Positions 1 through 63,649 of a DNA stretch of 63,649 nt are shown here, in pieces. Source of the DNA: Candidatus Margulisiibacteriota bacterium. GTDB lineage: Bacteria; Margulisbacteria; Riflemargulisbacteria; GWF2-39-127. Positions within the stretch are counted from its first letter, which is position 1, and each line of letters starts with the position of its first letter. The notes under the pieces are model-generated. The model was not told the DNA's origin and did not search any database. It was given only the letters and a program-made list of their open reading frames with translations. The stretch is taken from contig QKMY01000038.1 in the NCBI GenBank assembly GCA_003242895.1, positions 1-63,649 of the forward strand. The letters are read 5' to 3'. The translations under genes and the position numbers were made by a program.

Positions 1-111
1 TAAAAAATCAAAACCATCCAGGGTTTAGTAAATTTTTTGGCAAAAATCTGTCCTATACATTCCTATATCTTTGTGTGAATTTTCTATTTAGGAGTTGGGG
101 CCGATATATAT

Positions 112-197
112 TTTGCAACTTTCACTTGTGCCACACGATAACTAGATAAGTTTGTTTGCAAAGTTCACTTAAACCACACGATAATCAGTCAAGTTTA
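112..197. repeat. Tandem 43-bp imperfect direct repeat upstream of the VWA/AAA+ operon
   Basis: Two adjacent units start at 112 and 155. Each opens with TTTGCAA, contains TTCACTT, then the exact core CCACACGATAA (131-141 and 174-184), and ends AAGTTT.TTTG. The period is exactly 43 bp across all shared blocks. The repeats end 57 bases before the first start codon of the operon, so they could be a pair of operator sites; that is inference. Bases 1-111 hold nothing I recognise. Confidence 0.75.
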
Positions 198-253
198 TTT
201 GTGACAAATACGAGGATCTCATAATAATTCTGTTTGAACGGAAATCAAGCTGT

Positions 254-2926
254 ATGTATAAGCTTATAGCATCATCAGAGAATATTAAAAAACAGGCACT
301 TATCGAGCAAATGCTGATGGATTTTTATCACAATCCGGAAACCTCCTCTTTCGGGCAGTGGTTGCTGGGTCAGCTTAAAACAATCGTCCGCTCAGTAGGC
401 ATGGGAAAAATATCTGATGTGCGCTGGGGCAACTATGGAGGAGGGTCTTTTCAGGACCCCAATAATCATCGGATAACTTTTGATCCGGCAATGATCCCTT
501 TTGACGCAGCCAATCTGGATAAAAATATAAAAAATATGTATTTTGTTGCAGGCCATGAAGAAATTCATGATGTTATAACTAAATATACTGATTTTATTAA
601 TGAAATGTTAGATTCCAAACAAATAGAAGATGGTATTGAAGTTCTTGGTTTAAGCACATTGGGCAATGCAATAGAAGACCCCAAAGATAATGATTGTTTG
701 AAAGACTTGTTCCCAGGTTTCAAAACTTGGGTCAAAGATTTTTACGATCCCATGTTTACGCAGGAAAATACTGACCTTTTCGGGCAGCCGGTCTTATTAG
801 AACAAATGAAACAGGTACTGGGCTACGTACCCAAATTTATTAAGTATACTTCGGAGATAATCAGGTTTTGGCATACCGGTAAGTTTTCTTCCAAGTTGGA
901 ACCTGAAGTCCAGTCGCTTCTGGACCGGACCAAAGATGCTTTTGTCCGGGCTTACGAGGAAAGGCCGAAAGAATACTACGAAGACGAAATATACCGCTCG
1001 GCCAGAGCATCTTTCGAAATCGTGATTAAAGAAATCTGGGATGGGAAAAATGGCTACAAAGAAATGCTGGAAGATGCCAGAAAACTTGAAGAATCCCGAC
1101 AGATGATGATGGATGAAGATACTCAGCAGCAAGTGCTGGACCAGTTGACATCTGACCAGTTACAAGAGCTTCTTGAACAGATCAATGATGCAATGCAACA
1201 GCAACAGAGCCAACAAGGCCAACAAGGACAGCAGGGACAGCAGATGACTGGCGGTGGCGGTAGCGGTGCTGACCAATCTGATGAGGATGCTTCATCTCAG
1301 GATGGCGGCAGCTCTGGCAGTGACGCCGGTAAAGCCGGGAAAAACCAGGGCAAACAGAATCAGCAGCCAGGTGGAACGGGAGAGTCAGTCCAGAATGACC
1401 AGACTGAAGAAGAGGATGGACAAGGAGCTGGTGAGTCCGCAGGTAAAGCCGGACAAAACCAGGACGAACAGAATCAGCAGCCAGGCGACCAGGATCCCGC
1501 AACCAATGACAAGGCTGCTATCCCTAAAGACTGGAACGGTCAGCTCGATATGGATAAGCTTTCTCCGGAGATCAAAGAGAAACTGGAAAAAGCTAAGCAA
1601 AATCTGGATAAAACTAAAAAAGAAGAAATAGAGAACAAAGCCAAGGAACAAATTAAAAAAGCAACTAAAGAAGTCCAAGCTGCTTCAAAAAGCAAGTTTA
1701 AGCAGCAATCGCAGGACGGGAAACCGCAAGCTGATCAGCAACTTCAGAGTAGCGACAATTCTCAGCAGGGCGGCAGCGGGAGCGATGAGTTTTCCTTTGA
1801 CGAGGAGGCCTGGGTGCAGAAAATGGAGGAAAAAAGTAATCAGGCACCGGCAAATCAGAATGCTTCGGGTAAAGAAGCTGGTAATGATACAGACAATAAC
1901 GTGAATACCGACAATACTGTTAATAATCAAATAACTCAAGAAAATAGAAATGATTTAACAGCTCAGGATGAACAGGACAAGTTGACACCTGAAGAACTCA
2001 AGGACCTTAAGGATAAAGGTGAAGCGTTGTCCAGAACGCTGAATAATATTGCCGATGAGGTTCATATAAGCTTAAATGCTTTTGAAGCGGTAAATACCTT
2101 CTATTCCGATGACATAAGTACCTTTGTTAATCTGATGGGCCAGGCTCTGGAGAAAAATGATGATAATGAGGTTGAGTACGGGTTGGACACAGGTCCTTAT
2201 GTGAGCATGGACCTGGCAATGCAGATGGAAGCCAATCCTTCGCAATACAAAGTTTTTGGGGACAGGGATTTGCCGCAAGGCTATGATTATGCCTTTCATC
2301 AGGTAGTGGATATATCTGCTTCTATGGATGAGCCTGCCGATAAGGATGGCAGTAAGATCGATCATGCTTTTAACGGAGTGAGTAAAATTATCTGGGGCTT
2401 ACAGAGGATGGGCATCAAGAATGCCTTGACTGTCTTTAATTACAGTCCGCGGACCCTTAAGGATTATGAAGAAGACCTAAGAGATGAAACCCGTAAGCGA
2501 CTGAGTGCCATATTACATATGTGTTCCGGCGGAACTAACGACGCAACGGCTATAGAATACTGTTATGACAGTCTCAAGGCCCGGACAGAATATTTCAAGT
2601 TTTTAACTGTTATTACTGATGGAGATTCCGGGCAGCCAACAGAGCTTTCCAGGTTAATGTTTGGGTTAGCAAAAGAAGGGCTTTTGCCCTTGCCGGTAGC
2701 TTTTGGCATCGGATCAGCTACTTCCGGGATAACCGGGAATTATCCGATATCAATCGGTTGTCTTGAGCCCACTGATTTTAACATGCTCTATCCGGCAGTC
2801 ATCAAGGATATTCTTGATAATCCATATTATTATACCGGGGAACAGGTTTTTACCCAACCTAACCCAATAATACGAGTAGCCGAAAATATAGGCTTGGATT
2901 TAAGGAATAATAATAGTTTAAAGTGA
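254..2926 (+). CDS. VWA-domain protein with N-terminal HExxH zincin-like domain (CobT/DUF2201-like)
   Basis: This 890-residue protein has three parts. The N-terminal part carries HEEIH at residues 101-105 and a possible third metal ligand at E141 in NAIED, the layout of gluzincin-like domains found fused to VWA domains (CobT, DUF2201). Residues about 290-560 are a low-complexity Q/G/S/E-rich linker with a charged helical stretch. The C-terminal part is a von Willebrand A domain with the metal-binding DISAS motif at 686-690 and a later T/D pair. VWA proteins of this kind work with MoxR-type AAA+ ATPases, and such an ATPase is encoded 12 bases downstream. There is no signal peptide, so it is probably cytoplasmic. 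Protease activity is inferred from the HExxH motif only; the domain might bind metal without cutting. The Shine-Dalgarno before the ATG is weak. Confidence 0.8.
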   Translation: MYKLIASSENIKKQALIEQMLMDFYHNPETSSFGQWLLGQLKTIVRSVGMGKISDVRWGNYGGGSFQDPNNHRITFDPAMIPFDAANLDKNIKNMYFVAGHEEIHDVITKYTDFINEMLDSKQIEDGIEVLGLSTLGNAIEDPKDNDCLKDLFPGFKTWVKDFYDPMFTQENTDLFGQPVLLEQMKQVLGYVPKFIKYTSEIIRFWHTGKFSSKLEPEVQSLLDRTKDAFVRAYEERPKEYYEDEIYRSARASFEIVIKEIWDGKNGYKEMLEDARKLEESRQMMMDEDTQQQVLDQLTSDQLQELLEQINDAMQQQQSQQGQQGQQGQQMTGGGGSGADQSDEDASSQDGGSSGSDAGKAGKNQGKQNQQPGGTGESVQNDQTEEEDGQGAGESAGKAGQNQDEQNQQPGDQDPATNDKAAIPKDWNGQLDMDKLSPEIKEKLEKAKQNLDKTKKEEIENKAKEQIKKATKEVQAASKSKFKQQSQDGKPQADQQLQSSDNSQQGGSGSDEFSFDEEAWVQKMEEKSNQAPANQNASGKEAGNDTDNNVNTDNTVNNQITQENRNDLTAQDEQDKLTPEELKDLKDKGEALSRTLNNIADEVHISLNAFEAVNTFYSDDISTFVNLMGQALEKNDDNEVEYGLDTGPYVSMDLAMQMEANPSQYKVFGDRDLPQGYDYAFHQVVDISASMDEPADKDGSKIDHAFNGVSKIIWGLQRMGIKNALTVFNYSPRTLKDYEEDLRDETRKRLSAILHMCSGGTNDATAIEYCYDSLKARTEYFKFLTVITDGDSGQPTELSRLMFGLAKEGLLPLPVAFGIGSATSGITGNYPISIGCLEPTDFNMLYPAVIKDILDNPYYYTGEQVFTQPNPIIRVAENIGLDLRNNNSLK

Positions 2927-2938
2927 AGGAGATTTTTT

Positions 2939-5900
2939 ATGTTGTCAAAATTAATCAGTATGTTTGAGAGTCCTTTGTCCTTTAATGCTGATACCCCTTT
3001 TAGCATATCAGAGGATGGTAAGTTACTATATTTTCTGGACAAATGTGTTCCGAGAATGCAAGTGACCGACCCAAAATTAAAAAATAAGATACCAAACCTA
3101 CGTAATTTATTGAAGAATATTTGTCTTGACGATAATACAATTGATATTGTTTACAAAATATTATCAGCCTATGTCAGGAAAACTAACCCGTTGCTGGAAG
3201 GTGTAACCGGTGCGGCAAAAACGCTAGGATTCACTCTTGCAGCGGCTTTAGTCGGAGCGCCGCTCTGGAAAATTAATTATTCCAACCGTACCAGCACTGC
3301 TGATATTTTTGGCAGGTTTGTGCCTAATTCAGCTGGTGAACAGAAGAAGCTCTATGAAATAATGCATTCTCCTGATATCAGCGGATATACTTTAGGGACA
3401 CAGGAGATAATCAACAAATACCGTTATAAGAAAGGTATGGTGGTTTTTCAGAGACAGATCTCCGAACCTGATGTAAAAAAGATTATCGAACTTGAGAACT
3501 TGCAGATTTCTGATAAGCCCTTTACTTTCGTAAGAGGTGCATTGCCGGAGGCAGCTTACCATGGAGGCTGGTTGCTTCACGATGAAGCTAATACATCTTC
3601 GATGAAGACAAGATCTTCCCTGAATGCACCGTTGGAACCGGGTCGCAAGATACGCTTGGCGGAATTAGCCATGAATATGTCAATCCATGGTGAAGGAAAT
3701 GAAAAAGTCGACCCTAAATTTTTTCAGGGCATGGCGCAGAATGATATGACTTACGCTGGCCGTAAAGAGGGTTCTCCTGATTTAATGCGCCGGGTAAAGA
3801 AATATACCATCAAGTCTCCTGACCAGAAGCAGATTAACGAAATGATAGAGTTTCTTATTTATGGAAACAACCCGAATACGGTACATAAAGGGTCACTCTA
3901 TAAGGCAGAACAGGTAAAACCTCTGTTTCCCCAATTGGGAACGAATGCTGACCTGCAGAAATACTTTGTGCTTTATTCCAGATTCCATCATGCCATGCAG
4001 GCTAATTGTGAAGCCAATGTTTTATGCCGCAACCGCAAACAGAAACTTGTCTATACCCGCCGTGATATTCATGCTTTCCTGAACTTTCTGGCTAATTTTG
4101 AAAGTTATAACCGGGCTTCGGGTGAAACTACCAACTTCCAGAACAACCCTACGGATACTTTTTTGAGGGCAATAGATCTGTTCTATACCAACAGGTTTAT
4201 TCTCGATGAAGAAGACCGCAAAGTTGTTGCGAATCTAAAACTGGAAATATTGGGTGTTGTTGACAAAGAGTTCTATCTGGAAGAAACTTTCGGCAGGGAT
4301 ATTAATACGATTAAGGAACTCTTTGAAAACCCCTATAATGATAATCTTGTATTCAAAGCAAATGCCGAAACATTAATAAATAATATTAGTTTTAACGCCG
4401 CTGCACATAAGACTATAGTGAAAAATTTGATAAGGGATTCTGTAAAAGCGAAAATTGATCCTGCGAATACCTCTTCGCCAACATCAGCTCAATATTATGC
4501 CAGTCAGGCAAAACAACGTATGATCGATCAATATTTGCCGTCGGTTGTGGAGACTTCAGCTGATGGCAGGTATTTCTATATCCATGATATTAAATTAGAT
4601 ATCATGAAAGACATTCCGGAAGAGGACCGCAAGTATATCCCGAAGCTTGAGGATACCAATAACCTATGTATGGATGAGAAAACTGTCAAACTATTGACTA
4701 ACATGGCTATTGGTTTGAAGTATGATATCTGCACGCTGGTGGAAGGGTTACCGGCTACTACTAAAACTGCCGGCTTTAACTTCCTTGGAGCTAACTTGGG
4801 TTGGCCTACGCATCAGGTCAACTATAATGGCCAATCCGATGCCATGAGCATTATTGGGCAATATGTCCCTTCTGATGAAACTCTGGCCGAAGTATATACC
4901 CGGATCATCATGGGTGACCCTGATAAGATCGTTACCGAAGAAACATCTGCAATTGTGGCTAAAGCCAAAGATCAACAAAGATCCCTGACTCAAGAGGAAG
5001 CCCAGCAGATAGCTGCGCTGGAAAACCTGCAGATACCTTCTTCTTCCTGGAAGTTCCTGGAAAAGGAATATGTCATGACTATGCGGCATGGCCATCTGTG
5101 CATACAGGATGAGGTAAATCAAGCCGGGAGTGATGCGCTTGAACGTACCAATTCTTATTCTGATATTGATAGAAACTTTACTCTTTCTGAAGATCAAAAC
5201 CAGACTTTCAAACGATCAGATGGAACGATGCATGATATGTGCAGAGTTGTGGCTACCTGTAACCCGGCTGAATATCCTGGTAAACAGGTGCTTAGTCCGG
5301 CAGGTATTAACAGGTATCCGCTTTATTTACAGATTAATAATGTTACAGCTAAAGAATTAGAACAAATGCTTCATTATCTGATTTATGGAGTTCAGCCTGC
5401 ACTGGAGGTTAATGGTATTAAGTACAAAGCGGTTAATCAAGCCAGTAATTATCCAAATTTGTCCAGGTTAAATAACACTGAAAATTTTCTGAAAAAGCTG
5501 GCGGACTTCCATTATTTGCTAACAGAGGCTGTTAATCCTGTAATGAGAAAAAGAAAAGTTGCTAAGGAGGACCCGAATTTTCTTGTAACACGAACAGACC
5601 TAGTCGGTGTTTTGAAGGCACTCGAAACCGAAGAATGGACCAGAAGGGTTAATAATTCCGGAAAAGTTGAAATCATTACTACTAATGTCCTGGGTTCAAA
5701 AGATGACCGAAGAAAAATTATTCCTTCGATTCTGGAAGAAGCTTACCTGGAAAGCTTTTCTGATGAAAAGCCCAAGCCGCAATCTGACCGGGACCAGGTT
5801 CGGAGCCTATTAGCAGGCAAAGGGCTTACCGCACAAAATTGGGCCTTTGACGAGATCGAGCCGCTGATAAGCGGGCAAGCTGCTGTCGATTTGCTGACTA

Positions 5901-6259
5901 AACAGTATCAATCAGGTATAGAAACTTTGTTCAAAGGATTAAAAGGTATTAATGTAAACCCGGCCAACCTGGCTGAATGGAAGGATTCCAGCGACAAGAT
6001 AACAGAGCAGATCCGCGCTATGGCCGATCTTGGCAACCAGCTTACCCAGGAATCACATAGATATTGGGTGGAAACAGAGTCGGGAATAACTAAGATGCAG
6101 GATCGTATTACTGAAATCAGGAAGATGTATGAAGAAAAAGCCAGTTTTCTGAACGCGAAAAAAGATGATATAGCCGTTAAGGTAGTTAAGGCACAAATAG
6201 AGGAACTTGATGATACACTTTCTGATACCGAAGCCAATATGAAAAAGTTTTTTGAATAA
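2939..6259 (+). CDS. Tandem MoxR/dynein-type AAA+ ATPase (two AAA_5-like modules)
   Basis: This 1106-residue protein contains two AAA+ modules about 515 residues apart. Module 1 has a Walker A EGVTGAAKT (K94) and a Walker B GGWLLHDEAN. Module 2 has Walker A EGLPATTKT (K609), Walker B HLCIQDEVN and a sensor-1-like VVATCNP followed by GINRYP. Both P-loops lack the usual central glycine (GAAKT and ATTKT instead of GxGKT) but keep the lysine and threonine. The C-terminal 150 residues are helical and coiled-coil-like. MoxR and midasin/dynein-related AAA+ proteins remodel complexes together with VWA partners, and the VWA gene is immediately upstream. AAGGAG precedes the ATG by 6 bases. Two modules in one chain suggest a pseudo-dodecameric or asymmetric ring; that is inference. 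Confidence 0.85.
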   Translation: MLSKLISMFESPLSFNADTPFSISEDGKLLYFLDKCVPRMQVTDPKLKNKIPNLRNLLKNICLDDNTIDIVYKILSAYVRKTNPLLEGVTGAAKTLGFTLAAALVGAPLWKINYSNRTSTADIFGRFVPNSAGEQKKLYEIMHSPDISGYTLGTQEIINKYRYKKGMVVFQRQISEPDVKKIIELENLQISDKPFTFVRGALPEAAYHGGWLLHDEANTSSMKTRSSLNAPLEPGRKIRLAELAMNMSIHGEGNEKVDPKFFQGMAQNDMTYAGRKEGSPDLMRRVKKYTIKSPDQKQINEMIEFLIYGNNPNTVHKGSLYKAEQVKPLFPQLGTNADLQKYFVLYSRFHHAMQANCEANVLCRNRKQKLVYTRRDIHAFLNFLANFESYNRASGETTNFQNNPTDTFLRAIDLFYTNRFILDEEDRKVVANLKLEILGVVDKEFYLEETFGRDINTIKELFENPYNDNLVFKANAETLINNISFNAAAHKTIVKNLIRDSVKAKIDPANTSSPTSAQYYASQAKQRMIDQYLPSVVETSADGRYFYIHDIKLDIMKDIPEEDRKYIPKLEDTNNLCMDEKTVKLLTNMAIGLKYDICTLVEGLPATTKTAGFNFLGANLGWPTHQVNYNGQSDAMSIIGQYVPSDETLAEVYTRIIMGDPDKIVTEETSAIVAKAKDQQRSLTQEEAQQIAALENLQIPSSSWKFLEKEYVMTMRHGHLCIQDEVNQAGSDALERTNSYSDIDRNFTLSEDQNQTFKRSDGTMHDMCRVVATCNPAEYPGKQVLSPAGINRYPLYLQINNVTAKELEQMLHYLIYGVQPALEVNGIKYKAVNQASNYPNLSRLNNTENFLKKLADFHYLLTEAVNPVMRKRKVAKEDPNFLVTRTDLVGVLKALETEEWTRRVNNSGKVEIITTNVLGSKDDRRKIIPSILEEAYLESFSDEKPKPQSDRDQVRSLLAGKGLTAQNWAFDEIEPLISGQAAVDLLTKQYQSGIETLFKGLKGINVNPANLAEWKDSSDKITEQIRAMADLGNQLTQESHRYWVETESGITKMQDRITEIRKMYEEKASFLNAKKDDIAVKVVKAQIEELDDTLSDTEANMKKFFE

Positions 6260-6293
6260 TTATTCTTCACAAAAAAAATAAAAGGAGTAAGAA

Positions 6294-8003
6294 ATGTTTT
6301 TTAAAATAATTATGGAAGATGTCGAAAAGACCTATAAATTAAAGTCGGAGATAACCTCGGGTATCTTTAAGGGTATAAAAAGCAATTATAATGTGCTTAC
6401 CGCTACCAAAGAAAATGTTCAGGGAACGGAAGTGATAGTTGCCCTTGGCGATATGGTGAGAATGAATAATATTGATGCCTGGGTTGTCCCGCATTTTGAG
6501 AATACTGTTTCTAAGGAATCTGTTGCCGCAGGAGTTTTAACCGGTGCACGAAAGACATACTGGGAAAAAAATGCTATAGAACAGCATTGGAATACCGTAG
6601 TCTCTCCTTTAATCGCAGATAATGCTTTCGGGGATGCTTTGGTCACTATGTCTCCCTGGGATAGAGGAGTACTTACCCGAAACGAATTTGACAGATTAGG
6701 AGATAATGCGGGGCAAGTATGGGAGGTTTTAGTAAAAGAAAAAATTATAGAGGGATTCGGTAAAGAAGATGATGAAAAAGCCGGGATAACATCCAGATTT
6801 TCCGGTAAATTTGAAGATGTAGAAGGGGTTGCAGGGCTCAGCAGTTTAAATGTTTCGCCATCAGTAGTTTATGATATCCTTATGAAAAACTATATGTCAC
6901 AACCAAAGGCTTTTGTGCATGTCAGCACAGCTCATTGCCCTGATGAGGACGCCTTCGATATAACTAAAAAAGCAACCTACAATGCTCTAAAGAAGGCTGA
7001 TGCTGCCGGACTGACTTCTATAGCCATGCCCGCGATTAACACCGGTCCGGGAAGAAGGCTGACCAGCGGGGAGTCTGCTAAGGCGATGTATGAAGCTATA
7101 GAACAGTACTTGCAGGAAAATTCCGGTAAAAACAGGAACCTGAAACATATTGCAGTCGTTGTTTATCTCAAGTACGACAAAAAAACAAAACAAATGCTAT
7201 CGGCGCCTCAGGGCCAGGAGCAGACTTATGGCGTAGCTGCTTATAATGTTTTTGTCCAATCCCTGGCAAAACAGTTTATTCACCTTAAATCAAAGCAAGA
7301 GTTCTATCCTGAATATGTTGCTGCAAGACGTATGATCTCGGATTTTATCGAACAGCAGAGCGGTAAAGAATTGACAGAAGATCAAAAACTGGATATTACG
7401 GAACGGGTTGTCAGGTCAAGGAAATTTCCCGGACAGGTTAAGGATGAAAAGGTTGTCAGGGAGATATTGTCAGATATGGGCTACACCTATGAAGATAAGG
7501 ATTTTGACAGAAAGCTGGAAGCATTCGGCAAATTGCATCTTAAAGAGTTACAGGATCAGATAGAAGAACTCGATAAAAATTTCCAGAAGCAAAACAAAAA
7601 GATACAGGCTTTGAAAGATACTTATGAACCTGAAGAATTGGAGGAACCACTCATAAAGGAACGATTCAAAGAACTGGAAGATAAAATAGGGAAAATGCAA
7701 ACTTACAAGCAAGATTGCGAATACCTGCTGGAATGTTACAGTGAAATCCTCAAAGTCACCGTAGATTCCAAAGCTATTGAAGAGATGAATGACCTGCAGA
7801 AAAAATATGATATGGCTATTATAGAATTAAAATTGTCACGGCAGCAATTTGGCAGCACAGAAAACGAACTGAATAGAGCTGAAAGAGAAGTAAACAGTCT
7901 GGAACAGAAAAACCAAGCACTTGAGGATGAGATAGCTAAACTGAAATACGCTAATAAAATCTCTGGTTACCTGTCAGCTTCTTCCCGATCGTCATGGGGT
8001 TAG
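6294..8003 (+). CDS. Degenerate macro-domain protein with C-terminal coiled coil
   Basis: The protein has 569 residues. Residues about 40-300 resemble a macro (Appr-1''-p processing, ADP-ribose-binding) domain: the segment around 230-250 reads ALKKADAAGLTSIAMPAINT, the typical macro-domain helix and strand followed by a small TG loop, and it is followed by a conserved-looking IAVVVYL strand. An early strand DAWVVPHFEN and the GVLTGARKT loop sit where the usual N/GGG loop would be, so the ligand site is altered. Residues about 405-555 are a long heptad-rich coiled coil. The gene follows the AAA+ gene by 34 bases with AAGGAG 6 bases before the start, so it is the third gene of the VWA/AAA+ operon. 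Its role could be to recognise ADP-ribose or a related nucleotide, or to act as an adaptor; neither is shown. Confidence 0.65.
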   Translation: MFFKIIMEDVEKTYKLKSEITSGIFKGIKSNYNVLTATKENVQGTEVIVALGDMVRMNNIDAWVVPHFENTVSKESVAAGVLTGARKTYWEKNAIEQHWNTVVSPLIADNAFGDALVTMSPWDRGVLTRNEFDRLGDNAGQVWEVLVKEKIIEGFGKEDDEKAGITSRFSGKFEDVEGVAGLSSLNVSPSVVYDILMKNYMSQPKAFVHVSTAHCPDEDAFDITKKATYNALKKADAAGLTSIAMPAINTGPGRRLTSGESAKAMYEAIEQYLQENSGKNRNLKHIAVVVYLKYDKKTKQMLSAPQGQEQTYGVAAYNVFVQSLAKQFIHLKSKQEFYPEYVAARRMISDFIEQQSGKELTEDQKLDITERVVRSRKFPGQVKDEKVVREILSDMGYTYEDKDFDRKLEAFGKLHLKELQDQIEELDKNFQKQNKKIQALKDTYEPEELEEPLIKERFKELEDKIGKMQTYKQDCEYLLECYSEILKVTVDSKAIEEMNDLQKKYDMAIIELKLSRQQFGSTENELNRAEREVNSLEQKNQALEDEIAKLKYANKISGYLSASSRSSWG

Positions 8004-8007
8004 GAAA

Positions 8008-8016
8008 TGTTATAAT
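8008..8016 (+). promoter_or_regulatory. Extended -10 promoter (TGTTATAAT) giving a leaderless ATP-grasp mRNA
   Basis: TGT-TATAAT is a perfect extended -10 element that ends 8 bases before the ATG at 8025, so transcription should begin at or next to the start codon. No Shine-Dalgarno lies between them. Confidence 0.55.
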
Positions 8017-8024
8017 ATACTATT

Positions 8025-9023
8025 ATGAATGAAATCCCAGGTACTATACATTTTAATTTTCGACTGATGATAGAAGAACTGCTTAAACGGGGTATAAAGC
8101 TTGAGTATATTGAAGGTTCGGATATTGTAGAAGCTGAATATGATGGGCATGTAGAAATAATTGCTAATGCCGATACCAGTTTGGTGCCGCTTAATTATGC
8201 AGACCTGCTCTCGGATAAGTACCTTTTGAAGCGGTACCTCCAAAAAAAGGATGTCCCAGTCTGTGAAGGCCGGATGTTTGATCACAATGAGCTTGATCTG
8301 GCACTTTTTTATGCAAAATCAAAACTGGAATTCCCGGTTGTTATCAAGCCTGTTGCGGGGTCTTGCGGTATTGGGGTTTTTGCCAATATCAAGACGGATG
8401 AGGATTTTATGCTGTTTTTTAAGGAAGCAGCAAGCACCGGACAGGGCAAGTTGTTGGTAGAAAAATATTTTGCCCAGGCTGATGATTACCGTTTTTTTAC
8501 CACCGTTACAGGCTATCAGGCAATAGTTAAACGTACCCCGCCATGTGTAGTGGGCGACGGAGTATCCTCTATTCACGAGTTGGTGCAGGCAGAAAATAAT
8601 CGCCGCAGGTATCCACGTAGGACATGCGAAGGCGAGATCTGGTTACAAGACATCGAAGGTGCCAGAATGTTGTCTCAGTCCGGATATCACTATATCGATG
8701 TGCTGACTGAGGGCAAAATTTTGCAGTTACGCAATAATTCTAATGTATACTTTGGGGGACAGTGTGAAGATGTAACTGACAGCGTTCATCCTTCATACTT
8801 GAAATTAACAAGTGAAATACTGCATCTTTTCCCTCAACTTAAATACGCTGGAATCGATTTGCTTGCCCGCGATATTACCAAGCCTGCGCAGAGAGATAAT
8901 TACGTGGTTTCAGAAATAGAGTATAGAGTTGGTTTTTCACTTCATACCCATCCCGGCAAAGGTATCCCCAGGAATATCCTGACCCCTATAGTTGATATGC
9001 TTTTCCCTGAGACAAAAAATTAA
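8025..9023 (+). CDS. ATP-grasp ligase of the cyanophycin synthetase/GshAB type
   Basis: This 332-residue protein has the ATP-grasp fold: a nucleotide-binding strand FPVVIKPVAGSCGIGV near residues 105-120, the adenine-side strand LLVEKYF near 145, and a GDGVSSIHELV segment near 180. This is followed by LRNNSNVYFGGQCEDVTD, the form of the catalytic region seen in cyanophycin synthetase and the ATP-grasp half of bifunctional glutathione synthetase, and finally YAGIDLLARD. Family members join a carboxylate to an amine using ATP, usually making peptide bonds. Its 3' end overlaps the convergent radical SAM gene by 38 bp. It has its own promoter and could be independent of the macro-domain operon. 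The substrate is unknown; peptide modification is suggested by the neighbouring radical SAM genes. Confidence 0.8.
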   Translation: MNEIPGTIHFNFRLMIEELLKRGIKLEYIEGSDIVEAEYDGHVEIIANADTSLVPLNYADLLSDKYLLKRYLQKKDVPVCEGRMFDHNELDLALFYAKSKLEFPVVIKPVAGSCGIGVFANIKTDEDFMLFFKEAASTGQGKLLVEKYFAQADDYRFFTTVTGYQAIVKRTPPCVVGDGVSSIHELVQAENNRRRYPRRTCEGEIWLQDIEGARMLSQSGYHYIDVLTEGKILQLRNNSNVYFGGQCEDVTDSVHPSYLKLTSEILHLFPQLKYAGIDLLARDITKPAQRDNYVVSEIEYRVGFSLHTHPGKGIPRNILTPIVDMLFPETKN

Positions 9024-10119
9024 CAAGGTACTCACATAGATTGCAAGGACCGAAAGATATGGACAGCACCTCTTCCGCCACCTGCGGATAGCGATGAAGA
9101 GTGTAATCCAGCAGACCTTCTAAGCCACTGGTAAATACCGCTTTTAGTTCTGGCAGTGCGTTAGCGTATTCCAGAATCTCGAGGAGTGATTGTGTATGGA
9201 TATTGCCGAGCAAGAATACGTGGCAGAATCCTGAACAAGCGTAAACATCTCCGTTGGCTCTGACGAGCATTCTTGGACCAATCCATCCCTGTTGGAGTTG
9301 TGACTCACAGTGTGAGCAGTTCAAGGTCCTTTGTTTTTTGTATAAATCGATAAGAGTTTTTATACCGGTCATCTGGTCACTGAGCTCTCCTATCTTTATA
9401 GCTGTTGAGCAGATCCTGGTATCTTTGATATGGGTAAAATCTGTTAATATCCTGTCCAATGGGATATCGTATTTTTTTAACAATTCAAAAAATTCATTAT
9501 CAATTTCTTCAGCAAATTTAATATTTTTGTCAAAGAGAGTGAAATTTAGGGTAAAACGGTCCGGATCAAGCATGGATAGGGCACCAGTCAACATGTATAT
9601 GCTGTTGATGATGGGCACTCCTGCAATGTTCTGCTGACCTTGCGAGAGGTAAACACTTGTTTTCATGTATTTGTTTTTTATGCTGAGAGAGAGTTCTCCG
9701 AGAATAGCTTTGGTTTTTTCCAGATTAGAAAATGCATAACCGTTTGTCCTGAGAGTCATAAGGTCCAGTGGGGCTGAGGGTAACAACTGCTTAATCATAT
9801 CAAAGGCTAAAAATGGCTCACCGCCGGTGATAGTATAGAAAAATAATCCATATTTTGCAGCTTGTTCTAGCACGTTCATAATTGTGTCATGGCTGAGCGT
9901 ATAGTTTTTATCGCCAAAAGAATCTGTTACCGCACAGCCGCTGCATTCGATATTGCACAGGCTGGTGATCTCAAGCTCGATGCCTACAGGTTTATAGAAC
10001 CAATTTTGCTGATACTTTTTTTGTTTGGCATTAATCAGATCGTTCCAATTGCTATACGGACTTGAACGTAACAGATATAACGATAGTCTATCCTGGGTTC
10101 CTGTGTTTTTATCTATCAT
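8986..10119 (-). CDS. Radical SAM protein with SPASM-like C-terminal cluster region
   Basis: The 377-residue protein has the radical SAM motif CNIECSGC (CX3CX2C) at about residues 54-61, then the TITGGEPFL glycine-rich motif that binds SAM. The C-terminal third has further cysteines (CSHC, CSGFC and CNLCEY) consistent with one or two auxiliary iron-sulfur clusters of the SPASM or twitch type, plus a GNIHTQSLLEIL segment common in that family. SPASM enzymes mostly modify peptides or proteins. It is transcribed divergently from the next radical SAM gene across a 240-bp gap and converges on the ATP-grasp gene. I found no convincing precursor peptide next to it. Confidence 0.8.
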   Translation of the reverse strand: MIDKNTGTQDRLSLYLLRSSPYSNWNDLINAKQKKYQQNWFYKPVGIELEITSLCNIECSGCAVTDSFGDKNYTLSHDTIMNVLEQAAKYGLFFYTITGGEPFLAFDMIKQLLPSAPLDLMTLRTNGYAFSNLEKTKAILGELSLSIKNKYMKTSVYLSQGQQNIAGVPIINSIYMLTGALSMLDPDRFTLNFTLFDKNIKFAEEIDNEFFELLKKYDIPLDRILTDFTHIKDTRICSTAIKIGELSDQMTGIKTLIDLYKKQRTLNCSHCESQLQQGWIGPRMLVRANGDVYACSGFCHVFLLGNIHTQSLLEILEYANALPELKAVFTSGLEGLLDYTLHRYPQVAEEVLSISFGPCNLCEYLVNFLSQGKAYQL

Positions 10120-10359
10120 AATGTTTATATTTAAAGGGCTAAAACTTGCGGATTATATAATTATCATTATACTGAGAATATGAGATTAGGAGAAGAGAAT
10201 CTTGAAAATTTTCATTCATTTTAGCATAACTATTTTTGTTTATGATTTTGGTTGGTAACTATAGTGGTTTCCGGCTAATCAAATGTTTACGGGTGGTAGT
10301 AATAGTTTCATCAAGAGAAAGCGTATGTTAATTATCCGGAATTATCAAAGGTCAACAAA

Positions 10360-11355
10360 TTGAGTAGGTTAGTTATCGTCTGGAACGTCACTGATAACTG
10401 CAATGGGGCTTGCCTTTTTTGTTCCTATGGCAGTAATAATCACCCCGTTAACCCATCGCAAGCTCTAAGAAGTACCGACAAAGATGAAGCAGTCAGATTC
10501 GGTAAGTTATTATGTGATTATAGCCGCAAAACAAACCGGGAAGTACTGGTAAGCTGGCTTGGCGGCGAACCATTGCTTTGGGAACCAGTATATGAATTGT
10601 CACATGTTTTCTTTAATAAATTTGGTATTCAGTTGAGTGCTACTACTAATGGAATTGCTCTTCAAGCTAAAAGAATTCGACAACTGGCCCTGGATTGTTT
10701 TGATGAGATTACGATAAGTCTTGATGGACCGGAAGAATTTAACGATTGGTCCAGAAATCATCAGGGACTTTTTCAAATAGTGAAAAAGAATATATTTTTG
10801 CTCCATGAAGAAAAAATGAGACAGAACAAAAAATTACGCATTAAAGTTAATACTATCCTTATGCGTGGAAATATCCGGTATTTTGAAGGATTCTGTAACT
10901 CCCTGTGTGATTGGGGTGTTGAGGCGGTAAGTTTTAACCAATTAGGCGGGCGGATGCGTCCGGGGTTTTATCCGGAAAATCGCCTGTTGCCAGAACAGGT
11001 CACTATTTTTAAATCAGAGTTTTTACGAATAAAAAATGAGTTGTTTACAAGAGGATTGGTTGTTTATGGAAATGACAAATATCTCGACTGGATAGCTCGC
11101 ACAGCTGGTAATGAAAAAGGAGAAATGCAGGAATGCAATCCCGGAAAAGCTTTTCTGACAATATCATCAGATGGACTGGTTTCTCCCTGTAGTTCAACTG
11201 CCAGTGACTATGGCGTTCATTCGAAGGAACTCAAGGATTGGAGCGATATTGATTCGCTTGAAACAATATTTCGGAATAAACGGTTGAAGGAACAGTCGTC
11301 AGCTTGTGGAAACTGCCGCTCAACACAGGTCTTCGGTAAGTTCGAATCAGCATAA
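10360..11355 (+). CDS. Radical SAM protein with SPASM/twitch-like C-terminus
   Basis: The 331-residue protein begins at a TTG codon preceded by AAAGG 7 bases upstream; no in-frame ATG would keep the N-terminal strand VIVWNVTDNC. The radical SAM motif is CNGACLFC (CX3CX2C) near residue 14, followed by SWLGGEPLLW and ATTNG. The C-terminus has CNPGKAFLTISSDGLVSPC and CGNC, typical of auxiliary-cluster radical SAM enzymes. It is the first gene of a plus-strand run, with the next start 13 bases after its stop. The likely reaction class is modification of a peptide or small-molecule substrate. It is not a duplicate of the divergent radical SAM gene; the sequences differ outside the motifs. Confidence 0.8.
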   Translation: MSRLVIVWNVTDNCNGACLFCSYGSNNHPVNPSQALRSTDKDEAVRFGKLLCDYSRKTNREVLVSWLGGEPLLWEPVYELSHVFFNKFGIQLSATTNGIALQAKRIRQLALDCFDEITISLDGPEEFNDWSRNHQGLFQIVKKNIFLLHEEKMRQNKKLRIKVNTILMRGNIRYFEGFCNSLCDWGVEAVSFNQLGGRMRPGFYPENRLLPEQVTIFKSEFLRIKNELFTRGLVVYGNDKYLDWIARTAGNEKGEMQECNPGKAFLTISSDGLVSPCSSTASDYGVHSKELKDWSDIDSLETIFRNKRLKEQSSACGNCRSTQVFGKFESA

Positions 11356-11368
11356 GAAGGGTATATCC

Positions 11369-13333
11369 ATGAAAAAAGAGTATCCTAAAATAGCAGTTGG
11401 GTTTGTCCAGATCAGCAGCAATTTCCCCGGTGCAGCGTATCTGCCGTATGCTGTCGGATGCCTTCAGGCTTATGCTCAAAAATATCTCGATTATCCTGAA
11501 CAGTATATTTTTTTGCCTCAGATTTACAAAAGGATTCCGGTAGACGAGGCGGTAAAATGCCTCATCTGCGCCGATATTATTGGTTTTAGTTCCTATATCT
11601 GGAACTCACGTATTACTCTGGCAATTGCCAGGGAATTGAAGCGTCTCAAACCTCAAACGGTCATTGTTTTTGGCGGTCCTCACGTACCTCAAATGCCCGA
11701 GGATTTTTTGAGGCAAAATCCTTTTATTGATCTTGTCTGCCACGGAGAAGGAGAAGCAAGTTTTTGTGCAATCCTTGAGAAATTTCCTCAAAAAAAATGG
11801 AGCGGCATTCCTGGGGTAAGTTATATTGGTCAGGATGGGGCTTTTATATCAGCGAAACCGAATGCTCAGATTAAAGAACTTAGTACTATTCCTTCGCCAT
11901 ATCTGTCAGGGGTATTCGATCAACTTATCGAAAACCCTGGAGTTAGATGGCTTGCCGCCTGGGAAACCAACAGGGGTTGTCCTTATAGCTGTTCCTATTG
12001 TGACTTTAGCGCAGCTCTCTCCAGTAAGGTTTATATCCGCGAGATGGATTTGCTCCGGCGTGAGTTCGAATGGTTCGCCGATAATAAGATAGATCTTGTA
12101 TACTGCACAGACGCTAATTTTGGAGTTTTCCCGCGGGACGTAGAAATTGCAGAATTTTGCGTGAATATCCGAAGACAGACTGGTCATCCGCGGGCATTCA
12201 TGATGGAGAGTTCCAAAACGATCACTGATAATTTCTGGAAGATCCATGATATCGTCGAGCATTCTGACTTTGCTTCATACGCAGTCCTGTCGGTTCAGAC
12301 ATTGAATGATCAGTCACTTCAGGCGATCAAACGCCATAATATCTCCCTTGAGATGTTCCACGAGGTTCAAAAACGTTGTTTCCGGGAAGGGATTACGACC
12401 ATGACAGATTTGATCCTCGGTCTGCCGGAAGAGAGTTATGATTCTTTTGTCCAAGGGGTGTCGATACTTTTGGATAAGGGTCAACACCATAATATTCAGT
12501 TCAATAACCTCTGTATTTTACCTAACTCTGAAATGGGGGACAAAAATTATCAAGAGAAATATGACCTTCAGCTAATTGAGGTAGGTATTGTGAATCAGCA
12601 CGGGCTCATAAGTATCGAAGGCGATGTTCCCGAGGTTCAAACTTTGGTAATCGGATCACGGACAATGCCTGTTGAAGACTGGATACGGGCCCGTGCCTTC
12701 AGTTGGATGACATCGTTCCTTTTTTTCGACAAATTACTTCAGCTGTCGATTGTTATTCTCAGAGAGGCAGCCGGTATTGATTACCGCTTGATAATCGAAT
12801 TTTTCATGGAGAGCTCTCATCTGAATACATTTCCCGTTCTTTCAAGGATCACTTCGCTTTTTACTGAAAAAGCACGGGAAATTACCGAAGGCGGTACGGA
12901 GTACTGCTACAGTGCTCAGTGGCTGGGTATCTGGTGGCCGGTTGATGAATATGCTTTAATTGATCTTTATTATTCAGGTAAAATTGATATTTTTTATGAT
13001 GAATCTCTGCAAATTCTTGAATCTTTTATCCGAAAACACTCTCAGTTTCTCATTTACAAAGTGTATCTCCGTGATGCACTACTCCTGACCAGGTCAGCCC
13101 TGAAACTTCCACGCCAGCAAGAGGATATGGAAATAGAACTTTCTTCAAACATTTATCAGTTCTATCAAGGAGTGCTCTCGGGAGATCGTGTTCAGCTTGA
13201 AAGCAAATCCTCGAACTACATTATCAAAAGGAGCACAGAATATTGTGATAGTAACGAGGAATGGTTAAGAAAAGTCGTCTGGTATCAAAATAAGATAGGA
13301 AGCTATCTCTACCCCATAACCGAGGGCAATTGA
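11369..13333 (+). CDS. B12-binding radical SAM protein (BchE/class B methylase-like)
   Basis: I chose the ATG at 11369 because AAGAAGG lies 8 bases upstream; longer in-frame versions would run into the previous gene. The 654-residue product starts with a cobalamin-binding Rossmann region (YLPYAVGCLQAY, ADIIGFSSY, VIVFGGPHVPQ, DLVCHGEGE) in residues 10-145, then a radical SAM core with CPYSCSYC (CX3CX2C) near residue 203, and a long C-terminal region of about 300 residues. The DxHxxG cobalamin motif is not obvious, as in many members. Known relatives catalyse methylation at unreactive carbon or phosphorus, ring closure or oxygenation. It is co-directional with and overlaps the regulatory region of the second B12-type gene. 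Confidence 0.8.
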   Translation: MKKEYPKIAVGFVQISSNFPGAAYLPYAVGCLQAYAQKYLDYPEQYIFLPQIYKRIPVDEAVKCLICADIIGFSSYIWNSRITLAIARELKRLKPQTVIVFGGPHVPQMPEDFLRQNPFIDLVCHGEGEASFCAILEKFPQKKWSGIPGVSYIGQDGAFISAKPNAQIKELSTIPSPYLSGVFDQLIENPGVRWLAAWETNRGCPYSCSYCDFSAALSSKVYIREMDLLRREFEWFADNKIDLVYCTDANFGVFPRDVEIAEFCVNIRRQTGHPRAFMMESSKTITDNFWKIHDIVEHSDFASYAVLSVQTLNDQSLQAIKRHNISLEMFHEVQKRCFREGITTMTDLILGLPEESYDSFVQGVSILLDKGQHHNIQFNNLCILPNSEMGDKNYQEKYDLQLIEVGIVNQHGLISIEGDVPEVQTLVIGSRTMPVEDWIRARAFSWMTSFLFFDKLLQLSIVILREAAGIDYRLIIEFFMESSHLNTFPVLSRITSLFTEKAREITEGGTEYCYSAQWLGIWWPVDEYALIDLYYSGKIDIFYDESLQILESFIRKHSQFLIYKVYLRDALLLTRSALKLPRQQEDMEIELSSNIYQFYQGVLSGDRVQLESKSSNYIIKRSTEYCDSNEEWLRKVVWYQNKIGSYLYPITEGN

Positions 13334-13335
13334 AC

Positions 13336-14571
13336 ATGTACATACTTCTTGTGAACACGCCATCTGGAAATAACTCCAAAATATACCCCATCGGACTTGA
13401 TTATCTTGCCAGTTATTTATCGCACTTAGATGTACGGGTGGAGTGCCTGGATTTGGACCTATGCATGCCTGAAACAAGAAAAAAACGGTTACAAGAGACT
13501 GTAAAAACCCGACAATACGATATTATTGCCTTCAATCTAAGAAACTTATGTGATCAAACGGTTGCCGGTAGTTTTTATATACCATTACTAAAAGAGCTAA
13601 TTGAGTATGCCCGCTTAGCAGCAGGCAGCAACCAGCTTATTGCTATTGGTGGGGCAGGTGCCAGTATTTCTCCTGAGCAGATAATGCGCAAGGTGAATGC
13701 GGACGCAGTTATAGCCGGGGATGGTGAAGCTGGATTTGCTGAGCTGATACGGCTGCTCAATAAAGGTCATGAAATAACGGGAACAGTTATCTCATCACGA
13801 ACTGATCTGCACAGAAGCTCCTATATTCGCGGATCATGGGGATATCTGGAACCGTACCTGGAACTTGGTGTCGATGGCAATTTGCAAACTAAACGCGGCT
13901 GTAACCGGTTATGCGTTTACTGTTCTTACCCGATTATCGAAGGCCCACATATTCGTTTGCGTAATCCGGTAGTTGTGGCTGAAGAATTTTTGCAGTTGGA
14001 GCGAATAGGGTTTAAGAAGATATTTATTGTAGATGCTGTATTCAACAACCCGCTGCATCACGCTAAAGAAGTGCTGCGAGCTATGATCGCTGCTAAATCA
14101 ACGACGGAATGGACCGGTTTCTTTTGTCCCAAGTACATCGATCAGGAGCTTCTCGATCTTGTTAACTCCACTAACGGGGGTCATCCTGTAAAAATAACGA
14201 TTGATAGCGGTTCTGATACTATTCTTAGTTCTCTTTCCAAAGGTTTTACCCGTAGCGATATTGTTTCTGCTACAAAACTATGTCGAAAGTCCGGTATTCC
14301 TTTTTCCTTCACGGTACTTTTTGGCGGACCGGGTGAGAATATAGAAACAATCGCAGAAACTTGTGAATTGATTAAGGAGACAAAACCTGAATATGTATCA
14401 GCTTCAATAGGAATCTATGTCTATCCCCAAACGAAGCTGGCAAGTATGTGCGCCTATGAAGAGCATGAATTACTCGGAACAACTAGCTATCCGGTTAACA
14501 GGGGCGGGGTTAAATTCCAGGTAGAAAAGCATCTGGAAGGCTGTGCATTTCCTGTGTATCTTCAATATTAA
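13336..14571 (+). CDS. Second B12-binding radical SAM protein
   Basis: The start is placed at ATG 13336, 2 bases after the stop of the previous gene, with GAGGG about 9 bases upstream; a TTG at 13330 is possible. The 411-residue protein has a B12-binding-type N-terminus (YPIGLDYLASYLSHL, IIAIGGAG-like LIAIGGAGASIS, ADAVIAGDGEAGF) and a radical SAM core with CNRLCVYC (CX3CX2C) near residue 192, then FTVLFGGPGE. It is shorter than its upstream neighbour and has little C-terminal extension. Two different B12 radical SAM genes in tandem suggest two successive alkylations or rearrangements on one product. The substrate cannot be read from the sequence. Confidence 0.8.
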   Translation: MYILLVNTPSGNNSKIYPIGLDYLASYLSHLDVRVECLDLDLCMPETRKKRLQETVKTRQYDIIAFNLRNLCDQTVAGSFYIPLLKELIEYARLAAGSNQLIAIGGAGASISPEQIMRKVNADAVIAGDGEAGFAELIRLLNKGHEITGTVISSRTDLHRSSYIRGSWGYLEPYLELGVDGNLQTKRGCNRLCVYCSYPIIEGPHIRLRNPVVVAEEFLQLERIGFKKIFIVDAVFNNPLHHAKEVLRAMIAAKSTTEWTGFFCPKYIDQELLDLVNSTNGGHPVKITIDSGSDTILSSLSKGFTRSDIVSATKLCRKSGIPFSFTVLFGGPGENIETIAETCELIKETKPEYVSASIGIYVYPQTKLASMCAYEEHELLGTTSYPVNRGGVKFQVEKHLEGCAFPVYLQY

Positions 14572-14582
14572 TCCCTGCGTTA

Positions 14583-14603
14583 GCAAGCAGAGGCTATGCT
14601 TGC
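14583..14603. terminator. Inverted repeat between convergent genes
   Basis: GCAAGCA and TGCTTGC form a 7-bp perfect stem with a 7-base loop, between the stop of the plus-strand radical SAM gene and the end of the minus-strand operon. There is no clear T-tract, so a bidirectional terminator is only a possibility. Confidence 0.35.
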
Positions 14604-15382
14604 CTATCCTTTATGCACGGCTTTTTCATGCAGAGGCAATTGTCCGGCGATATTTCTAACCACCCGTATTTAAGTTTTTTTTCTCGAAATAAAGTAATAT
14701 TTTTGTATCTTTTTTTACTAAGAGAACCCTGTAAATATTTTTGTAATTTTTCTAAAAAAACAATTACTTTTAGCAGTCCTTTGGTCTGATAATAATAGCT
14801 TGGATAATCTGCCAGAACAATAATTCCGTCATTATTTAGAAGACTATCTAAACGCTCGGCAAATCGGTCCATTAATGAATAGGCGGCATCAGGTTCTAAC
14901 AAGATATTATCCCATAGGGAAGCTAGCAGTTTTTCATTGTGATATACGTTACGCAGTTCAATTCCGAATGTCGTGCAATGGTTTTCTATTACCAGGTCGT
15001 CCAGAAAATGGTTAGCCGTAATTATGTTAAATGGTTTACAGTTAAGTTCCCATAAGGTGTTAGCGATAGCGGTTACTTTGAATTTCGCATTTATATAATC
15101 AAGAAAAGAAACGGCTTTAACCAGGATCGAAGGAGCAATATCCACCATAGATAGCTCACCGGTAAAGCCAGTATAATGAAGCCCAAGTTCAACTTTTGGA
15201 TACACTCCACAGCCTATATCCATTATCCTGGTATGGTTATCAATCCCGGTTTTTTTAAAGATATCGGACCATAATCTTCCGACGGCAGCGACAGAATAAA
15301 ATTCAGTATAGAATTCATCGCTGCGATCCGGATTAAAAATATCAGATTCTATGGTGCCTTTAGTTGTTTTTTTTATGGTAAT
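14594..15382 (-). CDS. SAM-dependent methyltransferase-like protein, probably with a non-ATG start
   Basis: The SAM-binding motif MDIGCGVYPK and the strand GELSMVDIAP identify a Rossmann methyltransferase. The first ATG in frame (15221-15223) would cut into motif I. The frame stays open for another 53 codons upstream, reading EFYTEFYSVAAVGRLW and WSDIFKKTGI, which aligns with the N-terminal region of the paralogous methyltransferase at 21880-22779. I therefore place the start at an ATT (complement of 15380-15382), 14 bases after the NadR stop with AGGA about 10 bases before it, giving about 262 residues. Both paralogs share ANH(F/I)(L/I)DDL. It is the last gene of the operon. A sequencing error in a missing ATG cannot be excluded. 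Confidence 0.65.
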   Translation of the reverse strand: MTIKKTTKGTIESDIFNPDRSDEFYTEFYSVAAVGRLWSDIFKKTGIDNHTRIMDIGCGVYPKVELGLHYTGFTGELSMVDIAPSILVKAVSFLDYINAKFKVTAIANTLWELNCKPFNIITANHFLDDLVIENHCTTFGIELRNVYHNEKLLASLWDNILLEPDAAYSLMDRFAERLDSLLNNDGIIVLADYPSYYYQTKGLLKVIVFLEKLQKYLQGSLSKKRYKNITLFREKKLKYGWLEISPDNCLCMKKPCIKDRQA

Positions 15383-15396
15383 TATTTTTCAATCCT

Positions 15397-16377
15397 TTAT
15401 ATTTGCAGCAATAAATCGATCGCTGCAATAGACTTTTGCAGGCGTTCGTTCCACGTGCCGTTTATTTCTACAAAGCCGGCTTTTTTTTCAATAAGTTTAT
15501 TCTTTATCATTGTATAGAAATGGTCTCTGTTATCGGGTGAATACCTATGCACATCGTCTATCCAGGGTACATCTATATCCATGAGTAAATAAAGATCATA
15601 GTGATTGTTTATTGCAGCTTTTTCGAGCCAGTTATCACATTTGCCATATAAAAAATTGCTCCAGACTGTTGTCGTTAAGATGTCTGTATCACATATCAAT
15701 ACCCGGTTAGAGGAGGGAATTACGGAACGTTCCAGGGCTAATTGTCCTTTGGCTATCTTGCTCATGTCTCTATAGCTGAGTTTTCCTTTTTGAGAGTGGA
15801 TAAGAGTCTTGGCATATTCGGGAACATATTTGGTTTTATAATGATTTGCCAGGTTATCTGCTAACGTTGATTTGCCTGTAGATTCAGGTCCGACAATACA
15901 TGCCTTTTTTACATAATAAGGCTTTACCGCATCAGGAATATATTCCCAGTATTTGTCAGGGTTATTTCTGATCTGGGTTGCTGATATGGGGACAGATTCT
16001 CTATTCATGTCTACTGGTATGAATTCAGTATCTAACAACTCAGCTAGTTTGTGTCCATAGTTCTCAGAAGCAAAAATATAATCAACTTTTTGCGGGAGGA
16101 TTTTGTTTAGGCTATTTTGCCATATTTTCCAGAAATCAGGATTTTCAACGGGTTCCTGCGGGTTAAGGTCTGTTAAATGCAGTATCTTACATTCCGGGAA
16201 CGCTGATCTGAGCCAGGTAATTCTAAGCTCACTGGGGATGGGCTCGTTTTTTGTTTTTTCAACAATTATATAGAGGTTATCAACGTAATTCCTGGCAAAG
16301 TTGATAAGATGAAAATGTCCTTTATGTGGCGGCATGAACTTGCCAAGAACTAACCCTGTTGTTTTTCTTTTTTCCAT
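15397..16377 (-). CDS. nadR: NadR-like NMN adenylyltransferase / ribosylnicotinamide kinase
   Basis: The 326-residue protein has a nucleotidyltransferase domain with GKFMPPHKGH near residue 12 and the later ISATQIRNNP motif, followed by a P-loop kinase domain with GPESTGKSTLA near residue 163. This is the two-domain layout of NadR without the N-terminal DNA-binding helix-turn-helix of the enterobacterial protein. The known activities convert nicotinamide riboside to NMN and NMN to NAD. It begins 1 base after the stop of the A-T-reductase gene and is translated as part of the operon. A NAD salvage enzyme inside a biosynthetic operon is odd: it may supply cofactor or make a pyridine nucleotide or analogous adenylylated building block. 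Confidence 0.8.
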   Translation of the reverse strand: MEKRKTTGLVLGKFMPPHKGHFHLINFARNYVDNLYIIVEKTKNEPIPSELRITWLRSAFPECKILHLTDLNPQEPVENPDFWKIWQNSLNKILPQKVDYIFASENYGHKLAELLDTEFIPVDMNRESVPISATQIRNNPDKYWEYIPDAVKPYYVKKACIVGPESTGKSTLADNLANHYKTKYVPEYAKTLIHSQKGKLSYRDMSKIAKGQLALERSVIPSSNRVLICDTDILTTTVWSNFLYGKCDNWLEKAAINNHYDLYLLMDIDVPWIDDVHRYSPDNRDHFYTMIKNKLIEKKAGFVEINGTWNERLQKSIAAIDLLLQI

Positions 16378-16378
16378 A

Positions 16379-19135
16379 TCAGACTTTCATTGCTTCCTTG
16401 ATGTATAGATGTATCAGGTTTCTATCAGGTTTTATTATAGCTTTTTTGCTCACGAACTTAAATGTGTTTGACATATCAAACGTGAAACCGGTTGCCAGGA
16501 AAAGATCGGCTGCTTTATGGATATTAAAAAAATCATTATCAAAAATCCTGCATAGATTAATGATATTAATTCTGTTACTTAATGATTCTGCTTCAAGCAG
16601 TGTTTTTTTCCATAAGATGCAGTCTACGGACCTTACTCCAAAATCACTCAGATATTCTATTAATTGATTGTAATTCAGGCTTACGGGATTGGCTATATGA
16701 AAGTGTGTATTCTCATGGTTGCTATGACATATTTTTACAGTAATTCCAGCAGCGATATCAACCGGGGTTATATCCATTTTCATATCACCAACCGAGATGG
16801 GTATTATTCCGGTTTTGACTGAAGATTTTAAGAAAATTTGCAGGAAGTCATTTTTAGGGGCTATTCCATATCTGCTATCTCCTGTCAGCAGTCCGTATCT
16901 AAAAATGTTTACCTTTATTCCTAGATCTATTAGCTTATTGATAAGATATTCTGCTGCCCACTTAGATTGGGCATAGCCTCCATATAACGTGTTAATACTG
17001 CATAGATCAATATTTTCTTTTAAAGTAGTTTCTTTTATATCACTGTTTACAAACACCGATAGGGTAGATGCATAATTTAAGGTCTTTTCATTGCCGTTAA
17101 GACAAAAATCTATAATGTTTTTTGTCCCTGTAACATTTGCAGCTTTTAACGAATCATAATCTTTAATCAGATTAACTTCTCCGGCCAGATGATATATTGT
17201 ATCGATTTTTGTTGCGAGCGTGTTGTACCGATCTGTGTCCATATCGAAATGTTTTTTTGTGATATCACCGGAAATTGCATGAATCCGCTTAAGATATTCT
17301 TTTTTGAATTTTAGATTATACCTTTCAAAGGTTGTTAGAACTCTTTCCATAATATTTTGCTGAGATCCGCCTCTGATTATGCAATATATATTGAAACTTT
17401 TATTCTGAAGCAGATAATACAAAACCCTTGAACCAAAAAAACCTGTTGCGCCAGTAAGAAGGATGTTTTGAGTAGCTTTATTGGCGGTATTATTCTTTTT
17501 TATTTCAGCAATTAAGACTTGAATGTCTTCAATAATTGCGTCGATACTTTTTGGACTAACTATGCTTAAGGTATTGACTATATTTTTGATAGTCTTTTGT
17601 TCATAAATTACTTGAGGGGAGATTGATATTCCGAGCTGTTCCAGCTTAACGATTGCCTCAATTACTCCAAAAGAGTCTATCCCCTCGCTTATCAGGTCAG
17701 CGTCATCATTAACAGGTTTTTTTAAAATATTCTCAAAAACTTTTTTTATGCAGTGAAGAGAATCGGAGCGCTTCACACTTAAGTCAGGGTGTGAATGTAA
17801 TTGAGAAAAGTCAATTTTCCCGGATGGCGTAATCGGAATATTTTTGAGTTCAATTATTCTGCTGGGGATCATCCAACCCGGTAGTATACCTGTTAGATTT
17901 TTTTGAAGATCAGCGTCCAACGTGCCGATAAAAGCTATGAGCTGTCCTTCACTTTTTATTACGGCACATTTTTTTTGGGTTACTGCTGAGATAGCAGCTT
18001 CGATTTCTTCGGGGTTGATCAGTTTTCCGTTTATTTTGAATTGCCTGTCTTTTCTTGCGCAAAATGTGTAGTTGTTCCCTGTATATTTGACCAGGTCACC
18101 GGTTAGGTATGCGGCTTCGCCGTTGAATGTTATGAATCTGTCATTTTCCGGTAGAGACTTGTTTATATAGCCTTTTCCTACGGTTTTACCGGAAATGATC
18201 AATTCGCCCTCGTTACTTATATGATAGGTAATGCCGTCCAAGGGCTTGCCGATAAACGGTGCATTCCAATCTGTGCTGCATATCGACAGACTGGTGCAGA
18301 TAGTGGCCTCCGTTGGACCATAAACATTTATTAGTCTATATTTTTTTGCCCATTTTCTGATTGTTTGAGCCTGGCATATTTCTCCCCCTATAATAATAGT
18401 TGTTAATGATTCCGGCATACTTGACATATCCATTATAGATAACAGGCTTGGCGGAATGTCCATAAGTGAAATAGCGTTGTATTGTAAGAACTCATAAAGA
18501 TTATTCAAGGACTGATATACTGTATTCTCCGGAATATACAACGTTGCTCCCGAACATAACGACACCAGGATGTCTGACATAGATGCATCAAACATTTTGT
18601 TGAGATACCAGATGCATTTACTACTATCCTTGAGGTGAAAATACTTGATTTGCTCACTAATCACATAAGGCAATCCCTGATGTGTTATCAACGATCCTTT
18701 CGGAATTCCGCTTGATCCGGAGGTATATATTACGTAAGCAAGATTGTCTGGATTGAAGGATGGATGCGCTATCGCAGGAGCACTTTCTTTCAAAAGAGAT
18801 ATGTTTTCCTTAGAAATAATGAAGTTGATATTCCCTTCAACTAATACCTGCTGAGTTCTTTTTTCCGGGTAGCTATTATCCAGAGGCGTGAAAGCAGCAT
18901 CCGCGAGCCAGATAGCTAAAATTGAGATAATATAGTCAACAGATTTATCAAGGCTTATCCCTATTATCGAACTATGGCCTTGACCATTATTTTTTAATGT
19001 CGCCGCAACAGCCTGAGCTTCTTTGAGGAGGTCCTTATAGCTTATTAACCTATGTTCATCGGCAATAGCTGTTTTGTCAGGATTTTTTTGCGAGATATCA
19101 ATAATGGTGCTTAATATGTGTCTGTCACGTTTCAT
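16379..19135 (-). CDS. NRPS-like A-T-R protein (adenylation, carrier, thioester reductase)
   Basis: This 918-residue protein has one complete loading and release module. The adenylation domain shows YTSGSSGIPKG near residue 136, NVYGPTEAT near 275, YLTGDLVK near 350 and the end motif TPSGKID near 445. The carrier domain has GIDSF near 485 with the phosphopantetheine serine. The C-terminal NAD(P)-binding reductase has LLTGATGFFG near 562 and YAQSK near 722. There is no condensation domain. Lys2 and carboxylic acid reductases share this order and convert an activated carboxylate to an aldehyde. The likely job is to activate one amino or carboxylic acid and release it as an aldehyde, perhaps reduced further by the dehydrogenase in the same operon. 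It overlaps the asparagine synthetase stop by 4 bases. Confidence 0.9.
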   Translation of the reverse strand: MKRDRHILSTIIDISQKNPDKTAIADEHRLISYKDLLKEAQAVAATLKNNGQGHSSIIGISLDKSVDYIISILAIWLADAAFTPLDNSYPEKRTQQVLVEGNINFIISKENISLLKESAPAIAHPSFNPDNLAYVIYTSGSSGIPKGSLITHQGLPYVISEQIKYFHLKDSSKCIWYLNKMFDASMSDILVSLCSGATLYIPENTVYQSLNNLYEFLQYNAISLMDIPPSLLSIMDMSSMPESLTTIIIGGEICQAQTIRKWAKKYRLINVYGPTEATICTSLSICSTDWNAPFIGKPLDGITYHISNEGELIISGKTVGKGYINKSLPENDRFITFNGEAAYLTGDLVKYTGNNYTFCARKDRQFKINGKLINPEEIEAAISAVTQKKCAVIKSEGQLIAFIGTLDADLQKNLTGILPGWMIPSRIIELKNIPITPSGKIDFSQLHSHPDLSVKRSDSLHCIKKVFENILKKPVNDDADLISEGIDSFGVIEAIVKLEQLGISISPQVIYEQKTIKNIVNTLSIVSPKSIDAIIEDIQVLIAEIKKNNTANKATQNILLTGATGFFGSRVLYYLLQNKSFNIYCIIRGGSQQNIMERVLTTFERYNLKFKKEYLKRIHAISGDITKKHFDMDTDRYNTLATKIDTIYHLAGEVNLIKDYDSLKAANVTGTKNIIDFCLNGNEKTLNYASTLSVFVNSDIKETTLKENIDLCSINTLYGGYAQSKWAAEYLINKLIDLGIKVNIFRYGLLTGDSRYGIAPKNDFLQIFLKSSVKTGIIPISVGDMKMDITPVDIAAGITVKICHSNHENTHFHIANPVSLNYNQLIEYLSDFGVRSVDCILWKKTLLEAESLSNRINIINLCRIFDNDFFNIHKAADLFLATGFTFDMSNTFKFVSKKAIIKPDRNLIHLYIKEAMKV

Positions 19136-20994
19136 AGATTAAACCTGTTCATAAGGATTGCCGCTGTAGTTATTAGCATGAGTACCGGTTCATAGGCGGT
19201 TTTTTCTGTTTCTGTCATATCTTTAACCTGCGTTAGCAGACGCTCAACACTGGTATAGCTAATATAGTTTTTCAGGTTTGATGAGTACAATGTGTCCAGG
19301 ACGTAATCACTGAATTCAGCTGGATAGAGCGTTGCCGGAGGGGACATGAGCGGATGTTTTTGTCTGGTTGCTATGTCTTCAATAACATATTCTTTTGCTA
19401 CTTCCCTTAAAATGTATTTTTCGATACTATTTATCTTTTGATCTATCGGAATTGTTTTTGTTATTTCGCATAGATTATGGTCCAGGAACGGGACTCTTCC
19501 CTCAATAGAAGCCGACATCTCCTGCCCGTCCCCCAGTGTATGCAAAATGTAATTGGCCAGAGTCAATTTGATCCACAAATACGAAGACTTATCGATCATC
19601 GAACCGTTCAGGCTTTTCTTTTTAGATCCGATTATTTTATTAAGGATGGTTGAGTATTCTTTGCCCTGACAAAAATCATGGGTAAACAATCCGTGCATTT
19701 TATAGCCAATGGAAGCTTTGGCCCTTAAAAAGGCCGGAACAAATCCAAGTTTGGTCTTAATAAAATCAAGGTCCAGTTCCTGACCAAAGGGAAGCTGTAC
19801 TCCAAGGGAAGCCTGGTTCTTGTAGTAAAGTGCCTTTAAATCCCGGCTGGCAGTACAAAGGTCTTGCCTGAAATGCGGATATCCGGCGAATAGTTCGTCG
19901 GAGCCTTCACCGGTCAGGGCAACGCTAAACCCTGCCTCTCTTACTTTTTTAAAAAGCAGGTGTTTTGCGGAGATATGTCCGTTAATCGCCAGGCCTTCAC
20001 CATAAAAAACCGCATCGGACAAGCTGTTTAAGATGTCACGGTTACTAATATGAACGGGATAAAACTTGATGCCCAGCTCGCTGGCTTGTTTTTTCGCCAG
20101 GTGATATTCATTATAGGTATCTTTCTCAAAACATAAGGTAAACGCAGGAATTTTATGGTCACTAATATTATTTGCTATAGAAGTAATTAAGGCCGAATCA
20201 ATTCCTCCACTCAATAAAGTACAGACTGGTACGTCCGAATCGAGCCTCACCTTAACTGAGTTGAATAGCGTTTTTTTTAGGATCGACATATTATCCTGCA
20301 AAGAAAGTCCATTGCTTTTGTCCGGGTAGTCTAAGTCCCAGTATTTTTTTATAGTTATCGTATTATTCGCATAAATTAGAATATGTCCCGGTTCAATCTG
20401 CATAATATTCTTGAAGAGTGTTTTGTCAGGAGAACAGTATTGAAAACATAAAGAATGGAAAAGCTGTTCTTCATCAAGTTCTCTTTTTATTCCCAGTGCA
20501 AACAACGCTTTTGCTTCTGATGCCAGGTATATACCGTTATTATTATAATAATTAAGCGGTTTTATCCCGAACCTGTCCCTAGCAGCAATGAGCGTGTCTT
20601 TTTTTTTGTCATATATAATAAAAGCAAATTCACCGCGTAGATATGAGAGAGATTCCAGTCCATATTCTTCATAAAGATGTACTAGTATTTCGCTATCAGA
20701 ATCAGTGCGGAAATGATGCCCTGAATTGATAAGTTTTTTTCTTATGCTCTTATGTTCGTAGAACTCACCGTTCACGGTCACAAATATTGTATTGTCTTCA
20801 TTTGGAATCGGTTGTCTGCCGTTATTTAATCCGATAACAGCTAACCTGCTATGGGCCAGTGCAACCATCTGATCATTACGGAACCAGATCCCGGTCCCGT
20901 CAGGCCCCCTGTGTTTTAGAGCAGTTAATGCAGTATTCAGGTCATCCTGGTTAATGCGATTGTTTGTTGATTTGATGCCGATGATTCCACACAT
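19132..20994 (-). CDS. asnB: Asparagine synthetase B-type glutamine amidotransferase
   Basis: The protein starts MCGIIGIK, placing the catalytic glutamine-hydrolysing cysteine at position 2, and has NGEFYEH and RDRFGIKPL in the N-terminal nucleophile domain. The synthetase domain has the PP-loop SGGIDSALI near residue 263 and GEGSDELFAGYPHF near 370. At 620 residues it is normal for the AsnB family. Family members transfer ammonia to an AMP-activated carboxylate; besides making asparagine they form amides in antibiotic pathways. Its place between the dehydrogenase (overlap of 1 base) and the A-T-R gene (overlap of 4 bases) suggests a dedicated biosynthetic role, but plain asparagine synthesis remains possible. 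Confidence 0.9.
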   Translation of the reverse strand: MCGIIGIKSTNNRINQDDLNTALTALKHRGPDGTGIWFRNDQMVALAHSRLAVIGLNNGRQPIPNEDNTIFVTVNGEFYEHKSIRKKLINSGHHFRTDSDSEILVHLYEEYGLESLSYLRGEFAFIIYDKKKDTLIAARDRFGIKPLNYYNNNGIYLASEAKALFALGIKRELDEEQLFHSLCFQYCSPDKTLFKNIMQIEPGHILIYANNTITIKKYWDLDYPDKSNGLSLQDNMSILKKTLFNSVKVRLDSDVPVCTLLSGGIDSALITSIANNISDHKIPAFTLCFEKDTYNEYHLAKKQASELGIKFYPVHISNRDILNSLSDAVFYGEGLAINGHISAKHLLFKKVREAGFSVALTGEGSDELFAGYPHFRQDLCTASRDLKALYYKNQASLGVQLPFGQELDLDFIKTKLGFVPAFLRAKASIGYKMHGLFTHDFCQGKEYSTILNKIIGSKKKSLNGSMIDKSSYLWIKLTLANYILHTLGDGQEMSASIEGRVPFLDHNLCEITKTIPIDQKINSIEKYILREVAKEYVIEDIATRQKHPLMSPPATLYPAEFSDYVLDTLYSSNLKNYISYTSVERLLTQVKDMTETEKTAYEPVLMLITTAAILMNRFNL

Positions 20995-21896
20995 TAGGCT
21001 ATACTGGTTAAGAAAATTTTTTTTGTCTGATCAAGTGAATCTTTGTAAAAAGCTTTGTTAAAATCTGCCAGGTCGAATATTTCACCATAAAGGTCTTCAA
21101 TAAAAAAATTATCGTCGATTATTAATTTCAAAGCCTGATCAAAGCTGCCGTAATTGGCAAATTTTATCGTTATCTCTTTTTTTTGTAATTCTTGCAAAGG
21201 TAATGCTAGCTCCTGCGGAAATTTACTTTTAATGATGAGTGTGCCATGCTGTTTAAGCAATAATAGGGCTTTAAATATATTCTCATTTGAAATATCCGTT
21301 TCTACTATAAAATCGTATTCAGATGTAAGCTGATTGGTCTCAAGAAAGCAGTTATTATATCCTAAATATTTCAATATTCTGTGAGCAAGGATTGCTATCC
21401 TGCTGTGACCAAGGATAAGGACATTGTCCCTGGGGCGAATCCCGGTGTTTAAGATAGACAATGCTGCTGCGACCGGCTCAAAAAATATAGCTTTTTTGTG
21501 CTTGATATTTTTAGGTATACGATATACGGATGATTCGGGAACAACAATATATTCAGTAAATGACCCGTTATAATTAAGTCCCATAAATCGACTATTTTGG
21601 CAGGTGTCGTGAGCAACGTTTCCACATGGGGTATCCTTACAACTTTGTATCGGGGAGATGCAGACCAATTCGCCTGTGCTTATTCCGTGACCGGATGATT
21701 GTATGACTTCTCCGACACTTTCATGCCCTAAGATAATTGTATGAGGGGTGAGAATTGCATTCTCAGCCACAAGCCTATCGGTCCGGCAGATACCTGATAA
21801 TATTATTTTCACCAGAACATACTTATTTTTATCAATCACCGGGTAATTGATGTTTTTTAATTCGGTTATTCCGTTTTCTTTAATTAGTGCTTTCAT
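20994..21896 (-). CDS. Zinc-type medium-chain alcohol dehydrogenase-like protein
   Basis: The 300-residue protein shows the MDR catalytic-zinc pattern: SGICRTD near residue 37 and GHESVGEV near 57, with later cysteines CGN and CQN that could hold the structural zinc. The nucleotide-binding region reads VLILGHSRIAILAH, a weak version of GxGxxG, and the chain is shorter than the usual 340 or so residues, so cofactor binding may be altered. In context it could interconvert the aldehyde released by the A-T-R protein and an alcohol or ketone. It overlaps the upstream methyltransferase by 17 bases and the downstream synthetase by 1 base. Confidence 0.75.
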   Translation of the reverse strand: MKALIKENGITELKNINYPVIDKNKYVLVKIILSGICRTDRLVAENAILTPHTIILGHESVGEVIQSSGHGISTGELVCISPIQSCKDTPCGNVAHDTCQNSRFMGLNYNGSFTEYIVVPESSVYRIPKNIKHKKAIFFEPVAAALSILNTGIRPRDNVLILGHSRIAILAHRILKYLGYNNCFLETNQLTSEYDFIVETDISNENIFKALLLLKQHGTLIIKSKFPQELALPLQELQKKEITIKFANYGSFDQALKLIIDDNFFIEDLYGEIFDLADFNKAFYKDSLDQTKKIFLTSIA

Positions 21897-22779
21897 TTTT
21901 CCTCAGTATAAATATATTATTGCTGTTAAAATAGCGCTCTTTATATTTATTTAATTCAGCCGAATGATATTGAGAATGATCTTTGTAACCAATTTCTTTT
22001 AGGGACTGAATAACCTGTTGAAAAGCATCTGTAATGAGCTTTACCCAGTTTGATATGCCCAGGTTCTTGTCTGTCAGTGATCCGTATTGCGAAATAATCA
22101 GATAACCGTTATTCGATATATATTTATCTAAGGTTAATACTGTTTTTTTTATGAATTCAATGATATTTATTTCCTCTGGTATTCTCTGTATAGTCTCTAA
22201 AAAAACAGTCTCTGTTGTGTATATATCAACAAGGTTTTTTTCATGCAGGATACAATATTCGTTAATTAATAGATCATCGATAATATGGTTTGCAACAACA
22301 AGGCTTGCGTTAGTGTTATGTAAATCATAAATGTTTTTATTAATTATGTTAACGGAGAATTCGGGTTTGAATAGTTGTATAAAATCCGTTAATTCATTAG
22401 TAGCCTCGTTACTGTAATCTATTACTGTAACCTCACCTGTATAATCCAGTTGCTTAAGCGCTATTTCCAGTTTTGGTGCCCATCCGGGACAAAGGTCAAT
22501 GATATGCGGATAGTTTTTAAGGTCAAACGTTTCCAGTACTTTTGAGATAGTGCTGGCCAGATTATAATATGACTTGAAATAGATAAAGAATTCCCTGGTC
22601 CGCCTGTAGATATCGTATTTATTCCGGTTAACAAAATCAGTATATTTGTAATTGCCATTCCGGAGGCGTTCAAGCATGGCGTATAGTTCTACATATATAT
22701 TATCCGCTTCTATTTCTGTTAAATCTCTTTTATTGATAAATTCTTCAATATTGTCAAGGATGGTTAAGATTTTTTTCAT
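21880..22779 (-). CDS. SAM-dependent methyltransferase-like protein, first gene of the operon
   Basis: The 299-residue protein has a Rossmann SAM-binding signature in divergent form: IIDLCPGWAPKLEIAL near residue 95, then TGEVTVIDYSN, and VVANHIIDDLLI near 160. The same blocks occur in the protein at 14594-15382, so the two are paralogs at opposite ends of the same operon. The GxGxG motif is replaced by LCPGWAP, so it may bind SAM in an altered way or transfer another group (for example aminocarboxypropyl); that is speculation. The gene has a -10-like TATACT only 6 bases before its ATG and no clear Shine-Dalgarno. Confidence 0.65.
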   Translation of the reverse strand: MKKILTILDNIEEFINKRDLTEIEADNIYVELYAMLERLRNGNYKYTDFVNRNKYDIYRRTREFFIYFKSYYNLASTISKVLETFDLKNYPHIIDLCPGWAPKLEIALKQLDYTGEVTVIDYSNEATNELTDFIQLFKPEFSVNIINKNIYDLHNTNASLVVANHIIDDLLINEYCILHEKNLVDIYTTETVFLETIQRIPEEINIIEFIKKTVLTLDKYISNNGYLIISQYGSLTDKNLGISNWVKLITDAFQQVIQSLKEIGYKDHSQYHSAELNKYKERYFNSNNIFILRKNESTN

Positions 22780-22785
22780 ATTTTA

Positions 22786-22791
22786 AGTATA
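22786..22791 (-). promoter_or_regulatory. -10 box (TATACT) of the minus-strand biosynthetic operon
   Basis: On the minus strand TATACT lies 6 bases before the ATG at 22779, so the transcript would start at or beside the initiation codon. No -35 box is evident. Confidence 0.4.
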
Positions 22792-22890
22792 ATTCAAAGC
22801 TATATGATTGGCAATTTGCACACGATACACTTAATCTCAGTTACAAGGGATAGTCGAAGTTTTTGAAATAGCCAGATAAAGTATTCGATA

Positions 22891-22920
22891 TATTATTAAA
22901 CCAAATATTATTAAACCAAA
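22891..22920. repeat. Perfect 15-bp tandem duplication in the divergent intergenic region
   Basis: TATTATTAAACCAAA occurs twice in direct succession, 30 bases before the start of the SLOG-like gene. It may be a duplicated operator or simple slippage. Confidence 0.7.
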
Positions 22921-22949
22921 AATCAACAACATATCCGAAAGGCTTAGTT

Positions 22950-24329
22950 ATGTATAAAAAAGTAATTGACGCCAAAGTCTCTAAAATTAAAGTCGTTAAC
23001 GAATTTTTTGATGTAAAGGAAGTAAAAGCAATTTTAGGAAAAATTGCGCATCGCATATATCTCGATTCGGAAGTCCTCCAGTTACGACGCTTCATGAGCC
23101 ATCAATTCGGTATCAATTCCAGAGCCCTGACTCTTGAGGAATTTAAACGGATATACGTGGGGGATCATTTGCTTAAAATAGGGTTTTCCGGACCTACTAA
23201 TCCATCGAAAGAAAAGATAGAAGAACAAAGTGAGGCAGTCAGTCGTATCATCGGCAGCTTATCAAACAGGATCGGGGCTGTTGTCCATGGCGGTACAATG
23301 TGGGCTTTCATCAGGGCCGCTCACATAAAAGCGATAGAGAAACAAAAGTTATCTATAGGAGTTATGCCGTGGGTAGGCATCAGTGATCTTTTAAAGATCA
23401 AAGACGAGATCCCTGAGAATTTTCCTAAAATGGATTATCTCGCTATCACCGGGCAAGGATATGAAGATCATGCCAATATTTTTGCTAAAGCTTTGGACTT
23501 TTTAGTCCTGATGGGAGGCAGATCCGGGGCGCTGGCAGAAGCCGTCGCAACCACAAACCAATCGAAACACGTAATTTCTCTTATGATGGGCAATGAGCAG
23601 GACGAAGCTTTTCAGGTGTTTAAGAACGGTATCTGGTATACCGATAAGGTTGATGAGATAGCTGAGTTTGTAGAAAACAACTTAATACCAAGTCAGCAGT
23701 TGTTTAAAGGCAGGCAGGTTGCTCTTCATGATTTTTTAAAAAATACCCATGATAAAATCAGGGTTGGATTTGCCGGTAATACCGGTAGAAAAACAGATTT
23801 AGGTCTTCATAACCAAATACTTTCAGGACTAATAGATAATATAAGGCCGTCATTTTTTACTCAAATGGAAGCAGTTTCCGGCATGACAAATGTCGGAGGA
23901 GTGAGGGCTTATTATGAAATGGCTAAAGAGAACAACATATCCCGATCAGGAATTATGAGTAGTAAAGGTATCGGATATAAGCTGGCGGATTGTGACAATA
24001 TGGTCGTATGGGGTAATGAATGGGGAAGTGAATCCAATATATTTTTGTCTTCTTCAGATGTTTTGTTGGTCTTAGGTGGAGGAGACCAAACGGCAAAAGA
24101 AGCAGAAAAAGCGTTAGTATCAGGAGGCCGATTCGGATCAGGGATACCGGTAATTGCTATTCATGACCCATTGGTAGGTAATTGGAGCTATGATAGTTTT
24201 AATAGCATGAACGGCAGTAAACGCCTCAGTCGCGCTGAATATTTTTCTTCATCTCAACTTTTTAAAGCTGCGCAGAGACTAAACGAAGTTTTCGAATCTA
24301 TTCTTTTACAGAGAAACAAACGGTTTTAA
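22950..24329 (+). CDS. Tandem SLOG/LOG-like Rossmann protein
   Basis: The 459-residue protein looks like two copies of a SLOG (SMF/DprA-LOG) nucleotide-binding domain. The first half has KIGFSGPTNPS near residue 73, VVHGGTMWAF near 110 and LVLMGGRSGALAEA near 192. The second half repeats this with RVGFAGNTGRKT near 270 and LLVLGGGDQTAKEA near 378. The GG(R/G)(S/D)(G/Q)xxxE pattern is the typical ligand-binding loop of LOG/YgdR-type proteins. Known LOG enzymes release bases from nucleotides, and SLOG proteins have been proposed as sensors in nucleotide-signal conflict systems. GAAAGG lies about 8 bases before the ATG. It converges on the large kinase-Nudix gene 73 bases downstream. Confidence 0.65.
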   Translation: MYKKVIDAKVSKIKVVNEFFDVKEVKAILGKIAHRIYLDSEVLQLRRFMSHQFGINSRALTLEEFKRIYVGDHLLKIGFSGPTNPSKEKIEEQSEAVSRIIGSLSNRIGAVVHGGTMWAFIRAAHIKAIEKQKLSIGVMPWVGISDLLKIKDEIPENFPKMDYLAITGQGYEDHANIFAKALDFLVLMGGRSGALAEAVATTNQSKHVISLMMGNEQDEAFQVFKNGIWYTDKVDEIAEFVENNLIPSQQLFKGRQVALHDFLKNTHDKIRVGFAGNTGRKTDLGLHNQILSGLIDNIRPSFFTQMEAVSGMTNVGGVRAYYEMAKENNISRSGIMSSKGIGYKLADCDNMVVWGNEWGSESNIFLSSSDVLLVLGGGDQTAKEAEKALVSGGRFGSGIPVIAIHDPLVGNWSYDSFNSMNGSKRLSRAEYFSSSQLFKAAQRLNEVFESILLQRNKRF

Positions 24330-24402
24330 TTGCAAATAGCATTTATAACCCGACCATGTAACCGGTAATTTCTCAAGCTTTAGGCGGACTTTTGGCCCGC
24401 AT

Positions 24403-27387
24403 TCATTTAAGATATTTTTCCCACAGTCCCAGCGCATGAACTAATCGCATAACAGAAATTGCCAGATGTCCGTCATGGAACTTTTCCAGATTACTAAAAG
24501 TATCTTTTAGCGAAACCCATTGGATATTATTATCTTTCAAGGCATTACCTGCAATAAAAAAAGATGTTACGCGTTCCGGAGTAATACCTACACTCGGATA
24601 ATATTCCCCGGCAAGCCTGTGAATGTTCTTTACGTCAAAAGTCCCTTCGAAACTGTCTTTTATAAAAGCATTTACAGCTGAATCGCTATTTATGCTTTTT
24701 GGCAGTCGAAATGCAGGTGCGGTAATAATTCTGCTGTTGCCTTCTCTAATTTGTGGTGCCGGCAAGTCCCGCTCTTCCAACCCGATAAATACCTCGCCGT
24801 CATGCAGGACTACGGGTAAAGTAACAATTGTATTCGTACTAAGATGTTTCGGAATAATAAATTCGCGGGTAACTTCAGCCAGTTCATTGTTTGCAGAATC
24901 AACTTCTGTAAATGTTGCATTAATGTGCTCCAGGAAACCTGAGGAGTTTTGGGTTTTCTGAAATACAGTTTTTGGTTCCTTTGCGAATAACTCGTTAACA
25001 CTGGTCTTTTCTTGTAGTTTGCCTTCAATTAAAACTATTTTTTCGCCCAACCATTTTTCCGGAACTAATCCTAAAGACCGAAGTAAAAAATAACAGTTCA
25101 GTTCTAATCTCGCTTCAGGCAGAGAACCGGTTTGTGCGGACTCTAAAATTTGCTGAATATCAAAAAATTCCAGGGTTCCTGATTCAGTCAGATCAGAATA
25201 ATTATTGATTTTGTCAGGTTGGTCCCCAGAGATTTGAATATGTTTAGCATAGACAATTTCATCAAGGCCCCCTGGTGACGTGTATATTGTGGGTCCACGA
25301 TTAATAGCTAAAATGTTCTGGGGTTTTATTCCTGCTCTAATCAGTAATGTCTGCTTTGTTTTTTCTGTATCAAAGCTATCGATATCAGCAACACTTATCG
25401 GCTCAATTATATATCCGCCGCTGACCCATTGATTCAGTCTGCTGCTGCCTCTTTCGTCAGTGTTAATCAAGGGGCGGGGAAAATTCTTTTTTGCCATGAC
25501 AAATATTTTGTTATTAGCTTTATCATAATAATAAGGCAAAAGATCTGCAATATCTCCACCAGGCCTGCTGGCTAAATCAAAAATAGCAGAAGTTTCAATG
25601 TTTTGAAAATGACGGAACTGCACATAAGGGGTCTTTATGGGTTTCTGGTCAGTCTCTATAATTTTAACGGCTTTCCCTGAAACTTTTTGTGCTATTCCGG
25701 TCCATTGAATCGCAGGTAACTCAATAGGGGTATTTTGATTGTCAAAAATTTGCCAGTCTACGGCTTTGTCCGTGATAGATTTCTTTGGTAAAGCTAGGGA
25801 AGATAGTAATCTTAACCCTAGATTACTTAATTCATGTTCAAATTGATCTTTGGTCCAGAAGGTGAATTTGTATTTTAAATTAGTATTCCAACAGCTTTGA
25901 TCATCTTTCCTGATTAAGAATTCTACTGCATCATTCAGCGGTAGAGAAAAGCTTCTTTTTTCTGGCTGATCAGTTGGAATTTCTGTTAATAGAAAGCCTC
26001 TGCGTTCCTGGTTGTAGTTAGAATATGCGTCCTGTGAAAAAGAAACCAGAAGCTCTGCATCTGATAAGCCGCCATTATTGGATTTCGCTGATAATTCCAG
26101 ATTGACTATTTGTTTTCCATTATTAAGCTGAACGAAAGAATTAATAACCAGAGTTCCATCTTCATTGAGCTGGCTCACTTGGTTTTCTAAAATATTTCTA
26201 ACAATTGCGGGATCATAATTATTAGTAGAATACTCTGTATGCAGGGCTAAATAATTGATAATCCCGTCCAGTTTTTCCTGAGATGTATCGTTTAGAGTTT
26301 TGCGTTGAAAGGAAAGGTTATTACTGGTTTTTTCATAAGCTAACGTACTTGAAACCGGGTTGATGTCGACTAAACTAACATCACGGTATTTTGTTGCAAA
26401 ATAAAAAGCCTGGCTGCTTTTACCCCTGCCTAAATGCAGGGAAACTTTGTTTGATTTGCTTAAAACATAGGGCATACTTCTGATCATAGAAACTAATATA
26501 TCCGGATCAAGCCAATCTGATGGTTGTTTCGCAATATCTTCGGTCTGGTTTTTAGAATTTCCTGAGGCAATTTGTTGTGCAATACTTTCTGCTACTGACG
26601 AACTAATTCGGCCTTCTTTTATAAGTCTTGTAATTTCCTGTAATATTTTTTGTTTCAGTTGTTCGAAAGTATAATCAAATCTGGGTAGCTCTGTAAGCGA
26701 TGTTTCACTGCTAATTCCGGCAGTTGAAGTATTATCAATATATCTGGTTTTAATTTGGTCCTTATACTTGTCCTCAAGTTGGATAATACTGTTTAAAACT
26801 TTGCTGTGCATTCCAGAATGGGCATTGATTGAAACTTGTCTGCTTTCTTTAATTGCCCTGGGTAGTACTCCGTTAATAAAAGATTCGACCGGATCTCTCT
26901 GTGTAAATATGATTTCCACGTTATATCCGAATTTCAGCGCCTTATCAATCAGCCCTGAAGCAAAATTAATATCAGCTAGCGTAGAATCATAAACCATCGC
27001 ATAATCCGCCATATTGACACCGGTATTTTTTAAAGCTGTGGTTTTTCCGCTGCCTGATCCGCCGGCAGTGAACAAGATCGTGTTGTTTTTGAGGTTTTTT
27101 TGGTTGATCAGCATATCTTCATAGATATTCATGGTGAGAAGTGATGCAGCCGGATAATAAATGTCCGGATCATTAACTGAATATCCTGGAATAAGAAAAA
27201 TTGCGTCATCACTGGAAACAATAGAGTGCAGGCCATAGTTTTGACTAACCCGCTGGTAATACAACCGGATTAATTTATCCATGTTATTTTCAACATAATT
27301 TATGGTTTTTGTTTCTTCTTTGGCTATTTCGGTTAATGAGCGTTTGTCGACTTTTTTATCTTCATAATTAATAAATTTCTTTTGCAC
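24403..27387 (-). CDS. Zeta-toxin-like kinase fused to a Rossmann domain and Nudix-like domains
   Basis: This 994-residue protein starts at GTG with GAGGAAGG 7 bases before it. The N-terminal P-loop GGSGSGKTTAL near residue 110, followed by DYAMVYDSTLAD and IIFTQRDP, matches a zeta-toxin/UNAG-kinase-like domain. Residues about 300-430 resemble a methyltransferase-like Rossmann fold (VSLHLGRGKSS, VSLVDINP). Residues about 590-730 and 850-994 both look Nudix-derived: each has a segment like YTSPGGLDEIV or YYPSVGITPERVTSFFI, although the full Nudix box GX5EX7REUXEEXGU is not intact. I know of no family with this exact order. It could act on nucleotide-linked sugars or as a toxin-like effector; its convergent SLOG partner is suggestive only. 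Confidence 0.6.
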   Translation of the reverse strand: MQKKFINYEDKKVDKRSLTEIAKEETKTINYVENNMDKLIRLYYQRVSQNYGLHSIVSSDDAIFLIPGYSVNDPDIYYPAASLLTMNIYEDMLINQKNLKNNTILFTAGGSGSGKTTALKNTGVNMADYAMVYDSTLADINFASGLIDKALKFGYNVEIIFTQRDPVESFINGVLPRAIKESRQVSINAHSGMHSKVLNSIIQLEDKYKDQIKTRYIDNTSTAGISSETSLTELPRFDYTFEQLKQKILQEITRLIKEGRISSSVAESIAQQIASGNSKNQTEDIAKQPSDWLDPDILVSMIRSMPYVLSKSNKVSLHLGRGKSSQAFYFATKYRDVSLVDINPVSSTLAYEKTSNNLSFQRKTLNDTSQEKLDGIINYLALHTEYSTNNYDPAIVRNILENQVSQLNEDGTLVINSFVQLNNGKQIVNLELSAKSNNGGLSDAELLVSFSQDAYSNYNQERRGFLLTEIPTDQPEKRSFSLPLNDAVEFLIRKDDQSCWNTNLKYKFTFWTKDQFEHELSNLGLRLLSSLALPKKSITDKAVDWQIFDNQNTPIELPAIQWTGIAQKVSGKAVKIIETDQKPIKTPYVQFRHFQNIETSAIFDLASRPGGDIADLLPYYYDKANNKIFVMAKKNFPRPLINTDERGSSRLNQWVSGGYIIEPISVADIDSFDTEKTKQTLLIRAGIKPQNILAINRGPTIYTSPGGLDEIVYAKHIQISGDQPDKINNYSDLTESGTLEFFDIQQILESAQTGSLPEARLELNCYFLLRSLGLVPEKWLGEKIVLIEGKLQEKTSVNELFAKEPKTVFQKTQNSSGFLEHINATFTEVDSANNELAEVTREFIIPKHLSTNTIVTLPVVLHDGEVFIGLEERDLPAPQIREGNSRIITAPAFRLPKSINSDSAVNAFIKDSFEGTFDVKNIHRLAGEYYPSVGITPERVTSFFIAGNALKDNNIQWVSLKDTFSNLEKFHDGHLAISVMRLVHALGLWEKYLK

Positions 27388-27646
27388 TTCAATCCTTCCT
27401 CTTTATTTATATTTATCCGGTGAATCGCCTTAATACTGTATCCTCTATTTTTTTGCCCCGGATTTTTTGATTATGAGAAGATAAAATTTTTCTTTAATAA
27501 GTTTTAAGAGTGTTCTCTCCAATTTTATCGATGAAAAATTTGAATTATTGCATGTTTTAGTCAAGCCTTGTCCGGTGCAACATTTTTTCTCAGTTAACGA
27601 TATATTAAAATAATATTGCAACCATACTATATAATTAAGATAAAAA

Positions 27647-28762
27647 ATGAATACAAAGCTACTAGCGCTATCAGAAAAAACTAATAATATCAGCCATCTT
27701 AATAAAATAACTATTATTGAGAGGCTAAAACCTGTAGTTAAAGCTGCTTCAGCTGTTCTCTATATTCATTGCCTGGGGTTTAATCAGTTTGCGGATTATG
27801 CTGAATTTTTGCCATTTATTAATGGCTTAGAGATCAAACCGGAGAAGTTCAAGGGAAAGGACGCCTTGTTTTACTGGGAGGGTGATGTCCTTAAGTATGA
27901 TCCTCAAGTATTTTCCAGACTAAAGCAATTGCTTGACCTGCATCAATTAAAAATTCAATTTCATTTTCCTTTGCGAGATATTCAAGGAAGAGTTCTCGAT
28001 ACTGCTAATCCTAAAGATCATGAAGCGTTGTTGCAGGTGTTTGGTGCCTATGCAGCTGCCATAAATGATTTTAATCCGGGTGGAAAAGTGAACATAACAG
28101 TTCATCCTCCAAAAATAGCGGATCATTCAAATGAGGAACAGATCAAAAATGCCTTGGTAAATGCCAATGTTTTTTATCGAAGGCTGGGGGAACAGATCGA
28201 GCAGGAAAACTGGCCTGTTATCATAGGGATAGAGAACCAGCCCCCCCCAAATATTAATAATTATAAAATTGATGAACTTGGCTACCTCATCTTCCATTTT
28301 GATATCCTGCTTGCAGGTACCAATAACCGGATCCAGATTACGGTTGATAGCGGGCACTGCATGCTATCCGTTCCACATAAAAATGGAGACAAATTCTATT
28401 ATAAACATCCGGCTGATGAGGCATCGGAATTGTCCGAGCTAGTGACTATCGATAGAATTGTGGAATGGTGCAGGGCAAACGGTAAATACATAACTAACTT
28501 TCATTTTCATGAGAATAACGGTATAGATCTTACGGTCATTGCCAATGGCAAGTCCTGTGACACGCACGCGTTTCCAACCCCGGAGCATATCCCCGGTTAT
28601 ATGCGTTATCTGGAAAGGGCAGTTCTGGAGAATGTACCTTTAAATCTAGAGATCGATAGCAGAAAGTATAAACCATCGGAACTTGCCGCGAGCATACAAG
28701 AGATTCGGACAAAAATCGATGAACTATGGCTAGCTTTGAGTAGCCAGCCGGACCGGGGATGA
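27647..28762 (+). CDS. Xylose isomerase/AP endonuclease family 2-like TIM-barrel protein
   Basis: The 371-residue protein has the conserved metal-site strands of the sugar phosphate isomerase/epimerase superfamily: VNITVHPP near residue 150, PVIIGIENQ near 193, IQITVDSGHCML near 232, TNFHFHENNG near 285 and a final LNLEID near 340. The acid and histidine residues fit a divalent-metal isomerase or an endonuclease IV-like enzyme. It stands alone, with a TATAAT 11 bases before the ATG. The substrate is unknown. It is the last intact gene before the restriction island. Confidence 0.7.
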   Translation: MNTKLLALSEKTNNISHLNKITIIERLKPVVKAASAVLYIHCLGFNQFADYAEFLPFINGLEIKPEKFKGKDALFYWEGDVLKYDPQVFSRLKQLLDLHQLKIQFHFPLRDIQGRVLDTANPKDHEALLQVFGAYAAAINDFNPGGKVNITVHPPKIADHSNEEQIKNALVNANVFYRRLGEQIEQENWPVIIGIENQPPPNINNYKIDELGYLIFHFDILLAGTNNRIQITVDSGHCMLSVPHKNGDKFYYKHPADEASELSELVTIDRIVEWCRANGKYITNFHFHENNGIDLTVIANGKSCDTHAFPTPEHIPGYMRYLERAVLENVPLNLEIDSRKYKPSELAASIQEIRTKIDELWLALSSQPDRG

Positions 28763-28802
28763 AGGCTTGTATGCCACCAATCATCCGGGAGTTAATCCCA
28801 CT

Positions 28803-28872
28803 TAAGTCTGTGACGTTCCAGATCGAGGGACAAGAATTCATGGCGTTAAACGGTGGTCCGGAATTCACTTAA
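28803..28872 (+). pseudogene. Fragment of a PhnB-like VOC (glyoxalase/demethylubiquinone) gene
   Basis: A short frame ending at a stop reads LKSVTFQIEGQEFMALNGGP, the very typical middle of PhnB-like VOC proteins (F.(I/L).GQ.F.ALNGGP.F). Everything before and after is missing; an ATG at 28771 leads into it but the residues before LKSV look unrelated. PhnB-like genes often neighbour AHSA1/SRPBCC genes, and one such gene lies just beyond the restriction island at 42336. The rest of the 28763-29096 gap shows no other gene. Confidence 0.6.
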
Positions 28873-29096
28873 AGTAAGTTCCGATATAATAGAAATCATG
28901 ACTGTTCCGGGTGCCGGTTATATCGATAACCTATTGAGAAAACAATCAAAATGGGCGAACTTGTTTTTTTCATGAGCGCAATACGGATTGTGCAACGTCT
29001 CCAAATTGTTTTAAATACAGCAAATTGCTACCCAAATTGCATTCTTTATACTACTATATAAGAAATGTAATAAATCAACGGGAAACAGATAGAAAA

Positions 29097-30596
29097 ATGA
29101 ACGAAAATTCAACTGAATGTTCGCTTGATGACCTGGAACGCCGGCTTTGGGAAGCAGCACATATCATTACAGGCCCAATTGATGCATCTGATTATAAAAC
29201 ATATATCTTTCCAATTCTGTTTTTTAAACGTATTTGCGATGTTTATGATGAAGAATATTTAGCAGCTATTGAATTCTATGGGGATGAAGAAATTGCCCGT
29301 GCTCCGGACCAGCATCGAATAGAAGTACCGGAAGGATGCCACTGGAAAAATGTTATTGCTACTACAAAAGATATAGGGAAAGTTCTTAAAGCTGCCTTTC
29401 TGGGTATAGAGAAGACTAATGATCGCCTTTACGGTATCTTTGGTGATGCGCCATGGACTAATAAAGAACGTCTCCCCGACCATCTACTGCTCCAATTGCT
29501 CAATCACTTCAACAGAATTAAACTGGGAGTACAGAATGTCCGAGATGATGATATGGGGCGGGCATACGAGTATCTCATTAAACGATTTGCTGATAAAGCC
29601 AATAAAAAAGCCGGAGAGTTTTATACTCCACGATCTATTATCAGGCTAATGGTTAATATACTTGATCCTCAACCAGGAGAAACGATCTGCGATCCGGCCT
29701 GTGGTACCGGAGGCATGCTACTGGAAACCATACATCATGTTAAAGAGCACGGCGGAGATCCCAGGCTACTGAAATTAAAAGGCCAGGAAAAGAATCTAAC
29801 TACAGAAGCCATTGCCCGAATGAATCTCTATCTGCATGGGATGGAGGATTTCGTAATCCGCCGAGGTGATACATTGCGAGATCCTAAATTTCTGATTACT
29901 GACCGGCTGGAACAATTTGATTGCGTTATAGCTAATCCGCCATTCAGTCTTAAAGAATGGGGATACAATAACTGGAGTTCTGATCCTTATAATAGGCATG
30001 TTTTAGGGCTGGCACCAAAAACAAATGGTGACTTCGCCTGGGTTATGCATATGTATACATCTATGAAGGAGATTGTTGGCAGAATGGCTGTTGTACTCCC
30101 GCATGGTGTACTTTTCAGGTCAGGCGCAGAAGCTAAAATTAGAAACAAACTGCTGGATATCGGTGCAATCGAAGCTGTTATAGGTCTTGCCGGTAATCTT
30201 TTTTACGGTACCGGAATTCCTGCTTGTATTCTTATACTTCGTAAGGTTAGCCCGAAAAAGGCTCCTGTCCTATTCATCAATGCAGAAGAGATTTATACAA
30301 AAGGCAGAGCCCAGAACACCTTAAGCGAAGTTCAGTCTGATGAAATCTATGGGATATATCAAGGACAGCATCAACAGGCTTTTGAACTGGAAGGTGTGAG
30401 TCGTTGGGTCGAATATAATGAATTAAAAGATAATGATTTCAACCTTAACATTGCCCGGTACGTTCAAAAACCTCTTGAAGAAGAGACCATAACTGTTGAA
30501 GAAGCTTTACGCGATTTCAAAATGAAACTGGGCGAACTGGAAATCGCTGAAAATGAGCTTGAAGTTTTGTTGGAGAGAGAAGGATTTGAGTTATGA
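29097..30596 (+). CDS. hsdM: Type I restriction-modification DNA methyltransferase subunit, first copy
   Basis: I start at ATG 29097, which gives the normal HsdM N-terminus LDDLERRLWEAAHIITG; an upstream ATG at 29025 adds 24 atypical residues. The 499-residue product has the HsdM N-terminal helical domain, the SAM motif DPACGTGGM near residue 200, and the N6-adenine catalytic motif NPPF near 280. HsdM pairs with HsdS to methylate adenine in a bipartite target. It is one of two hsdM genes in this island, while there is only one hsdS and one hsdR. Its stop overlaps the start of the broken DUF4062 gene by 4 bases (ATGA). Confidence 0.92.
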   Translation: MNENSTECSLDDLERRLWEAAHIITGPIDASDYKTYIFPILFFKRICDVYDEEYLAAIEFYGDEEIARAPDQHRIEVPEGCHWKNVIATTKDIGKVLKAAFLGIEKTNDRLYGIFGDAPWTNKERLPDHLLLQLLNHFNRIKLGVQNVRDDDMGRAYEYLIKRFADKANKKAGEFYTPRSIIRLMVNILDPQPGETICDPACGTGGMLLETIHHVKEHGGDPRLLKLKGQEKNLTTEAIARMNLYLHGMEDFVIRRGDTLRDPKFLITDRLEQFDCVIANPPFSLKEWGYNNWSSDPYNRHVLGLAPKTNGDFAWVMHMYTSMKEIVGRMAVVLPHGVLFRSGAEAKIRNKLLDIGAIEAVIGLAGNLFYGTGIPACILILRKVSPKKAPVLFINAEEIYTKGRAQNTLSEVQSDEIYGIYQGQHQQAFELEGVSRWVEYNELKDNDFNLNIARYVQKPLEEETITVEEALRDFKMKLGELEIAENELEVLLEREGFEL

Positions 30597-30815
30597 ATAA
30601 TAAAAAAATGACAGTTTTAGTGTCCTCTTCGGTGTATGGAATTGAAGAGTTATTAGAAAGAATTTACTCCATTCTTACTTCCTTTGGATATGAAGTCTGG
30701 ATGTCGCACAAGGGTACAATTCTCTCGTTATCAGGAAGCGGAACGGTTTATCGAAGAGAACTTTTCTCCACCAGATAAGGTTCTTAATAGTATTGAAAGG
30801 GAAAAGTTCAGATGA
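30593..30815 (+). pseudogene. DUF4062 gene with a large internal deletion
   Basis: The first 43 codons read KMTVLVSSSVYGIEELLERI and then a GYEVWMSHKGT segment, the typical N-terminus of DUF4062 proteins. After about 30716 this frame loses similarity. From about 30717 a different frame reads RYQEAERFIEENFSPPDKV and ends KFR-stop at 30813-30815, which fits the C-terminus of the same family and overlaps the next ATG as ATGA. Intact DUF4062 proteins are several hundred residues long, so most of the middle is gone and the ends are out of frame. Both preserved junctions show that the gene once filled this operon position. A 61-residue product could still be translated. Confidence 0.75.
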
Positions 30816-32236
30816 ACAAAGAAGAAATTTCAAAATTACTACTTCTTGGTGAAAACCAGATCGTTGAATTTAAAGAAATGTGCAAACCTGATGCCATAGG
30901 ACGCATCGTATGTTCTTTTTTGAATTCGGGTGGCGGGTATGTGATCTGCGGAATAAAAAATGGTGGTGTTCCTATAGGTATTAAGAATGCCATACAAGTA
31001 AGATTGGAACTGGAAAAAGACCTCATAACAAAGATTATTCCCAAAGCTATTGTTTATCTTGAGGTTCAGGAAATCCAGGGACTAGATGTTGTTATTGTAG
31101 AAGTCCCGGGGGGTAAAGATATTCCATATGCTTATAACAATAGTATTTATATCCGTGAAGGGGAGAAAACTCTAAAAGCATCAGTGAATATTATAAAAGA
31201 TATGATAATGCGCCGTCAGGTTGAGCCTGAACGCTGGGAACGAAGGTTCTCTAATGCTGATATAGAAGTCGATATTGATAGTGATGAATTGCACACTACT
31301 GTCGATGCGACATTTGAAACAAGACTTATAGTGTTTCGTGACCCGGAAAACCTGGTAATGGTCTTGGAAGATCTAGCTGTCTTCAAATATGGTCGGTTAA
31401 CTAATGCTGGTGATGTTCTGTTTACTAAGAACCCTTCATCACGATATCCCCAGGTGCGAGTCCGCGCTGCTAGATATAAGACTGACAAGACTGATAACGC
31501 TTATCAGGATATGAAATCCTTCGAAGGGCCGTTAGGGGAAGTACTGGAACAGGTTTATACTTTTATTATTAGGAATACCCCAACAGTTTCCCGATTTGCT
31601 CGTTCGTCACTTGTGCGGCAGGATGATTCGTTGTATCCCGAAGATGCAGTGAGAGAAGGACTAGTTAATGCTTTTGCTCACAGGGATTACAGCGATTTCT
31701 CCGGTGGTGTTTCGGTTAATATCTATCCGGATAGGCTCGAGATATGGAATTCCGGCAGTTTTCCTGATGGAATAACTCCAGAAACTATGGCTTCGGGGCA
31801 CATTTCTATTTTAAGAAACCCTGACATTGCCCACATTCTCTATCTGCGCGGTATGATGGAAAAGCTTGGCCGCGGTAGCATGCTGATAAGAAAAGCTTGT
31901 GATGACAGACAACTACTTGCTCCGCAATGGACTTCTGATAAGTATAAAGGTGTGACCCTGACGTTATTTGCCGCGGAAGTCACCACGGAAGTCACCACGG
32001 AAGTCAAAAGCGTAATAAAAGCAGTGGATGGAGAGCTATCCAGGCATGATTTACAGCAAAAACTTGGATTAAAGCATGACGAGCATTTTCGGAAGGCCTA
32101 TTTGCTGCCTTCTCTGGAAGCGGGTTGTATCGAGATGACCATTCCTGACAAACCGAACAGCAGGTTGCAGAAATACAGGCTGACCGCAAAAGGGAAGCAG
32201 ATCAGAAAAATACTTGGCAAAGAAGATCAGTTATGA
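30812..32236 (+). CDS. AlbA_2/Schlafen-type DNA-binding protein with ATPase-like and winged-helix domains
   Basis: The 474-residue protein has an AlbA_2 (Schlafen-like) domain at residues 5-130 (ENQIVEFKE, GGGYVICGIKNGG). It is followed by a GHKL-like segment with REGLVNAFAHRDYS near residue 285, as in the RecG-like/HATPase_c_4 proteins, and a C-terminal winged helix (LSRHDLQQKLGLKHDEHFRK). Such proteins are common inside type I restriction operons and are usually regarded as regulators or accessory defence factors; the mechanism is not settled. It overlaps the next hsdM by 4 bases. A 12-bp repeat at 31975-32005 encodes the flexible EVTTEVTTEV linker. Confidence 0.85.
   Translation: MNKEEISKLLLLGENQIVEFKEMCKPDAIGRIVCSFLNSGGGYVICGIKNGGVPIGIKNAIQVRLELEKDLITKIIPKAIVYLEVQEIQGLDVVIVEVPGGKDIPYAYNNSIYIREGEKTLKASVNIIKDMIMRRQVEPERWERRFSNADIEVDIDSDELHTTVDATFETRLIVFRDPENLVMVLEDLAVFKYGRLTNAGDVLFTKNPSSRYPQVRVRAARYKTDKTDNAYQDMKSFEGPLGEVLEQVYTFIIRNTPTVSRFARSSLVRQDDSLYPEDAVREGLVNAFAHRDYSDFSGGVSVNIYPDRLEIWNSGSFPDGITPETMASGHISILRNPDIAHILYLRGMMEKLGRGSMLIRKACDDRQLLAPQWTSDKYKGVTLTLFAAEVTTEVTTEVKSVIKAVDGELSRHDLQQKLGLKHDEHFRKAYLLPSLEAGCIEMTIPDKPNSRLQKYRLTAKGKQIRKILGKEDQL
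31975..32005 (+). repeat. In-frame 12-bp tandem repeat in the AlbA_2 gene
   Basis: GGAAGTCACCAC occurs twice and is followed by a partial third unit GGAAGTC, coding for EVTT repeats that link the ATPase-like part to the winged helix. The unit length keeps the reading frame, so copy number can vary without breaking the protein. Confidence 0.85.
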
Positions 32237-34326
32237 GCCTGTCTCAACAACAACTTGAAAGCATGCTCTGGGGTGCAGCTGAACATCTGCGCGGGCAGAT
32301 CGATGCCTCCGATTATAAACAGTATATTTTCCCGCTGCTTTTCTATAAAAGGCTTTCAGACGTTTACCAGGATGAATACGAAGCTGCACTGACATTTTCT
32401 GAGGGCGACAAAGAATATGCCGAATTGCCGGAACAACATCGCTTTGTTATTCCTTCTTTAGCTCGCTGGGAAAAACTCAGGGAAACGACTACTAATATCG
32501 GTGAGTTTATTCAAAAAGCCCTAAGAAATATTGAGAAAACCAATTCCCGATTGTATGGGGTTTTTGGAGATGCTCAGTGGACGAATAAAGAACGGCTTCC
32601 CGATCATCTGCTGGCATCTCTGGTAGAACATTTCAGCCGAATTCCCCTGGGAATCAATGCTGTAAAACAAGATGATCTTGGTGCCGCATATGAATACCTT
32701 ATCAAAAAATTTGCTGATGATTCCGGACATACAGCAGCGGAGTTCTATACCAACCGGACAGTTGTCCACCTTATGACCAGAATTATGACACTGAAGCCCG
32801 GTGAAAGCGCCTATGATCCTACCTGCGGCACTGGTGGCATGTTACTGAATGCTGTGATGGATCTAAGATCTGACGGGAAAGAGTGGCGGACTGTTAAACT
32901 CTATGGACAGGAAGTAAACCTGCTAACCAGTGCAATCGCCAGAATGAATATGTTTCTGCATGACATAGAAGAGTTTGATATCCAGCGTGGTGATACATTA
33001 GCTGAACCCAAATTTTTAGAAGATGATCGATTAAAAACTTATGAGGTAATATTTGCGAATCCTCCATATTCCATCAAGAAATGGGATCGCACGAAATTTA
33101 GCTCTGATCCTTTTAAGCGCAACGAATTTGGCGTGCCGCCACAAGGTTGCGCTGATTATGCGTTTTTTCAGCATATTATTAAAAGTCTGAATTCGCAGAC
33201 CGGACGGGCAGCCATGCTCTGGCCTCATGGCGTATTGTTTCGTGATTCTGAGGCAGAAATACGTAAACAAATAATAGAGGCTGACCTGATAGAATCGGTA
33301 ATCGGACTTGGCCCAAATCTATTCTATAATTCTCCAATGGAATCCTGTGTTGTGGTACTGCGACGCAATAAATCGAAGGAACGCCGAAAGAAAATTCTTT
33401 TTATTAACGGCATCAAAGAAGTGACCCGGGAAAGAGCGTTTAGCTATTTAAATGACCAGAATCTAGAAAATTTAGTTGATGCATATTTTCAACCGGACAA
33501 ACATGAGGGTATTGCTCGCATGGTAGATATTTCTGAGATACGGGAGAACCTACATAATCTCTCAATACCACTCTATATACGCAATATTGCGAAAGAAGAT
33601 GAACAAGATCTTGAATCTACTATTGAGGCTTGGCAAGTCGGTAGAGTGGAGCTGAAAAAACAAACGAAAAAGCTATTTACTGCGTTAAGTGAATTAGGCT
33701 TTGGTCTTGAAGATAAACAAGAAGAAAAGAAGCCTGAAAGTAATACTGCAAATATACATTTCAAAAGATCTGTTTTTGCAGCAGAGATTGTTCATCGGCT
33801 ACATAAAGAGCTCACATTTGGCCATGTTAAGTTTGCAAAAATGATTTTTTTGACAGAACAGTTGTGCGGTGTTGATACCGGATCTACTTATCATCGTCAA
33901 GTTGCCGGGCCGTATGATAATCGAGCATTACGCTCTATCGATAGCCAGATCAAAAAGCTGAAATGGTATAAAAGTAAAAAAGTAGATACCCGATATGTGT
34001 ATGAACCTTTGGAGAAAGCTGGACAACATGCAAGGTACTATACTAGTTATTTCAGCAAAGAAGCGGATACTTTTGACCGAGTAATTAGTCTATTTAAAAA
34101 ACACGGTACTGAACACTGTGAGATTGTCGCTACACTCTATTCTGCCTGGTTTGATTTTATTAATCAGGGAATAAGTCCGACAGATGATTTGATCATTGAT
34201 GAAGTGCTCAACAACTGGCATGAAAGCAAGAAACGGATACCAAGAGAAAAATGGATGTCTGGTCTCGTGTGGATGCGGCAAAATGACATTACACCTCTTG
34301 CAAAAAAAGCTGGGGGTCAAAAATGA
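32233..34326 (+). CDS. hsdM: Type I restriction-modification methyltransferase subunit, second copy, with C-terminal extension
   Basis: The 697-residue protein repeats the HsdM layout (N-terminal LESMLWGAAEHLRGQIDAS, SAM motif DPTCGTGGM near residue 197, catalytic NPPY near 278). After residue about 505 it has an extra 190 residues, starting FKRSVFAAEIVHRLHKE and including VKFAKMIFLTEQLCG and YHRQVAGPYDN, that resemble a winged-helix/Panacea-type interaction domain. I recognise this only loosely. The gene is coupled by 4-base overlaps to the AlbA_2 gene upstream and to hsdS downstream, so this HsdM is the likely partner of HsdS. Sequence similarity to the first hsdM is clear but they are far from identical. 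Confidence 0.9.
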   Translation: MSLSQQQLESMLWGAAEHLRGQIDASDYKQYIFPLLFYKRLSDVYQDEYEAALTFSEGDKEYAELPEQHRFVIPSLARWEKLRETTTNIGEFIQKALRNIEKTNSRLYGVFGDAQWTNKERLPDHLLASLVEHFSRIPLGINAVKQDDLGAAYEYLIKKFADDSGHTAAEFYTNRTVVHLMTRIMTLKPGESAYDPTCGTGGMLLNAVMDLRSDGKEWRTVKLYGQEVNLLTSAIARMNMFLHDIEEFDIQRGDTLAEPKFLEDDRLKTYEVIFANPPYSIKKWDRTKFSSDPFKRNEFGVPPQGCADYAFFQHIIKSLNSQTGRAAMLWPHGVLFRDSEAEIRKQIIEADLIESVIGLGPNLFYNSPMESCVVVLRRNKSKERRKKILFINGIKEVTRERAFSYLNDQNLENLVDAYFQPDKHEGIARMVDISEIRENLHNLSIPLYIRNIAKEDEQDLESTIEAWQVGRVELKKQTKKLFTALSELGFGLEDKQEEKKPESNTANIHFKRSVFAAEIVHRLHKELTFGHVKFAKMIFLTEQLCGVDTGSTYHRQVAGPYDNRALRSIDSQIKKLKWYKSKKVDTRYVYEPLEKAGQHARYYTSYFSKEADTFDRVISLFKKHGTEHCEIVATLYSAWFDFINQGISPTDDLIIDEVLNNWHESKKRIPREKWMSGLVWMRQNDITPLAKKAGGQK

Positions 34327-35522
34327 TAGTATCTCTGACCGACAAACAAAAGCAAGATGGCTGGCAGATTGCCAGGTTTGGGGATATTGCCAGAGACATA
34401 AATAAAAACACCAAGAATCCAATTGAAGATGGACTGGAATACTATGTTGGTCTTGAACACTTGGACCCGCAATCTCTAAGAATTCAACGTAAAGGGATTA
34501 TAGCTGAAGCTAATCCAAGCTTTACACGTTTGTTCAAGCCCGGGCAAATTCTTTTTGGGAAACGTCGTTGCTATCAAAAGAAGGCCGCTGTTGCTGATTT
34601 TGAAGGTATTTGTTCGGGTGATATTATTGTTATCGAATGTATTCCCGGGAAAATCATTCCAGGGCTTCTGCCATTTATAGTCCAGTCAGATATGTTTTTT
34701 GCCTGGGCAGAAAAGACCTCTTCAGGCTCACTCTCACCAAGAACAAAATGGAAATCACTCGCTGCATTTGAATTCCTACTCCCATCGATTGAGCGCCAGA
34801 AGGAGATTCTTGAGGTTTTGGAGAAAACAAATGCCCAAATATCAAAACTTGATGAGGCCATTAAATCCATAGATATACTTAAGTCACAGTTAGAAAAAGA
34901 ATTTTTCGGCAGTATAAGCATATCTATCAAAAACGATAGAGATAATAATCAAATAAAAATTGTTCCTATAAGTTATTGTTGTGAAATACAAACGGGAGGA
35001 ACACCAAGTCGGGGAAGGACGGAATACTGGAATGGAAGTATTCACTGGATGAGCTCTGGGGAAATTAACAATATATATATCGAAAATACTGAGGAAAAAA
35101 TTACTGAAAAAGGACTTAATAATTCTAATGTGAGAATGCTTCCTGTGGATTCAGTTCTAATTGCTATGAACGGACAAGGAAAAACCCGTGGATTGGTTGC
35201 GATGAATAAAATTCCTCTTACATGCAATCAGTCAATTGCTGCAATAATTTGCAGAAAAGATATCCTCTTCCCAGAGTATTTATTCCATTATTTAGGAAGC
35301 AAATATGAAGAAATCAGAGGGATTACAGGTGAAGGTAGAAATGGATTAAACCTTGGGCTTATTAAGAATTTTCTAATTCCCATTATTTCTTTAAATGAAC
35401 AGTTAAAAATAGCAAGTACCTTTTATTCTATATTACAGAACAAAGCAACTCTATTTAATAAAAAAGAAAATGCAAAAAATATACTAATTAAAATAACTGA
35501 TAAATTGATAACCTCACACTGA
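34323..35522 (+). CDS. hsdS: Type I restriction specificity subunit
   Basis: The 399-residue protein has two target-recognition domains. The first runs from about residue 10 to 155 and ends with LLPSIERQKEILEVLEKTNAQ, the conserved helix that links the halves. The second spans about 210-360, with TGGTPSRGR at its start and a terminal helical repeat. This sets the two half-sites of the recognition sequence. It overlaps hsdM by 4 bases. The second half is more AT-rich than the first, as expected for exchanged recognition domains. The gene is followed by a 77-base gap and then by an AAA ATPase rather than by hsdR. Confidence 0.9.
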   Translation: MIVSLTDKQKQDGWQIARFGDIARDINKNTKNPIEDGLEYYVGLEHLDPQSLRIQRKGIIAEANPSFTRLFKPGQILFGKRRCYQKKAAVADFEGICSGDIIVIECIPGKIIPGLLPFIVQSDMFFAWAEKTSSGSLSPRTKWKSLAAFEFLLPSIERQKEILEVLEKTNAQISKLDEAIKSIDILKSQLEKEFFGSISISIKNDRDNNQIKIVPISYCCEIQTGGTPSRGRTEYWNGSIHWMSSGEINNIYIENTEEKITEKGLNNSNVRMLPVDSVLIAMNGQGKTRGLVAMNKIPLTCNQSIAAIICRKDILFPEYLFHYLGSKYEEIRGITGEGRNGLNLGLIKNFLIPIISLNEQLKIASTFYSILQNKATLFNKKENAKNILIKITDKLITSH

Positions 35523-35599
35523 ACCAGAAAAACAAAATGTGATATAAAAAAAGGTATAATGTTATATAATATACGCATGTATATAAGGAGATGAATTTT

Positions 35600-36574
35600 A
35601 TGGCAACAGCAGAACAAATAAAATCTTTGATCAGGTCACATTTCGCTAGCCAACCTGAGCGGTTTTATACTATTGCTTTTCAAGTTGCTGCTCATGAAGC
35701 CAAACAAGGTCACATAGCTCTTGCTCATGATATCCGGGAAATTATTGATGCAGAAAGAAAAAAAAATGGGGCCAAGGTACTTTCTTTCCCTCAGGATTTA
35801 CTAGGGTTAGTTCTTACTGAGCAACCTGAAGTTTCTAAGGTTTCTTTAGTAGTTCCCGAACAACTACAGAATCGCATTAATCAAATAATCCATGAATATC
35901 GTCAACAGAGCAAATTGAAATCTCATGGACTTAAGCATCGTCGTAAAATACTACTAATCGGTCCCCCTGGAACCGGAAAGACGATGACGGCAAAAGTGTT
36001 AGCAAAAGAATTGCATTTGGCGCTCCATACTATTCAGGTAGACCGCGTGGTTACAAAATTCATGGGCGAAAGCAGCGCAAAATTACGACAAATATTTGAT
36101 TTAATGCAACAGGAGCATGGAGTATATCTTTTTGATGAATTTGATGCAATAGGTGGCGAACGTTCTAATGAAAACGATGTTGGAGAAATGCGTAGAGTTC
36201 TTAATGCGTTTTTGCAATTTATAGAACAAGATACCTCCGATAGCTTAATTGTTGCGGCAACCAATAACCCCAAGCTTTTAGATCAGGCATTATTTCGGAG
36301 GTTTGATGACGTGCTTTATTACACAGCACCAGATTCGAGCGAACGAAAAAGATTAATTGAAAATATTTTAGGTACCTTTAAAGAGAATAAATTATCTTGG
36401 AAAACAATTGTGTCCAAAAGTGAAGGATTAAGCCATGCGGAAGTTGATCTGGCTTGTCAGGATGCAATAAAAAAAGCAATTCTTTCGGATACACTAAAAG
36501 TAAGTACAGCATCACTTTTGGAATCAATAAATAACCGCCAGGAAGCGCGCAGAGGTATGAGGGGAGAATACTAA
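35600..36574 (+). CDS. ietA: AAA ATPase of an IetAS-type defence pair
   Basis: The start is ATG 35600, 9 bases after AAGGAG; the ATG at 35591 touches the ribosome-binding site and cannot be used well. The 324-residue protein is a classical AAA ATPase: Walker A GPPGTGKT with K127, Walker B YLFDEFDAIG near 180, sensor 1 AATNNP near 217 and an arginine-finger region ALFRRFDD. It overlaps the downstream subtilase by 1 base. AAA plus subtilisin-like serine protease is the gene pair named ietAS, first described for plasmid incompatibility and later as an anti-phage system. I assign it by architecture and adjacency, not by alignment. Confidence 0.75.
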   Translation: MATAEQIKSLIRSHFASQPERFYTIAFQVAAHEAKQGHIALAHDIREIIDAERKKNGAKVLSFPQDLLGLVLTEQPEVSKVSLVVPEQLQNRINQIIHEYRQQSKLKSHGLKHRRKILLIGPPGTGKTMTAKVLAKELHLALHTIQVDRVVTKFMGESSAKLRQIFDLMQQEHGVYLFDEFDAIGGERSNENDVGEMRRVLNAFLQFIEQDTSDSLIVAATNNPKLLDQALFRRFDDVLYYTAPDSSERKRLIENILGTFKENKLSWKTIVSKSEGLSHAEVDLACQDAIKKAILSDTLKVSTASLLESINNRQEARRGMRGEY

Positions 36575-39072
36575 TGTCTCAAAACAAATTGCCACATATT
36601 TTATTGGGGGCTAATTGGCATGAATCAAAAAATTTTACCAGCACCAAGCAAACAGGTCCCTCAAAAAATATTCCTCAGAGAGATAGGCAAAGCCATGCAA
36701 CATACTTAAAAACCAGATTAGCGCAGTCATGGCTGGATGCTGATAGCGAATTCGTTGCTACTCATGCAGATAGACATGGTGTATATCTGGAATTTAAAGG
36801 CTCTCCTGGTTATGAACTCGTTACAAAAAGCCTTGAAGATATGCGTTCTAAAAAAATTCGTTTGTGTAACGTTAGAATTGAAAAGGAAGTTATTCGGAAT
36901 ACTATAACTAATCGAGATGAAGAACTTCCAGTTACATATGCTACAGTATTTGTATCAAATAATAAAAGACAGGCTTTCTTTGAAAAAATAGAAAAATATG
37001 CGAATGAAAACACTGACAAGGGCAATCCTAAGCATGCCGATTTAATAAATGGCATCGCTGACTTGCGCAAAGCATTACTTATTGAATCTTTTTGGCAGGA
37101 CGATAGAAATCTTATTCCTCAAGACAATCCTGAGTGGTGTGAGGTTTGGCTATCCGGAGATGATGTTGAAATTATCAATCGTTTTGAAAACCTTTTAACT
37201 CAACAAAACATTAATGCCAAATCAGGAGTAATAAGATTTCCTGAGAGAACTGTAAAACTTGTTCATGTAACGCATATTCAATTAGAAATGTTATCGAAAC
37301 TATCAGATGACATCGCTGAGTATAGAAAAGCAAAGAATACTGCCGCATTCTGGACAGAATTATCAAACCAGGACCAATCGGATTGGGTTAATGACTTGAC
37401 CGAACGATTACAGATTGATAGTGAGTCACAAACTTCTATTTGCATTTTGGATACCGGGGTCAACAACGGACACCCGTTATTATCTCCTTTATTAATTGCT
37501 GAAGATTGTCAGTCGGTTGATCCTAGCTGGGGTACAAATGATCACGCTAATCATGGCACACGGATGGCGGGGTTAGCAGCATATGGTAGTCTTTCGGATT
37601 TGCTTGCTGGTACTGGTCAACATACTCAAAAGCATCAGTTGGAATCAGTAAAAATTCTACCACCAAATGGACAAAATGACATTGAATTGTGGGGAGATAT
37701 AACTTCTCAAGGAATAAGCCGTGCAGAAATACAATCTCCCAACCAAAAAAGAGTATGTTGCATGGCAATCTCTTCAGAAGATACTCGAGACCGAGGTAGA
37801 CCTTCTTCCTGGTCTGGGGCATTAGACCAGATTATTTCTGGGGCAGAAGACAATACTAAGCGACTAATAATTGTTAGTGCAGGTAATATTTCTGATTTTA
37901 ATCAAATATCTAACTACCCAGATACACAGATAACAGATTCTATTCATGATCCTGCACAATCATGGAATGCACTAACGGTTGGAGCATATACTAAGTTGAA
38001 CATTATCACAGACCCGACACTTAATGGATATAGACCTTTAGCGCTTCAAAATGAGCTTTCACCATTTTCTACAACATCATCAACTTGGGAGGATAAATGG
38101 CCGATTAAACCAGACATTGTTATGGAGGGTGGGAATGTAGCGGTTGATTCGTTAGGATTTCCTACTGAATGTGCTGACCTTGCTTTACTTACAACTAATT
38201 ATAAACCGCATGATCGTTTGTTTGAGTATTTTAATATGACCAGTGCAGCAACAGCACAAGCCGCATGGCTCGCAGCTCAAATACAGGCACAATATCCAGA
38301 ATGCTGGCCAGAAACAATTCGAGCACTGATGGTGCATTCAGCAGAATGGCCAGAGATATTAAAGCGTCAATTTGCTCAAAACGATTCAAAGACAGAATTA
38401 AAAAAGCTATTACGTATATGCGGATATGGGGTCCCCAATTTGGAACGTGCACTTTATAGCGCATCTAATTCACTTACACTTATTTCACAAGCGGAGATTC
38501 AACCTTTTGAACATCGTGATAACGCAAATAGAACAAAAGATATGCATCTTTACGAATTGCCGTGGCCACGTGATATTCTTTTGGGTCTGCCTGATAACAC
38601 CCCAGTACAAATGCGGATAACGCTTTCTTATTTTATTGAACCTGGCCCAGGTGAGGTCGGGTGGAAAGACAGATATCGGTATGCATCCCATGCTTTAAGA
38701 TTTGATATCAATTCGCCAGGTGAAATAAAAGAGCAATTTGTTCAACGGATCAATGCTGCGGCTCGAGAAGAGGACGAAGGACATCCTGGAACTAGTAGCG
38801 CCTCCAATCATTGGCTTCTTGGTTCACAAGCTCGTGACAAAGGATCTATACACTCGGATATATGGCAAGGAACAGCTCAGGAACTTGCGGCTTCAAATAT
38901 TATAGCCGTTTCTCCTAGAATCGGCTGGTGGCGGGAGCGTAGTTACTTAGGGAAGTGTGAAAAGAGTACCAGATATGCGCTAGTTGTTTCTATTTCGACA
39001 CCCGAACAGGAAGTGGATGTATATACACCTGTTGCGCAACAAATTGGCATTATTATACCCATTTCTGTTTAA
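36574..39072 (+). CDS. ietS: Subtilisin-like serine protease (S8) of the IetAS-type pair
   Basis: The 832-residue protein has about 285 N-terminal residues of unknown fold, then an S8 peptidase domain. The catalytic triad can be placed: D293 in ILDTGVNNGH, H327 in HANHGTRMAG and S557 in MTSAATAQA, with oxyanion N438 in SAGN. The serine motif is TSAAT rather than the usual GTSMAT/AP. There is no signal peptide, so it works inside the cell, in line with a defence role controlled by the AAA ATPase just upstream. The C-terminal 230 residues are probably a beta-rich domain. It ends 12 bases before hsdR. Confidence 0.85.
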   Translation: MSQNKLPHILLGANWHESKNFTSTKQTGPSKNIPQRDRQSHATYLKTRLAQSWLDADSEFVATHADRHGVYLEFKGSPGYELVTKSLEDMRSKKIRLCNVRIEKEVIRNTITNRDEELPVTYATVFVSNNKRQAFFEKIEKYANENTDKGNPKHADLINGIADLRKALLIESFWQDDRNLIPQDNPEWCEVWLSGDDVEIINRFENLLTQQNINAKSGVIRFPERTVKLVHVTHIQLEMLSKLSDDIAEYRKAKNTAAFWTELSNQDQSDWVNDLTERLQIDSESQTSICILDTGVNNGHPLLSPLLIAEDCQSVDPSWGTNDHANHGTRMAGLAAYGSLSDLLAGTGQHTQKHQLESVKILPPNGQNDIELWGDITSQGISRAEIQSPNQKRVCCMAISSEDTRDRGRPSSWSGALDQIISGAEDNTKRLIIVSAGNISDFNQISNYPDTQITDSIHDPAQSWNALTVGAYTKLNIITDPTLNGYRPLALQNELSPFSTTSSTWEDKWPIKPDIVMEGGNVAVDSLGFPTECADLALLTTNYKPHDRLFEYFNMTSAATAQAAWLAAQIQAQYPECWPETIRALMVHSAEWPEILKRQFAQNDSKTELKKLLRICGYGVPNLERALYSASNSLTLISQAEIQPFEHRDNANRTKDMHLYELPWPRDILLGLPDNTPVQMRITLSYFIEPGPGEVGWKDRYRYASHALRFDINSPGEIKEQFVQRINAAAREEDEGHPGTSSASNHWLLGSQARDKGSIHSDIWQGTAQELAASNIIAVSPRIGWWRERSYLGKCEKSTRYALVVSISTPEQEVDVYTPVAQQIGIIIPISV

Positions 39073-39084
39073 GGAAATACATTA

Positions 39085-42000
39085 ATGACCTTCAAAGAAC
39101 AAAACACCATCGAAAACGCCATTCGCGCAACCCTTATAACCCTGCCTGCCCACAACTGGAAATACATTCCTGGCGAGAATCTGGTGCTCTATGGCAAACA
39201 GCCACAAGATGTGTTCGTTGATATTTGGCTCAAGGAAGCATTGTGCCGTTTGAACAAGCCACTTGCAGATAATCCTGATCTGGCTGATGAAGTTATACAT
39301 CGTATGCGTGGTGTTCTGCTTGAGGCTAGTTATAGCGGGCTTATCAGGGCTAATGAGATTTTTCATGACTGGTTGCTCGGACGCACATCTATGCCGCTTG
39401 GCAAAGATGGTGAGCATATTACTATTAATCTCATCGATTTTGATGACCTGACAAACAATCAATATATTATCAGCCAACAAGTGCCATTTACCGGGACGCG
39501 AGATGCCTATTTTGATCTGGTGCTCTATGTTAACGGGCTGCCTCTGGTAGTGGGCGAAGTAAAAACACCTGTCCGGGATGCTATAAGCTGGCAGGACGGT
39601 GCAGCCGATTTCCTGGGAGGACAGAAACATTACTGGGAAAACCAGAAAGCCTTTTTTGTACCGAACCTGCTCTGCTTTGCTTCCGAAGGAAAAACATTTT
39701 ATTATGGTTCTGTTAGTGCCCGTTACAAAGACTGGGCGCCTTGGCTTAGCACAGAAGATCGTGATGAAATAACACAAGATATGCGTACTGTACTCGGGAG
39801 CGCAGAGCGTCTCCTGAACCCGAAAACCCTACTGGAAATCCTTCAATCATTTATAGTCTATTCGACAGTTAAATCCGGGCAAGGCAAGCCAAGTTATAAG
39901 ACCAAAATTTTACCAAGATATCCTCAGTATGAAGCTGCCAAAGCGATTGTTAACAGGGTTAAAACAGGTGATGCTAAGCAAGGGCTTATTTGGCACTTTC
40001 AAGGTTCAGGTAAATCACTACTGATGTTATTTGCTGCTCAAATGCTTAAAAGCTCGCCGGAACTTAAAAATCCTACTGTTATAGTGGTAGTCGATCGTGT
40101 AGATCTGGATACTCAGATCAATGGGGTATTTAGCAATGCTGCGGTTAAAAACGTTATGCCGGTAAACTCCTGCAAAGCACTTGCGCTTGAACTTAAACAG
40201 GATTCCAGACAAATCCTCATTACTACAATATTTAAGTTTGATGAAGTAGAAATTGATGAAAATAATACTGAAGGTCTGAATAATCGGAATAATATCATTG
40301 TGTTGGTAGATGAAGCTCATAGGACTCAGGAGGGAAATCTTGGAGATAAGATGCGCTGGGCTCTGCCAAATGCTTTTTTCTTTGGGCTGACCGGCACTCC
40401 GATTTCTGGACTGGAGCGCAACACGTTTAAACTATTTGGTGCTCCGGATGATCCGGGACGATATTTGAATCGTTATTCATATAAACAATCAATACGAGAT
40501 GCAGCTACTTTGCCAGTCAAATTTGAGCCCAGGTTAGTAGAACTGCGGATCGACCGGGAAGCAATTGACCGGGAGTTTGAAGAGCTGGCAAAACAGAATA
40601 ACCTTAGCGAAGAAGAAAAAGCTTATGTTTCTGCTAAAGCCGGGAAACTGGCACATTTACTCAAAGCCCCCAAGCGGATTACTGCTATCGCAGATGATAT
40701 TTCTGCGCATTTCCGTTCACATGTAGAACCTAAGCATTTTAAAGGCATGGTTGTTGTGTATGATCGGGATGCAATAGTCCAAATGTATTACCTGCTAATC
40801 GACCGATTAGGTAAAGACGCTATTGAAGCAATTATGAACATTTCTCAAGGTACTCTTGAAGAAGAAAAAGATGAAAATGGAAAGCCCAGGAAAATTGCTC
40901 CTGATTGGCTCAAATGGAAAACCCTTGGTCTACCCATAGAAAAAGAAGACTTTAAACGCTGGCAAAGCATAGATGCCAGTCCGCAGGTACAGGAAGCGCT
41001 GCTGGATCGATATAGAGATTCATCTGATCCACTTAAAGTTATTATTGTGACAGCCAAATTGCTCACAGGGTTTGATGCACCGATTTGCTACACAATGTAT
41101 ATGGATAAACCATTACGGGACCATACCCTGTTACAAGCTATGTGCCGGACAAATAGGTTGTACTCTGACACCAAAAAGCATGGGCTGATAATCGACTATT
41201 TAGGCGTTTTCGAAAACGTAGCGAAAGCGCTTGATTATGATCCCAAAGAAATTGAAGGTGTTGTTGAAAGTATAGAAGCATTTAAAAATCTTTTTCCTCA
41301 AGCAATGGATAAATGTTTGAAATATTTTCATGGAATAGACCGAACTATTGAAGGTTACGAAGGGTTGATTGCCGCGCAAGACTGTCTGGTTGGGAATGAC
41401 AGGAAAGATAATTTTGCTGCCCAATTCAATGTGTTAAAGCGGTTTTGGGAGGCAATTACACCAGACCCATGTCTTAATTCACACAGACGTGATTATAAAT
41501 GGCTGGCACAAGTATATGAATCAATAAAACCAGTCGGAGGAATAGGTTCGTTGCTCTGGGAATCAATAGGACCGGAAACGATAAAGATCATCCACGAGAA
41601 CACTGATATTGCCAGAATTCGTGACGATATTGATGAATTAATTATGGACGCAGAATCTATCTTTGAGCTTACGGAAGAAGAACGAAAAAAGAAAGCAAAG
41701 AAGCTGACTATATCTTTGATGGCAAAAGCCCGGTCAAAAAGCGATCCGCGATTTGAGGAACTTGGAAAACGGCTTGAACGCCTAAAAGAACAGTATGAAG
41801 CCGGAGTTTTAAGTAGCATCGATTGGTTAAAAGACCTGCTGGATGCTGCCAGAGAAATGGTTCGACTGGAAAACGAAACAAATGAGGAAGTTATACCTGA
41901 TGACAAACAAGCTTTGACTGAAATTTTCCTGGAAGTTAAAAGTGATACAACCCCTCAAATTATCGCTAATCTTGTTGAAGATATAGACAAAATCGTTAAA

Positions 42001-42147
42001 GCCAGAAGGTTTCAGGGCTGGCAAAATACTCATGGTGGCCAAAAACTTATTCAAAAAGTACTCAGAGAGACTCTTTTTAAATATAAGTTGCATAGAGAAC
42101 AGGAACTATTTGATAAGGCATATGGATATATACGAGAACATTATTAG
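39085..42147 (+). CDS. hsdR: Type I restriction endonuclease/translocase subunit
   Basis: The 1020-residue protein has an N-terminal PD-(D/E)XK nuclease domain with YFDLVLYVNGLPLVVGEVK near residues 140-158, then a superfamily 2 motor with Walker A FQGSGKS near residue 310, DEAH in IIVLVDEAHRT near 410 and SAT-like LTGTP near 438, and the helicase C-terminal part with QAMCRTNR near 685. It cleaves DNA after ATP-driven translocation when HsdM/HsdS meet an unmethylated site. It starts 12 bases after the subtilase stop with AAGGA about 9 bases before ATG. Length and motifs are normal, so the enzyme looks intact. Confidence 0.93.
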   Translation: MTFKEQNTIENAIRATLITLPAHNWKYIPGENLVLYGKQPQDVFVDIWLKEALCRLNKPLADNPDLADEVIHRMRGVLLEASYSGLIRANEIFHDWLLGRTSMPLGKDGEHITINLIDFDDLTNNQYIISQQVPFTGTRDAYFDLVLYVNGLPLVVGEVKTPVRDAISWQDGAADFLGGQKHYWENQKAFFVPNLLCFASEGKTFYYGSVSARYKDWAPWLSTEDRDEITQDMRTVLGSAERLLNPKTLLEILQSFIVYSTVKSGQGKPSYKTKILPRYPQYEAAKAIVNRVKTGDAKQGLIWHFQGSGKSLLMLFAAQMLKSSPELKNPTVIVVVDRVDLDTQINGVFSNAAVKNVMPVNSCKALALELKQDSRQILITTIFKFDEVEIDENNTEGLNNRNNIIVLVDEAHRTQEGNLGDKMRWALPNAFFFGLTGTPISGLERNTFKLFGAPDDPGRYLNRYSYKQSIRDAATLPVKFEPRLVELRIDREAIDREFEELAKQNNLSEEEKAYVSAKAGKLAHLLKAPKRITAIADDISAHFRSHVEPKHFKGMVVVYDRDAIVQMYYLLIDRLGKDAIEAIMNISQGTLEEEKDENGKPRKIAPDWLKWKTLGLPIEKEDFKRWQSIDASPQVQEALLDRYRDSSDPLKVIIVTAKLLTGFDAPICYTMYMDKPLRDHTLLQAMCRTNRLYSDTKKHGLIIDYLGVFENVAKALDYDPKEIEGVVESIEAFKNLFPQAMDKCLKYFHGIDRTIEGYEGLIAAQDCLVGNDRKDNFAAQFNVLKRFWEAITPDPCLNSHRRDYKWLAQVYESIKPVGGIGSLLWESIGPETIKIIHENTDIARIRDDIDELIMDAESIFELTEEERKKKAKKLTISLMAKARSKSDPRFEELGKRLERLKEQYEAGVLSSIDWLKDLLDAAREMVRLENETNEEVIPDDKQALTEIFLEVKSDTTPQIIANLVEDIDKIVKARRFQGWQNTHGGQKLIQKVLRETLFKYKLHREQELFDKAYGYIREHY

Positions 42148-42310
42148 TAAGCTGGTAATACGCGTATGACTTAAAGTATGCCAGGTATAATTTCTCCGGT
42201 GAAAAGTAGCCGAGGGTATGTAATCCATTCCGTCCCGCGGTAAATGGGTTAAATTGTGAGATTGTTTCGTGTAGTTCATACTATTGACGACTTCTTCGAA
42301 TAAGAATAAT

Positions 42311-42328
42311 CTCCTTTCAAAAAAGGAG
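42311..42328 (+). promoter_or_regulatory. Hairpin that buries the Shine-Dalgarno of the AHSA1 gene
   Basis: CTCCTTT (42311-42317) pairs exactly with AAAGGAG (42322-42328) across a CAAA loop. The right arm is the ribosome-binding site for the ATG at 42336. This could reduce translation until the stem opens, for example with temperature or by a bound factor; the effect is inferred. Confidence 0.5.
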
Positions 42329-42335
42329 GTAGCAC

Positions 42336-43265
42336 ATGGAAGAAAAAAATGAAAAAGAATTGATCATTATACGTATGTTTGATGCTCCGAGCGAGCTTGT
42401 CTTCAAGTCCTGGACCGAGCCGCAGCAGGTGAAGCGCTGGTGGGGACCGAGAGGCTACTCGATGCCTTACTGTACTATTGATCTGCGCCTGGATGGTGTT
42501 TTTCATTACTGTATGCGTTCGCCTGAAGGAACAGACTTTTGGGGCAAAAGCATCTATCGCGAAATCGATTCGCCGGAACGGCTTGTCTTTACTGATTCCT
42601 TTTCGGACGAGTCAGGCAATATAGTCTCGCCTGCGCAGTACGGACTTGGAGAAGATTGGCCGATGGAAACGCTGGTGACGTTAACTTTCGAAGAGCATGA
42701 AGGCAAAACCAAGCTCACCCTGCGATCCCTGCTAGGACCTGCTGTGTCGGATGCAAATATCGAGGGGGCTGTGCAGGGTTGGAACGAATCTTTCGATAAA
42801 CTTGCCGAACTACTGGAGAATCCGGACCGGGAAGTGGTTCATACCCGTGTCTTCGATGCGCCGCGTGAACTTGTATTCAAAATGTGGCTCGATCCTGCAC
42901 ATATAGATCAGTGGTGGGGACCCAGAAACCTTACAACAATTGTCGATAAGATGGACGTTAAGCCGGGAGGTTCCTGGCGGATCGTTCAGCGCGATGAGCG
43001 CGGAAATGAGTATGCATTTAATGGTGTTTATCGTGAGATTGTGCCGCAGGAACGGCTTGTCCAGACATTTGAGTTTGAAGGCAATCCTGGCCATGTATTG
43101 CTTGAAACAGTGACGTTCGAAGGGCAGGATGGCAAGACGTCACTGACAGACAGAGCTGTTTTTCAGACAACTGAAGATCGTGATGAAATGCTCAAATCAG
43201 GAATGGAAAAAGGAGCGGCAGAGACCATGGATCGCTTTGCTGAACTTCTTAAAAAGGAGAAGTAG
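42336..43265 (+). CDS. Tandem AHSA1/SRPBCC-domain protein
   Basis: The 309-residue protein holds two AHSA1 (Activator of Hsp90 ATPase homolog-like, SRPBCC fold) domains. Domain 1 (about 10-160) has FDAPSELVFKSWTEPQQVKR and RWWGPRGY. Domain 2 (about 165-305) repeats this as FDAPRELVFKMWLDPAHIDQ with QWWGPRNL. Each domain forms a hydrophobic cavity; ligands of bacterial members are mostly unknown. It has AGGAGG 7 bases before ATG and a strong terminator right after the stop, so it is a single-gene transcript. Confidence 0.9.
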   Translation: MEEKNEKELIIIRMFDAPSELVFKSWTEPQQVKRWWGPRGYSMPYCTIDLRLDGVFHYCMRSPEGTDFWGKSIYREIDSPERLVFTDSFSDESGNIVSPAQYGLGEDWPMETLVTLTFEEHEGKTKLTLRSLLGPAVSDANIEGAVQGWNESFDKLAELLENPDREVVHTRVFDAPRELVFKMWLDPAHIDQWWGPRNLTTIVDKMDVKPGGSWRIVQRDERGNEYAFNGVYREIVPQERLVQTFEFEGNPGHVLLETVTFEGQDGKTSLTDRAVFQTTEDRDEMLKSGMEKGAAETMDRFAELLKKEK

Positions 43266-43285
43266 AAGGATATTCAGAGTGTTAA

Positions 43286-43318
43286 CCAAAAAGCCACACT
43301 TTTGGGGTGGCTTTTTGG
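43286..43318 (+). terminator. Intrinsic terminator after the AHSA1 gene
   Basis: CCAAAAAGCCAC pairs perfectly with GTGGCTTTTTGG (12 bp) around a 9-base loop, 21 bases after the stop codon. The A- and T-rich outer stem lets it work in both directions. Confidence 0.8.
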
Positions 43319-43481
43319 TGAGTATTTTTCAAGATATCTTAATCCTAATGCCGTTTTTGATTGCTGTTATGATATCGGGCGCCGGCTTCGGGCAAATATT
43401 GTTTTTACTCGAAGTAATACCCAAAGCGGTACTGGAAAAATCCGGGGGAACGGGTAACCTAAGTTATTTATAAAACTTCAA

Positions 43482-44117
43482 TTATGTCAGTATGAACTTT
43501 GTAATGATATCCCTCGTATTTTCAGCCATAAACATTTTCTTGAATATCCGGTAGGTTATAAGCACATCATAATTGCTGTCATGGAAACTGTCCGGATCAA
43601 TGTTGATATTATAATGCCTGGCAGTTTCTTGTAGCGATGGCCATTTCCAGTCATTTTTTTGCGGCATCCAGGCTGCTTTAACAATCGAAGTGTTGGAAAA
43701 CATGGTACAGAAGGTCCTGGGGAGGGAGAAGGGCAGGAATCTGGTATCGAAGCTGATATTATGACCTATAAAGTGCTGTACTCCTGCTATGAAGTTACTA
43801 AACGAATCGATATCCTCTGCAAAGTAGTTCGGATAGTCGAAGTTTTCCCGGTGCTTGGCAATCCTTTCAGCGGTTAGTCCGTTAACTGCAATGGCTCTGG
43901 AGTTATAATTTTCTTTCGGGTAGTAATATCTGCTAAAAAACGTTTCATCATGAAAGGTGCCTTGAGCAAGATCTATAGACACCTTGAGGGCAGAAATGCT
44001 TAAGACACTGCAGGCTGGAGTGAGGCCATTGGTCTCAACATCAAAGATCACCAGTTCATTATGTTGTGATCCGACGGATGGTGGTTTCGGTAAATGAAAC
44101 AATTTTTCTTTTGTCAT
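43482..44117 (-). CDS. DnaQ-like 3'-5' exonuclease (DEDD superfamily)
   Basis: The product has the exonuclease motifs VIFDVETNGL (Exo I, D and E), FIGHNISFDTRF (Exo II) and a C-terminal HDSNYDVLIT (Exo III, H and D of the DEDDh type). At about 211 residues it is a stand-alone epsilon-like nuclease, probably for repair or RNA/DNA end trimming. I prefer the start at 44117 (MTKEKLF) because an extended -10 TGTTATGAT lies 6 bases before it. A longer form starting at 44144 is possible but has no ribosome-binding site and would lie upstream of that promoter. Confidence 0.8.
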   Translation of the reverse strand: MTKEKLFHLPKPPSVGSQHNELVIFDVETNGLTPACSVLSISALKVSIDLAQGTFHDETFFSRYYYPKENYNSRAIAVNGLTAERIAKHRENFDYPNYFAEDIDSFSNFIAGVQHFIGHNISFDTRFLPFSLPRTFCTMFSNTSIVKAAWMPQKNDWKWPSLQETARHYNINIDPDSFHDSNYDVLITYRIFKKMFMAENTRDIITKFILT

Positions 44118-44123
44118 AATATA

Positions 44124-44132
44124 ATCATAACA
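44124..44132 (-). promoter_or_regulatory. Extended -10 promoter (TGTTATGAT) of the exonuclease gene
   Basis: On the minus strand TGT-TATGAT lies 6 bases before the ATG at 44117, which points to a leaderless transcript and settles the start choice. Confidence 0.45.
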
Positions 44133-44280
44133 AATATTTGCCATTTTAATAAATGGCTGTTTTGAATAGGCAAGGAATCAAAATATCATGAAAATATTTT
44201 TGTGGATGGCGTCAAGAAATAACCGGTTTTGGGCCGATTATGATCGCGTTATTTTTTTGTTACAAATATTTGCTTAATTG

Positions 44281-44289
44281 TGGTATAGT
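44281..44289 (+). promoter_or_regulatory. Extended -10 promoter (TGGTATAGT) of the polyamine operon
   Basis: TGG-TATAGT is placed 48 bases before the chosen start of the homospermidine synthase gene. It matches the TGN-TATAAT form seen before several other genes in the window. Confidence 0.45.
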
Positions 44290-44336
44290 TATTACCGCTA
44301 TTGTAGAAAATTCCTGTCGTTTTTATGAGGGCAATT

Positions 44337-45797
44337 ATGAAAAAGAAGTTTTGCGGAAAAATTCTGGTAATTGGCTGCGGGGGAGTCTCCCAATGTCTAT
44401 TGCCGATGTTGGTTAAACATCTGGATATGCCAACAGAAAAAATTGTTATTATGGATATGGTTGATAACCGTTCGCTGGTCAAGGGTGTTCTTGATGCCGG
44501 AGCCAAATACGTTATAGACAAAATAACCAAAAATAACTTACAGCAAAAATTATCTTCATATGTTGGCAAAGGCGATATGATAATTGATCTTGCCTGGAAT
44601 ATTGACTGTAACGAAATACTTGAGTGGTGTCATGATAACGATGTCCGCTATGTAAATACCTCTGTTGAGCAATGGGACCCCTATACCGATGCTGAAAATA
44701 CACATCCTGTAGACCGCACGCTGTATGTGCGCCATATGAAATTACGCAAAATGCTTTCTGCCTGGAAAGAAAAAGGGCCTTCAGCAGTTATCGACCATGG
44801 AGCGAACCCTGGATTGGTTTCTCACTTTACTAAAGACGCGCTGGAAGATATCGCGAAAAAAATTATCAGTGAAAAACCAAAAGATTCACGCGTTCCGGAA
44901 TTAATAAAGCACCTCGCTGCAAAGAATTTTAACAAAATAGCTCAGCTGACCGGAGTCAAGGTTATCCATATCAGTGAGCGAGATACCCAAATAGTAGATA
45001 AACCAAAAGGAGTAAATGAATTCGTTAATACCTGGAGTATTGAAGGGTTCTATGAAGAAGGTATCGCTCCGGCCGAAATGGGCTGGGGAACGCATGAGCG
45101 CTCACTGCCCAGAGGGGCACATGTTCATACGCATGGACCTTGTAATCAGATTTGTATTGCACAAATGGGCATGAAAACCAAGGTTCGCTCGTGGGTGCCC
45201 TGTGGTGAAATTGTTGGTATGGTTATCCGCCATGGAGAAGCCTTTACTATTTCCGATTATTTAACCGTATGGAATGACAGGAAACCAGAATATCGACCGA
45301 CGGTACATTACGCTTACTGCCCAAGTGACGGGGCAGTTCTCTCTTTACACGAGTTGGAAATGCGCCAGTTTAAAATGCAGGATAAACTGCGTATATTAGA
45401 AGATGAGATTATCAGTGGACATGAAGAGCTTGGCGTGCTATTAATGGGGCACGATTTTAAATGCTGGTGGACTGGCAGTATTCTAGATATAAATGAAACC
45501 CGCAAATTAGTTCCTAACCAAAACTCTACTACGTTGCAGGTTGCGTGTTCGGTTCTGGCTGCAATGTATTGGATGATTGATAACCCTTATGAAGGGGTGA
45601 ACGTTCCGGATGATTTGCCGCATAAAGAAATTTTGGCTGTAGCGAAGCCTTATCTGGGATCATATGTATCTCGTCCATCTGATTGGGACCCATTACAGAA
45701 TCGACAGGATTTGGACCTTTATAGTAAATTTAATAAGGGTGTACCAATGTATACTGAAGATGATAGATGGCAATTTACAACGTTTCAGATTTCATAA
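44337..45797 (+). CDS. hss: Homospermidine synthase
   Basis: The start is ATG 44337 with GAGGG 6 bases upstream (an ATG at 44325 overlaps that site). The 486-residue protein begins with a Rossmann fold KILVIGCGGVSQ, then DHGANPGLVSHF near residue 160, HYAYCPSDGAVLSLHEL near 325, EELGVLLMGHDF near 362 and a conserved STTLQVACSVLA near 395. These are the landmarks of the NAD-dependent homospermidine synthase family, and the length is right. The enzyme joins putrescine with an aminobutyl group to give sym-homospermidine. Downstream lies an ornithine decarboxylase that would supply putrescine, so the two genes form a short polyamine operon. Confidence 0.88.
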   Translation: MKKKFCGKILVIGCGGVSQCLLPMLVKHLDMPTEKIVIMDMVDNRSLVKGVLDAGAKYVIDKITKNNLQQKLSSYVGKGDMIIDLAWNIDCNEILEWCHDNDVRYVNTSVEQWDPYTDAENTHPVDRTLYVRHMKLRKMLSAWKEKGPSAVIDHGANPGLVSHFTKDALEDIAKKIISEKPKDSRVPELIKHLAAKNFNKIAQLTGVKVIHISERDTQIVDKPKGVNEFVNTWSIEGFYEEGIAPAEMGWGTHERSLPRGAHVHTHGPCNQICIAQMGMKTKVRSWVPCGEIVGMVIRHGEAFTISDYLTVWNDRKPEYRPTVHYAYCPSDGAVLSLHELEMRQFKMQDKLRILEDEIISGHEELGVLLMGHDFKCWWTGSILDINETRKLVPNQNSTTLQVACSVLAAMYWMIDNPYEGVNVPDDLPHKEILAVAKPYLGSYVSRPSDWDPLQNRQDLDLYSKFNKGVPMYTEDDRWQFTTFQIS

Positions 45798-45816
45798 CGG
45801 GAAGGAAACTTTATAA

Positions 45817-46959
45817 GTGGCTAAAGCTCTCCAAACTAATCAAAACATAGAAGCATTAATTCGCAAAATGGTGAAAGAACATGGTTCGCCTTTGATGATT
45901 ATCCAACGTAGTGCTCTTACGCAACAGTATAACCTGTTCAAGAAATGCCTGCCTGATGTTGCGCCTTTTTATGCTATTAAATCAAATCCTCATCCTGATA
46001 TTATAAAGACCTTTGTAGATCTGGGCGCTGGAGTTGATGTGGCTTCGGGAACCGAAATTGAATGGGTCTTGAATGCCGGCGCTTCACCAGAAAAAATTCT
46101 TTTTGCCAATACCATAAAGTCTGAAAAAGACTTGCGTTTTGCATATAAAAATAATATTACGATGATGACCTTTGATAATGAGCCGGAACTCTATAAAATT
46201 GCCAAATTTGCTCCGCGTTCCAAAGTAATCTTGCGTATTAAAGTTGCCAATGTCGGGAGCGTAGTGGAGCTTTCCCGTAAATTCGGGGCCGACCCTGACC
46301 AAGCCAGGTTTTTGATCAAAAAGGCTAAGAATCTTGGACTGGTCCCTGAAGGCATCAGTTTTCATGTCGGTTCTCAGTGTGCCAATATTAGCAATTATAT
46401 GAATGCGCTCGTAGAAGCTCACTCAATATTCACTGATATGGAAAGCCAAGGGATTACGCTACGTATGCTTGATATCGGCGGCGGGTTCCCTATTAAGCAT
46501 TTTGAAAACGAGAATATCCCCTCATTTGAAGGGATGGCTTCGCGATTAAGACGTGAAATGCGCAAGCTATTCAGTAAAATGAAGCATGTCTATTTTATTG
46601 CTGAACCAGGCCGGTTCTTTTCTGGCCCTGCCGGTATACTGGCAACCCAGGTGGTTGGCCGGGCTTTTCGAGATAATAAGAATTATTACTATATTAATGA
46701 CGGAGTTTATCAAGATTTTTCCGGTATTATTTTTGATCACTGCCAGTACGAGTTCAAGGCGATAAAACGAGGCCAAAAGTTCTTGAGCACGATTGCCGGA
46801 CCAACTTGTGACTCACTGGATGTCTTGTCGTTAAATGAAGAATTGCCTGAGCTGGATGTTGATAACATTGTCTACGTTAAAAATATCGGTGCTTATTCCT
46901 GTGCCAGTGCTGTTCCGGCTTTTAATGGGTTTTCACCGGCAAAAATCGTAATTATTTAA
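45817..46959 (+). CDS. Ornithine decarboxylase-type PLP enzyme (fold type III)
   Basis: The start is GTG 45817 with AAGGAAA upstream. The 380-residue protein has the PLP lysine K55 in FYAIKSNP, the HVGS motif near residue 189, the glycine-rich GGGFP near 222, the phosphate-binding EPGRF near 268 and the catalytic C331 in GPTCDSLD. The size and the GPTCDSLD motif favour ornithine decarboxylase over the larger arginine or diaminopimelate types; lysine decarboxylation is also possible. It follows the homospermidine synthase by 19 bases, and its putrescine would be the substrate of that enzyme. Confidence 0.85.
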   Translation: MAKALQTNQNIEALIRKMVKEHGSPLMIIQRSALTQQYNLFKKCLPDVAPFYAIKSNPHPDIIKTFVDLGAGVDVASGTEIEWVLNAGASPEKILFANTIKSEKDLRFAYKNNITMMTFDNEPELYKIAKFAPRSKVILRIKVANVGSVVELSRKFGADPDQARFLIKKAKNLGLVPEGISFHVGSQCANISNYMNALVEAHSIFTDMESQGITLRMLDIGGGFPIKHFENENIPSFEGMASRLRREMRKLFSKMKHVYFIAEPGRFFSGPAGILATQVVGRAFRDNKNYYYINDGVYQDFSGIIFDHCQYEFKAIKRGQKFLSTIAGPTCDSLDVLSLNEELPELDVDNIVYVKNIGAYSCASAVPAFNGFSPAKIVII

Positions 46960-47112
46960 TCAATAGGCTTGATCTGGGTTCATTCTATATAAATTAGCTG
47001 ATCTGATTTATCTATCACGTCTTGCGGATAGATTGAGCTAATTATATTCCTAATAATTGATGCGTTAGTGAACTCTTCCTGTATTCCATTCCGTAGATAA
47101 TAACAATCTTAT

Positions 47113-47433
47113 TTATTGCGATTTCTCAACGTAATTAATGGCAGTACTGCTGGGACTTGTGAGGTATATGAGTTTGGATACCCTTACCATTTCGCCGTCA
47201 ATAGCAAAGAGTGATCCAGCTAAAAATTCCAGCAACCGGTTACCCTCATGATCATCAATATGTGCAAGGTTGATGAGGACCGGGGTGCGGTCCAGTAACA
47301 AGGATGCGATACTCTCGGCTTCAAGAAAGCTTCGGGGTTCAATGATACTTATTTGGGCAACCGGCCTGGTAGTTTGTTTGCTGCCGGTAATATCAAGATC
47401 AAGACCAAAAAAAGCTTTTGCATTTTCCATCAT
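47113..47433 (-). CDS. sepF: Cell division protein SepF
   Basis: The 106-residue protein matches the SepF core: QISIIEPRSFLEAESIASLL, then PVLINLAHIDDHEGNRLLEF, then FLAGSLFAIDGEMVRVSKLI. SepF binds FtsZ and the membrane and helps to anchor the Z ring. AGGAG lies 8 bases before the ATG. It is a single gene here, and the usual N-terminal amphipathic helix is short (MMENAKAFFGLDL). Its presence points away from Proteobacteria. Confidence 0.88.
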   Translation of the reverse strand: MMENAKAFFGLDLDITGSKQTTRPVAQISIIEPRSFLEAESIASLLLDRTPVLINLAHIDDHEGNRLLEFLAGSLFAIDGEMVRVSKLIYLTSPSSTAINYVEKSQ

Positions 47434-47606
47434 TTTTTTTTCTCCTGTAGGTGAGATGTTTATAGATAATTATATCAATCATTTTCTAAAAAACCTGTAG
47501 GTCCGCTATAAATATCTTCTTGATATTTATCATAATATGGTTAATATATAACGTTAGCCTTAGACTAGGCTGTTCCTTCCCATGAAAAGATAGAAAGGTT
47601 TTATCC

Positions 47607-48677
47607 ATGCATTTTTCTAAGTTTTTACGATGGTCTTTATTACTGCTCGGACTTGTATTGACCTTAACCTTCCCAGTGGCAATATCAAAAGCTGCAACTA
47701 TTCCCGCCCGTCCGGAGACCCAGCTGGTAGTGTTGTGTTACCATCTGATTAATTCTACCCTGAAAACCCCGTATACGATTTCTGACACGCTTTTAAAGAA
47801 GCAATTGGATACCTTAACAGCACAGGGATATCGTTTTGTCACAATGCAGGAGGTCGATGATTATTATTATAAAAACAAACCTCTTCCTTCCAAGGCTGCC
47901 GTAGTTACTTTTGATGATGGTAATCGCAGCGTTTATACTATAGCTTATCCGATAATGCGGGCCCGCAATATTCCTTGGACTTTGTTTGTGTATCCTACCG
48001 GGATTCAAGCCGGACCGAAGCATGGGTTTATGAGTTGGGCTGAAGTGAAAGAGGTTTCCGACCATGGAGCGACTATAGGTAGCCATTCTTATTGGCATCC
48101 GTTCCTCACTGATTATGTTAAAGAAAAAAACCCAGATAAATGGTTGAATCTTCAGATAGCCCAGTCCCGAGCAACCATTGAAAGCCATATCGGCAAGCAG
48201 GTGCAAACTTTTGCCGTTCCCTTTGGACTCTGGGACCGAACTGTATCGGATAAACTCCGGGAAGCGGGGTATCGACTGGTTTTTAATGTCAATAACTCCA
48301 ACAACGATCAAAATAGTGATCCAATGAACCTCAACCGACAAATGATCGGTGCTGGTGAACCGATCGGTTATTTTACCAGTCGGATTGTTACCAGGCGTTT
48401 GAGTTCCACCAACCATGGCCCGCAAAATCTGAGTATTGTGGAAACTCCGGAAGTGACCCTGCGTATCAACATTCCTAATGTTCATAACTTCCAGGACGGG
48501 GAATGGGCATTGCGTGAGCCGCGTTGGGGTAAAATAGTATTGTCGCCAAAAAACGGGCACGTGGAAATTCCTGTCAAACTGACCCAAGCCGGACAGTATA
48601 TTCCTCATATTTACGCTCGTAACGCGAATGGTGAAACCTATGAAGACAGCTGGAGTTTTATTTATCGCAAGCGGTAG
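47607..48677 (+). CDS. Secreted polysaccharide deacetylase (NodB family, CE4)
   Basis: The 356-residue protein has an N-terminal signal peptide (about residues 1-30, ending SKAAT). The NodB domain shows VVTFDDGNRSVY near residue 97 with the metal aspartates, TIGSHSYWHP near 153 with the two metal histidines, and FAVPFGLWD near 200. The last 80 residues form a beta-rich tail. It would remove acetyl groups from cell-wall or exopolysaccharide amino sugars outside the cytoplasm. AGAAAGG lies about 9 bases before the ATG. It has no operon partners. Confidence 0.88.
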   Translation: MHFSKFLRWSLLLLGLVLTLTFPVAISKAATIPARPETQLVVLCYHLINSTLKTPYTISDTLLKKQLDTLTAQGYRFVTMQEVDDYYYKNKPLPSKAAVVTFDDGNRSVYTIAYPIMRARNIPWTLFVYPTGIQAGPKHGFMSWAEVKEVSDHGATIGSHSYWHPFLTDYVKEKNPDKWLNLQIAQSRATIESHIGKQVQTFAVPFGLWDRTVSDKLREAGYRLVFNVNNSNNDQNSDPMNLNRQMIGAGEPIGYFTSRIVTRRLSSTNHGPQNLSIVETPEVTLRINIPNVHNFQDGEWALREPRWGKIVLSPKNGHVEIPVKLTQAGQYIPHIYARNANGETYEDSWSFIYRKR

Positions 48678-48758
48678 GAAAGACCTCGGTTAATAGCTTA
48701 ATGAGAGCTCCGACGCCCTGCAATGTAAAGCCAGGATAATAAATTGCAAACTCCGCGA

Positions 48759-49388
48759 TCACAGTATTTCATCGAGATTGCCTTTACCCTGACGAATAAG
48801 CATTGGCCCGGCATCAGTTGAACAATCTACAACTGTTGAGGCAATACTACCTCCGCAACCACCATCAATTACTATATCGACGAGGTCCTGATATTTTTCG
48901 TATATCAATTCAGGGTCCGTTGAATATTCAATAATGCTATCTTCGTCATGTATTGATGATGTAAGGATCGGATTTCCCAGCTCTTTAACAATGGTCAGGA
49001 TTATATTATTGTCAGGAATCCTGATGCCTACTGTTTTTTTCTGTGATTCAAATATTTTAGGAACTTTACTGCTGGCTTTTAAAATAAAGGTAAAAGGTCC
49101 TGGCAGGGCCCTTCTAAGCAGCTTGTAAGTAGTTTTGTCCAGTTGCTTAGTGTAATCAGAAATATGACTTAAATCGTAGCAGATAAAAGAAAAGTTGGCT
49201 TTTTCTATTTTCAAGCCTTTGATTTGTGCAACTTTTTCTATTGCTTTGCGGTTATAAATGTCACAGCCAATGCCATAAACAGTATCGGTCGGATAAATTA
49301 TTACTCCGCCGGTTTGAAGGCAATCAACAACTTTGCTGACGAGCCTTGGATCAGGATTTTTATTGAATAATTTTATGAATTCCGCCAT
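48759..49388 (-). CDS. YciO/YrdC/Sua5-family protein (TsaC-like)
   Basis: The 209-residue protein has the YrdC fold landmarks GGVIIYPTDTVYGIGCD near residue 28, PGPFTFILKAS near 95, VGIRIPDN near 115 and a late DCSTDAGPMLIRQGKG. Members make threonylcarbamoyl-AMP for the tRNA t6A modification; the YciO branch has a less certain role. The KRP motif is not obvious (KIEKANFSF instead of KxRPxxxP), which favours the YciO branch over TsaC itself. The 312-bp gap upstream (49389-49700) has a small GTGGTA...TACCAC inverted repeat and no gene. Confidence 0.8.
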   Translation of the reverse strand: MAEFIKLFNKNPDPRLVSKVVDCLQTGGVIIYPTDTVYGIGCDIYNRKAIEKVAQIKGLKIEKANFSFICYDLSHISDYTKQLDKTTYKLLRRALPGPFTFILKASSKVPKIFESQKKTVGIRIPDNNIILTIVKELGNPILTSSIHDEDSIIEYSTDPELIYEKYQDLVDIVIDGGCGGSIASTVVDCSTDAGPMLIRQGKGNLDEIL

Positions 49389-49684
49389 AGCAGATTATTC
49401 CCCGTGGTTTAGAATATTCTTGAATGCTTTTTGTTAGATGTACTGCACTAGGAGCTAACTGTCAACACATCATCCGGTAAAACACCAGCGAATCTGCCAT
49501 ATTATTCATATAGAGAGTTATACCGCTGATATTCATAGTAAAACCTTTCTTATTTGTGGTAAAAATATTATACCACGAAAATAAAAAATACAGAGAGTCC
49601 CGAGTCAGGGCCCCTCCATCATTCACACTAGCTGAGCACAGAGGTCTGTTAACGTACTGTGTGATTCTCTTGAGTGAAATAGTC

Positions 49685-49693
49685 TGCTATAAT
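49685..49693 (+). promoter_or_regulatory. Extended -10 promoter (TGCTATAAT) of the SNF2 helicase gene
   Basis: A perfect TGC-TATAAT ends 7 bases before the ATG at 49701, and there is no Shine-Dalgarno, so the mRNA should be leaderless. Confidence 0.55.
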
Positions 49694-49700
49694 TTTCTAA

Positions 49701-52415
49701 ATGAAAGAAAGAATTAGTTTTGGTATAGAGTTTTTGTTTGATAGCGCCGATCGACTGCTACTTCGGCTACAAGCGACCTGGAAAGATGAAGAAATCAATC
49801 TATCCCTGTCAACGTTCCTTACTTTTCTTTCCGAAAATGAAAATGAATTAGCTGAACCGGATGCTGAGTTCTCCTATACTCTTGGCAAGCTGTTGAAAAA
49901 AGTAAGCTATAACAACGAAATTATCAGAGCTGTCACTACTGATGCGGAAATGGCAATTTTTTTAAAACGTGCCCGTCATTATAAAATCAGTTTGTATTGG
50001 AATTGTAATCGAACGCATATGCCGATAACCTGGTCGGAAGTAATCCCTCTCACCCTGCATGTGAATCAGAACCGGGATCAATTGAATTGTGAGCTTGCGG
50101 ACCGCCAGGCCTGGCTTAATAATCCCTTAGCCTGGCTGATTTTTCGAGCGGAGAAGGATTTATATATTTTCTCTAACGGACATATTACCTATAATCCCTC
50201 TAGCCAGTTATTGGATTTTCTCGACCAGTTCCTGGACAAAGAAAAAATTATTTTCAATAGCCAGCAAGCTGTAGCCTTCATAAATAATACCTATAAACAC
50301 AATAAAGACCGGATCAATTGGCAGATAAAAGCTGATTTTGCGGATTTTGTGCCGGTGGACGATCCGCCGTTTCCTATGCTGACCATTACTGAGAAAGACA
50401 GCTGTCTTATTTCGTTGCTTTCCTATAAATACCGGGAAGAGATCATAACCCCTGATTTTGCCGCGAGTGTTATTACCGACACTAAAACCGGTAGGATAAT
50501 GAACCGCATGAAAGACCTGGAGGATATTTACCAGCAGGATATTATGGACCTGTTTTTGGAACACAACCTGCCATTTATGCTGCGCAGCCCAAGTGATATT
50601 GCCAGGTTTCTGGACAAGCTTATTCCCGTTTTAAGGGAAAGGGATTGGATCATTCATTCTGATGTGCCTGATTATAATATAATAGATCAGCCGGCAGAGC
50701 TTGAATTCAATATTAAACAAATAAAAGAGGGCACGATTGATTGGTTCTATTTTGAGCCTGCCTGCGAGATTAACGGCCAAACCTTCCAGCTCCAGGAACT
50801 GGCAAGATTAATGGTCCAGAACCAAGGCTATGTGAAAACAAAGTCCGGGTATCTTAAAGTAACGGAAAAATCACGGGAAGAAATTAATATGCTGACCCAA
50901 TTCGGCGCTCTTAAAGCCGGGAAAAAGTTCGGTAAAGCTGAAATCCTACCGCTTATACTTGAGACAAAAGTAAAAGGAACCGATGTCCAGTCAAAGGATT
51001 TGGTTCATCGAATCCAGCACATGAACACGACTGCGAATATTAAACCAAGTTCCCGGTTCAAGGGTGAGTTGCGCGATTATCAGCAGTTCGGACTGAACTG
51101 GCTCAATTTTCTACACTCTGCTGGGATGGGGGGCGTTCTTGCCGATGATATGGGGCTTGGCAAAACTGTTCAGACAATTGCTTTTGCCGATCAGCTTAAA
51201 GCTAGCGGGCCATGTTTAGTTATCGGGCCAACCAATGTTATGTATAACTGGGTAAAGGAAATACAGAAATTCGCACCTCACATGAATGTTATAGCTTATA
51301 CCGGGCAGGATAGGTTCAAACATCTTGAAGTGTTGCAGGAAACGGATTTCATTATCAGTTCCTTTGGCGTTATTAAAAATGATATCGATTGGTTTCGCTC
51401 AATTTCCTTTAAAGCTATTTTTATCGATGAAGCCCAATATATCAAGAATCCGGCGACACAAATCTCTAAAGCAGTTAAATCTCTCAACTCCACCTTTAAA
51501 CTGGCTATGACCGGAACCCCAATTGAGAATCACCTGCAAGATCTGTGGAACCTGTTTGATTTTGTCATGCCTGACTATCTCGGCACAATGCGCCAGTTCG
51601 AATTAGCATTGGGTGGCGGCAGTCGCGATATCCTCAAAACCAAGATCAGGCCCTTTGTCCTCAGACGTGAAAAAAAAGAAGTGCTCCTGTCTCTGCCGGA
51701 GAAGACTGAGATTATTATGAAATGCCCGATGACAGAGGCTCAGAAGTGTCTTTACGAAACCGTTCTAAAAGCCGGGAGGGCAGGAATTAAAAATAGTACC
51801 GGTAAAAATGAGCGGCTGAATATTCTGACCACACTCTTAAAGCTCCGGCAGGTATGTATCCATCCGGCGTTACTTCAGGAACTGCGCGGGCAGGATATCC
51901 CTTCCAGTAAGTTTGAATTGGCTCAGGAAAAAATAAGCGAATTGCTGGAAGAAGGACATAAAATCGTTCTTTTTACGCAGTTTACGAATATGCTTGATAT
52001 TATTGAAGCCTGGGCAAAGGAGACCGGTATTGATCTGTACAGGATTGATGGTAGTGTTTCCGGTAAGAAGCGAATGGATATAATCGATTCGTTTCAGAAC
52101 AGCGCGGGATCGGGCCTGTTTATTATATCCTTAAAAGCTGGAGGGGTCGGGATTAATCTTACAGCGGCGGACTACGTTATCCATCTTGATCCCTGGTGGA
52201 ACCCGGCTATCGAATCCCAGGCCACTGACCGGGTACATCGTATGGGCCAGAAGAATAAAGTTATTGTCTATAAGCTTATTACCGAAGGCACAATTGAAGA
52301 AAAAATCCAGGAATTGCAAGAACAGAAACGTCAGTTATTAGCAGAGATTATTGATATCGACTCGCTGGAAGATAAAAAGATCGATTTTAGTGAGCTGCGC
52401 AAAATTCTTTTCTAG
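49701..52415 (+). CDS. SNF2-family helicase/ATPase
   Basis: The 904-residue protein has about 450 N-terminal residues without catalytic motifs, containing a SNF2-associated region, then the bipartite motor. Motif I is ADDMGLGKTVQ near residue 480, motif II DEAQ in IFIDEAQYI near 580, motif III AMTGTPIEN, motif V LKAGGVGINL near 815 and motif VI HRMGQ near 850. Members translocate on duplex DNA and remodel protein-DNA complexes; bacterial ones are linked to transcription recycling. It is followed 41 bases later by the RNase HIII gene, which has its own promoter. Confidence 0.9.
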   Translation: MKERISFGIEFLFDSADRLLLRLQATWKDEEINLSLSTFLTFLSENENELAEPDAEFSYTLGKLLKKVSYNNEIIRAVTTDAEMAIFLKRARHYKISLYWNCNRTHMPITWSEVIPLTLHVNQNRDQLNCELADRQAWLNNPLAWLIFRAEKDLYIFSNGHITYNPSSQLLDFLDQFLDKEKIIFNSQQAVAFINNTYKHNKDRINWQIKADFADFVPVDDPPFPMLTITEKDSCLISLLSYKYREEIITPDFAASVITDTKTGRIMNRMKDLEDIYQQDIMDLFLEHNLPFMLRSPSDIARFLDKLIPVLRERDWIIHSDVPDYNIIDQPAELEFNIKQIKEGTIDWFYFEPACEINGQTFQLQELARLMVQNQGYVKTKSGYLKVTEKSREEINMLTQFGALKAGKKFGKAEILPLILETKVKGTDVQSKDLVHRIQHMNTTANIKPSSRFKGELRDYQQFGLNWLNFLHSAGMGGVLADDMGLGKTVQTIAFADQLKASGPCLVIGPTNVMYNWVKEIQKFAPHMNVIAYTGQDRFKHLEVLQETDFIISSFGVIKNDIDWFRSISFKAIFIDEAQYIKNPATQISKAVKSLNSTFKLAMTGTPIENHLQDLWNLFDFVMPDYLGTMRQFELALGGGSRDILKTKIRPFVLRREKKEVLLSLPEKTEIIMKCPMTEAQKCLYETVLKAGRAGIKNSTGKNERLNILTTLLKLRQVCIHPALLQELRGQDIPSSKFELAQEKISELLEEGHKIVLFTQFTNMLDIIEAWAKETGIDLYRIDGSVSGKKRMDIIDSFQNSAGSGLFIISLKAGGVGINLTAADYVIHLDPWWNPAIESQATDRVHRMGQKNKVIVYKLITEGTIEEKIQELQEQKRQLLAEIIDIDSLEDKKIDFSELRKILF

Positions 52416-52440
52416 TAACTAGCCATTACTCACTATCCAC

Positions 52441-52449
52441 TGCTATACT
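52441..52449 (+). promoter_or_regulatory. Extended -10 promoter (TGCTATACT) of the RNase HIII gene
   Basis: TGC-TATACT ends 7 bases before the ATG at 52457 and no Shine-Dalgarno lies in the gap, which is the same layout as for the neighbouring helicase gene. Confidence 0.5.
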
Positions 52450-52456
52450 AACATCT

Positions 52457-53389
52457 ATGATCCAGGCAAAAGACAAATATGATTATTATCAGCAACTAAA
52501 GGCTATTTTAGAACCAGCAGGACTGCTTTGTGATCCTTATAAAGAAATCAACTACGGGGTACAGTTTAGCGTAGATCTGAACGGTTTGACTAATACTCTT
52601 AGGATCTATGAAAGCAAAAAAAAAGGCATTTCACTTGATCTGTCACAAGTAACCAACGAATCAATTAAACAAATAATAGGATCAGCGCTCTCACTTTTTC
52701 CGCTGCCACGCTCAGAAAAGAACCCATGCGACGAGGTTGTAAACAGCGATATAAACGATTTACTTCCGATCATCGGAACTGATGAATCCGGAAAAGGAGA
52801 CTTTTTTGGGCCTTTAGTCGTTGCCGGGGTATATTGCGATGAGCGTATTGCCAAAATACTGGAAATACTTGGAGTTAAAGACTGCAAATTAACAAGCGAC
52901 AAACAAGTTCTGGAATTGGCAATTAAAATCGAACAAATCTGTCCATATGCGATAATTGCCATCGGTAACCCCAAATATAATGAAATGTACGAAAAATCCA
53001 GAAACCTGAACTCGATCATGGGCTGGGCACATGCAACAACCATAGAAAAGGTACTGGAAAAGCAACCGTGTGATACCGTCCTCTCTGATAAATTTGCCGA
53101 TGATGCCGTAATCAAATCGCGCCTGAAAGAAAAAGGTAAACAAGTCAAACTGATACAAAGAACTAAAGCTGAATCGCATATTGCCGTAGCTGCTGCATCG
53201 GTTATCGCCAGGGCGCGCTTTTTAAATACCCTTTCCGCTTATGAAAAACAATATGGCTTTGAATTTGGCAAAGGCGGCGCATCCCCAAAGGTTATCGCAA
53301 CCGGAAAGCAGTTCATAAAAGAACAAGGAAAAGAAAACCTGAACCAAGTAGCAAAAATGCACTTTAAAACCCTTGAGAGCATTCTTTAG
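52457..53389 (+). CDS. rnhC: Ribonuclease HIII
   Basis: The 310-residue protein has an N-terminal TBP-like substrate-binding domain (about residues 1-90) and an RNase H type 2 fold. The signature GTDESGKGDFFGPLVVAGVY near residue 110 holds the D and E active-site residues in the DESGKGD form specific to RNase HIII. LSDKFAD and later ESHIAVAAASVIARA complete the set. It removes RNA from RNA/DNA hybrids, including Okazaki primers. Length and motifs are normal for RnhC. Confidence 0.92.
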   Translation: MIQAKDKYDYYQQLKAILEPAGLLCDPYKEINYGVQFSVDLNGLTNTLRIYESKKKGISLDLSQVTNESIKQIIGSALSLFPLPRSEKNPCDEVVNSDINDLLPIIGTDESGKGDFFGPLVVAGVYCDERIAKILEILGVKDCKLTSDKQVLELAIKIEQICPYAIIAIGNPKYNEMYEKSRNLNSIMGWAHATTIEKVLEKQPCDTVLSDKFADDAVIKSRLKEKGKQVKLIQRTKAESHIAVAAASVIARARFLNTLSAYEKQYGFEFGKGGASPKVIATGKQFIKEQGKENLNQVAKMHFKTLESIL

Positions 53390-53509
53390 TCACGTAATCA
53401 TCTAACTGTCAATTATTTCACATAAGCTCAACCTTAATCACCAGGGTTTGGGAGAGTGAGCATCCCATTAAAATAATCTTTTCCCAGCTTGATTTTTAAT
53501 ATATTATAT

Positions 53510-53518
53510 TGTAATAAT
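53510..53518 (+). promoter_or_regulatory. Possible extended -10 (TGTAATAAT) of the glycosidase gene
   Basis: TGT-AATAAT lies 9 bases before the ATG at 53528, which would again leave almost no leader. The hexamer is a weaker match than the other examples. Confidence 0.35.
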
Positions 53519-53527
53519 ATAGTAGAT

Positions 53528-55186
53528 ATGAAAATAAAATCATTAATTTTCGTTTTTTTATTTATTCTGACTGGAATCAGCCATTGTTCCGAACCGCTTA
53601 ATCAAAATAGTCTTACAGAAATCGACAAATCATCCTTCATCCATAGAAAAGGAACAGAACTGGTCATAGGAAAAAATGACGAACCTATTTGGCTTAAAGG
53701 CGTCTGCTTTGGGAATTATGTATGGGATGGCGCCGGTATTCCCTCGTTCCATCATTCAGTAAGTGATTATCAACGTGTAAAAGATATGAATATGAACGCT
53801 ATCAGGTTCTACCTCAATTATTCATTTTTTTTCAAAGACAATAATAAAAAACAATATAGCAACGAGTGCTGGGCGTGGCTCGACGATAACATTGAAATGG
53901 CAAAACAACACGGCATTTATTTAATCCTGAATATGCACGTGCCGCCCGGCGGGTTCCAATCCAATGGAGAGGGACTGGAGTTATGGGATAAAAAAGAGAA
54001 TCAGGATCGGTTCAAAAAACTTTGGAAAGCGATCGCTAAAAAGTACAAAAATGAGCCGGTTATTGCCGGCTATGATATCTTAAACGAGCCGGTGACTTCT
54101 CAGTCGATCGATCAATGGAAAGAACTAGCACAAGAGACAGTCGATGCTATCAGGTCGGAAGATATTAATCATCTCATCATCGTTGAGAGACTTAATGGAA
54201 TCGCTGGTAAATGGGAGACGTATAGCAGTATTAATCTTTTTCTCGTGAATGACGAAAATACTATGTATACATTCCATTACTACAACCCTATTGAGTACAC
54301 CCATCAAAATACTTCCTGGACAAGCTTTGGGGAGGGGGGTGCATACCCGGATAGGAATTGGCTGGAAGTGCCACAAGATGCAACGTGGGTCGCCAGGAAT
54401 TTTAATAGTCCGTACTTGCCTGTTGGCAATAGCGATTGGACATTCTATAAAGGGAAACAGTTAAAGATTACCGATCCAACAATAATAGCAGGAAAACCAT
54501 TGCTTGTTTCCTGTAAGAATTCCGGAAATGCTTATTTTGATGATTTTGTTGTCAAGGAATTTGATGAAAAAGGTAATTTCGTCAAAAACGCCTGTGAGAT
54601 TAATATTAAACCTGAAAACGACTGGCAACTATGGAGTGATGATCAAAGTGGATGTTCTGTTGTTGATAAAGCTACAGGACATAAAGACTCTGCTTCGCTC
54701 ATGGTCTCCGATACTACCGGAGCAGCAAATTGTTATAATAACAAGTTTCGATTTGCCGTAAGAACAAATTATTCCTATTCCATCGAGGGATGGATGAAAG
54801 GCGAGAGGATTAATAGCGATGCACAATGCCAACTGGGGATAGTATTTGAACAGAGTCCTGCCCGAAGACAAGCCATGCCGAGGGATAAGGAATATTTAGA
54901 ATCAGAGCTTAAGCGGTTTATAGACTTTGGTAAAACTAACAACGTGCCGGTTTACGTTGGCGAATGGGGATTGTATCAGGATTGCTTTAGTTCCGGTAAA
55001 GGCGGCGAGAGCTGGGTCAGCGATATGCTCGATCTGTTTAACCGCTACAAAGTTCATTATACCTACCATGCATATCATGAGTCTGCATTTGGCATATTTA
55101 ATAATCCTGAAGGATTGCCTGACATTTCACAAGCTAATACCACGCTAATAGATCTTTTCAAGAAGAAAATTCCCGTATCCGATTGA
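53528..55186 (+). CDS. Secreted GH5-family glycoside hydrolase with inserted carbohydrate-binding-like domain
   Basis: I use the ATG at 53528, which gives a clean signal peptide (MKIKSLIFVFLFILTGISHC). The 552-residue product has the GH5 TIM-barrel markers: the acid/base E187 in DILNEPV, FHYYNP near 255 and the nucleophile E479 in VYVGEWGL. The two glutamates are 292 residues apart, where about 90-120 is usual. The extra stretch, about residues 285-435, looks like a beta-sandwich carbohydrate-binding module, with AYFDDFVVKEF as a typical strand. The enzyme probably cleaves beta-1,4-glucans or mannans outside the cell; the exact substrate is open. Confidence 0.85.
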   Translation: MKIKSLIFVFLFILTGISHCSEPLNQNSLTEIDKSSFIHRKGTELVIGKNDEPIWLKGVCFGNYVWDGAGIPSFHHSVSDYQRVKDMNMNAIRFYLNYSFFFKDNNKKQYSNECWAWLDDNIEMAKQHGIYLILNMHVPPGGFQSNGEGLELWDKKENQDRFKKLWKAIAKKYKNEPVIAGYDILNEPVTSQSIDQWKELAQETVDAIRSEDINHLIIVERLNGIAGKWETYSSINLFLVNDENTMYTFHYYNPIEYTHQNTSWTSFGEGGAYPDRNWLEVPQDATWVARNFNSPYLPVGNSDWTFYKGKQLKITDPTIIAGKPLLVSCKNSGNAYFDDFVVKEFDEKGNFVKNACEINIKPENDWQLWSDDQSGCSVVDKATGHKDSASLMVSDTTGAANCYNNKFRFAVRTNYSYSIEGWMKGERINSDAQCQLGIVFEQSPARRQAMPRDKEYLESELKRFIDFGKTNNVPVYVGEWGLYQDCFSSGKGGESWVSDMLDLFNRYKVHYTYHAYHESAFGIFNNPEGLPDISQANTTLIDLFKKKIPVSD

Positions 55187-55302
55187 TAATTGCCAGCCAA
55201 TAATTACCGGTATCTTGAGCATAGTCTATCATTGTCGAAGGAACTTAAAGGTATTTTCATTAGTAAATAACCCACAATGACTTGTAAATTTTACGCTATT
55301 TC

Positions 55303-55332
55303 TTGACATGATTATGTTTTATCCTCTATTGT
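55303..55332 (+). promoter_or_regulatory. Sigma70-type promoter of the CsgG gene
   Basis: A perfect -35 TTGACA at 55303-55308 is followed after 18 bases by TATTGT at 55327-55332. The gene starts 30 bases later with a strong AAGGAGGG. Confidence 0.45.
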
Positions 55333-55361
55333 ATGAATAATATACTAAGGAGGGATTTGTT

Positions 55362-56270
55362 ATGAATATCAGAAAAATACTGGTTGTTTTAGTAGTGGTG
55401 TTAATGTGCGGGTGTCCTTTTGTTTTTGGTGCCGATGCAAAAGGGTTGCGATATTCCATCGCGGTTACCACTTTTGAGGATAAAACAGGGTGGGGAGGGA
55501 GTTGGAATCTCGGGGATGCCTGGGCAGCTATACTTACGGATGCTTTAACTGAGACTGGCAGGTTCATAGTCCTGGGGGAAAAAGAAATGAGACAGGCAGC
55601 AATTACCGAACAGGATTTTGCTGCGAGTGACCGTGCGGCTGGCGGAGGAAAAAAGGTAGTTTCCGGACAGATGACACCTGCACAATTACTTATTAAAGGA
55701 GAGATTACTCACTTTGAGAGTGGCACAAGCGGTGGCTCTACCGGAGTGGGTTTTGGCGGTTTTAATGTTGGATTGAGCGCCAGTAAATCAGAAGTGAACG
55801 CTGTAATATACGTTATCGATTCTAGTACCGGACAGGTTCTCGCTTCCAAGAAATGTTACGGAGAGATAAGTAACAACGGAGTTTCTTTTGATGGCTATAA
55901 AGACGGGTTCTCCGGGAACATCGAGGCATTCAGCAAGTCGAATGAAGGGAAGGTAATCGAGATCGCAGTTAAAGAAGGGGTTGATTACCTGATATCAAAA
56001 TTGCCGGATATTCCTTGGACAGGGTCTGTCGCAATGGTTAAAGACGACAAGGTCTATATCAATCGCGGACAACGAGAAGGCGTAACTACCGGAAAGATTT
56101 TTAAAGTGGGCGAGTTGAATGAAGTCAGAGATCCTGATACCGGTGAATTGCTGGACCAGAGTGTGGAGATTGCAGGCGAGGTACAGGTTGTCACTGTTAA
56201 AGATAAAATGTCAATTTGTAAGGTTATAAAAGGTGAGGGCATTACAAAAGGTATGGCAGTTTCTGATTAG
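55362..56270 (+). CDS. CsgG/HfaB-family outer-membrane secretion-like protein
   Basis: The 302-residue protein has a signal peptide (about residues 1-23) with a CGC tail that may be a lipid attachment site. It then shows the CsgG core: YSIAVTTFEDKTG, WAAILTDALTETGRFIVLGEKE, AQLLIKGEITHFE and SEVNAVIYVIDSSTGQV. CsgG forms a lipoprotein pore for curli subunits in the outer membrane. The last 80 residues form an extra domain with VYINRGQREGVTTGKIFKV, a repeat-like beta domain often found after CsgG-like proteins. No curli subunit gene is visible nearby, so the role may be in another surface structure. Confidence 0.82.
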   Translation: MNIRKILVVLVVVLMCGCPFVFGADAKGLRYSIAVTTFEDKTGWGGSWNLGDAWAAILTDALTETGRFIVLGEKEMRQAAITEQDFAASDRAAGGGKKVVSGQMTPAQLLIKGEITHFESGTSGGSTGVGFGGFNVGLSASKSEVNAVIYVIDSSTGQVLASKKCYGEISNNGVSFDGYKDGFSGNIEAFSKSNEGKVIEIAVKEGVDYLISKLPDIPWTGSVAMVKDDKVYINRGQREGVTTGKIFKVGELNEVRDPDTGELLDQSVEIAGEVQVVTVKDKMSICKVIKGEGITKGMAVSD

Positions 56271-56330
56271 TTTTTAGCGTGGTTTAAATCATTTTTTTAT
56301 TTATAATTCTTAGAAATCGGAGATTAATGT

Positions 56331-57032
56331 ATGAAAATAAAATTACTTGTATTAACATTGGTTATAGGTACAGCAATAACAGCAGGGACAGTTATAGCAG
56401 ATATCGGACAGGAAACGATTGATAGTTTGGATAATGCCAAGGAATTACTTTTTAAAAAGGATTATTCTAGGGCCGTGGAAGAGATAGAGTACGCTTTGTC
56501 AAAGATTAATGAGATACAGGCAGAAAGACTCGTCGCATACGTTCCTGATGCTCCAAAAGGATTCAATATAGAGAGCAAAAGTTCTCAGGGTTTAGGGCAG
56601 GCTGGTGCTATAGTCGGAGGTGCGGGAACAATAATGGCTGAGGCAAGATATATTGGGTTGTCGCCATCACAAGATACCAATAACAAGAAAAACAAAAAAG
56701 ATCAAAATGATGAAGAAAATGCTGATGAAAATTATAATGCCCCCTATATTAATTTAAAGATATCTGTCGGCGGAATCATGGGCAAGATGGGGAGTATGTC
56801 CGCTCTGGGGAAAATGTTCGGTGGATCTGCCGGAAATGGGGTAAAGAGTGTAAGAGTTAAAGGGTATACCGGAGTTTTGGAATATAGCAAAGAGAATAAA
56901 TCCGGTACATTGACGGTTCAAGTCGGAGAAAAAGTTAGTGTTACTTTAGAAGGAAGTTATATAGGTTCCGGGGATATTCTGGTAACTATAGCTAATAGTA
57001 TGAAGCTACAAGAATTAGTAACCAACTTTTAG
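56331..57032 (+). CDS. Secreted protein of unknown function next to CsgG
   Basis: The 233-residue protein has a signal peptide (about residues 1-23, ending VIA), a helical N-terminal part, then a G-rich region, a highly charged stretch with KKNKKDQNDEENADENYN near residue 122-140, a second glycine-rich segment (IMGKMGSMSALGKMFGG) and a beta-rich C-terminus. I do not recognise the family. It follows the CsgG gene by 60 bases in the same direction, so it may be exported or work together with it. Confidence 0.6.
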   Translation: MKIKLLVLTLVIGTAITAGTVIADIGQETIDSLDNAKELLFKKDYSRAVEEIEYALSKINEIQAERLVAYVPDAPKGFNIESKSSQGLGQAGAIVGGAGTIMAEARYIGLSPSQDTNNKKNKKDQNDEENADENYNAPYINLKISVGGIMGKMGSMSALGKMFGGSAGNGVKSVRVKGYTGVLEYSKENKSGTLTVQVGEKVSVTLEGSYIGSGDILVTIANSMKLQELVTNF

Positions 57033-57052
57033 GTTGAGAATGGAGGTTGCCT

Positions 57053-57322
57053 ATGCTAAACGCGATAATTCTTTTTAATGTTGAGAGAAATAAAATCAAT
57101 CAGGTTGCCGGGGCACTTGCCGATATTGACGGAATCAGTGAAGTCTATTCTGTGGCTGGTAGATATGATCTTGTTGCTATCATCCGGGTAAAAGATCAGG
57201 ATAAACTGGCAGACCTGGTTACTTCGGGGTTGATTAATATCGAGGGAATAATTAAATCAGAAACCTTAACTGCCTTTCAGGTACATTCTCAGCATGATCT
57301 TGATCGAATGTTTTCCCTGTAA
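57053..57322 (+). CDS. Stand-alone Lrp/AsnC ligand-binding (RAM) domain protein
   Basis: The start is ATG 57053, 6 bases after GGAGG; a TTG at 57047 is too close to that site. The 89-residue protein has the alpha/beta RAM fold pattern AIILFNVERNKINQVAGAL, VYSVAGRYDLVAIIRV and a final GIIKSETLTAFQVHS. Such small proteins lack a DNA-binding domain and sense amino acids or regulate partner proteins. It lies just after the CsgG-linked gene and converges on the ABC exporter. Confidence 0.82.
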   Translation: MLNAIILFNVERNKINQVAGALADIDGISEVYSVAGRYDLVAIIRVKDQDKLADLVTSGLINIEGIIKSETLTAFQVHSQHDLDRMFSL

Positions 57323-57340
57323 TATGGAGTAGTGAGATTT

Positions 57341-59098
57341 TCAGCTCTCTATGGCTGTTTCGAATTTGTACTGGTATTTATAGAGGGTATAATAGAAGCC
57401 TTTTCTGGCTAGCAGATCTTCGTGTTTCCCGTCTTCAACAATACGACCTTTGTCCATAACAATAATCCGGTCGACGGATTTGATGGTGGAGAGGCGGTGT
57501 GCCACGACGATAGAGGTTCGGGATTCCATGATCTTTTGCAGGTTGTCTTCGATTAGTGCTTCAGTTACGACATCTATATGGGCGGTAGCTTCGTCGAGCA
57601 TGAATATTGGCGGATTGATCGCTGCCAGGCGGGATAGTGAGAGCAGCTGTTTTTCGCCGACAGATAGATTGCTGCCTCGTTCTGACAGTACATGCGAATA
57701 TGTATCTGGCAGTCGCTCGATAAACGAAGCCGAACCGGTAAATCCTGCTGCGTTTTGGATTGCCTCATGATCTATCGCTTGGTCAAAAAGTCTTATGTTA
57801 TTGGCAACTGTATCGGAAAAGAGATACGGGTCTTGTGTTATGTACCCGAACTTGGACCTTAGTGAATGCTGCGTGAGCTCGCGAATGTCATGCCCGTCAA
57901 TGCGGATACTGCCTTTTTGGAGTTCATAGAACCTTAGCAGTAGTTTGAGGATGGTGCTTTTGCCGGAGCCGGTTGCGCCGATTATCGCGATCTTTTCTCC
58001 GGGTTGGATGCTTAACGAGAGTCCTTTAATGACCCAATCATTTCTAATATAAGCAAACCAGACGTCATTGAGATCTATTGCGCCAGAAGTGGCGTTGAGA
58101 ACTTCCGTGCCGTCATGGATGAGATGGTCAGAGCTTTCCAGAAGCCCGAAAATTCGTTCTGCTGAAGCTGTAGCACTCTGTATGACGTTATAGCGTTCGG
58201 ATATTTCTTTTAACGGATTAAAGAGTTTCTGGACATATTCAAGGAAAGCTATCAGCGTACCGATGGTCATAAGACCTGCGAATATGCTCAATCCTCCATA
58301 CCAGAGGATAGCTGCCGTCGTGAATGACGACGATATCTCGATCATCGGGAAGAGGAGGGCAAACGAGAAAATAATCTTATTGTTAACAGTAGAGACATTC
58401 CTGTTAATTTCCCTGAACTGTTCTTTATGTCGTTCTTCCTGGTTAAAAACCTGAATGATTTTCATGTTGCCTATGTTCTCCTGGAGATATCCTGAGAACT
58501 GGGCTGCCAGCCTGCGAAGCTCGCGGTACCGGGCAATCACGTATCCCGAGAATAGATAGAAGACGCTGAGAGTTACCGGCATACATGCTATGGTGAATAG
58601 TGCCAGTTTGACATTGAGATAGAAAATAATAACTATGATGATAAGGATCATTCCCAGTTTAATAACCGTATCGATTAGTCCGGTTGTGAACATTTCTTCA
58701 AGGTTATCGATATCAGTGGTTATTCGGCTGATAAGCCCTCCGACTTTGTTCTTGTCGAAGAACGACATGCTCTGATGCTCGATTTTCTGGAAGACGTTGA
58801 GCCGTAATTTTGCCATTATTTTTTGACTGACGAGCTCAGTGTAATATGTCTGGGCATAGGAGAACAGGAATTCCAGGCACAGGAATACGATGAACAGGCT
58901 GACAACCCAGGTAAGTCCTGTGATGTTTTTTGTCATGATGTACTTATCTATTGCTAATTTGATAAGTAATGGACGGACTAGCTGCACTGTAAGCAGAAAG
59001 GCAATAAAGGCGAAGACATAGATCAGCTCCCTTTTGTAGCTGCGAAGGTAGGGGAGAAGCTTTAATAATGGATAGTTACTATAATTTTTGTTTTTCAT
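57341..59098 (-). CDS. ABC exporter half-transporter with intact ATPase site (YheH/MdlB-like)
   Basis: The 585-residue protein has six predicted membrane helices in residues 1-310 and an ABC domain with Walker A GATGSGKST near residue 370, signature LSVGEKQ near 475 and Walker B FMLDEATAHID with the catalytic glutamate. The LSVGxxQ signature is typical of the MdlB/YheH half of heterodimeric exporters. Its start overlaps the stop of the second half-transporter gene by 20 bases, so they are co-translated. Together they would export drugs, lipids or peptides. Confidence 0.9.
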   Translation of the reverse strand: MKNKNYSNYPLLKLLPYLRSYKRELIYVFAFIAFLLTVQLVRPLLIKLAIDKYIMTKNITGLTWVVSLFIVFLCLEFLFSYAQTYYTELVSQKIMAKLRLNVFQKIEHQSMSFFDKNKVGGLISRITTDIDNLEEMFTTGLIDTVIKLGMILIIIVIIFYLNVKLALFTIACMPVTLSVFYLFSGYVIARYRELRRLAAQFSGYLQENIGNMKIIQVFNQEERHKEQFREINRNVSTVNNKIIFSFALLFPMIEISSSFTTAAILWYGGLSIFAGLMTIGTLIAFLEYVQKLFNPLKEISERYNVIQSATASAERIFGLLESSDHLIHDGTEVLNATSGAIDLNDVWFAYIRNDWVIKGLSLSIQPGEKIAIIGATGSGKSTILKLLLRFYELQKGSIRIDGHDIRELTQHSLRSKFGYITQDPYLFSDTVANNIRLFDQAIDHEAIQNAAGFTGSASFIERLPDTYSHVLSERGSNLSVGEKQLLSLSRLAAINPPIFMLDEATAHIDVVTEALIEDNLQKIMESRTSIVVAHRLSTIKSVDRIIVMDKGRIVEDGKHEDLLARKGFYYTLYKYQYKFETAIES

Positions 59099-60803
59099 AA
59101 ATTACTTTGTAGAGATTATTTTTTTCTAACAGGGCTTCATGGGTTCCTTGGGCAACGATCTTGCCCTGGTCCATGAGAATAATATTATCGCAGTGCTTGA
59201 GCGTTGAAACCCGGTGCGCGACAATGAGCGTGGTCATGGTGCTTTTTAAGGTCAGGAGGTTTCTTAGTATATGCTCTTCTGTCTCGGTATCAACTGATGA
59301 TAACGCGTTGTCGATGAAGAGTACCTTGGGTTTTTTGATTATTGCCCTGGCTATTGCCAGGCGTTGTTTCTGTCCACCGGAGAGTGTAATTCCATGTTCG
59401 CCGACGATCGTGTCATATCCTTGATCAAAACTGAGGATGTCTTTTTCCAGATACGCGAAGACTGCTGCTGCCTGAATGTCCGAAAACGGAAGTTCCGGAT
59501 TATAGTAGGCGATGTTTTCTCTTATTGTCCCGGAAAAGATAATCGGTTCCTGAGAAACATAGGATGTCTCGCTATATAATGTCGATAACGGGATGGTATA
59601 GAGTTCATTGGTATCAAAAAACACGGTACTTCTGGGAGGGTTGTAGATCCGCTGCATTACCTGCAACAGTGAGCTTTTGCCGGATCCGACTTCGCCGATC
59701 AGGGCTACCATCTGTCCAGATTTGATCTCAATGTTAATGTCTGTAAGGACTTCTGCACTAGAGCCTGAATACGTGTACGATAGGTTCCTGATAGTAATGT
59801 CGCCGGGCAATTCGGTGATTGAATAATCTGTTTCCGGTGCATTCTCGATGATCTCCGGATGATATAAGACTTCTTCAATTCTTGCTACCGATGCTCTGCT
59901 GCGCTGGTAGAGGTTAACCACCCAACCGATAAAAATCGTTGGTTGTATAAGAAAAACGAGTGTTCCGTTAAATGCCACAAAAGAGCCGAGCGACATTGTC
60001 CCCTTAATAACCAGGATTCCGCCAAGCCACAAGATTATAATTGCTGATAATGATGTGAATAAACTGATAAATGGGTGGTACATACTGCTGGTCTTAACTA
60101 GTTTAAGGTTAGACTGAACGTAACCGTCGTTTGCGGTAACAAAACGTTCCCGGACATGCTCTTCACGGGTATAGGCTTTGATTGCTGAAATGGACGAGAA
60201 GATTTCTTGTAAGGATACTGTGATGGTTGCCATTTTCTCCATTACTTCCTTGTACTGGGAAAAGAAGATTTTTGAGTAATATCTTGTTGCCAGGAACAGC
60301 AGCGGAAAGGGAATGATCGCTAGTATAGTTAGCGGTAGATAGATAGTCGCAAGCGAAACTACCGCAAAGAGGTAGAGCGAAATAATGTTTGTTACATGCA
60401 TGGTTACGTGTCCGAAGAGGTAGCGCAGATGGTCCATATCATGAAGGGCACGACTGAGCAGGTCACCGGCTTTCATCTGCTGATAATATGATTGCGGGAG
60501 CCGTAGCAGCTGTTCAAAAAAATCGTTACGAATGTCCTGTTCGATATATCTTCCTGCCGAGAAGAGGATGTTCCGCATGAAGAAGCGCGATATCCCCGCG
60601 AGAAGTGCATAGACTAGAATTAATTCTACGGAATGGAGGAGTGCGGGCATCTGGTAGTCTCTTATGGCATCGACGGCGTATTTGAAGGTGCGTGGGATGA
60701 GGAGAATGAATAGGTTAGTAGCGATAACAAAGAGGCTGCCGAGGGCGAGTTTGTACCGGTAGAGGTAGATATATTTTTTTATTAGCGGGCTGGTTAGTAG
60801 CAT
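59079..60803 (-). CDS. ABC exporter half-transporter with degenerate ATPase site (YheI/MdlA-like)
   Basis: The 574-residue protein has six predicted membrane helices and an ABC domain with Walker A GEVGSGKSS near residue 375, signature LSGGQKQRLAIARA near 475 and Walker B VLFIDNALSSVD. The catalytic glutamate after Walker B is replaced by asparagine (N499). One dead and one active ATP site is the hallmark of heterodimeric exporters such as BmrCD, TM287/288 and TmrAB. This gene comes first in the pair and is preceded by an extended -10 promoter. Confidence 0.9.
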   Translation of the reverse strand: MLLTSPLIKKYIYLYRYKLALGSLFVIATNLFILLIPRTFKYAVDAIRDYQMPALLHSVELILVYALLAGISRFFMRNILFSAGRYIEQDIRNDFFEQLLRLPQSYYQQMKAGDLLSRALHDMDHLRYLFGHVTMHVTNIISLYLFAVVSLATIYLPLTILAIIPFPLLFLATRYYSKIFFSQYKEVMEKMATITVSLQEIFSSISAIKAYTREEHVRERFVTANDGYVQSNLKLVKTSSMYHPFISLFTSLSAIIILWLGGILVIKGTMSLGSFVAFNGTLVFLIQPTIFIGWVVNLYQRSRASVARIEEVLYHPEIIENAPETDYSITELPGDITIRNLSYTYSGSSAEVLTDINIEIKSGQMVALIGEVGSGKSSLLQVMQRIYNPPRSTVFFDTNELYTIPLSTLYSETSYVSQEPIIFSGTIRENIAYYNPELPFSDIQAAAVFAYLEKDILSFDQGYDTIVGEHGITLSGGQKQRLAIARAIIKKPKVLFIDNALSSVDTETEEHILRNLLTLKSTMTTLIVAHRVSTLKHCDNIILMDQGKIVAQGTHEALLEKNNLYKVIYEKQKL

Positions 60804-60831
60804 TGTTCTCTCTTGTGATAAAAGCTTAGGT

Positions 60832-60840
60832 ATTATACCA
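60832..60840 (-). promoter_or_regulatory. Extended -10 promoter (TGGTATAAT) of the ABC exporter operon
   Basis: On the minus strand TGG-TATAAT lies 28 bases before the ATG at 60803. The leader would be about 20 bases and contains an AAGAGAGA purine run that may serve as ribosome-binding site. Confidence 0.55.
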
Positions 60841-60872
60841 ATTTTGGGAGGGAATTAATAGGGTATCCCTTT

Positions 60873-60964
60873 GCCTCATCCAGCGGAAATGAGAGTCTGT
60901 TTCTCAATAGATTTATTGCTCCGCTGCCTTCTCCATCTGAGGACGGAGAAGGCTTAGTTGGTAG
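60873..60964. repeat. Solo copy of the DUF559-cassette end sequence
   Basis: Bases 60873-60937 match 61327-61391 at 64 of 65 positions, and the following ACGGAGAAGGCTTAG..GGTA also recurs at 61452-61470. The 31 bases 60927-60957 recur in inverted orientation at 61855-61885. The segment CTTCTCCATCTGAGGACGGAGAAG is an imperfect palindrome that can fold into a hairpin. No gene lies in this copy. The rest of the 60841-61461 gap has short inverted repeats (for example CCCAAAG...CTTTGGG around 61058-61087) and no gene. Confidence 0.75.
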
Positions 60965-61139
60965 TTTTTTTTTGTGGTGGATTTTTGTGAAATTTGACGA
61001 GGCTTATTACTTATTGAATTATAGATGTTAGGACGCTGCCGCTCCTGAACCTAGGCCCAAAGATGCTAATGCAAGCACCTTTGGGATTCGTGCAGCAGGG
61101 AGGTATCCCTGCACCCTCTGAGCGCAAGAACTCGTCCTG

Positions 61140-61202
61140 CTAGAAGGCTGTGTCAAAACAAATTTTGGTTTTTATACGAATACTAGTGGCACAGCCTTAT
61201 AG
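61140..61202. mobile_element. 63-bp hairpin element (MITE-like)
   Basis: CTAGAAGGCTGTG at 61140-61152 and CACAGCCTTATAG at 61190-61202 are inverted repeats with one mismatch, bracketing 37 bases that include AAAACAAATTTTGGTTTT. The size and ends fit a miniature inverted-repeat element, but no target-site duplication is clear and no second copy is seen in the window. Confidence 0.4.
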
Positions 61203-61326
61203 CAATGACTCAGACAGCTTGCTTAAGCGTATAGCCCATCCGGGCTATGATTAGATGGGGAGGTAGAAGGCATTTTATTGGCTGGGGGATAAAAATATAG
61301 TGTAGTAACAAACGGTTTATTCGTTA

Positions 61327-61938
61327 GCCTCATCCAGCGGAAATGAGAGTCTGCTTCTCAATAGATTTATTGCTCCGCTGCCTTCTCCATCCGCCTCACC
61401 CCAGCCCTCTCCACGCGCGGAGAAGGGAGACAATGGAACCTGATTAGATAACGGAGAAGGCTTAGGTGGTACCTAGGTATTCTTTTATAACCTGTTTTAC
61501 CTTTTCGATATCGTTGATTACCTGTTCATTCGTGAATCTGATTACTTTCATTCCTAACAATTTTATTATTTCCGTTCTCAGTTCGTCGTATTCTTTCTGG
61601 TCATCATGGATATGTCCATCTACTTCGATGATAAGTTTAGCCTTGCTACAATAGAAGTCTGCAATAAAGGTTCTCTGCACTTCATTATATTCAAATGTAA
61701 AAGGTTTCTGTCGAATGAATTTTTCGCCCAGTTTGCTCCCACGGATTGCCTGCCAGAGTATATCCTCTGCTTTCGTAGCGTGTTTTCTCATATCTCTTAC
61801 TCTGTTGGTTATCTTCGGCATATTTTAATTATAGCATGTGCAATCACTGTACCTCTAAGCCTTCTCCGTCCTCAGATGGAGAAGGCGGTGCACATGATAC
61901 CAGATAGAAGTCAATCAACAGCTTGCACCGGATGAGGC
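61327..61938. mobile_element. Inverted-repeat cassette carrying a DUF559 nuclease gene
   Basis: The left end starts GCCTCATCC (61327-61335) and the right end closes with its complement GGATGAGGC (61930-61938). Inside these ends, the hairpin-forming block is present on the left in modified form, and on the right (61855-61885) as an exact reverse complement of the solo copy at 60927-60957. The nuclease gene fills 61462-61821. Compared with the solo copy, the left block holds an extra 59 bases with CCCTCTCC/GGAGAAGGG arms. A mobile or mobilised unit is inferred from this symmetry. Confidence 0.5.
61462..61821 (-). CDS. DUF559 endonuclease-like protein (Vsr/PD-(D/E)XK fold)
   Basis: The 119-residue protein is a complete DUF559 domain: MRKHATKAEDILWQAIRGSK, FIRQKPF, FIADFYCSKAKLIIEVDG and HDDQKEYDELRTEIIKLLG. 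The acidic residues in ADFYC and EVDG are the likely metal site, as in the very short patch repair nuclease fold. No DNA target or function is established for most members. Its stop lies inside the repeat on its 3' side (GCTTAGGTGGTA), and the start is 34 bases from the inverted copy on the other side, so gene and repeats form one compact unit. Confidence 0.88.
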   Translation of the reverse strand: MPKITNRVRDMRKHATKAEDILWQAIRGSKLGEKFIRQKPFTFEYNEVQRTFIADFYCSKAKLIIEVDGHIHDDQKEYDELRTEIIKLLGMKVIRFTNEQVINDIEKVKQVIKEYLGTT

Positions 61939-62066
61939 GAAGCGCAAAGCTGATCCACCCACTAATTTCTTGCCAAGCAAGCTCCGAGCGAGCAAAAGAA
62001 TGTGTTATTTGTGCATAAATATAGTATAATGCTAATTATTAATATTATTATATGGAGGTATGTCAG

Positions 62067-62846
62067 ATGGCGGTTTTATCAAAAAAGACAATTGATCGGT
62101 TTTCTAAGAATGTTTCTAAATTCCAAGGCATATTAAGGCTGGCTAAGGATAGGGACGTTAATGAGTCTGACACGGTATCAATAATAACTGACATCCTTGC
62201 AGATGTCCTTGGATACGATAAATATCTTGAAATAACCAGAGAACTTGCCATTAGAAGCACCTACTGTGACTTAGCGATTAAGGTTGATAATAACATTCAG
62301 TATCTGATCGAAGCCAAAGCAATTGGCATAGAGCTTAAAGAAAATCATCTAAGACAAGCTATCGATTATGGTGCGAACCACGGAATTCCCTGGGTAATAT
62401 TAACTAACGGGATTTCATGGGAAATATACAAAATTCGATTCGAAAAACCTATCAACTATGATCTTGTCTGTTCATTCAATTTTTTAGAAATTAACCATAA
62501 AAAAGAAGTCGATCAAGAAAAACTTTTTATTATCAGCAAAGAGGGTCTTAGTAAAGACGCCAGAGAAGATTTCCATGAAAAAGTTCAGAGTTTTAACCGT
62601 TTTATCGTAGGCGCAATAATTTTGAACGAAAATGTGGTTAACACGATTAAAAAGGAACTTAAAAAGCTAAACGCCGGAATTAAAGTAGATAATGACCAAA
62701 TCCAAAAGATGTTGTCCTCTGAGGTGCTAAAAAGAGACGTTATCGAAGGCGATGAAGCAATTAAAGCCCAGGCAAGAATGAAACGATTCTATAAAAAACA
62801 AGAATCAGCAGCAAGCAAAATTAAAGTAGAGGCTGTTTCTGTATGA
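62067..62846 (+). CDS. HsdR N-terminal-like nuclease-domain protein
   Basis: The start ATG 62067 is 8 bases after GGAGG; an ATG at 62052 overlaps that site. The 259-residue protein has the fold of the type I restriction R-protein N-terminal domain (HSDR_N_2): DTVSIITDILADVLGY, CDLAIKVDNNIQYLIEAKAI with the D and ExK metal residues, then NHGIPWVILTNGISWEIYKI. It has no helicase part, and the C-terminus is a charged helical region. Such short proteins occur alone in many genomes and their role is not defined. It is followed by small cassettes with repeated leaders. Confidence 0.82.
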   Translation: MAVLSKKTIDRFSKNVSKFQGILRLAKDRDVNESDTVSIITDILADVLGYDKYLEITRELAIRSTYCDLAIKVDNNIQYLIEAKAIGIELKENHLRQAIDYGANHGIPWVILTNGISWEIYKIRFEKPINYDLVCSFNFLEINHKKEVDQEKLFIISKEGLSKDAREDFHEKVQSFNRFIVGAIILNENVVNTIKKELKKLNAGIKVDNDQIQKMLSSEVLKRDVIEGDEAIKAQARMKRFYKKQESAASKIKVEAVSV

Positions 62847-62879
62847 TAGCGATTATTAAATGAAAAACAACCGCAGGAG

Positions 62880-63138
62880 ATTGAGTAAACTAAAATAGTC
62901 TTGGTGAGCCTTTTCAATGAAACCAGGAGAAAGTAAGGAATTATGTTTTGGTATTTTTTAATTACAATATCTTTAGCAGGAATTCTATTAACGTTAGATA
63001 AAATAAGTAAAATTTTAAATAAAATATACGAATTGCTAGAGCAAAATTTAAATATTAAATAAAAAGCAACAACTTAGGATTGAGTAAATAACAAGTGGAC
63101 CGGAGCAACTTTTTAGTGAAGCTGGGAGAAAGAAGTGA
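62880..63138 (+). repeat. Two imperfect 60-bp leader repeats (62880-62940 and 63079-63138)
   Basis: Each copy begins ATTGAGTAAA, continues through a GGxGAGC/GGAGC block and CTTTT..A.TGAA, and ends with GGAGAAAG. They are 199 bases apart. The first stands directly before the 39-residue peptide gene and the second directly before the decayed frame at 63150, so each looks like the 5' leader of a small gene. Confidence 0.5.
62943..63062 (+). CDS. 39-residue single-span membrane peptide
   Basis: The peptide starts MFWYFLITISLAGILLTL, a hydrophobic helix that could cross the membrane, and continues with a charged amphipathic tail (DKISKILNKIYELLEQNLN). AAGGA lies 4-5 bases before the ATG. I do not recognise a family. 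The size and composition resemble small toxins or membrane-bound regulatory peptides, but this is not shown. Confidence 0.55.
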   Translation: MFWYFLITISLAGILLTLDKISKILNKIYELLEQNLNIK

Positions 63139-63149
63139 TCAAATAGTAA

Positions 63150-63302
63150 AGATTTTTTTATCTGGAATCAGAGAATATAGATCAATTTATAGATATTAAT
63201 TTAAAAAAACTTTATATATCAACAAGTCATAATACACGTGGAATAGAAATTGAGCGAAGTAACCCAGATGTAATAAATGAAATATTAGAACTAAAAAATT
63301 AA
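63150..63302 (+). pseudogene. Decayed small gene, start missing (possibly PH-domain-like)
   Basis: A 50-codon frame without a start codon follows a TAG TAA pair. It reads FFYLESENIDQFIDINLKKL, then YISTSHNTRGIEIERSNPDV, and ends LELKN-stop. The composition is protein-like, and the YIST/GIEIE/NPD pattern is reminiscent of bacterial PH-like domains; this is weak. It lies behind the second leader repeat, so it is probably the remnant of a second small cassette. Confidence 0.35.
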
Positions 63303-63346
63303 ATGAAACTCAAAATAGCCTTTTTACTTTAATTGTTCCTCAAGAG

Positions 63347-63449
63347 AAAAGGTCGCTTTATTCTTTTCTTTTCCTTAAAGTTTAATTCCGTTTTTGGTCT
63401 ATTAATTTTTATTTCGTTGTATTTTTCCTAAAGTGAACAGCGACCTTTT
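63347..63449 (+). ncRNA. Large hairpin with terminator-like end
   Basis: AAAAGGTCGCT (63347-63357) pairs exactly with AGCGACCTTTT (63439-63449), followed by more T residues. The enclosed 81 bases are T-rich and contain TTTA/TAAAG arms that could extend the stem. It may be a structured RNA or the terminator of the small genes upstream. Confidence 0.3.
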
Positions 63450-63553
63450 TATTTAAGTTGTCTAAACCAGGTTTTTATTACTTCCATCTGCTATAAAATC
63501 ATTCTAAGTTGGTTGTGAATTCTAGGTCAAAGCTATACGATTTCCAAACTGCA

Positions 63554-63649
63554 GATTCAGGCGCAAGGCGCCAGGTGATTCAGAAACAAGGTATCCAGTC
63601 GATTCAGATGTGGTGTCCATGGGATTCAGATTCATGCTGTCCAGGTAAT
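63554..63649. repeat. Degenerate 22-24-bp tandem repeat running off the window
   Basis: GATTCAG begins units at 63554, 63577, 63601 and 63623 (spacings 23, 24 and 22 bases). Most units end in a related CCAG(G/T) or TCCA(G/T)G block (GCGCCAGGT, TATCCAGTC, TGTCCATGG, TGTCCAGGT). The array continues beyond 63649. No frame stays open through it, so it is not obviously coding. Confidence 0.6.

Follow-up and report, generated by a model that had tools for sequence, protein, structure and literature searches.

The window, that is, the whole 63,649-nucleotide stretch of Margulisiibacteriota DNA analysed here, carries a gene cassette in which an amino-acid reductase with adenylation, carrier and thioester reductase domains in one chain (A-T-R) is paired with a NadR-type protein, and the two are found together in all five cassettes known to us (the window, G032, G447, G444 and the viral contig L060). 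At the level of conserved motifs the active sites of A-T-R, AsnB and NadR are intact, and A-T-R and NadR recur as a unit. The cassette is real and conserved, and a single amino acid is very likely the starting point of a small molecule made by it. All the enzyme families are familiar; what is new, provisionally, is that A-T-R and NadR are paired and how widely the pair is spread. We know of no pathway that ties an NRPS-like amino-acid reductase to a nucleotide kinase/adenylyltransferase, and full-text searches of open-licence papers returned neither a relevant counterpart of the combination nor a match to a known cluster, as the earlier note on this DNA had expected. It is possible, although we hold this with some doubt, that A-T-R and NadR define a new mobile pathway, shared between two bacterial phyla and a phage, whose product is an amino-acid derivative linked to a nucleotide (an NDP-amino alcohol or NAD analogue), possibly with a role in phage–host conflict. 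Since the set has only two to six genes and its adenylation pocket hardly changes between distant hosts, a single well-designed assay might uncover a new class of metabolite. With a phage DNA polymerase adjoining and NAD- or ADP-ribose-related genes nearby, a role in phage–host conflict or NAD chemistry is directly testable.

ORF analysis of the window places the cassette in six minus-strand genes transcribed from 22779 to 14594 in the order MT1–MDR–AsnB–(A-T-R)–NadR–MT2. MT1 (21880-22779, 299 aa) is a class I SAM-methyltransferase-like protein without a Pfam or NCBIfam match, and MT2 (14594-15382) is its paralogue (23% identity). MDR (20994-21896, 300 aa) is a short zinc-type dehydrogenase with an ADH_N domain, AsnB (19132-20994, 620 aa) is a glutamine-dependent amidotransferase with Asn_synthase and GATase domains, A-T-R (16379-19135, 918 aa) has AMP-binding, PP-binding and NAD_binding_4 (thioester reductase) domains, and NadR (15397-16377) has AAA_28 and CTP_transf_like domains and no HTH domain. 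MT1 and MDR overlap by 17 bases, MDR and AsnB by 1 base (TAATG), and AsnB and A-T-R by 4 bases (ATGA); A-T-R and NadR are 1 base apart. The 14-base spacer between NadR and MT2 (15383-15396) requires that MT2 start with ATT at 15382, and a ribosome-binding-like AAGGA at the upstream end of the spacer precedes this ATT. The MT2 frame is open from 15382 and has no in-register ATG, GTG or TTG upstream of 15223; a start at ATG 15223 would widen the gap to 173 bases and remove about 53 residues. The ORFs, strand and junctions of the single coupled operon described in the earlier note are as claimed, the ATT start of MT2 being the one weak point. As a unit, however, the operon is composite, with a conserved core that lacks the methyltransferases, and the constancy of NadR as the partner of A-T-R had been overlooked. 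The G+C content of the 15-23 kb region (0.32-0.42 per kb) is below that of most of the window, which would fit acquisition from elsewhere.

Among 143 genomes, the only strong near-full-length match to A-T-R (35%) was in G032, which belongs to the same phylum and another family. G032 has MDR–AsnB–(A-T-R)–NadR in the same order as the window, with identities of 34, 44, 34 and 51%, and no methyltransferase genes. Four genes co-ordered in the genome of another family at 34-51% identity are more than chance. A profile search with the window and G032 A-T-R sequences found homologues (E about 1e-246) in G447 and G444, two genomes of another phylum (12.6 and 13.2 Mb), where the set is PhyH-type dioxygenase–(A-T-R)–NadR with no MDR, AsnB or methyltransferase gene nearby; in G447 the A-T-R and NadR genes overlap at ATGA. 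The fifth cassette is on an 11.5 kb IMG/VR contig (L060/L063, IMGVR_UViG_3300031998_007288) in the order DNA polymerase–NadR–MT–MDR–AsnB–(A-T-R), with the five cassette genes overlapping. The polymerase is T4-type (phrog_262, 494 bits), and the biosynthetic cassette is apparently carried by a phage, as judged from a single contig in which chimerism is possible. The order MDR–AsnB–(A-T-R) is common to the window, G032 and L060; A-T-R is accompanied most constantly by NadR, and MDR and AsnB are missing in one lineage. Scans of viral sequences with A-T-R, MDR, AsnB and NadR gave the L060/L063 contig only, and the remaining viral AsnB proteins stand alone. No named phage was a convincing carrier: full-length matches reached only 24-26%, came from staphylococcal phage records and look like host NRPS sequence. 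A-T-R searches found no cassette in the phylum of G131 (1 genome) or in the phylum of G118 (82 genomes). The earlier note had named dispensable fragments scattered in relatives as evidence against its proposal; what we found were intact cassettes.

The window A-T-R consists of an adenylation domain (residues about 1-450), a carrier domain with Ser488 and an SDR-type thioester reductase domain (about 555-918) in one chain. The motifs GIDSFG, TGATGFFG and YAQSK are intact, with YxxxK at 721-725. Domain calls found no condensation domain in the chain and agree with the single-module enzyme, free of condensation domain and PKS, that had been proposed. The reductase scored 232 bits against TIGR01746, above the cut-off of 213. 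A genuine Lys2 or carboxylic acid reductase (CAR) is ruled out by the scores, 243 bits against a cut-off of 1030 for Lys2 alpha-aminoadipate reductase (TIGR03443) and 140.9 bits against 1300 for CAR (NF041592). The reductase domain is nearest to MxaA/MxcG-type reductases. The chain shares its A, T and R domains and intact motifs with MxcG/AusA-type modules (by HMM) and with the R domain of MxaA (structure library), but falls far below the equivalog cut-offs for MxcG (381 against 2300), AusA (342 against 2500) and CAR (141 against 1300), and unlike known single-module A-T-R enzymes it is partnered with NadR, AsnB and MDR. A prediction of the adenylation pocket, proposed as a check in the earlier note, was obtained by alignment: the pocket reads DASDIGVICK in the window, DASDVGVICK in G032, G447 and G444, and DGSDIGVICK in L060. 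The pocket is near-identical in all cassettes, and therefore one common substrate is likely. Ten other adenylation domains met along the way all have pockets different from that of the cassette; as a control of the reading, two of them gave a Ser-like (DVWHFSLIDK) and a Phe-like (DAYTIAAVCK) code. The nearest published codes, which we take to be those for Gln/Glu (DAxDLGVVDK) and Lys (DAESIGSVCK), are a lead only.

AsnB retains the glutaminase residue Cys2 and the SGGIDSA PP-loop and belongs to the AsnB type (TIGR01536, 426 bits; cut-off 267). It is 44% identical to its G032 orthologue and 36% to that of L060. The catalytic zinc ligands of MDR (Cys37, His58, Glu59 and Glu140) are kept in the window, G032 and L060 orthologues. 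The GxGxxG dinucleotide-binding motif is replaced in all three by a GxxRIA-type motif (GHSRIA, GDNRIA and GDPKDRIA). The predicted MDR structure had a pLDDT of 34, too low to use. An AlphaFold model of MT1 (pLDDT 69.5) gave Foldseek matches to class I methyltransferases, which supports a class I methyltransferase fold with moderate confidence. A nicotianamine-synthase-like identity for the two proteins was rejected, because the fold search returned generic class I methyltransferases only. The earlier note took the methyltransferases as defining brackets of the set. They are absent in G032, G447 and G444, and the methyltransferase of the phage-like contig is merely a generic class I enzyme. Beyond the window, the sole relative among 136 genomes is in G005; it is 33% identical to MT1 and stands in a different gene set, outside any A-T-R cassette. 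The methyltransferases are accessory and lie outside the conserved core.

The window NadR has a nucleotidyltransferase and a ribosylnicotinamide-kinase-type (RNK) domain with intact HxGH, SxTxxR-type and Walker A motifs, which place it among NadR proteins, and it scores below the cut-off of the NadR equivalog (TIGR01526, 283.6 bits against 341). It is 40-42% identical to the NadRs of Caulobacter phage CcrSC and viral contig L042. The PnuC-linked NadRs of phages and plasmids (NR kinase/NMN adenylyltransferase) have the same two-domain layout and the HxGH, SxTxxR-type and Walker motifs. We examined 15 further NadRs without an HTH domain, from viral contigs, plasmids of six organisms and Caulobacter phage CcrSC, and each had PnuC in the same locus, whereas it was beside NadR in none of the five cassettes (loci including L015, L049 and L050). 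No PnuC (PF04973) is encoded in G000, G032 or G005, and the cassette NadR does not form an NR-salvage unit, which would have PnuC in the genome or beside NadR. A housekeeping NadR was also rejected, since none of the 72 other genomes of the phylum has a NadR (E<=1e-30) and G000 has NadD, which is above the cut-off there and gives a weaker match in G032. In a tree without long-branch rows, the NadRs of the four bacterial cassettes group in a single clade (support 99/97). A first tree with long-branch viral rows, two of which intrude in this clade, was set aside as probably distorted. The L060 NadR is outside the bacterial clade and groups with canonical NadR (AU p 0.0009). Either NadR therefore entered the pathway on two or more occasions, or a single replacement took place; both histories suggest that the pathway needs a NadR-type activity. 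The lid motif D-G-x-R is changed to D-[DP]-[VP]-x-R in all four NadRs of the bacterial cassettes. The L060 NadR keeps a canonical lid (QDGLR), and so the lid change was rejected as proof of a new substrate.

We favour, with less than even confidence, a reading in which NadR activates the product of the reductase. The adenylation domain, with its polar pocket and Asp at position 235, would load a single amino acid, always the same one, onto its own carrier, and the reductase domain would use NAD(P)H to release an amino aldehyde, or the alcohol directly. The zinc MDR could finish or reverse the aldehyde/alcohol step, and AsnB would add an amide from glutamine. The kinase and nucleotidyltransferase domains of NadR may then phosphorylate and nucleotidylate the product, a substrate suggested by gene context, and the methyltransferases, or the PhyH dioxygenase in the other phylum, could tailor it. 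The order acid, aldehyde, alcohol, phosphate and nucleotide-linked product would give a role to every core enzyme, with AsnB adding the amide. In Kennedy-type routes an amino alcohol is activated by a kinase and a nucleotidyltransferase. Choline kinase and cytidylyltransferase would be the analogue of the step proposed here, acting likewise after the amino alcohol, but their protein families are different from NadR. We count for NadR activation the presence of A-T-R and NadR in every cassette, the ATGA coupling in G447, the shared pocket, the shared MDR–AsnB–(A-T-R) order, the absence of PnuC, NadD in G000, the lack of NadR in the other 72 genomes of the phylum and the MxaA/MxcG-like reductase domain. 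MDR and AsnB are not near the pair in G447 and G444, and their steps are therefore not universal. The canonical motifs of NadR and the grouping of the L060 protein with canonical NadR speak against NadR activation and favour ordinary NMN/NAD chemistry.

Such chemistry is the chief rival, and we consider it somewhat unlikely. NadR would be canonical, and the pathway would use NMN/NAD or make a NAD analogue, with the A-T-R aldehyde joined or converted to a pyridine-nucleotide-type product and AsnB forming a carboxamide as NadE does. All signature motifs of NadR are intact, and the two separate NadR clades in cassettes are most simply explained by a need for the canonical activity. SLOG and macro genes lie near the window cassette. 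NAD is a building block in the altemicidin pathway (PMC11610977), a precedent with which the cassette would share NAD-derived chemistry. However, no cassette contains a PLP enzyme of the SbzP type or a ribosyltransferase, and a PLP-dependent annulating enzyme is likewise missing from the six window genes; G000 and G032 lack PnuC, G000 already has NadD, and mere NAD supply would not need a dedicated NadR.

An ordinary NRPS-like pathway, in which the amino aldehyde is itself the active compound or forms a dihydropyrazine or pyrazine by dimerisation and NadR serves only redox cofactor supply or regulation, is unlikely. Aldehyde release by single-module A-T-R enzymes is well established, and the domains of the cassette enzyme are intact. 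This explanation leaves unaccounted for both AsnB and the NadR found in every A-T-R cassette and coupled to A-T-R in two lineages.

The cassette of the window adjoins a second locus (254-11355 and 22950-24329) that is conserved in G005 (L024 and L033). It includes a vWA gene (254-2926; MIDAS DISAS, HEEIH motif), a double-AAA gene (2939-6259; P-loops GVTGAAKT and GLPATTKT), a macro gene (6294-8003), an ATP-grasp gene (8025-9023; 49% identical to its G005 homologue), a SPASM radical SAM gene (8986-10119; 42%) and a SLOG gene (22950-24329; 52%). In G005 the homologues of all six surround the methyltransferase relative, and the locus has no A-T-R, AsnB, MDR or NadR. In the window, the cassette has thus been placed within, or fused with, a different conserved locus, and a methyltransferase gene lies at each end of the cassette. 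The radical SAM block, which had been taken as a neighbour of the cassette, belongs to this second locus, which also occurs without the cassette. In G023 (L032) only the vWA and AAA genes are present. MoxR-vWA conflict systems carry NAD-linked SLOG and macro domains and radical SAM enzymes (PMC7159879). The locus, with its vWA, double-AAA, SLOG, macro and radical SAM genes, looks like a new variant of them, but the cassette itself is absent from that text, where the terms NadR, asparagine, amidotransferase and adenylat- do not occur. That the cassette is an accessory of such a system, making its signal or effector molecule, is improbable: a MoxR-type AAA and vWA pair is near the cassette in all three cellular contexts (window 254-6259, L015 2191-8672 and L049 184-8144), but the three pairs are apparently of different families, the vWA-AAA set occurs in G005 and G023 with no cassette, and the proximity could be chance. 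Homology of the window and G032 vWA genes was not supported, as hhalign found no real match.

Other features of the window were also recorded. Two overlapping B12-binding radical SAM genes (11306-14571) are convergent with the operon, one nearest to KedN5-type C-methyltransferases and the other to rSAM_ladder_B12, both below cut-off. Beyond the SLOG gene, 24403-27387 encodes a protein of 994 aa whose N-terminal part has a zeta-toxin-like kinase domain and whose other regions have no Pfam match; by eye, the middle might be methyltransferase-like and the end Nudix-like. A restriction island (29025-42147) contains two HsdM paralogues (44% identical), HsdS and HsdR, together with a Schlafen-AlbA/Fic-like protein and an AAA ATPase–subtilase pair. 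Two overlapping ABC-transporter half-genes at 57341-60803 are about 28% identical and possibly encode a heterodimeric exporter.
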